From positions 1 to 24,587 of the IMG/VR virus record IMGVR_UViG_3300034683_000033: DNA of 24,587 nt. One strand, 5' to 3'. The notes below the pieces were generated by a model. It was not told where the DNA came from and made no database searches. It saw nothing but the letters and a program-made list of their open reading frames with translations. Below, piece after piece: positions 1 to 24,587 of this stretch; within the stretch, counting starts at the first letter, position 1, and each line of letters starts with the position of its first letter. The position numbers and the translations under genes were made by a program. This stretch comes from a virus.

Positions 1-192
1 TACGAGGCCGAACAGTATTTGTTTGAGAAGAAATGGGCCGTTGTTCAACAGGAACTACCGTTTAGTGAGGAACGGGAAGATATGCCGTTTGAGGTGACAC
101 CGGAGTCGATTGCAGCCTTGGAGAGCTTTGAAAACATTACGGCAGAGATTCCGGCGAAGAAGACTAGAAAGAAAAAAGAAATAGCAGCTTAA
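1..192 (+). CDS. C-terminal end of an unidentified phage protein (5' truncated)
   Basis: An open frame enters from the left edge in frame 1 and stops at TAA 190-192, giving 63 residues. The visible part is acidic in the middle (SEEREDMPFEVTPES) and ends in a lysine/arginine-rich tail (KKTRKKKEIAA). It sits 10 nt upstream of the SNF2 helicase start, so it is probably in the same early operon as the replication genes. Nothing visible identifies a family. A recombination, nuclease or single-strand-binding protein would fit the location, but that is only a guess from context. Confidence 0.7.
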   Translation, partial: YEAEQYLFEKKWAVVQQELPFSEEREDMPFEVTPESIAALESFENITAEIPAKKTRKKKEIAA

Positions 193-202
193 CGAACGTG
201 AT

Positions 203-1873
203 ATGACAGCACCTTTACTTGTTACACGCACGCCGAATTACTATAAGATTCAGTTTGCGTATCATCCGATGCTCCTGGAATGCATGAAGCGCATCCCGTC
301 TAAGGAGTGGGTGCATGATGAGAAATACTGGAAGGTGAGCATTAGCGATTACGATTACGTGAATAAATTCTCGAAGTGGGCCATAGCAAAAGGGTACTGT
401 TCCCGTCTTCAGTATAAGGAGCAAAAGGAAGAGGATAAGAATTACACGATACCCGAAATGCCTCGTTTGACGGTTGAACATGGTTTGAAGCTGGAGCCGT
501 ATGATTATCAGAAGCAGGGCATTGCTTATGCGCTACAACATAAGCGATGTATCTTAGGGGATCAACCAGGTTTGGGCAAAACATTGCAGGCAATAGGCAC
601 GGTCACGATAGCAAAATCGTATCCGTGCCTTGTTGTTTGTCCGGCATCGTTGAAGATCAATTGGCAACGTGAGTTTCATAAATTCGCAGGGAAGCAGGCT
701 CTTATACTTGATGATCGGAATAAGAACACGTGGCAACGCTTTTATGAAACGGGATGCTGTGATATATTCATTGTTAATTACGAATCGTTGAAGAAGTTCT
801 TTGTTCGTGGCATTAAGGACACGGCACGGTTTACGATGAAGTCGATAGATTTTGATCCACGTATTGACTTGTTTAAGTCTGTGATTTATGACGAGTCGCA
901 CAAACTTAAATCATCTAAGACACAGCAGAGCAAATTCTGTGAAGGCATTGCAAAGGGAAAGGACTTCGTACTTGAGCTAACCGGAACGCCTGTTGTGAAT
1001 GATAACACGGACTTGATACAACAGCTTCGTATCATGGAGCGGCTGGAGGACTTTGGCGGATATACGCACTTTGTTGAGAAGTACTGCTCCGGTCCAAAGA
1101 AGGCCTCTAATATGAAGGAACTGAATTGGCGACTTTGGCAGACGTGTTTCTTTAGAAGAGAAAAGAGCAAGGTGTTAACGCAGCTTCCGGATAAGACACG
1201 GCAGTACTTGACGCTTGACATCACGACACGAAGCGAGTATCAAAAGGCGGAAGCGGATCTGATTAATTATCTGCGTAATTTCAAGAATGCGGATGATGAA
1301 AGGATAGCGCGTGCGATGCGTGGGGAGGTGATGGTAAAGATGGGTATTCTTAAAGCTATCTCTGCTCGCGGGAAGATTAAAGCGGCTGCCGATTTTATTC
1401 ACGATGTGATTGATGGAGGTGAGAAGTTAATCGTCTTTGCTTTCCTGAAGGAAGTTGTGATGGAGCTTAAAAAGCTTTTCCCCGATGCGGTGACTGTTAC
1501 GGGGGATGATAACATGGCACAAAAGCAACGGTCGGTTGATGCGTTTCAAAACGATCCGAAGTGTAGGCTTATCATCCTGAACTATAAATCCGGAGGAACG
1601 GGGCTTACGCTTACGGCCAGCTCGCGCGTTGCGTTCGTTGAGTTCCCATGGACGTTTAGTGATTGTGAACAGGCAGAGGATAGAGCACATCGAAACGGAC
1701 AGAAGAACAACGTTAACTGCTATTACTTTCTAGGTAAAGATACGATTGATGAATATATGTATCAGGTCATTCAGACGAAGAAAGACATCGCTAACGGTGT
1801 TACCGGTACGGATGATCAGGTACAGGAGGATATTATTCAAATGACTATGGATTTATTTAGCAAGAGATTATAA
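203..1873 (+). CDS. SNF2-family (SF2) DNA helicase/translocase
   Basis: A 556-residue ATP-driven double-stranded-DNA translocase of the SNF2/Rad54 type, probably acting in phage DNA replication, repair or recombination. Both RecA-like lobes are present: Walker A GDQPGLGKT at about 119-127, DESH box at 230-233, LTGTP at 259-263, the lobe-2 motif SGGTGLTLT at about 463-471, and motif VI QAEDRAHRNGQ at 490-500. Residues 1-80 form a small extra domain (KYWKVSISDYDYV) that resembles the N-terminal module of phage and SMARCAL1-like SNF2 proteins. The length is normal for phage SNF2 helicases, which are shorter than the chromatin remodelers. The stop codon overlaps the start of the VRR-NUC gene (TAATG), so the helicase and nuclease are probably translationally coupled and act together. 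The family assignment is firm; the exact role is inferred. Confidence 0.93.
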   Translation: MTAPLLVTRTPNYYKIQFAYHPMLLECMKRIPSKEWVHDEKYWKVSISDYDYVNKFSKWAIAKGYCSRLQYKEQKEEDKNYTIPEMPRLTVEHGLKLEPYDYQKQGIAYALQHKRCILGDQPGLGKTLQAIGTVTIAKSYPCLVVCPASLKINWQREFHKFAGKQALILDDRNKNTWQRFYETGCCDIFIVNYESLKKFFVRGIKDTARFTMKSIDFDPRIDLFKSVIYDESHKLKSSKTQQSKFCEGIAKGKDFVLELTGTPVVNDNTDLIQQLRIMERLEDFGGYTHFVEKYCSGPKKASNMKELNWRLWQTCFFRREKSKVLTQLPDKTRQYLTLDITTRSEYQKAEADLINYLRNFKNADDERIARAMRGEVMVKMGILKAISARGKIKAAADFIHDVIDGGEKLIVFAFLKEVVMELKKLFPDAVTVTGDDNMAQKQRSVDAFQNDPKCRLIILNYKSGGTGLTLTASSRVAFVEFPWTFSDCEQAEDRAHRNGQKNNVNCYYFLGKDTIDEYMYQVIQTKKDIANGVTGTDDQVQEDIIQMTMDLFSKRL

Positions 1874-2223
1874 TGAGAGGATCTAGTGAAAGCCAGATAC
1901 AACACGGGTGTATTACTTGGTTCAGGGCTCAATATCCTACCTTGTCACGCTTACTGTTTGCCGTGCCTAACGGTGGTAAGCGTGACAGGAGGACGGGAGC
2001 GCAGATGAAATACGAAGGTTGTATGCGTGGTGTGGCGGACTTGATTCTGTTGGTGCCGATGAAAGGATATGCTTCGCTCTGTATTGAGATGAAAACACCG
2101 AAAGGGAAACAGAGCGAGGAGCAAATCATTTGGCAGGCGCTGGCGGAGAAAGCCCGAAATAAATATGTTGTGTGTCGCTCCTTAGAGGAGTTTATGAATG
2201 AAGTTAATTCCTATTTAAAATGA
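1873..2223 (+). CDS. VRR-NUC domain nuclease
   Basis: A 116-residue protein that is essentially one VRR-NUC domain, the PD-(D/E)xK nuclease fold found alone in many phages and at the C-terminus of FAN1. Visible active-site elements are Glu6 in an N-terminal helix (SSESQIQ), the VPNGGKR loop at 31-37, Asp56 in GVADLILL, the ExK element at 72-74 (IEMKTPKGKQ), and downstream Gln80/Gln84. Stand-alone phage VRR-NUC proteins are thought to act as structure-specific nucleases, probably on branched replication or recombination intermediates. It is embedded between the SNF2 helicase (1-nt overlap) and the replication protein gene (ATGA overlap at 2220-2223), which supports a shared DNA-processing role. 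Confidence 0.92.
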   Translation: MRGSSESQIQHGCITWFRAQYPTLSRLLFAVPNGGKRDRRTGAQMKYEGCMRGVADLILLVPMKGYASLCIEMKTPKGKQSEEQIIWQALAEKARNKYVVCRSLEEFMNEVNSYLK

Positions 2224-2984
2224 ATTACATAGAACTAATCAATAATTTCTGGTCAGTGAGGCGTATTAGACCGATGACAAGTTACGAGGCTGATTTTTAT
2301 TTCTATCTGCTGAAAGAATGTAACTCGAGAAACTGGACTAATCCGTTCGAATTGCCGTCGAGGAATGTAGAGCTTGAGCTAGGCATTTCACGCAAAACAA
2401 TTTGTGACCTGCGCAACAAACTCCAGCAGAAAGGATTGATTTCTTTTAGAGAAGGACAAAAACGAGCTAGCGGAGCTTTTTATTTCATTCTTTATGTTTC
2501 TGACGGTAACAAAAGTGGTAACGAAAGTGGTAACGTAAACGGTAACGTAAATGGTAACGAAAACGGTAACCCTTTATATAAACAGAAACATAAACATAAG
2601 AATATAGAGAATAACTCTAGCGAGTTATTTGCGCAAAACGATGTGAAACCTAAAAAGGCAGTTCGCACTAAAAAAGAATTTGTTCCGCCAACGTTTGAAG
2701 AGGTTAGCGCGTATTTTGAAAACAAGATGCCGGACTGGAGGAAACAAGCGGAAATATTCTATAATCACTTCACGAGTCTGGGATGGCGTACGGCCTCCGG
2801 AGTGAGAATAGAACGCTGGGATAGTAGAGCGAACAATTGGATCATGAAAGAAAAAGAAAATAGCGATGGAAAAAATCGGAAGCCTAGTAAGGCAGATAAA
2901 GCAAGAGAGCTGCTCGACGAGTTCGCTGCAGTTACAGCGGGAAGAGAGGATAACTTCGTTGAGCCGGTCTTACCCGAACTTTGA
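2220..2984 (+). CDS. Winged-helix phage replication initiation protein with intragenic repeat array
   Basis: A 254-residue protein with three parts. Residues 1-94 look like a winged helix-turn-helix DNA-binding domain (PSRNVELELGISRKTICDLRNKLQQKGLI). Residues 96-117 are a low-complexity linker made of four-residue units GN-x-S/N, encoded by six 12-bp-spaced GGTAAC repeats. Residues 145-215 form a C-terminal domain with an aromatic pattern (FEEVSAYF, FYNHFTSLGW, RWDSRANNWI) that is common at the C-terminus of replication proteins in Bacteroidales phages and mobile elements. The layout of N-terminal DNA-binding domain, repeat-coded linker and C-terminal partner domain parallels lambda O. It starts by an ATGA overlap with the VRR-NUC gene. 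The initiator role is inferred from architecture and neighbours; a DnaD/DnaT-like helicase-loading role is the main alternative. Confidence 0.75.
   Translation: MNYIELINNFWSVRRIRPMTSYEADFYFYLLKECNSRNWTNPFELPSRNVELELGISRKTICDLRNKLQQKGLISFREGQKRASGAFYFILYVSDGNKSGNESGNVNGNVNGNENGNPLYKQKHKHKNIENNSSELFAQNDVKPKKAVRTKKEFVPPTFEEVSAYFENKMPDWRKQAEIFYNHFTSLGWRTASGVRIERWDSRANNWIMKEKENSDGKNRKPSKADKARELLDEFAAVTAGREDNFVEPVLPEL
2505..2570 (+). repeat. Six GGTAAC units at exact 12-bp spacing (iteron-like array, candidate replication origin)
   Basis: GGTAAC occurs at 2505, 2517, 2529, 2541, 2553 and 2565, with full unit GGTAAC(A/G)(A/T)AA(A/G)(T/C). All spacings are exactly 12 bp, close to one helical turn. 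The array lies inside the replication-protein gene and codes its Gly-Asn linker. It is followed directly by an AT-rich stretch at about 2571-2630 that could serve as an unwinding element. This resembles the lambda ori, whose iterons lie inside gene O. The repeat is seen directly; its origin function is inferred. Confidence 0.6.
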
Positions 2985-3531
2985 AAAGTTATCGTTAGCG
3001 TTTAGTCCGGCTGTGCAACCGCTGTTACTCTCGGATGTCAACAAGGCGTATAGCGACAGAGGACCGTCGATTGGGGAAATATCCCAGATTTACGGATATG
3101 AAGCAGCTACGCTATGGGTAAAGGTTCAGATACTAAGCCTGGACTTTGTTTCGTCGACAAAAGAGGATGCTGACGGGCTAGCCGTTACGGAGTTTGCAAA
3201 GCATCTTGTCAGGCGCTACCCCTACATCCGTCTCACGGAATTCATGTTGTTTATCGCTCGTTTCAAGGTTGGGCAGTATGGCCGGTTCTACGGTTATTTT
3301 GATCCGCTCACAATCGGTGATGTGTTCCGTGATAAATTCCTTCGGGAGAGAAGTTACGAGCAGGAGAGGGCAGAGGCGGCCCGAAAAGCAGAGTTATCGG
3401 CCCATAGAGAGTTTATCCCGCCAAAAGGCTATACTTCCCTCACTTGGGTGCAAGAGTTGCGTAGAAGGGCGGCAAACGGTGATAAGGAAGCAGCCGAGTT
3501 ATTGAAGCCACCTGTTGATGAGAGCTTATGA
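2959..3531 (+). CDS. DUF6633-like Bacteroidales mobile-element protein
   Basis: The frame is open from an ATG at 2866, but that start would overlap the replication gene by 119 nt. TTG 2959 has GAGAGGA at 2944-2950, 8 nt upstream, leaves only a 26-nt overlap and begins just before the conserved-looking part (SRSYPNFEKL), so I prefer it (190 aa). The core segments (LSDVNKAYSDRG, YGYEAATLWVKVQI, LTEFMLFIARFKVGQYGRFYG) match my memory of a protein of unknown function widespread in Bacteroidales prophages and conjugative elements, placed in DUF6633. The middle, FMLFIARFKVGQYGRFYG, precedes a charged helical tail (ERSYEQERAEAARKAEL). It lies just after the replication protein, so a role in DNA replication is plausible, but no function is known to me. 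GTG 3013 is another possible start. Confidence 0.7.
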   Translation: MSRSYPNFEKLSLAFSPAVQPLLLSDVNKAYSDRGPSIGEISQIYGYEAATLWVKVQILSLDFVSSTKEDADGLAVTEFAKHLVRRYPYIRLTEFMLFIARFKVGQYGRFYGYFDPLTIGDVFRDKFLRERSYEQERAEAARKAELSAHREFIPPKGYTSLTWVQELRRRAANGDKEAAELLKPPVDESL

Positions 3532-3638
3532 AAGATATTAGATTTAGATTGTCGTTGACCGTGATCGCTATAGTGATTGCGGTTTTTTGGTTTTTAGTGT
3601 ATTACGTAATCGATTGGATAAGATGGAAAATATTGTAA
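3528..3638 (+). CDS. Small single-pass membrane peptide (36 aa)
   Basis: A 36-residue ORF that starts by ATGA overlap with the stop of the preceding gene (ATG 3528-3530, TGA 3529-3531) and ends inside the start of the next one. After a short basic N-terminus (MKDIRFR) it has one long hydrophobic stretch (LTVIAIVIAVFWFLVYYVI), then WIRWKIL. The even flanking charges and about 19 apolar residues fit a single membrane helix. The overlap at both ends supports a real gene. I do not recognise a family; it is not obviously a holin and is far from any lysis gene. Confidence 0.55.
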   Translation: MKDIRFRLSLTVIAIVIAVFWFLVYYVIDWIRWKIL

Positions 3639-3799
3639 TTGTAAAAGTTGAGTTAAAGCGTGGCGATAAGTTGATGGATGTGATAAAGACACCTATCACC
3701 ACAAACGATATTGAGAAGACTAGAAAAGAGCTGCACGATGTGTATCAGTGTGACAGGATTTTATTCACCTATAATCAAAATGACCATGAAAGCAAGTAA
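3623..3799 (+). CDS. Small hypothetical phage protein (58 aa)
   Basis: The frame is open from a TTG at 3587, but ATG 3623 gives a cleaner 58-residue product beginning MENIVIVKVELKRGD. The protein alternates a beta-strand-like N-terminus (IVIVKVEL) with a charged helix (DIEKTRKELHDVYQCD) and a final strand (RILFTYNQND). It overlaps the 36-aa membrane peptide by 16 nt and the PcfK-like gene by 14 nt, so it belongs to the same tightly packed transcript. No family is recognised and no function is proposed. Confidence 0.6.
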   Translation: MENIVIVKVELKRGDKLMDVIKTPITTNDIEKTRKELHDVYQCDRILFTYNQNDHESK

Positions 3800-4220
3800 T
3801 GTATTTAAGCAAACTATTCAAACGTATTTAGAGAGCCGTGCAAAGAGTGACGAACTCTTTGCGGCTTCCTATGCAAAGCCAAACAAGAACATAGACGAGT
3901 GCTGCAACTTCATCTTAAGTGAGGTGCAAAAGTCTGGATGCAATGGATTTAGTGACGAAGAAATCTTTGGCATGGCCGTACACTACTACGACGAAGACGA
4001 CATCAAAAACGTTAAGCCGGCTAATGCCAGGGTGGTTGTAAACCATACCATTGAATTAACCGAGGAGGAAAAGAAATCAGCTAAAGAAGCCGCTCTTAAG
4101 GAGTACGAGGCTAAAGAGATCAAGAAGATTGAGGAAGCCCGTAAAAAGAAGCTGGAGAAGAAAGCTGAGAAAGTAGCTAAACAGGAAGTCGCACCATCAT
4201 TATTTGATTTTGGAGGATGA
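3786..4220 (+). CDS. PcfK-like protein
   Basis: A 144-residue protein, taking ATG 3786 as start (MKASNVFKQTIQTYL); an ATG at 3780 would add two residues. It matches the PcfK-like family named after PcfK of the enterococcal conjugative plasmid pCF10, which is also common in Bacteroidales conjugative elements. Typical segments are YLESRAKSDELFAASYAKP, KNIDECCNFILSEVQKSG, MAVHYYDEDDI and VVVNHTIELTEEEK. They are followed by a lysine/glutamate-rich helix and a C-terminal SLFDFGG tail that resembles a peptide docking motif such as a clamp-binding site. In conjugative elements PcfK co-occurs with PcfJ, which is also encoded here two genes downstream. Its biochemical role is not known to me. Confidence 0.85.
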   Translation: MKASNVFKQTIQTYLESRAKSDELFAASYAKPNKNIDECCNFILSEVQKSGCNGFSDEEIFGMAVHYYDEDDIKNVKPANARVVVNHTIELTEEEKKSAKEAALKEYEAKEIKKIEEARKKKLEKKAEKVAKQEVAPSLFDFGG

Positions 4221-4768
4221 AAGCAATATCAATAAAGCAACCGTGGGCTAGCTTGATAGTTCACGGTATAAAAGACATCGAGAATCGTACTTGGGTATGT
4301 CCTCAAAAGTATATCGGGCATAGGGTGTTAATTCATGCAAGTTTAAAAGGTGCCAACTTTTGGGATTCTCCAGTAGCCGGACGTGTTGATGAATTCCTTA
4401 GAGAGATTTCCAAATCAGGAACAGACTGGAGTAATTATCCGAACGGAGCTATCATCGGCAGCGTCAAGATAGTAGATTGCGTGCAGAATCATTCTTCTGT
4501 TTGGGCTGAGAAAGGAGTTTTTAACTGGGTATTATCTGAGCCAATTCTATATGAAAACCCTATTGAAAATGTGAAAGGAAAGCTTTCTTTTTGGGAGTAT
4601 GACGGAATCGAAGAGGTAACTATTGAATGCCCGGAATGCGGATTCATTCAACCGGCTGTAGTTAATTGCAATACAGCCCCATTTAACACTTATATCCATG
4701 ATTGCAAACATTGCGGGTACTTAATTCAAGAATCAGAGTGGAACGAAGTTAAAGAGACAGAACGATGA
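4217..4768 (+). CDS. ASCH domain protein with C-terminal zinc ribbon
   Basis: A 183-residue protein starting by ATGA overlap with the PcfK-like gene. The N-terminal 130 residues are an ASCH domain (PUA-like beta barrel) with the signature SIKQPWASLIVHGIKDIENR at 5-24 and the later GAIIGSVKIVDC strand. ASCH domains bind RNA or modified nucleotides, and some have nuclease or amidohydrolase activity. The C-terminal 45 residues carry four cysteines in two pairs, C138/C141 (CPEC) and C163/C166 (CKHC), which look like a zinc ribbon. The zinc ribbon is an addition to the basic domain. ASCH genes are frequent in phages; a nucleic-acid-binding role is likely but unspecified. It lies between the PcfK-like and PcfJ-like genes with overlaps on both sides, so the three look like one cassette. 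Confidence 0.85.
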   Translation: MKAISIKQPWASLIVHGIKDIENRTWVCPQKYIGHRVLIHASLKGANFWDSPVAGRVDEFLREISKSGTDWSNYPNGAIIGSVKIVDCVQNHSSVWAEKGVFNWVLSEPILYENPIENVKGKLSFWEYDGIEEVTIECPECGFIQPAVVNCNTAPFNTYIHDCKHCGYLIQESEWNEVKETER

Positions 4769-6036
4769 GACCAAGAACTAAGTTACAGCGTCAAGTGATA
4801 GACTATAGTCAACATTTGAACGATATAAATAAAGAGATGCTCGAATGGGCAAAAGCTGATTGTCTTGAGCATAAAGGATTTGCGACTAAAACACGTGTTA
4901 TCTGCATGGACTGTGGCAATTCTTTTTCTCCGGAATTAGTAAGCCGGAAGAAAGCAGTTTGCCCTCACTGTAATACTAAGTTAAAGATAGAACAGACAAG
5001 GAAAAGGACGGATGAACAGCGAACTTACATAGCATCTGCCGAACTGTATGGAGAGTTTCAAGTTATACGGAACTTTGAGCTACGTTCTTATCATAAGTCC
5101 GGTGAAGCTGCAAGCTATTACATCTCTGAAATATTGCAGCATTGGATATTATCTAATGGCAAAAGAGAAGTTGTTGCTCGCAGGCATACTGTTAATTGGT
5201 ATTGCGATTCATGGGGTGGATATATGGAGATACAAGACAAAAGTAATGAACGAAGATATGATGTATACCCTCAAAAGTTTCATCCAAGTTCAGTATTCAA
5301 AGCTGAGTATAGAAAGTATGGTATAGACAAAAATCTGGAAGGATTAACTTTTCTGGAAGCAATCAAACTGCTACCTAAAAGCCCAATAGCGGAAACCCTT
5401 TTAAAGGCAAAACAATATGATTTATTAAATCACTGCCAAGGTTATAGAGGTCGAGTTGATAGATATTGGCCATCTATTAAAATTTGCCTCCGGAATAAAT
5501 ATCGCATTAAAGATGCTTCCATGTGGTTTGATTACCTACAGCTGCTTGAACGTTACGGCAAAGACTTACGAAACGCTTTTTATGTGTGCCCTAAAAATCT
5601 AAAAAAGGCTCATGACTGCTATGTTGCAAAGAAAAAGCGAGATGATGAAAAAGAAAGGAAGCAGAGGGATATGCAAAAGTTGCTTGCACTTAAAAAAGCA
5701 GCTGAAGATTACGTGAAAGATAAATCTGTGTTTTTTGATTTAAAGATTTCGGACGGGACGATAGTCATTGTTCCACTTAAGAGTGTGGAAGAGTTTAAAG
5801 AGGAAGGTGATAGAATGCACCATTGTGTCTTTACCAATGAGTATTTTAAAAAGAAGGACTGTTTGATTCTATCAGCTCGTATCGAGAAGAAACCAATTGA
5901 GACAATTGAGATCAATCTCAATACATTGAAAATAGTTCAATCCAGAGCTGTATGTAACGGAGAGTCAGAACACCACGATCGTATCATTCAGCTAGTGAAG
6001 AAGAATATAAACCTGATTCGGCAACGGATAGCATAA
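4765..6036 (+). CDS. PcfJ-like protein
   Basis: A 423-residue PcfJ-like protein starting by ATGA overlap with the ASCH gene. The N-terminus has a zinc-ribbon-like cysteine set (C47/C50 in CMDC, C66/C69 in CPHC). The middle contains a helical region ending in a very basic segment at about 290-310 (KKKRDDEKERKQRD). The C-terminus at about 345-423 carries the family hallmark MHHCV at 351-355, then YFKKKDCLILSARI, ETIEINL, KIVQSRAVCN and HHDRIIQLV. PcfJ is named from pCF10 conjugation genes and is widespread in Bacteroidales plasmids and integrative elements as a partner of PcfK. The conserved His/Cys residues suggest a metal site or catalytic centre, but no activity is established to my knowledge. 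The gene is visibly AT-richer than the structural genes. Confidence 0.85.
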   Translation: MRPRTKLQRQVIDYSQHLNDINKEMLEWAKADCLEHKGFATKTRVICMDCGNSFSPELVSRKKAVCPHCNTKLKIEQTRKRTDEQRTYIASAELYGEFQVIRNFELRSYHKSGEAASYYISEILQHWILSNGKREVVARRHTVNWYCDSWGGYMEIQDKSNERRYDVYPQKFHPSSVFKAEYRKYGIDKNLEGLTFLEAIKLLPKSPIAETLLKAKQYDLLNHCQGYRGRVDRYWPSIKICLRNKYRIKDASMWFDYLQLLERYGKDLRNAFYVCPKNLKKAHDCYVAKKKRDDEKERKQRDMQKLLALKKAAEDYVKDKSVFFDLKISDGTIVIVPLKSVEEFKEEGDRMHHCVFTNEYFKKKDCLILSARIEKKPIETIEINLNTLKIVQSRAVCNGESEHHDRIIQLVKKNINLIRQRIA

Positions 6037-6046
6037 AATAAGTATT

Positions 6047-6244
6047 ATGAAAAAGAAAACAGGAACAATATCAAACGGAAAACACATAGAATGTACCGTC
6101 AATAGAACTTGCGGAGAATGTGTCAATAGCTTAATTAAAAGAACAGAATATGGTTGCGATGATGGCTATATATGTTCTAAACACCTTAGAAAGATTCTCC
6201 TTAATGATGCTGCGTGCGATAACTTCGATCCATTACCATTTTAA
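6047..6244 (+). CDS. Small cysteine-rich hypothetical protein (65 aa)
   Basis: A 65-residue protein beginning ten bases after the PcfJ-like stop. It has six cysteines, spaced as C16, then CGEC at 22-25, then single cysteines at 37, 43 and 57. A conserved-looking end, ACDNFDPLPF, follows a short basic helix. The CxxC pair and the later cysteines suggest zinc binding. Small Cys-rich proteins ending in CxxF(D/E) are common in Bacteroidales mobile elements, but I cannot name a family. The AT-rich start region without a Shine-Dalgarno sequence is typical of Bacteroidales. Confidence 0.6.
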   Translation: MKKKTGTISNGKHIECTVNRTCGECVNSLIKRTEYGCDDGYICSKHLRKILLNDAACDNFDPLPF

Positions 6245-6255
6245 AGTATAAAATT

Positions 6256-6375
6256 ATGAAAAGAATGATTGACCCCGTGAGACTATGCATGAACCTAGTG
6301 CTAGTCTGTTGGACGCTCTTCGCAATGCTGATTGCGAGTATAGGTTTTATAGTTTATTTATTAACTAATAATTAG
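6256..6375 (+). CDS. Small membrane peptide (39 aa)
   Basis: A 39-residue ORF between the cysteine-rich gene (11-nt gap) and the next gene (6-nt gap). After MKRMIDPVRLCMN it has a single long apolar segment (LVLVCWTLFAMLIASIGFIV) and ends YLLTNN. This is a typical single transmembrane helix with a positively charged N-terminal side. The tight spacing on both sides supports it as a gene. It is the second small membrane peptide of this module (the other is at 3528-3638). Function unknown. Confidence 0.5.
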   Translation: MKRMIDPVRLCMNLVLVCWTLFAMLIASIGFIVYLLTNN

Positions 6376-6381
6376 TAAGAT

Positions 6382-6729
6382 ATGAGCAAAATAAAGAAAT
6401 TAAACTGGGGAATAATGTCCGGGCATTTTGGAAACTCTCACATTGCTTCTACCTCAATCGGTGAGGCATATTATATCTGGATTACTGATGGCGGGTTTAA
6501 ATGTTCAACACCTGCCCCTGATAGAAAACAAGAAGTGTTCGGATCCCTTTCTGAGGCAAAGGAATATTGTCAGAAAGATTTTGAAAAGCGAATCAAAGAA
6601 TGTGTCGATATTGAGTTTGAACAGAGATTTTACAAGTGGTTATCAGATCAAGGTTCGCAATCTATTGAGAAAGTAGGACTTGAAACCATATTGGAAATTT
6701 TCGAGGCTATGGATAAAGATGAAAAATAA
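6382..6729 (+). CDS. Hypothetical phage protein (115 aa)
   Basis: A 115-residue soluble protein starting at ATG 6382. The N-terminal half looks like a small beta domain (NWGIMSGHFGNSHIAST, YYIWITDGGFKCSTP). The C-terminal half is helical and charged (SLSEAKEYCQKDFEKRIKEC, then LETILEIFEAMDKDEK). I do not recognise a family. It lies in the AT-rich accessory stretch between the PcfJ-like gene and the packaging module. Confidence 0.6.
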   Translation: MSKIKKLNWGIMSGHFGNSHIASTSIGEAYYIWITDGGFKCSTPAPDRKQEVFGSLSEAKEYCQKDFEKRIKECVDIEFEQRFYKWLSDQGSQSIEKVGLETILEIFEAMDKDEK

Positions 6730-6794
6730 TAAAAACTAACCATGTTTGGTCGGAACGGGAACATACATCTACCGTTGTATTGAATGATAAATTT

Positions 6795-6878
6795 ATGTGT
6801 TACTATCTATTTGGTGGTGTATGTAATCACAGGATGCGTGAGGATGTAGTTTATGAAGTTATTGGAAATATATTTTGA
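6795..6878 (+). CDS. Possible 27-aa peptide coupled to the next gene
   Basis: The 6730-6877 gap has no large ORF. In it, ATG 6795 opens a 27-residue frame (MCYYLFGGVCNHRMREDV...) whose stop TGA at 6876-6878 overlaps the downstream ATG at 6878, the classical coupled TGATG arrangement. Two other tiny frames in the gap (6742-6783 and 6784-6849, the second hydrophobic) lack such support. The region could instead be a decayed gene remnant. Low confidence. Confidence 0.3.
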   Translation: MCYYLFGGVCNHRMREDVVYEVIGNIF

Positions 6879-7162
6879 TGATTATGAATGGAACAACAGT
6901 AGAACAAAGTGATTTGGTAGGAAGACTTGAATGCTTTCCTATTGAAGTAGTACAGAAAATGGTGAATGAACAGGTCAGACAGGGGAATAAGGCTGATGTG
7001 GAAGTATTTCAAAAACGTGTATACGCAACCAGAGTTTGTGGTGGATTTGATTGGGATCGTTCACTTATGGGATTAAAGTTTTGGATGGATGTTTTACTTA
7101 ATAAAAAATTCGATACATCTTTCCAAAAATGCAGTCGTTACCAGGAGAAGCTAAAAGAATAA
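6878..7162 (+). CDS. Small hypothetical phage protein, GGFDWD type (about 94 aa)
   Basis: The frame begins with TTG 6875, ATG 6878 and ATG 6884. I choose 6878 because its ATG overlaps the preceding stop, giving a 94-residue product; 6884 is also possible. The sequence has a helix FPIEVVQKMVNEQVRQGNK, then DVEVFQKRV, a turn CGGFDWDRSLMGLKFW and a basic tail. The pattern of a VVxKMxxxQxxQGN helix followed by GGFxWDxxxxGxxFW is shared by small accessory proteins of many phages of Gram-positive and Bacteroidales hosts. Their function is unknown to me. Confidence 0.65.
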   Translation: MIMNGTTVEQSDLVGRLECFPIEVVQKMVNEQVRQGNKADVEVFQKRVYATRVCGGFDWDRSLMGLKFWMDVLLNKKFDTSFQKCSRYQEKLKE

Positions 7163-7305
7163 TTGGTAAAAGCGGGGACGGTTCTATTCATTACAGAGAG
7201 CAATGCCTTGTTGTTTATCCAGATAAAGAAGAAGGATGTGTAGCAACAAGCTACGTTCCTGATTGGCAGGATGTGTTTGCTAACGACTGGATGATAGTGG
7301 AGTAG
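7129..7305 (+). CDS. 58-aa protein with DUF2829/Tad2-like C-terminus
   Basis: An ORF from ATG 7129 to TAG 7303-7305, overlapping the previous gene by 34 nt, encodes 58 residues. The C-terminal half (YVPDWQDVFANDWMIVE) follows the pattern that ends DUF2829 proteins, where a Trp/Pro segment leads into SQxDxLAxDWxxV. That family includes Tad2 proteins, which bind signalling nucleotides to block Thoeris defence. The N-terminal part is shorter than the usual 80-100 aa and does not show the expected start (FGEAxxxLKxGxxxxRxGWNG). It is therefore either a divergent mini-version, a remnant, or unrelated. Its stop codon is the first base pair of the inverted repeat at 7305. Confidence 0.5.
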   Translation: MQSLPGEAKRIIGKSGDGSIHYREQCLVVYPDKEEGCVATSYVPDWQDVFANDWMIVE

Positions 7306-7323
7306 TCGCACGCCATGCGACCA
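7304..7323 (+). promoter_or_regulatory. Inverted repeat, copy A (candidate late-promoter operator)
   Basis: TAGTCGCA, five bases (CGCCA), then TGCGACCA. GTCGCA 7305-7310 is a perfect inverted complement of TGCGAC 7316-7321. The same element with a different spacer lies at 18377-18396, and both are followed by CTATA-nn-GAA. The 3' arm ends exactly 43 nt before a -7-like box in both places. It is probably a dimeric regulator's binding site. It sits at the border of the early and packaging modules. Confidence 0.55.
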
Positions 7324-7332
7324 ACTATACGA

Positions 7333-7376
7333 ATACCGGGTAGTCCTTTAGGGGATTATTCGGTATCTTTATTTTG
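7333..7376 (+). terminator. Strong hairpin with T-rich tail (probable terminator of the early module)
   Basis: The arm ATACCGGGTAGTCC (7333-7346) pairs with GGATTATTCGGTAT (7353-7366) over 14 bp, including three G-U wobbles, with a six-base loop TTTAGG. CTTTATTTTG follows directly. This fits a Rho-independent terminator for transcripts coming from the early genes. The hairpin overlaps the -7-like box, so the same bases may also act in promoter control. The structure is seen; its function is inferred. Confidence 0.55.
7364..7371 (+). promoter_or_regulatory. Bacteroidetes -7-like box TATCTTTA before the packaging module
   Basis: TATCTTTA matches seven of eight positions of the Bacteroidetes -7 consensus TAnnTTTG. 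No good -33 TTTG is found about 20 nt upstream, as expected if an activator bound to the inverted repeat at 7305-7321 replaces it. It would start transcription about 20 nt upstream of ATG 7397. Confidence 0.4.
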
Positions 7377-7396
7377 TGAAAAATAGAGTAAAAGAA

Positions 7397-8818
7397 ATGG
7401 GTATAGTATACAGGAATATCGATGAGCTGAAAAAGCATGAGAATAACCCGCGCACGATAACGAGTGATCAGCTGGAGAGGTTGAAGGAGTCAATAGTTAA
7501 GAATCCGGATTACTTTGAAGCGAGACCTATCGTTGTCTCAAATCGTACGGGTGAGCTGGTTGTGATAGCCGGCAATCAGCGACTAGAGGCAAGCATGCAG
7601 CTAGGTTTGAAGGAAGTACCGACGTATCTGCTTGAGAACTTGACGGAGGAGCGTGAGAGGGAGATAATGATTCGGGATAACGTGAGTAACGGTGAATGGG
7701 ATATGGAGAAACTCATGAGCTGGGACAGCGATACGCTTCTTGACTGGGGAGTAGAGGGGTTGTTTGATGGTTCGGATGATGAACTATTTGCAATAGCAGG
7801 CCCTAGAGATAAGACAAGGGCCGGAAGCCTGATTGATCGTTTTATCATTCCTCCTTTTTCCATACTTGATGCCAAGCAGGGAAGATGGCAGGAGCGTAAA
7901 CGTGCTTGGCTATCTCTAGGTATTAAGAGCGAGGAGGGACGTGAGAGGGAGATTACGTATAACCGTTCGGCACAAAGTCCGGCCATTTATGAGGTACGCA
8001 ACAGAATGCGTGAGAAGCTTGGTTATGATCCCTCTTGGGATGAAATAACGGAATACTGCAAGAAGCATGATATTCCAATGATGGATGGTACCTCTGTCTT
8101 TGATCCAGTTCTTTGTGAGCTTGCATACCGATGGTTTAATGTTCCTGAAGGAGTTATCCTCGACCCGTTCGCCGGAGGTTCCGTTCGTGGGATAGTAGCT
8201 GCAAAATTAGGAATGCGCTATCGAGGAGTTGACTTGCGTCCGGAACAGATTAAAGCAAATTATGAGAATGCGGCAGAAATGCAGCCACCTTTCACGGAGA
8301 ATGACTGTCCGGTTTGGAAGTGTGGTGATAGTCGTGAAATTGATCAGCACTACGCTGGTCTGAAAGCCGACATGATATTTAGCTGCCCGCCTTATGCTGA
8401 TTTGGAGGTTTATTCAGACGATCCGCGTGACTTGTCGAATATGGAATATGAGGAGTTTTTGAACGCTTATAAAACCATAATTCAGAAGAGCTGCTCATTG
8501 CTCAAAGAAAACCGGTTTGCTGTATTTGTAATAGGGGAGGTTCGTGGAAAGAATGGAGCGTATTATAACTTCGTCGGCGATACCATAAACGCTTTTCTTG
8601 AAGCCGGCTTACATTACTACAACGAGATGATTCTTGCTACACAGATAGGTTCTCTGGCCATGCGCGTGACGAATCAGTTCAACCATTCCCGGAAGATAGG
8701 TAAAACGCATCAGAACGTTCTTGTCTTCTTTAAAGGGGACTTAAAACAAATTCCATCGTTATACCCAGAACTAGATTTTAAGGAAGAGGATTTTTTAGAG
8801 AAAGGAGAGAGTGAATAA
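7397..8818 (+). CDS. ParB-like N-terminal domain fused to a phage DNA methyltransferase
   Basis: The frame is open from GTG 7376, but that start lies at the predicted promoter, so I prefer ATG 7397 (473 aa). Residues 1-95 are a ParB/Srx-like domain (KKHENNPRTIT, RPIVVS, VVIAGNQRLEA at about 55-65). Residues about 150-210 contain a segment seen in related phage enzymes (FSILDAKQGRWQERKRAWLSLG). The C-terminal half is a SAM-dependent amino-methyltransferase of the N6A/N4C type with the SAM motif DPFAGGSV at about 256-263 and the catalytic motif SCPPY at about 329-333, a variant of the (S/N/D)PP(Y/W) box. Such enzymes probably methylate phage DNA to escape restriction. No cognate restriction gene is nearby. 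It ends 1 nt before the small terminase start, so it is the first gene of the packaging operon. Confidence 0.88.
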   Translation: MGIVYRNIDELKKHENNPRTITSDQLERLKESIVKNPDYFEARPIVVSNRTGELVVIAGNQRLEASMQLGLKEVPTYLLENLTEEREREIMIRDNVSNGEWDMEKLMSWDSDTLLDWGVEGLFDGSDDELFAIAGPRDKTRAGSLIDRFIIPPFSILDAKQGRWQERKRAWLSLGIKSEEGREREITYNRSAQSPAIYEVRNRMREKLGYDPSWDEITEYCKKHDIPMMDGTSVFDPVLCELAYRWFNVPEGVILDPFAGGSVRGIVAAKLGMRYRGVDLRPEQIKANYENAAEMQPPFTENDCPVWKCGDSREIDQHYAGLKADMIFSCPPYADLEVYSDDPRDLSNMEYEEFLNAYKTIIQKSCSLLKENRFAVFVIGEVRGKNGAYYNFVGDTINAFLEAGLHYYNEMILATQIGSLAMRVTNQFNHSRKIGKTHQNVLVFFKGDLKQIPSLYPELDFKEEDFLEKGESE

Positions 8819-8819
8819 T

Positions 8820-9377
8820 ATGGGTGCACCTAGTGGAAATCAATTTTGGAAATTAAGATCGAAGCACGGAAGAGATAAACTGTTCGCTACGCCTGAGCTT
8901 CTTTGGGAGGCGGCGTGTGAATACTTTCAATGGTGTGACGAAAATCCATGGACGACAAAGAAGGCGATTCAGAAGACGGTTCCCGTGAAACGAAAGGAAG
9001 GCAAGAAGACGAGAATTGTTAACGAGGAACAAACGCAGCGGGAGGTAACACCAACGGCCAGACCGTACTCGCTCACGGGGTTCTGTATCTACGTGGGAGC
9101 GAGCTCAATGTGGTGGCGGAACTTCAAAGAGGGATGCAAGAATAGTACGGATGATAGTACGGATGATAAAGATTTTTTAATGGTCATCGCGCGTATAGAG
9201 GAAACGATCGAGACGCAACAGTTCGAAGGGGCATGTGTTGGCGCGTTCAATGCGAATATCATTGCTCGTAAGTTAGGCCTTTCCGATAAACAGGAATTGG
9301 ATCATACCACGGGAGGAAAAGAGTTCAAAGGCTTTAACTTCTTGCCGTACACGAAGGAGGCTGATGAGGTTGTATGA
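8820..9377 (+). CDS. terS: Terminase small subunit (P22 gp3-like DNA-packaging protein)
   Basis: ATG 8820 has an AAGGAGA Shine-Dalgarno sequence about 11 nt upstream and gives a 185-residue protein; a GTG at 8811 would add three residues. The sequence follows the P22 gp3 family through its length: GAPSGNQFWKLRSKHGR near the start, then LLWEAACEYFQWCDENPW, PYSLTGFCIYVGASSMWW in the middle, and QQFEGACVGAFNANIIARKL. In P22 this protein forms a ring that recognises the pac site and starts headful packaging, so a pac-type mechanism is likely here, and the pac site may lie in this gene. Relative to P22 it has an inserted basic segment (KRKEGKKTR) and a 12-bp tandem duplication. The stop overlaps the large terminase start. 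Confidence 0.88.
   Translation: MGAPSGNQFWKLRSKHGRDKLFATPELLWEAACEYFQWCDENPWTTKKAIQKTVPVKRKEGKKTRIVNEEQTQREVTPTARPYSLTGFCIYVGASSMWWRNFKEGCKNSTDDSTDDKDFLMVIARIEETIETQQFEGACVGAFNANIIARKLGLSDKQELDHTTGGKEFKGFNFLPYTKEADEVV
9144..9167 (+). repeat. In-frame 12-bp tandem duplication in the small terminase gene
   Basis: The unit AGTACGGATGAT occurs twice without change at 9144-9155 and 9156-9167, adding one STDD unit to the protein (NSTDDSTDDKD). Being a multiple of three, it leaves the frame intact. It probably arose by slippage in a surface loop between the WWRNFKEG and FLMVIARIEE helices. Confidence 0.85.
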
Positions 9378-10690
9378 GTGATAAGATCAATATAAAGCAA
9401 CGTAAGGCGTATAACCTGCTTCGGGATGAGGAGCATTTCTTTATCCTGTACGGTGGAGGTGGTGGCGGTGGAAAGTCCTGGCTGGGGAGCGAGTGGCTCA
9501 TGCAGTGCTGTCATAACCTCCCCGGTACGCGTTGGTTTATTGGTCGAAACAATCTTAAGGATTGTCGTGAGTCGGTATCTGTTACCTTCACTAAGGTAGC
9601 GGCAGCTCACGGCTTTAGGGATTATAAGCTCACGAATGACGGGATAGAGTTCGCTAACGGTTCGACGATTGTATTCTTAGACCTCACGTATTATCCGAAA
9701 AAGGATCCTATGTATGAGCGCTTGGGCTCGAAGGAGTATACCGGCGGCTGGATAGAGGAGGCGGGAGAGGTTCACTACTTAGCTTTTGAAGGACTTAAAA
9801 CACGTGTCGGCCGTCACATGAATGATGTGTACGGCGTTCCTCCGAAGATACTTATAACCTGTAACCCGAAAAAGAATTGGCTGTATAAGACGTTTTACAG
9901 GCCATGGAGAGAGGGGAAGCTGAAAGCCCCGTACGCGTTTATTCCGGCTCTGGTGCAGGATAACCCGTACGCAACGAAGGAATACATCGAGATGCTTCGA
10001 AACACGAATGATAATGTGATGAAGCAACGATTGTTTTTCGGTAACTGGGAGTATGATGATGATCCGTCGGCACTTTGTGAGTACGATGCTATCTGTGACG
10101 TTTTCACGAATGAGCATGTATCGCCTACCGGTTTACCGAAGCTCTCCGGTGACCTTGCCATGAAGGGCCGTGATAGGTTTGTGATGGGTAAGGGTGTTGG
10201 CCATGTGTGCACGATACTACTCGTTAAGGAGTACTCACCGGGCAAGATGATTGAGACGGATATGCGCAATGCGATGATTCAGCATCGTGTTTCAAGAAGT
10301 AACGTTGTGGTTGACTCTGATGGGCTGGGCTCGTTCTTGGAATCGTACCTGAACGGTATCAGGGAGTTCCACGGCGGGGAAAGGGCACTATCGAATGAGT
10401 ACGACAACCTGAAAACACAATGCGCGTTCAAGCTGGCTGAGCTGATCAATAAGCGTGACTACCGTATCATCTGTACGCCGGAACAGGAGGAGTTGATAAA
10501 GGAGGAGTTACAGCAGCTTAAACAGGCGAACGTTGACAATGACACGAGGAAAAAGAGTATCGTTTCAAAGGAGATAATGAAAGCGGCGCTGAACCGATCA
10601 CCGGACTTTCTCGACATGCTTATCATGTTGATGTTGTTCGAGATACGTAAACCGATCAGGACAGCAAAGGCGACTTATACGGAGGTTTAA
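9374..10690 (+). CDS. terL: Terminase large subunit (ATPase-nuclease packaging motor)
   Basis: A 438-residue large terminase that pumps DNA into the prohead and cuts it. The ATPase half has a glycine-only Walker A (seven Gly at 27-33, then K34 S35), a Walker B GGWIEEA at 124-130 with the catalytic Glu, and the coupling motif ITCNP at 161-165. The RNase-H-like nuclease half carries the expected acidic residues: Asp260 (LSGDLAMKG), Asp314/316 (VVVDSDGLG) and Asp411/414 (SPDFLDML). The start overlaps the small terminase stop by 4 nt. Length and motif spacing are normal, so it is probably functional. Confidence 0.95.
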   Translation: MSDKINIKQRKAYNLLRDEEHFFILYGGGGGGGKSWLGSEWLMQCCHNLPGTRWFIGRNNLKDCRESVSVTFTKVAAAHGFRDYKLTNDGIEFANGSTIVFLDLTYYPKKDPMYERLGSKEYTGGWIEEAGEVHYLAFEGLKTRVGRHMNDVYGVPPKILITCNPKKNWLYKTFYRPWREGKLKAPYAFIPALVQDNPYATKEYIEMLRNTNDNVMKQRLFFGNWEYDDDPSALCEYDAICDVFTNEHVSPTGLPKLSGDLAMKGRDRFVMGKGVGHVCTILLVKEYSPGKMIETDMRNAMIQHRVSRSNVVVDSDGLGSFLESYLNGIREFHGGERALSNEYDNLKTQCAFKLAELINKRDYRIICTPEQEELIKEELQQLKQANVDNDTRKKSIVSKEIMKAALNRSPDFLDMLIMLMLFEIRKPIRTAKATYTEV

Positions 10691-10727
10691 CTATCAGAAT
10701 GTAATTAATACCAGGAGGAAATGTAAA

Positions 10728-11294
10728 GTGAATAGCAGTGGAGTATTGACGAAAAGACAATATACAACGTTTTTCGAGTTTTGGGTAAAGGCTGGGCATG
10801 GATCAGGTGATACGCTTGATCGGCTGGAAGAAATGCTCAAGCCGGATAAGGTCGGTAAGGTATCTCTTCCGGAGGATCTTAATGATATAACGTTTGGGCA
10901 GTTGATAGAGCTGCAGGGCATAGCGACGAATGAAGAACTGTTCTATGTTCCTTGTGGTGTATTGCTCGGGCTGGACCGGGCAAAGGTTAATGAGTGTCGG
11001 GCCGAGGAAGTGGTTGGATTTGTCACATGGGTTGCTAGGGAGGTGAAGAGGATAAACAAGCTGTTTGAGGCTACTAACGTTAAGCCTACGGCGGAAGAAC
11101 AGCAGGCCGGTATCGATAAACTGTCTTTCGGCCCGTTTGGGCTGATTGACTACTATGCGCTACGGATGGGATTTACCGATCATGACCATGTGTTGTCACT
11201 GCCATGGGTGAGAATATACCAATGTATGATAATTGATTCAGAGAGGGCGAAGTATGAGCGAAGATTACGAAAAATATACGCTGACAAGAAGTAA
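10728..11294 (+). CDS. Conserved Bacteroidales phage structural/assembly protein (tail-chaperone-like, uncertain)
   Basis: A 188-residue protein starting at GTG 10728, with AGGAGG 9 nt upstream at 10713-10718. The ATG at 10721 runs straight into TAA and is not the start. The N-terminus is helical (TKRQYTTFFEFW, TLDRLEEMLK). The C-terminal part, GPFGLIDYYALRMGFTDHDH followed by PWVRIYQCMIID, has the look of tail-assembly chaperones, but I cannot prove this. It is the first gene after the large terminase and precedes neck/tail genes, which fits either a chaperone or a neck protein. It overlaps the next gene by 41 nt in another frame. Confidence 0.55.
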   Translation: MNSSGVLTKRQYTTFFEFWVKAGHGSGDTLDRLEEMLKPDKVGKVSLPEDLNDITFGQLIELQGIATNEELFYVPCGVLLGLDRAKVNECRAEEVVGFVTWVAREVKRINKLFEATNVKPTAEEQQAGIDKLSFGPFGLIDYYALRMGFTDHDHVLSLPWVRIYQCMIIDSERAKYERRLRKIYADKK

Positions 11295-11727
11295 CAGCGT
11301 GGAGAAGAAGATCAAGAGCGTGGCCGAGAGTATGGTCGGCTTCACGTATGTGTATGAGGATTGGACGCGGGCCGATTTACGTTTAGATCGATTGCCTTTG
11401 CCGGCTATCATCAATCTGTTACCGGTAAGCGGGGCGATGTCGCTAAAGATGGACCAGTTTAAGGATAAGCCGAACTGTATGTTCGTGTTTGTCGATAAGG
11501 TAAACAAGGACGCTGATGGGAAAGATAATGACGCGGTATTTGAGAGAATGAAGTCGGCAGCGATGGTTTTTATTGCCCGGATGAATGATAGCGGACTATT
11601 CGATCCTATCGAGGGTGATATTCCGTATTCTGTCATACTGGAGAAGCTATCTCCGATCGTAACGGGAATATCTATCTCGGTACAAGTGAAGGAGGTAAAA
11701 GGAGTTTGTACACGTAATCTCTTATGA
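11254..11727 (+). CDS. Conserved phage neck/tail protein (tail-terminator-like by position)
   Basis: Taking ATG 11254 (MSEDYEKYTL) rather than an upstream ATG at 11233 gives a 157-residue protein. It has mixed alpha/beta character (RLPLPAIINLLPVSG, NCMFVFVDKVN, SAAMVFIARMNDSGLF) and ends in a strand-rich part (VTGISISVQVKEVKGV). I know homologous proteins of unknown function in Bacteroidales phages. The size, the fold hints and the place directly before a tail-completion-like gene suggest a tail terminator/neck protein, but this is inference from position. Confidence 0.5.
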   Translation: MSEDYEKYTLTRSNSVEKKIKSVAESMVGFTYVYEDWTRADLRLDRLPLPAIINLLPVSGAMSLKMDQFKDKPNCMFVFVDKVNKDADGKDNDAVFERMKSAAMVFIARMNDSGLFDPIEGDIPYSVILEKLSPIVTGISISVQVKEVKGVCTRNLL

Positions 11728-11728
11728 T

Positions 11729-12259
11729 ATGAGCAGAGAGAAGGCAAAGGCAATTATCGGTGAGGAGTTGAACGAGTTACGTCGACGTATCATCGAGCAT
11801 CATATTGCAGCGGGACAAAGGGCTTCGGGTAGAACGATTAGTTCTCTGCGTGTAGAGGTGAACGATAGTGCCGGTACGCTATATGGACGCAAAGCATTCG
11901 GTGTACTTGAAACGGGACGAAAGGCCGGTCCGGTTCCTAAAAGTTTTATCGGTGTTATCAGGCAGTGGATTGTAGACAAGGGTATTCCGTATAAACCGAT
12001 TCCTTACGTGCTGGTAGAATCGGAGAGATGGCAGCCGAAATACACACCCGAAGAGAGGGGGTTGATGTCTTTAGCCGGAGCGATAGCGTATAAGATACGC
12101 AATGAGGGCACTTCACTCCATCGCGGGGGAGGACGTGATGATATATACTCGCAGGAGATTCCGGTGACGGTAGGAAATATCATGGATAGGATATTTGCTG
12201 TGATGGAGCAGGACGTGGAACATATAAACTTGAATAGCAATGAAAAAGACAACGATTGA
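11729..12259 (+). CDS. Tail completion/neck protein, HK97 gp10-like
   Basis: A 176-residue protein whose N-terminal helix (KAKAIIGEELNELRRRIIEHH) is followed by a compact beta region with RTISSLRVEV, GTLYGRKAFGVLETGRKAG and VPKSFIGVIRQWIVDKG. This resembles the minor tail/neck proteins grouped with HK97 gp10 and similar tail-completion proteins. It probably joins the head connector to the tail tube. The stop of the preceding gene (TGA 11725-11727) is two bases from this ATG, and its own end overlaps the next gene by 20 nt. Confidence 0.6.
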   Translation: MSREKAKAIIGEELNELRRRIIEHHIAAGQRASGRTISSLRVEVNDSAGTLYGRKAFGVLETGRKAGPVPKSFIGVIRQWIVDKGIPYKPIPYVLVESERWQPKYTPEERGLMSLAGAIAYKIRNEGTSLHRGGGRDDIYSQEIPVTVGNIMDRIFAVMEQDVEHINLNSNEKDND

Positions 12260-13337
12260 TACGACTACGATTGAGTATCCGGAAGAAATAGGCTTTTGTT
12301 TTAATCCGATTGTGGTGAACGTATACGGTCATGCGTGGGCGTATATCGTAGTTACTATAACAGACGTAGCGGCTGGCGTGATATACACGGAGAGGCGTGA
12401 GATGTTTGGTAAGACGTGTTTCTTTGATCTGTCTCCGTACGCACAGGGGGCGTTTGATCTAATTGATCATAAGGTCGATTACACGTCTGCCGGAGTGCAG
12501 GACAGCAAGGTCGGGCGATTGTTTGCCGTAGAAGTGAATCTGTATAATGCAGATGATACGCTGGGTAATAGCTTTTACTTTGAAACGTTCATCATCTGGG
12601 GAGCTATGAAAGTGGGTGAGAGATATAACGGCGAGCGTGTATTGACTTGGTTTAAGAACTTCCCGTTCTCGGTAGGTATGTACAACGCCGCCTCTGCTTC
12701 TGTTACCGTAGCTGTTGATGGCGTGAAACAGGCCGATGCGTTACCACTCCCATCACGGAAGGTGTGGAATCTGATGTTGACGGGACTAGATGCAAAACAG
12801 GATATTACATTCGAGCTACCGGGATCGAGTGATACGGTGAACGTTTGGGATCATACGTTCGATTATACTTTTAGGCCGTTGTTGAATACTCCTTCACGAA
12901 TCACGTGTAAGGTTGACGAAGGTCAGGACGGTGTATATCTGCGCTGGATAAACCGGCATGGATTCTATTGCTATTGGCTTTTTATGCGTGGAGACGAAAC
13001 GAGGCAGGTCACTAACGACGGTGAGTTCATCCGGAACAACATGGCAGATTATAACTATGTCGATGGTTATCACGGAGGAACGGGACGTAAACAACGTAAG
13101 ACGGAAGAGAACACGTTGCCGGTTTGTGCTCCGTTAGTTGATAGTGATACGTATGATTTCCTCTTTCAACTTGCTTTGTCACCGGTAGTGGATATGTATG
13201 CCGGTGATGATGATAACGGTGCTCCGAGATGGAAGGGCGTAAACGTTTCGGTCGCTACGTTTGTGAAGAGTAAGACGAGCCTACAGGATTTTGTTGCAAC
13301 GATTATATTACCCGAAACACGTGTGCAGAGCTTATGA
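12240..13337 (+). CDS. Conserved Bacteroidales phage tail protein (365 aa)
   Basis: A 365-residue mostly beta protein. It has repeated aromatic strands in the N-terminal part (CFNPIVVNVYGHAWAYIVV) and a conserved-looking C-terminal half (YLRWINRHGFYCYWLFMRGD, FIRNNMADYNYVDGYHGG, NTLPVCAPLVDSDTYDFL, LQDFVATIILPE). I recognise the C-terminal pattern from tail proteins of Bacteroidales phages, where they have no detailed function. Because it sits with the next gene directly before the tape measure, I read it as a baseplate/distal-tail component. The start overlaps the neck protein by 20 nt; the stop overlaps the next ATG (ATGA). Confidence 0.6.
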   Translation: MKKTTIDTTTIEYPEEIGFCFNPIVVNVYGHAWAYIVVTITDVAAGVIYTERREMFGKTCFFDLSPYAQGAFDLIDHKVDYTSAGVQDSKVGRLFAVEVNLYNADDTLGNSFYFETFIIWGAMKVGERYNGERVLTWFKNFPFSVGMYNAASASVTVAVDGVKQADALPLPSRKVWNLMLTGLDAKQDITFELPGSSDTVNVWDHTFDYTFRPLLNTPSRITCKVDEGQDGVYLRWINRHGFYCYWLFMRGDETRQVTNDGEFIRNNMADYNYVDGYHGGTGRKQRKTEENTLPVCAPLVDSDTYDFLFQLALSPVVDMYAGDDDNGAPRWKGVNVSVATFVKSKTSLQDFVATIILPETRVQSL

Positions 13338-15241
13338 GAAACGATGAACTATACATTGATGGGCACCTCGTTGATATGGACGACGATACGAAGGTAACGC
13401 TCAACTACAAGAGTAATATATTCACCGACCTAAGCAAGATTGTGAGCAATAACAGCTATACGATCAAATTACCTAATACGGTGCATAATCAGTGTGTGAT
13501 TGATCATGCCGATTTGCCTACGAGGGTGACCGAGTTTCCCCGTATCAGGCATGCAGCGAGGTATATTCGTAACGGGGTTGAGGTGATTAACAAAGCGAAT
13601 GCGGTGTTGATGTCTGTAACGTCAACGTTTGACGTGGCGCTGTCTTGGGGAAATGCTACGGCTTTCGCTCCGATTGTTAATCAGGGGAAGAAACTCACGG
13701 AGTTGACACATGCGCAGGGGGAAGTGTACGAGGGTTCCGATTACGTAGAGTGGAAGAGATGGAGTACTCCCGGATGGCCATACCCGTTTGTTGACTATGG
13801 ATTTCACGACGGTGACGCGCAGGTGTGGTACCATCCGGCTCGAAAAGTGGTATGGGTGATAGAACAGATTGAGAAAGAGTACGGCGTGAAGTTTGAGTTT
13901 CCGGAGAGTAGGAAGACGTTTTTGGATAAGCTATTCGTCCCGTGTCTTAGTCGTAACGATTCAGAAGCGTATGCGAGTAAAAACGCTATCACGTTTAATC
14001 TTAACAGTGTGGTGTACGATGATTATGTATCTCGATACGTGATGTTGTTTGACGTCAACAATGATTCGAACTATTACGGACGTGCCGGTAAGATAGGGCC
14101 ATACAACAACGATAAAACGAATGCCTATACGTCGTTTATCGCTAACGGTAAGCCAAAGATAACGGGGCATGTTGAGGTAGTTTTTGAGCAAATTAAAATG
14201 CCTCCGTCTCCCTCAATACTAGTCTACAAATGGAACACATCTTCATCAGGAGGGAACGTAGATTCGGGTGAGGTGTTAAGTATTGCCGTGAAGGAGATAA
14301 AACCGGTTGATGGAACGACGGATAAATTCAGGGCTGTTTTCGATTTCAAGGATGAAGAAGCTAGTGTTTTGAAGAACATTTATCAGGGTTATTCCAACAT
14401 GAAGTTCTCTTTCGATGGACTTGACATTACGACGGGTGGTGATTTCGTTAATACATGGCGTGCTAGTATTCTGAACGTAACGGGAACGATAACGGTTATG
14501 AACATGGCCGAGGAGATGATTTTAGGCAGTCGGTATTTCTTTATTCCTAATCTTCCGGATATGAAGCAGATTGATTTTATCAAGGCAATAGCTTCTATAC
14601 TTGGTGTTTTCGCTGTACCGGCAGCCGATAACTCGGAACGGATACGCTTTGTTTCGATTGATGACGTGATAGGGAATATTCCCATTGCTGTGGATTGGAC
14701 TAGGAAAGTTGTTGCTTCGTATAAAGACAACAAGCCCGGGGAAATAACATTCACACTTGACGGCTTTGCACAGAGAAATCATTTCCGTTGGAAGGAGGAT
14801 TCAGATGTAACGGGTAGTTATGACGGGGTTGCCGTGGTGGAAGACTTTACCTTGGAGACGGATGCGGATGCTATCACTCTTCCGTTCGCTGCGACTACGA
14901 TGTCGGCAGGAGTGGCAAAGATTCCTTTGTATTCGTACGATAATGATGCGACATTGAATTATACGAGCGCGCAACCGCGTATCTTATTGCTTGATGGGGA
15001 CCGTGGTACTTTTAGCGGATTATCGTGGGGAACATTGCTTTCCCAGCACTATGCAAGCTATCAGAAGATCATCAGGAAACCGGTGATTATTAAAGAAAAG
15101 ATTGAGTTAAGAGAGATTGAATTAAAACGGCTGGATATGACGATACCGGTATATCTGGCTCAATATGGAAAATACTACGCAATAATCTCGGTTAAGGCCG
15201 AGAATACCGGTATATGCGAGTGTCAATTATTACAGTTATAG
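13334..15241 (+). CDS. Large tail/baseplate protein (Tal-like, uncertain)
   Basis: A 635-residue protein rich in beta strands, starting by ATGA overlap. The N-terminus (MRNDELYIDGHLVDMDDDTKVTLNYKSN) introduces a domain found in Bacteroidales phage tail proteins. The middle has further beta modules, including NYYGRAGKIGPYNN, and the C-terminus has FTLDGFAQRNHFRWK followed by a strand-rich end. It pairs with the 365-aa gene before the tape measure, so a baseplate hub or tail-tip role is plausible. I see no protease or glycan-hydrolase catalytic motif. Function is inferred from position only. Confidence 0.55.
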   Translation: MRNDELYIDGHLVDMDDDTKVTLNYKSNIFTDLSKIVSNNSYTIKLPNTVHNQCVIDHADLPTRVTEFPRIRHAARYIRNGVEVINKANAVLMSVTSTFDVALSWGNATAFAPIVNQGKKLTELTHAQGEVYEGSDYVEWKRWSTPGWPYPFVDYGFHDGDAQVWYHPARKVVWVIEQIEKEYGVKFEFPESRKTFLDKLFVPCLSRNDSEAYASKNAITFNLNSVVYDDYVSRYVMLFDVNNDSNYYGRAGKIGPYNNDKTNAYTSFIANGKPKITGHVEVVFEQIKMPPSPSILVYKWNTSSSGGNVDSGEVLSIAVKEIKPVDGTTDKFRAVFDFKDEEASVLKNIYQGYSNMKFSFDGLDITTGGDFVNTWRASILNVTGTITVMNMAEEMILGSRYFFIPNLPDMKQIDFIKAIASILGVFAVPAADNSERIRFVSIDDVIGNIPIAVDWTRKVVASYKDNKPGEITFTLDGFAQRNHFRWKEDSDVTGSYDGVAVVEDFTLETDADAITLPFAATTMSAGVAKIPLYSYDNDATLNYTSAQPRILLLDGDRGTFSGLSWGTLLSQHYASYQKIIRKPVIIKEKIELREIELKRLDMTIPVYLAQYGKYYAIISVKAENTGICECQLLQL

Positions 15242-15245
15242 AACT

Positions 15246-18038
15246 ATGGGACAGGCAGTAGAAGAAAAAGTGTTGGACATTAAAGTCCGTTATGATGATG
15301 CGATACGTGGTATTGCTAAATATCGGTCGGAACTTGATGTTCTTAGGAAAGTTGAAGCAACTCTTAAAGAGGATTTGAAAGAGGGGCGTATAACACGTGA
15401 ACAGTACAATGTAAAGCTGACAGAATCAAAGTTGGCTTCCGGTGAATATAAAGAGGCTATACGTATTTTGGAGAAAGAGATACGGAATAACATCAAGGCG
15501 GAGAATGAACAACTTGGAAGCCTTGTTGCACTGCGCGCCTCTTTATCCAATCTCACTCGGCAGTACGATGAGATGAGTGAGGCGGAGCGAGAATCCGCCT
15601 CGGGGCAGGATTTAGCTATTCATATCAACGCTATCACTGATAAGCTGAAAGGTGCGGAGGAAGCGACTCAGAGATTTTATCGTAACGTCGGGAGCTACGA
15701 AGAGGCGTTTTCTAAGGCACTATCTCCGTTGAAACAGAAACTCGATGATATGACTGAGGCGTATATGAAAATGTCAAAAGAGGAACGTTTGTCAGCTCAA
15801 GGAGAAGAGATGCGGGAACACATGAAGTTAATTGAAAAACAAATAACCGATACGACAGCTTCAGCAGGTCAGTTTCAAAATCAACTGCTCAATATGGTGG
15901 GTATTCAGGGAGGATTGCTTGGCAATATAGCTAACTCGGTAGGTGGAATAAATTCAATGTCACAGGCGTTCATGGCCGGAAAAGCGGCGGTCTCTGCTTT
16001 CGGTAAACAGTTGCTTGCATTGCTGGCCAATCCGATTGTTGCTGTGCTGGCCAGTATCGCTTTAGTGATAATGGGCATTGTCAAGGCTATCAATTCAAGT
16101 GAGGATGCAACGAATAGAGTTAGCGTACTCATGGCTCCGTTTACGCGTTTACTTAATGCTTTGATGTCCATTCTGCAAAAGGGAGTAGGGTTTATTCTTT
16201 CGTTTGTCGAGGCGGGAATGAAAATGTATGATTGGGCAATGAAGATGATGGAAAAGATTCCTTTTGTCGGTGGGGCAATCAAAGAAATAAATAAAGCTAA
16301 TGGCGAGGCTATCGCTTTGGCTAAGGAAAAGATTGCTATTGAGGAACAATCACGTAAGGACGAGGTTGAGAACGCTAAAGCCGCACTTGAAGTGTCGAAG
16401 TACAGAACGCTCGCAAAGGATAAGGAAAAGTACACTGCACAGGAGAGATTGAAGTTTGTTAAGGAAGCGAACAAGCTCGAAGATGAGCAATCTAAACGTA
16501 ACGTTGAGTTGGCCGAACGTAAGTTGAAAGCGTTGCAGATAGAGAGTAGTTGGGCGGAAAATAATGCAGAGACGAACAAAGAATTGGCGAAATTAGAGGC
16601 AGATGTTTATCGTGCCCGAAAGGAGTATTTCGATAAAACGAGAGAGCTTAAAGAACAGGAGAATTCAATTATCAATGAGAATACGGCGGCAGAAAAGGCT
16701 CGATTGGATGCAGCGAAGAATGCGGCAAAAGAAGCAGCTGCTATCGCTAAAGAAAGACGGGACAAGGAACGTGAAGCGGTTCGTGCTGCAGAGGATGCAT
16801 TACTGGCATTGATCAAGGACGGTGTAGAGAAACAGCGTAAAGAAACGATGTTATCATACAGTAGGCAGATAGAGGATTTGAGGACGAAACTTGCTACGGA
16901 AAAGAACTTGACGGTCAATGCGAAAAAGGCCATCAATGAAACGATTCTTGCCCTGGAAAAGAAAAGAGAGCAAGATTTGAAAATGCTCTCCGATGAAGAG
17001 ACTAAACGGCAGATTGAGAATGAACAAAAGCGTATTGAGCTGATGTTGTCGGCTGTGAAGTCGGGATCGGAACAAGAGTTTCAATTGAAATTAGAGTTGA
17101 TGAATAAGCAGATGGAAGCCGAGTTGCAGAATGCGGAGCTGACGGAAAAAGAAAAGGCTTTGATTCGTGAGAAATATCGGGTTCAGGAAGATACGTTGAT
17201 TGATGCACATACGAATGAAGTGAGACAAAAACAGATGGATGCTGTTAAGCTCGACTTTGAAACTAGGATAGCGGAGGCATACGGTAACGAGCAAGCCATA
17301 CTTGAACTTAAAGTACAACAGAAACAGGCAGAACTTGATGCATTACAACAGTTGGAAGGAGAGAGTACAGAGGCGTTTAATCTTCGTAAGTTGAACCTCG
17401 AGAATGAATACCTTGATGCAAAGAAAGCGTTACGTAACAAGGAAGTAGAGATTGAGCAAGCAAAACAGCAATCAATGGCGGATATTACTGATAGCCTTAT
17501 TGGATTAACAGAACAAATAGGAGAGTCGGATAAAGATTTTGCTATGGCATCTAAAGTTCTAGCCCTTGCTCAGATTGCAATTAACACAGGCTTGGCAATA
17601 GCCAAAATGGTTTCTGCTGAATCCGGAAAAGGAATTGTGGGTATAGCTACTATGGCATCCGGTATTGCTGCAATCGTAGCTAATATTGCGGCCGCTACAA
17701 AAACCGTTAAGAGTGCTAAGTTTGCAACGGGAGGTTTGGTTGCCGGCGAGGGTTCAGGTACATCCGATAGCATACCGGCGCAGTTAAGCAACGGTGAATC
17801 CGTTATAACTGCATCGGCAACGTCAATGTTTGCTCCGTTGTTATCAGCATTTAATATGATGGGCGGAGGAGTACCTATCAATATCACGGCGGGAAGCGGG
17901 CAGACGATCGGTGAAGATATGTTGGCACGGGCAGTGGCCAAAGGCTTTATGATGGCACCCGCACCAGTCCTCTCCGTGGAAGAATTTACGAGTGTAGCAA
18001 ATAGGGCAAAATATGTAGAATCTTTGGGTGATATTTAA
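15246..18038 (+). CDS. Tape measure protein
   Basis: A 930-residue tail length-determining protein, the longest in the window. The first 210 residues are coiled-coil-rich and contain two related helical repeats (MSEAERESASGQ at about 110 and MSKEERLSAQGE at about 176). A strongly hydrophobic segment lies at about 254-282 (LLALLANPIVAVLASIALVI). A long charged coiled coil covers about 350-760, and a second Ala/Ile-rich hydrophobic stretch about 770-820. The end has the common motif ATGGLVAGEGSGTSDSIPAQL at about 827, shared by tape measures of many siphophages. By the usual rule of about 0.15 nm per residue the tail would be near 140 nm. It is the last gene before a new promoter-like region. 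Confidence 0.9.
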   Translation: MGQAVEEKVLDIKVRYDDAIRGIAKYRSELDVLRKVEATLKEDLKEGRITREQYNVKLTESKLASGEYKEAIRILEKEIRNNIKAENEQLGSLVALRASLSNLTRQYDEMSEAERESASGQDLAIHINAITDKLKGAEEATQRFYRNVGSYEEAFSKALSPLKQKLDDMTEAYMKMSKEERLSAQGEEMREHMKLIEKQITDTTASAGQFQNQLLNMVGIQGGLLGNIANSVGGINSMSQAFMAGKAAVSAFGKQLLALLANPIVAVLASIALVIMGIVKAINSSEDATNRVSVLMAPFTRLLNALMSILQKGVGFILSFVEAGMKMYDWAMKMMEKIPFVGGAIKEINKANGEAIALAKEKIAIEEQSRKDEVENAKAALEVSKYRTLAKDKEKYTAQERLKFVKEANKLEDEQSKRNVELAERKLKALQIESSWAENNAETNKELAKLEADVYRARKEYFDKTRELKEQENSIINENTAAEKARLDAAKNAAKEAAAIAKERRDKEREAVRAAEDALLALIKDGVEKQRKETMLSYSRQIEDLRTKLATEKNLTVNAKKAINETILALEKKREQDLKMLSDEETKRQIENEQKRIELMLSAVKSGSEQEFQLKLELMNKQMEAELQNAELTEKEKALIREKYRVQEDTLIDAHTNEVRQKQMDAVKLDFETRIAEAYGNEQAILELKVQQKQAELDALQQLEGESTEAFNLRKLNLENEYLDAKKALRNKEVEIEQAKQQSMADITDSLIGLTEQIGESDKDFAMASKVLALAQIAINTGLAIAKMVSAESGKGIVGIATMASGIAAIVANIAAATKTVKSAKFATGGLVAGEGSGTSDSIPAQLSNGESVITASATSMFAPLLSAFNMMGGGVPINITAGSGQTIGEDMLARAVAKGFMMAPAPVLSVEEFTSVANRAKYVESLGDI

Positions 18039-18071
18039 GTCTGAAATGCATGTTTTTATCAATAAATTTAT

Positions 18072-18079
18072 TAACTTTG
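18072..18079 (+). promoter_or_regulatory. Bacteroidetes -7 box TAACTTTG upstream of the helix-turn-helix gene
   Basis: TAACTTTG matches TAnnTTTG completely, in an AT-rich gap between the tape measure stop (18038) and ATG 18100. No clear -33 TTTG lies about 20 nt upstream. Transcription would begin about 15 nt before the start codon, giving the 77-aa gene its own short transcript that ends at the terminator at 18332-18356. Confidence 0.45.
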
Positions 18080-18099
18080 AATCGAATCAAATGTAAATT

Positions 18100-18333
18100 A
18101 TGACGGCATACGAATTACTAGCAACTAACATTTCGACGCTTCGGATTCTCTCCGAGGCGTCAATAGATGTGGGCGATATAAAATACATTGAGATGTACAA
18201 AGAGTACACTCGGCTGGTCTCTGAGGGACACAAAATGACTTATATTGCGTACTATCTTAGTGAAGAATACGGAATGAACAAAGCAACGTTCTATCGGGTA
18301 ATAAAGAAGTTTGGTCAGACGATAGAACTATAG
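18100..18333 (+). CDS. Small helix-turn-helix protein, candidate late regulator
   Basis: A 77-residue protein with a helical N-terminus (YELLATNISTLRILSE, KYIEMYKEYTRLVSEG) and a clear C-terminal helix-turn-helix (MTYIAYYLSEEYGMNKATFYRVIKKF). The HTH resembles the C-terminal DNA-binding part of Mor/C-like phage activators and of small recombinase-type HTHs, though the protein is shorter than Mor (129 aa). It stands alone, with its own promoter-like box and a strong terminator, immediately upstream of inverted-repeat copy B. This makes it a good candidate for the protein that binds the two inverted repeats and switches on morphogenesis. That link is inference; it could instead be an autorepressor or an unrelated accessory factor. 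Confidence 0.6.
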   Translation: MTAYELLATNISTLRILSEASIDVGDIKYIEMYKEYTRLVSEGHKMTYIAYYLSEEYGMNKATFYRVIKKFGQTIEL

Positions 18334-18356
18334 GGGGCTTAAAGCTCCCTTTTTTT
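18332..18356 (+). terminator. Rho-independent terminator after the helix-turn-helix gene
   Basis: AGGGGGC (18332-18338) pairs with GCTCCCT (18344-18350) around the loop TTAAA (one G-U pair), followed by seven T's at 18350-18356. The stem begins inside the stop codon TAG of the 77-aa gene. It should end that gene's transcript before the head module. Confidence 0.85.
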
Positions 18357-18376
18357 GTACCTACTAAAAAAAAGTT

Positions 18377-18396
18377 AGTCGCAAAGAGTGCGACCA
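18377..18396 (+). promoter_or_regulatory. Inverted repeat, copy B (candidate late-promoter operator)
   Basis: TAGTCGCA, five bases (AAGAG), then TGCGACCA. GTCGCA 18378-18383 is a perfect inverted complement of TGCGAC 18389-18394. Copy A at 7304-7323 has the same arms and flanks with an unrelated five-base spacer, so the arms and not the spacer are conserved. Its 3' arm ends exactly 43 nt before the -7 box at 18437, as in copy A. Confidence 0.55.
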
Positions 18397-18436
18397 CTAT
18401 AAAGAAGTAAAATTCGGCTACACGCTTAAAGCTGCC

Positions 18437-18444
18437 TACCTTTG
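18437..18444 (+). promoter_or_regulatory. Bacteroidetes -7 box TACCTTTG before the head module
   Basis: TACCTTTG is a complete match to TAnnTTTG and lies 18 nt upstream of ATG 18462. A weak -33 candidate, TTCG at 18413-18416, lies 20 nt upstream. It is preceded by inverted-repeat copy B at the same distance as in the packaging module. Confidence 0.5.
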
Positions 18445-18461
18445 AGAAAAAAGAAAGGAAA

Positions 18462-19592
18462 ATGGCAGTACTTAAAATCTACAATGACATTGCTGACGAA
18501 GAGAGCAAGAACATGAAGCTCTGGTTTACGGGCGTTGATTCTACTTGCTTCAAAGATATTGATGAGTTCCTGGCTTCCGTTTCGGAAGAAGATAAGACTA
18601 TTGATTTACGACTGAATTGTCGCGGAGGTTCCGTCTCCGAGGGATGGGCTATATATGACAAACTGCGTGATAGCGGGAAGGAGATAGCGGTTACCGTTGA
18701 GGGGATATGTGCTTCAATGGCTACCGTGCTTTTGTTGTCCGCTCCCAAGGGAAAGCGTACGGCGATGCCGAATGCTGAACTACTGATACATGATCCGTAT
18801 ATTCCGGAGTATACGCTGGAGGATGCATACCGAGCGGAGGACTTACGGGCTATTGCTGATAGCTTGGAGGCTGACACAAATAAACTTCTTGACTTGTATG
18901 TAGAACGTACGGGAGCGGATAGAGCGGAGCTGCAGGCGATTATGGATGAGGATAAACGTATGAGCGTGAGCGAAGCGAAGAGGCTTGGATTCATTGATGA
19001 AATAAAAGTGCCGTCAACGGCGAAGGAGAGTAATAATTCTAATTTTAAAAACATGAAAGAGAAAGTAACAGTTGGTAAGGGGTGGTTAGACCGTATCCTT
19101 GCCAAGGCCGGCTATGCGAAGATGGAAGACGTGCCGGAAGTTGTAAACATGGAATTGTCAACGGCCGACGGTGCTACGCTGACAATTGAACGCGAAGAGG
19201 GCGATCCACAGGTCGGTGATGCAGCGAGTCCGGATGGTGAACATGTAATGCCCGACGGTTCGACTATTGTCGTGGCCGGTGGGGTGATTACCGAGATTCG
19301 TCCTGCAGAGGAAGAAGAAGGCGATGAGGACAAGGATGCTCGTATTGCCGAACTCGAGAGACAGTTGGAAGAGGCTAGAGCGCAGGCTAAGTCGCCCAAT
19401 GATCTGAAAATCCTGAATGCTGTAAAGATGGCCGGAGGGGAGAAGTTCTTGGCAAAACATTGTAGCAGCTACAAGGTACAGGGACGCGCACAAACGCAGA
19501 CTCACAAAGAGTTTAACGAGGGTGGTGATGAAAGTCCGTTGGCTAAGGAATTGAGAGAAAGAAGAGAAGGTAAGTACAAAAAAGGTAAGTAA
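18462..19592 (+). CDS. ClpP-like prohead protease fused to scaffold
   Basis: A 376-residue protein. Residues 1-185 form a ClpP-like serine protease with the catalytic triad visible as Ser85 (GICASMAT), His110 (LLIHDPY) and Asp164 (DEDKRMS), plus the characteristic RGGSVSEGWAIYD and AKRLGFIDEI segments. Residues 200-376 look like a scaffold: an acidic stretch (EEEEGDEDKDARIAELERQLEEARAQAK), a coiled coil and a basic end (ERREGKYKKGK). The protease would cleave scaffold during capsid maturation. An in-frame ATG at 19053 (Met198), preceded by an AT-rich leader, could produce scaffold alone, as in lambda C/Nu3. GAAAGG lies a few bases before ATG 18462. It is the first gene of the head module. Confidence 0.88.
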   Translation: MAVLKIYNDIADEESKNMKLWFTGVDSTCFKDIDEFLASVSEEDKTIDLRLNCRGGSVSEGWAIYDKLRDSGKEIAVTVEGICASMATVLLLSAPKGKRTAMPNAELLIHDPYIPEYTLEDAYRAEDLRAIADSLEADTNKLLDLYVERTGADRAELQAIMDEDKRMSVSEAKRLGFIDEIKVPSTAKESNNSNFKNMKEKVTVGKGWLDRILAKAGYAKMEDVPEVVNMELSTADGATLTIEREEGDPQVGDAASPDGEHVMPDGSTIVVAGGVITEIRPAEEEEGDEDKDARIAELERQLEEARAQAKSPNDLKILNAVKMAGGEKFLAKHCSSYKVQGRAQTQTHKEFNEGGDESPLAKELRERREGKYKKGK

Positions 19593-19597
19593 GTATT

Positions 19598-20656
19598 ATG
19601 AATTTCTTTGAGAATTTAACCGTAGACAATCAGGCAGTGAAAGACCTGAAAGAGCTCATCCCTCTGTCTATCATGCAGGATGAAGATTTCAATAAGTACA
19701 TTCACCTGGTTCCGGCAAAGGATGGTGAACGTTTGGGATTTATTGGAGATATGAACGATGTCGGAATAGCCGGCTCTGGTTGTGATCCCGTGTATCAGGA
19801 GGTTGGAGTTGGGAACTCCGAGAAGATATGGTCTCTAGGTGATTGGCAGATTCCTATTAAAATCTGTTACGAGTCGTTGAAGGGTACGATAGCCGAGTAT
19901 TCTCTTAAAACGGGAACAGACATTGCGGACCTTACCTCTACGGAATTCATGAGCTATATTCTACGTCCGGCTCTTGAAACGGCAATGAAGCGTATGATAT
20001 GGCGTTTCGGCTGGTTTGGTGATAAGGCGGCCAGCGATATCACCGGTGGTGGAGTAATCAAAGACGGGGTGAACGTGAATCTGTTTAAAACGTGCGATGG
20101 TTTGTTCAAACGTTTGTTGACACAGATTGCCGCTAATCCGGATCAACGTACGACGATTGCTGCTAATGCACAGGCTACGTTTGCGTTGCAAAAGTCTACT
20201 ATGTTAGTTAAGGGTACGGCGACAGGTCTCATGGATACAATGTTGATGGATGCCGATTCTCGTATTACTGAGGATGCTGGATCGATTGTGTTGATGACTA
20301 AGCTGTTTGCCGATGCGCTGCATCACGATATCAAAGAGAGATTCAACCTACAGCTTAAATGGGAAACAGTCTTCTCAGGGTTTGATGTGGCTGAATACGA
20401 CGGAGTGAGGATCGCTCGTATCTCTATCTGGGATAGATTCATTCGGGCGTATGAGAACGACGGGACGAAGCTCAATAACCCTTATCGAGCGGTGTTCGCT
20501 AATCCTGATCAGTTACTCGTTGGTGCACCTGCCGGTGGACTGATGTCCGATTTGGATATTTGGTTTGAGAAGAAAGAAAGGAGAAACTACATCTACTCTA
20601 CGGGTAAGATGGGTACTCTTATTAAGGAAAACGATATGTTCCATTTTGGAGTGTAA
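19598..20656 (+). CDS. Major capsid protein
   Basis: A 352-residue protein directly after the protease/scaffold gene (5-nt gap), where the major capsid gene is expected. It begins MNFFENLTVDNQAVKDLKEL and has HK97-like mixed alpha/beta character, with GNSEKIWSLGDWQIP and CYESLKGTIAEY early and FVFANPDQ-like segment AVFANPDQLLVGAP late. The end (RNYIYSTGKMGTLIKENDMFHFGV) fits the terminal strands of capsid domains. I base the call on position, length and these patterns; I do not see a cleavage site I can name. Confidence 0.75.
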   Translation: MNFFENLTVDNQAVKDLKELIPLSIMQDEDFNKYIHLVPAKDGERLGFIGDMNDVGIAGSGCDPVYQEVGVGNSEKIWSLGDWQIPIKICYESLKGTIAEYSLKTGTDIADLTSTEFMSYILRPALETAMKRMIWRFGWFGDKAASDITGGGVIKDGVNVNLFKTCDGLFKRLLTQIAANPDQRTTIAANAQATFALQKSTMLVKGTATGLMDTMLMDADSRITEDAGSIVLMTKLFADALHHDIKERFNLQLKWETVFSGFDVAEYDGVRIARISIWDRFIRAYENDGTKLNNPYRAVFANPDQLLVGAPAGGLMSDLDIWFEKKERRNYIYSTGKMGTLIKENDMFHFGV

Positions 20657-20668
20657 GGAGGTAAAGAG

Positions 20669-21262
20669 ATGGGAGCATGTGATAAACTTATAAAGCAAGC
20701 TATCTCGCAGAATTGCGCCAACCCCATAACTAAGGGGTTGGAGGCAAACGGGCTGATAGTGAATAGACAGGATATTGATTTTGCTGCAACGGTCTTTGAT
20801 GCGACAAAAAAGAACGTAATCAAGACGTTGGTTCTCAAGACAGGGAAGCAGGCTTATGAAGTCTTTATTCCGGGTAGCACTCCGTTTACGGGTACAAAAA
20901 CCTCTATGGAAAAGAAAACGTACCAGAACACGTTTACTAACGATGTGTCTCTCGTGGTGCTGGATAATGATCCGACGGTATGTGAAAACGTCATTGACGG
21001 GCTTGCAGGAGGTGAATTCGTATGTATTCTGCGCAACAAGCATAAGGGCGCGGATGGTAGTGCGGAGTATCAGATTTACGGGTACTATCAGGGACTACGA
21101 GCCGAAACGTTGGAGAACGATAAATACTCCGAAGAGACGGAAGGCGGTTGGTCGGCTGCACTCAAGGAGACGAGTGTACCCAAGTCGGCACTGTTCTACT
21201 TCAATACAGATGCTACGACAACGGCTACGCAGTATAACACCCTGTTAACACCTGCCGTATGA
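20669..21262 (+). CDS. Probable major tail (tube) protein
   Basis: A 197-residue beta-rich protein with a strong Shine-Dalgarno sequence (AAGGAGG, about 9 nt before ATG 20669). The middle holds a strand pattern VIKTLVLKTGKQAYEVFIPG. The region EYQIYGYYQGLRAETLEND is reminiscent of tail tube proteins of Bacteroidales phages. Strong translation signals fit an abundant structural protein. Alternatives are a head decoration or minor capsid protein, since it follows the major capsid gene. The stop overlaps the next ATG (ATGA). Confidence 0.5.
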   Translation: MGACDKLIKQAISQNCANPITKGLEANGLIVNRQDIDFAATVFDATKKNVIKTLVLKTGKQAYEVFIPGSTPFTGTKTSMEKKTYQNTFTNDVSLVVLDNDPTVCENVIDGLAGGEFVCILRNKHKGADGSAEYQIYGYYQGLRAETLENDKYSEETEGGWSAALKETSVPKSALFYFNTDATTTATQYNTLLTPAV

Positions 21263-21831
21263 CGTTTGATTCCGCTGTGATATTAATTGATGAGTTGAGA
21301 GCCCGGATTGAAACCGGGTTCTCGAATCAGGACAAAGAAGCTGTCGTATCGCTCTACAAAGAGGTTCTTAATAAAGACTTTGTAAGGACGAGCTGTAGCG
21401 ACTGTTATAAGGACGCGTTTATAGAAATTTATAATTACGTAAAGAAAGAAGGTAAAATGAAAGAGAAATGTAGTTATACGCTTAAAAATGGCGTATTGAT
21501 ACAGGTGTTTGGAACGGGGCAGATGTTCACAAACGATAACCTGACGGATGAAGCTGCGGAGTCGTACTTGAAGCTATACCCTAAGGCGATTAATCAGTTT
21601 GCTCATTATCCAGAGGACTGGGAAGCTCGTGTTACAGGTAAAGCACCCGAGGAAATAACCCTTAATGAGGATCTTGTGATTGAGCTGGCAGGAAAGTTAG
21701 CCGAGGGAGTAACGAAGAAGGCACTTAAAGAAGAGTACAAAGCTTTTGAGATTGACGGCAAGGCGCTGACGGCTCGTACTTTGGACGCTTATCTTAAGGC
21801 TGCCGATGTGTTGAACGCAGAAAATAAGTAA
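21259..21831 (+). CDS. Conserved phage protein between tail-tube-like and portal genes (two-part)
   Basis: A 190-residue protein with two parts. Residues 1-66 are helical with a Cys pair (TSCSDCYKDAFIEIYNYVKK). Residues 67-190 start again at an internal Met (MKEKCSYTLKNGVLIQVFGTG), preceded by AGAAGG at 21447-21452, and continue with NLTDEAAESYLKLYP. Both parts resemble small proteins I know as neighbours in Bacteroidales phages, so the gene may be a fusion or may give a second product from ATG 21457. The second part is reminiscent of a head/neck-associated protein. I do not know its function. Confidence 0.55.
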   Translation: MTFDSAVILIDELRARIETGFSNQDKEAVVSLYKEVLNKDFVRTSCSDCYKDAFIEIYNYVKKEGKMKEKCSYTLKNGVLIQVFGTGQMFTNDNLTDEAAESYLKLYPKAINQFAHYPEDWEARVTGKAPEEITLNEDLVIELAGKLAEGVTKKALKEEYKAFEIDGKALTARTLDAYLKAADVLNAENK

Positions 21832-21834
21832 ACC

Positions 21835-23001
21835 ATGAATGTAAAGACTGCAAAGAAACCCGATGCGAGAGTTGATGTGTCGTATTTGTCACGCTTCAGG
21901 CTAAGCATGTACGGAAGTGATAATCTGTATCCTCAGAATATCGCCTCTATCGTGGCAGCTTCGGGAACCGGTACGTTATGCCTGAATCGATACGCAAAGT
22001 TTGTTGAAGGTAACGGGTTTGTCGATGTAGCCTTTTCAGAGATGGTGGTTAACCGTGCCGGCGAGACGGCAGATGCGATCCTTCATCTGCTGGCGCAAGA
22101 TGTAGCAAAGTATGCCGGGCTCGCTGTGCACGTAAATTATAACGCACTTGGAGAAATCATCGAACTTCAACACGTGCCGTTTGAGAATTGCAGACTCGAG
22201 GAGGAAGATGAAAACGGATACGTAGCTCGTATTCTCGTGCACCCTGATTGGAGAGGTAAGAAGTCCCGAAATGGGCAGACGATCAAGGTGGATGATAAGA
22301 GCATTGATAGAATAGACGTTTTCAATCCGAAGAAAGAAGTTGTATTGTCCCAGGTAGAGAAAGCGGGAGGTATAGAACATTATAAAGGTCAGATATTGTG
22401 GGTTAGCATGGCCGGAAAGAATACCTATCCGCTTGCTCTCTACGATTCCGTTATTTCGGAGATGAGTACCGATGAAGGATTGTCGAACGTGAAGAATAGG
22501 AACGTGCGGAACAATTTCCTTATTGCCTGCATGCTGATAGCTAAGAAAGGGCAACCGGCCATTGATAAGGATGGTAACGAGGTGGAGGTGAAGATGATCG
22601 AGGCGGAGGATTTGAGAAAGTTCCAAGGTGACACGAACGGAAATAAGATTCTTTACGTAGAGATAGAGCAGGATGAGGAAGCGCCTCAGATCGTGAATTT
22701 TCCCGCTGCTAACTACGATAAAGATTTCACTGTCACGGAAGAGAGTACTGTCGAAAGGATATACGCAGCGTTTAATCAAGAGCTATTCTACGCGATAAGG
22801 AACGGTAAACTAGGCTTTTCGGGGCAGGTAATGAACGATGCATACGAATACTATGCAGGGCAGGTCACTAGCGAACAGCGATTTATAGAACGCGCCTTTG
22901 ATGTCGTATTTAAGAACTGGCACGAACCGGTGCCGACGAATGATTTTAGTGTACAACCAATAAAATATATCAATAGCAATGGAGCATCTGATAACGTATA
23001 G
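21835..23001 (+). CDS. Portal protein
   Basis: A 388-residue portal protein of Bacteroidales-phage type. Features include the N-terminal SMYGSDNLYPQNIASI, a central part with HVPFENCRLEEEDENGY, and helical segments around SNVKNRNVRNNFLIACMLIA. A late acidic patch EIEQDEEAPQIVNFP and helices (EYYAGQVTSEQRFIERAF) near the C-terminus fit the portal stem and crown. A dodecameric ring at the capsid vertex is expected. Its place after the major capsid gene is unusual. The start follows the previous stop by three bases; its end overlaps the connector gene by 23 nt. Confidence 0.8.
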   Translation: MNVKTAKKPDARVDVSYLSRFRLSMYGSDNLYPQNIASIVAASGTGTLCLNRYAKFVEGNGFVDVAFSEMVVNRAGETADAILHLLAQDVAKYAGLAVHVNYNALGEIIELQHVPFENCRLEEEDENGYVARILVHPDWRGKKSRNGQTIKVDDKSIDRIDVFNPKKEVVLSQVEKAGGIEHYKGQILWVSMAGKNTYPLALYDSVISEMSTDEGLSNVKNRNVRNNFLIACMLIAKKGQPAIDKDGNEVEVKMIEAEDLRKFQGDTNGNKILYVEIEQDEEAPQIVNFPAANYDKDFTVTEESTVERIYAAFNQELFYAIRNGKLGFSGQVMNDAYEYYAGQVTSEQRFIERAFDVVFKNWHEPVPTNDFSVQPIKYINSNGASDNV

Positions 23002-23482
23002 CGAAGTGCTGGTCCTATCACGACCGACATCGATTCATCTTAGTGAGGAAGACGTGAATACGTTCATTGATGAGTCGGAACAAATGGAGATTATACCGGC
23101 CATTGGAGCAGATTTGTATCTGAATATACTCGAGGACGAGACCAAACATGAGGTTTTACTTAACGGAGGCAATTATACGGGCGCTGATGGAAAGAAGCGG
23201 ATTTTTAAAGGACTCAAAACGGCATTGGCCTACTACGTTTATGCGAAGATGGTCAAGAATGACGGGCGAATACTCGGAGAAAGCGGCTTTCTGTCTCACA
23301 ATGATGAACATGCAAGCAGGATAGAGGAAAAACAGAAATACGTGAGCTATAATGATGCGCTAAACGTAGCAAGACGGTATCTGTCGGACGTGCTGGAGTA
23401 CTTGAAAAGCACTCAGGAGGGTTTCGATAGGACTGCAAAGGTAAAAAATAACGGAGTTAGATTTATTGCTATTGGAGATTGA
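22979..23482 (+). CDS. Head-tail connector protein (gp6-like)
   Basis: A 167-residue, mostly helical protein with segments typical of HK97 gp6-like head-tail adaptors: LSEEDVNTFIDESEQMEIIPAIG, then LKTALAYYVYAKMVKND and SYNDALNVARRYLSDVLEYL. It would assemble as a ring under the portal. Its ATG lies inside the portal gene's end, and its stop TGA overlaps the next ATG (TGATG), so it is probably translationally coupled to both. Confidence 0.75.
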   Translation: MEHLITYSEVLVLSRPTSIHLSEEDVNTFIDESEQMEIIPAIGADLYLNILEDETKHEVLLNGGNYTGADGKKRIFKGLKTALAYYVYAKMVKNDGRILGESGFLSHNDEHASRIEEKQKYVSYNDALNVARRYLSDVLEYLKSTQEGFDRTAKVKNNGVRFIAIGD

Positions 23483-24587
23483 TGAGTGATACGTTAGACA
23501 TATTGAGACAGATTGCGCTACAGGTACGCAATGCATCCGCTCCGGCTGAAAATACGGCCGAGAGGGTAGGGCGTGTCCTAGTGGGAATACTAGAACATTT
23601 GTCGCAGGCGGATCTTGACAGGTTAACAGAATATTTTCTTCGCAAAGACCAGCCAGGTACGGCACAGGAGTTGATCACCTTTATCAAGGGCTTAAAATCA
23701 CTATCCCCTATCGAGGTTGGAGAGGTTATTGATTCTATGCTCGCCGGACGTGGTACCCTGATCACGCCTGATAAGATACAAACGCCACGGCTTGAGGTTC
23801 GCGGACAGGCTGTGTTCATGGAGCTAATTTTAAACCGATTGTCGGCAATGGAGGGCGATACCTCATTTTCCGATTCGGGCACAATCGAATCAGTTACTCA
23901 GGTTGCAGAGCTAACTTACAAGCTGCAGATGCGCAAAAGGTGGGAGACAGATTTCACATCGTTCGACGTAGGCGATGTGGTCTATGGTATTGTCAATGAT
24001 CTATTCAACGGCAACTATTACAAGGTGTGGTTTCTCGTGCAGGCCCGCGACCTTGGCAGCAACGAGCTGATCGTTGTGCAATACACTGATAACATGGTGC
24101 CAGGCGGCGTGAATTACCCGCCAACCGACGGCATGGTAGTGGCTCGCAGGGGCAACACAACGAACGAAGATCGTCAATCGTGTTGGTATATCTCTACAAC
24201 CGAAGGAGCGATCATGTATCTGACCGGTGTGACCAAGCCTATTCTCGAAGAGTCTAATTACTCGCTTATCCTTGGCCGGCCAAAACAGTTGGAGTTATTC
24301 AACGGATTGCCATTGAATTACAACAACCCTTACCTGTACGCTCGAGGCGCTATCATTCAGGATCTCTTCCGGATAGACTACCAGGGCAACCCGTCTTATG
24401 AGGATATAGACTGCGGGCTTTGGGATAGCAACCGGCAATATATCAACGGCTACAACGATGTATCGAAACGATACGTGCGCGAAGGAGTTTGGCACGAGAG
24501 CTCCTATTGGCGATGTACGGCAGCACAGTCTACCATTGGCGTGCCGCCTCGATTCAATAACACCGAATGGACGTGCCTGGTGGGCGA
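23482..24587 (+). CDS. Large tail/receptor-binding structural protein (3' truncated)
   Basis: ATG 23482 overlaps the connector stop (TGATG) and the frame stays open to the right edge, giving 368 visible codons. The N-terminus (LDILRQIALQVRNASAPAEN) is followed by helical and loop segments, with IKGLKSLSPIEVGEV and DKIQTPRLEVRG. From about residue 150 the protein becomes Trp/Tyr-rich (NGNYYKVWFLVQARDLGSNE). It ends with a module like those in Bacteroidales tail fibres (REGVWHESSYWRCTAAQ, PPRFNNTEWTCLVG). The codon use changes here, with many GGC and AAC codons, unlike the capsid genes. I read it as a tail fibre or host-range protein; the rest lies beyond the window. Confidence 0.7.
   Translation, partial: MSDTLDILRQIALQVRNASAPAENTAERVGRVLVGILEHLSQADLDRLTEYFLRKDQPGTAQELITFIKGLKSLSPIEVGEVIDSMLAGRGTLITPDKIQTPRLEVRGQAVFMELILNRLSAMEGDTSFSDSGTIESVTQVAELTYKLQMRKRWETDFTSFDVGDVVYGIVNDLFNGNYYKVWFLVQARDLGSNELIVVQYTDNMVPGGVNYPPTDGMVVARRGNTTNEDRQSCWYISTTEGAIMYLTGVTKPILEESNYSLILGRPKQLELFNGLPLNYNNPYLYARGAIIQDLFRIDYQGNPSYEDIDCGLWDSNRQYINGYNDVSKRYVREGVWHESSYWRCTAAQSTIGVPPRFNNTEWTCLVG

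Follow-up and report, generated by a model that had tools for sequence, protein, structure and literature searches.

Inverted repeats at a fixed distance from late promoters of Bacteroidota phages: candidate operators of a small Mor-like activator

The DNA considered here, a 24.6-kb virus fragment (the window, meaning the whole stretch of 24,587 nucleotides) whose relatives are phages of Bacteroides and other Bacteroidota, including the isolated phage BS-TP3, carries the same inverted repeat ahead of two blocks of morphogenesis genes. What are these repeats for? An earlier note on this sequence took them to mark the activator-dependent promoters of a late-gene regulon, with a recombination-prone module boundary offered as an alternative. 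The literature searched, which takes in few subscription journals, yielded no account of such a late-gene switch in phages of the Bacteroides group.

Two dyads and their promoters in the window

The window contains two copies of the pattern TAGTCGCA-N5-TGCGACCA and no more, with the spacers being CGCCA in copy 1 and AAGAG in copy 2. The two copies and their unlike spacers had been correctly recognized earlier, although each repeat was taken to begin one base late, the true first bases being 7303 and 18376. Likewise, the offset to the -7-like box is, as claimed, equal in both copies, yet the value of 43 nt was counted from a base two short of the arm end; measured from where the 3' arm stops (7323 and 18396), the offset is 41. 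The dyad centres, at positions 7313 and 18386, both precede the first T of the box by exactly 51 bp. Within the arms, pairing involves GTCGCA/TGCGAC, outside of which comes one A/C mismatch, while the CTATA-nn-GAA sequence previously said to follow both dyads is only loosely common to them, with copy 1 containing an extra A. A scan of the window for the dyad that allowed up to three mismatches returned 2 places, as compared to 0.17 expected in shuffled sequences. A search of Rfam yielded no matches at the gathering threshold. The positions of these and other features are listed in Table 1.

Table 1. Features of the window discussed in the text; all lie on the strand presented.
Feature	Position	Strand	Remark
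Dyad copy 1, proposed operator of packaging/tail operon	7303..7323	+	arms GTCGCA/TGCGAC, as in copy 2; centre 51 bp before -7 box
Terminator-like hairpin between operator and -7 box	7332..7366	+	recurs in L087, L088, L097 and L099
-7-like box of packaging/tail promoter, TATCTTTA	7364..7371	+	predicted start near 7376
Packaging/tail block, Mor-like gene last	7397..18333	+	presumably a single transcript
ParB-methyltransferase fusion	7397-8818	+	packaging/tail block
Small terminase	8811-9377	+	packaging/tail block
Large terminase	9374-10690	+	packaging/tail block
Tail gene, putative tape measure	15246-18038	+	packaging/tail block
Extra -7 box before Mor-like gene, TAACTTTG	18072..18079	+	in window and L087, absent from most relatives
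77-residue helix-turn-helix protein, proposed late activator	18100..18333	+	ends just before terminator and copy 2
Intrinsic terminator between Mor-like gene and operator copy 2	18332..18357	+	precedes copy 2
Dyad copy 2, proposed operator of head operon	18376..18396	+	same arms as copy 1
-7 box of head promoter, TACCTTTG	18437..18444	+	predicted start near 18449
Head block	18462..24587	+	runs to end of window
ClpP-like head maturation protease	18462-19592	+	head block
Putative major capsid protein	19598-20656	+	head block
Portal	21835-23001	+	head block

Bacteroides promoters present TAnnTTTG at -7 and TTTG near -33 (PMC7366714). At copy 2, the box fully matches the -7 consensus of the housekeeping factor sigma-ABfr, while the box at copy 1 is one base off. 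No TTTG was seen near -33, with enrichment at the late promoters being limited to a degenerate TT located 23-24 bp ahead of the box. The earlier assertion that these promoters contain no good -33 box is thus upheld.

Each copy does indeed open a morphogenesis block, with copy 1 preceding the genes for the ParB-methyltransferase, the terminases and the tail, and copy 2 preceding those for the protease, the capsid and the portal. The ParB-like domain that is fused to a DNA methyltransferase at 7397-8818 is encoded together with the latter by two separate neighbouring genes in BS-TP3. The gene order across 18462-23001, namely, protease, putative capsid, two unknown genes and portal, with the terminase and tail genes found upstream, is unusual. 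Upstream of the late region, the genes at 3711-6036 are placed where PcfK-like and PcfJ-like genes are annotated in BS-TP3.

Both late promoters are also accompanied by terminator-like elements. The hairpin at copy 1 comprises 15 bp and has a T-rich tail that overlaps the -7 box. In the four relatives where this hairpin recurs, changes in the 5' arm preserve pairing, mostly by wobble; covariation is weak, amounting to one two-sided change in 5 sequences, with all 65 pair cells being kept. A scan of viral contigs with the 15-base hairpin arm returned mostly chance matches and, otherwise, known relatives alone. It seems that such terminators commonly serve to insulate the late operons from upstream reading.

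The same geometry with other arms in related phages

The distribution of such dyads was considered in regions upstream of homologous head-protease genes drawn from viral contigs (50 non-redundant regions). No arm sequence was assumed; rather, perfect dyads with arms of at least 5 bases and a spacer of 3-9 were placed relative to TAnnTTTG. In 31 of the 50 regions, a head-operon dyad was centred 51-52.5 bp before the TAnnTTTG box, whereas dinucleotide shuffles averaged 0.8 such regions and never exceeded 4. No other offset between 20 and 120 was used by more than three regions. One of the 31 dyads, that of L179, is probably a chance match, while several of the remaining 19 regions contain an imperfect dyad at the same place, such as ACTGCCA-N5-TGTCAGT in L099. 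The arms differ by lineage and include GTCGCA, ACTGACA (CTGACA), ACTATCA (CTATCA), GGTTCA, TGCCA, TTGTCCGC and TGAAC, among others. The fixed spacing to the box, which the earlier note had asked to see checked in other phages, was found at 51 bp in all seven of the other loci, from related phages or prophages, that match the window's own dyad pattern.

Apart from the window, GTCGCA dyads are confined, among 30 related records, to G001 and G002, where they are found at both late promoters. The two late promoters share TGACA-type dyads in G003 and in G004, while in G005 both have the asymmetric CTGCCA/TGTCAG; in the CTATCA group, the head site alone was seen in the records examined. Two sites with the same arms in one genome are, therefore, seen in three arm classes only. 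When the arms served as probes, a third site was revealed in each of G002 (box at 52 bp), G005 (51 bp) and G006 (51 bp). The genes downstream are holin and DUF5675 genes in G002 and an amidase gene in G005, while in G006 a GH108 lysozyme gene follows at a distance of about 1.3 kb, such that two fuller relatives, and possibly three, have a third site ahead of lysis genes. Sites with a genome's own arms had the box at 51 in eight of eight cases; for matches to out-of-class arms, that is, in genomes with different arms of their own, the box lay at 50-53 in none of six.

The exact 16-base pattern was considered as a diagnostic sequence and rejected, given how most matches in public contigs are due to chance. 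Indeed, outside the related phages it occurs at about chance level, with 9 of 14 matches in viral contigs and 66 of 68 in genome contigs being to unrelated sequences. Judged by sequence, it is the pattern together with the 51-bp geometry that is diagnostic, and not the 16 bases by themselves.

Certain relatives depart from this arrangement. Upstream of the head protease in L242-L245, TGCA-type repeats lie near the usual dyad position with no clear inverted repeat; the L243 and L244 records nonetheless encode the helix-turn-helix protein described below (with Arg62), which counts against the proposal made here. At the head and terminase promoters of hankyphage p00 (L188), no dyad is seen at 51-52. 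A single 7/7 dyad (ACTGCAA-GACGC-TTGCAGT) is found in hankyphage at 40929-40947, 52 bp before TATCTTTA, where the Mor-like gene of that phage ends and ahead of the thymidylate synthase gene; the hankyphage protein has Arg at the position of residue 62, and the arm of its dyad has G4.

A small helix-turn-helix protein that covaries with the dyad arms

The last gene of the packaging/tail block encodes a 77-residue protein, modelled by AlphaFold as five helices with a helix-turn-helix at residues 46-71 (pLDDT 95.7). Homologous genes adjoin the head dyad in many relatives and lie elsewhere in some larger genomes. In BS-TP3-like phages, unrelated sequence (about 7 kb in L191) separates the Mor-like gene from the head promoter, ending directly before an intact dyad in both L191, where it finishes in a T-run, and L085 (BS-TP3, after 23651). 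The protein and a convincing dyad are absent together from five records of 24-84 kb, including the 23.7-kb record L198. In L198, the head protease of which is 83% identical to that of the window, no dyad is present upstream of position 906 and no Mor-like gene anywhere in the record, and another promoter must, therefore, serve its head block. A promoter of its own for the activator gene was rejected as a general rule, since this gene usually either overlaps its upstream neighbour or begins shortly after it, as is the case in most relatives.

In Pfam, the window protein did not match the Mor/C family (PF08765) at E<=1, while 15 of 23 relatives matched below the family cut-off, the best at 23.9 bits versus 24.9. 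A search by sequence for a match among solved structures did not find Mor, and Foldseek with the predicted structure gave no match at E<=0.001, with Mor listed at E 6.4 only. Direct comparison with structure 1rr7 gave a Z score of 3.7 over 46 residues, tied with unrelated helix-turn-helix proteins, such that structure comparisons revealed no clear relative. Alignment to Mor or C involves helix-turn-helix residues 50-73 only, and a mixed Mor-like alignment was unusable for scanning contigs, as no stretch was conserved enough. Because the likeness is confined to the helix-turn-helix and falls below the Pfam cut-off, the protein is described here as Mor-like in its presumed action, rather than as a proven member of the Mor/C family.

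The relation between protein and dyad was considered by calculating the mutual information between protein alignment columns and the six arm positions across 27 non-redundant loci. The top pair joins residue 62 to arm base 4, followed by 61-4, 62-3 and 66-2, with residues 61, 62 and 66 all sitting in the predicted recognition helix. Arg62 accompanies G4, and other residues accompany C, A or T, a rule that holds at all 29 loci. When mapped on a tree built from the head protease, which is an independent gene, each trait requires four changes and these coincide, with the 3-4 independent contrasts all agreeing. A sign test on so few contrasts cannot reach significance, such that it is the pattern as a whole that carries the case. 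Where records with TG-type arms were later found to encode the protein, it again has Arg62, two of these records (L225 and L237) having already been part of the fit.

A proposed late-gene switch and its alternatives

The reading that best accounts for these observations is that the dyads are operators of one dimeric phage activator, most likely the 77-residue protein, by which the late genes would be switched on; we place the probability of this at about 80%. The late-gene regulon with activator-type promoters put forward in the earlier note thus stands as the best reading, drawing on a conserved geometry with co-changing arms, a helix-turn-helix protein that can be named and third sites at lysis genes. 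The note had overlooked the terminator-like hairpin inside the copy 1 promoter and the likely regulator gene beside copy 2. A dimer of the protein would bind the dyad, centred 51 bp before a Bacteroidota -7 box and about 63 bp before the presumed start, i.e., in a class-I-like position, and would recruit host RNA polymerase to promoters without a good -33 box. Copy 1 would turn on the packaging/tail genes, copy 2 the head genes and, in two to three fuller relatives, a third copy the lysis genes, with terminators insulating each late promoter from upstream reading. Dimer binding, activation as opposed to repression, the contact with polymerase, the starts and the timing are all inferred. The position of the activator gene at the end of an operon that it is proposed to switch on counts against this scheme.

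Class I activators such as CRP at the lac promoter have dyads whose centres precede the start by about 61-63 bp. The distance is the same here, although the protein is phage-encoded and unrelated, any contact with the alpha subunit being hypothetical. Another parallel is phage Mu, where the mor and C genes each directly precede a terminator and a promoter activated by their own product. At a promoter lacking a -35 element, Mor recognizes a 5-6-5 dyad with its centre at -43.5 (PMC4390567). As at Mu Pm, a small phage helix-turn-helix protein is here paired with inverted repeats, which in Mu are two of 5 bp with a 5-6 bp spacer (PMC4390567), at a promoter where the -10/-7 box is good but the -35/-33 element is not, and the proposed activator gene lies directly before a terminator and then the target promoter. 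In these terms, the dyads of the relatives, with short arms (those of Mor being 5 bp) and a spacer of 5 or 6 at promoters lacking a good -35/-33 element, are of the Mor/C type. Unlike Mor, of 129 residues, the window protein has 77, with the likeness limited to the helix-turn-helix; its dyad is centred about -63 from the presumed start, about two helical turns further upstream, and its proposed targets are packaging, tail, head and lysis genes rather than a middle operon. Mu C, which acts on the lys, I, P and mom promoters (PMC4461284), offers a parallel for one activator serving several late promoters, and its gene too lies before a terminator and a late promoter. C, however, has 140 residues, is alike in the helix-turn-helix only, and binds next to -35 rather than far upstream.

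Were the Mor-like protein or another phage regulator instead to bind the dyads and repress the late promoters until released, the same geometry and covariation would be expected, dyadic operators being common for repressors. Yet the site does not cover the -7 box but is situated about 50 bp ahead of it, the late promoters contain no good -33 box, and the gene is found at the end of a late block, like those of the activators in Mu. Repression is, as such, considered unlikely.

Less probable still is that the dyads act as RNA hairpins, either in nut- or put-like antitermination, the elements of which lie inside their own transcripts, or as terminators. The arms could pair as RNA and the packaging dyad of BS-TP3 belongs to a 15-bp stem with a T-run after it. 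However, the dyads are upstream of the -7 box, at a fixed distance, and copy 2 follows an intrinsic terminator and is thus unlikely to be transcribed. The sense strand of the window arms includes an A/C mismatch, and there is covariation between the arm bases and the DNA-recognition helix of a helix-turn-helix protein. This same covariation, concentrated in the recognition helix of a phage protein, together with the joint absence of protein and dyad, renders it comparably improbable that the dyads bind a host regulator, as might be imagined given that the protein gene is inside the late region and the first trigger is left open; moreover, the arms differ among related phages, unlike the sites of one conserved host factor.

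That the dyads are nothing but recombination-prone module boundaries is scarcely credible, for although relatives that share 99-100% identity with the window downstream of copy 1 bear no relation to it on the other side, with similarity beginning exactly at the dyad, the 51-bp spacing is fixed while the arms change, which a recombination site does not need, and in the nearest relative copy 2 is conserved on both sides. The boundary suggested earlier is, therefore, real at copy 1 as a similarity edge. Since near-identical relatives diverge just upstream, this dyad also bounds an exchanged block, and the most fitting view is of a promoter module that begins, on its 5' side, with the dyad. The head dyad of L191, intact at the point where unrelated sequence stops, fits such a module too.

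Returning to the proposed activator, the same switch, rewritten in many letters at a fixed promoter distance, most likely recurs across Bacteroidota phages. At a broader level, and with even odds of being correct, these proteins could represent a distinct family of mini-activators in Bacteroidota phages, of about 77 residues and like Mor/C at the helix-turn-helix level only, that act in class-I-like manner on promoters with a -7 box only, and the operators of which have been repeatedly re-coded as residues 61, 62 and 66 of the recognition helix changed in pairs with arm bases 2-4; at some packaging promoters, the T-rich tail of a terminator would double as the -7 box. A candidate regulator, exact operator positions, a proposed regulon comprising packaging/tail, head and, in some relatives, lysis genes, and predicted starts are now available. 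The diverged pairs of operator and protein may offer a specificity code for a very small activator, as well as candidate orthogonal inducible promoters for gut Bacteroides. If the broader reading holds true, such phages would provide a readable protein-DNA code and natural orthogonal switches.
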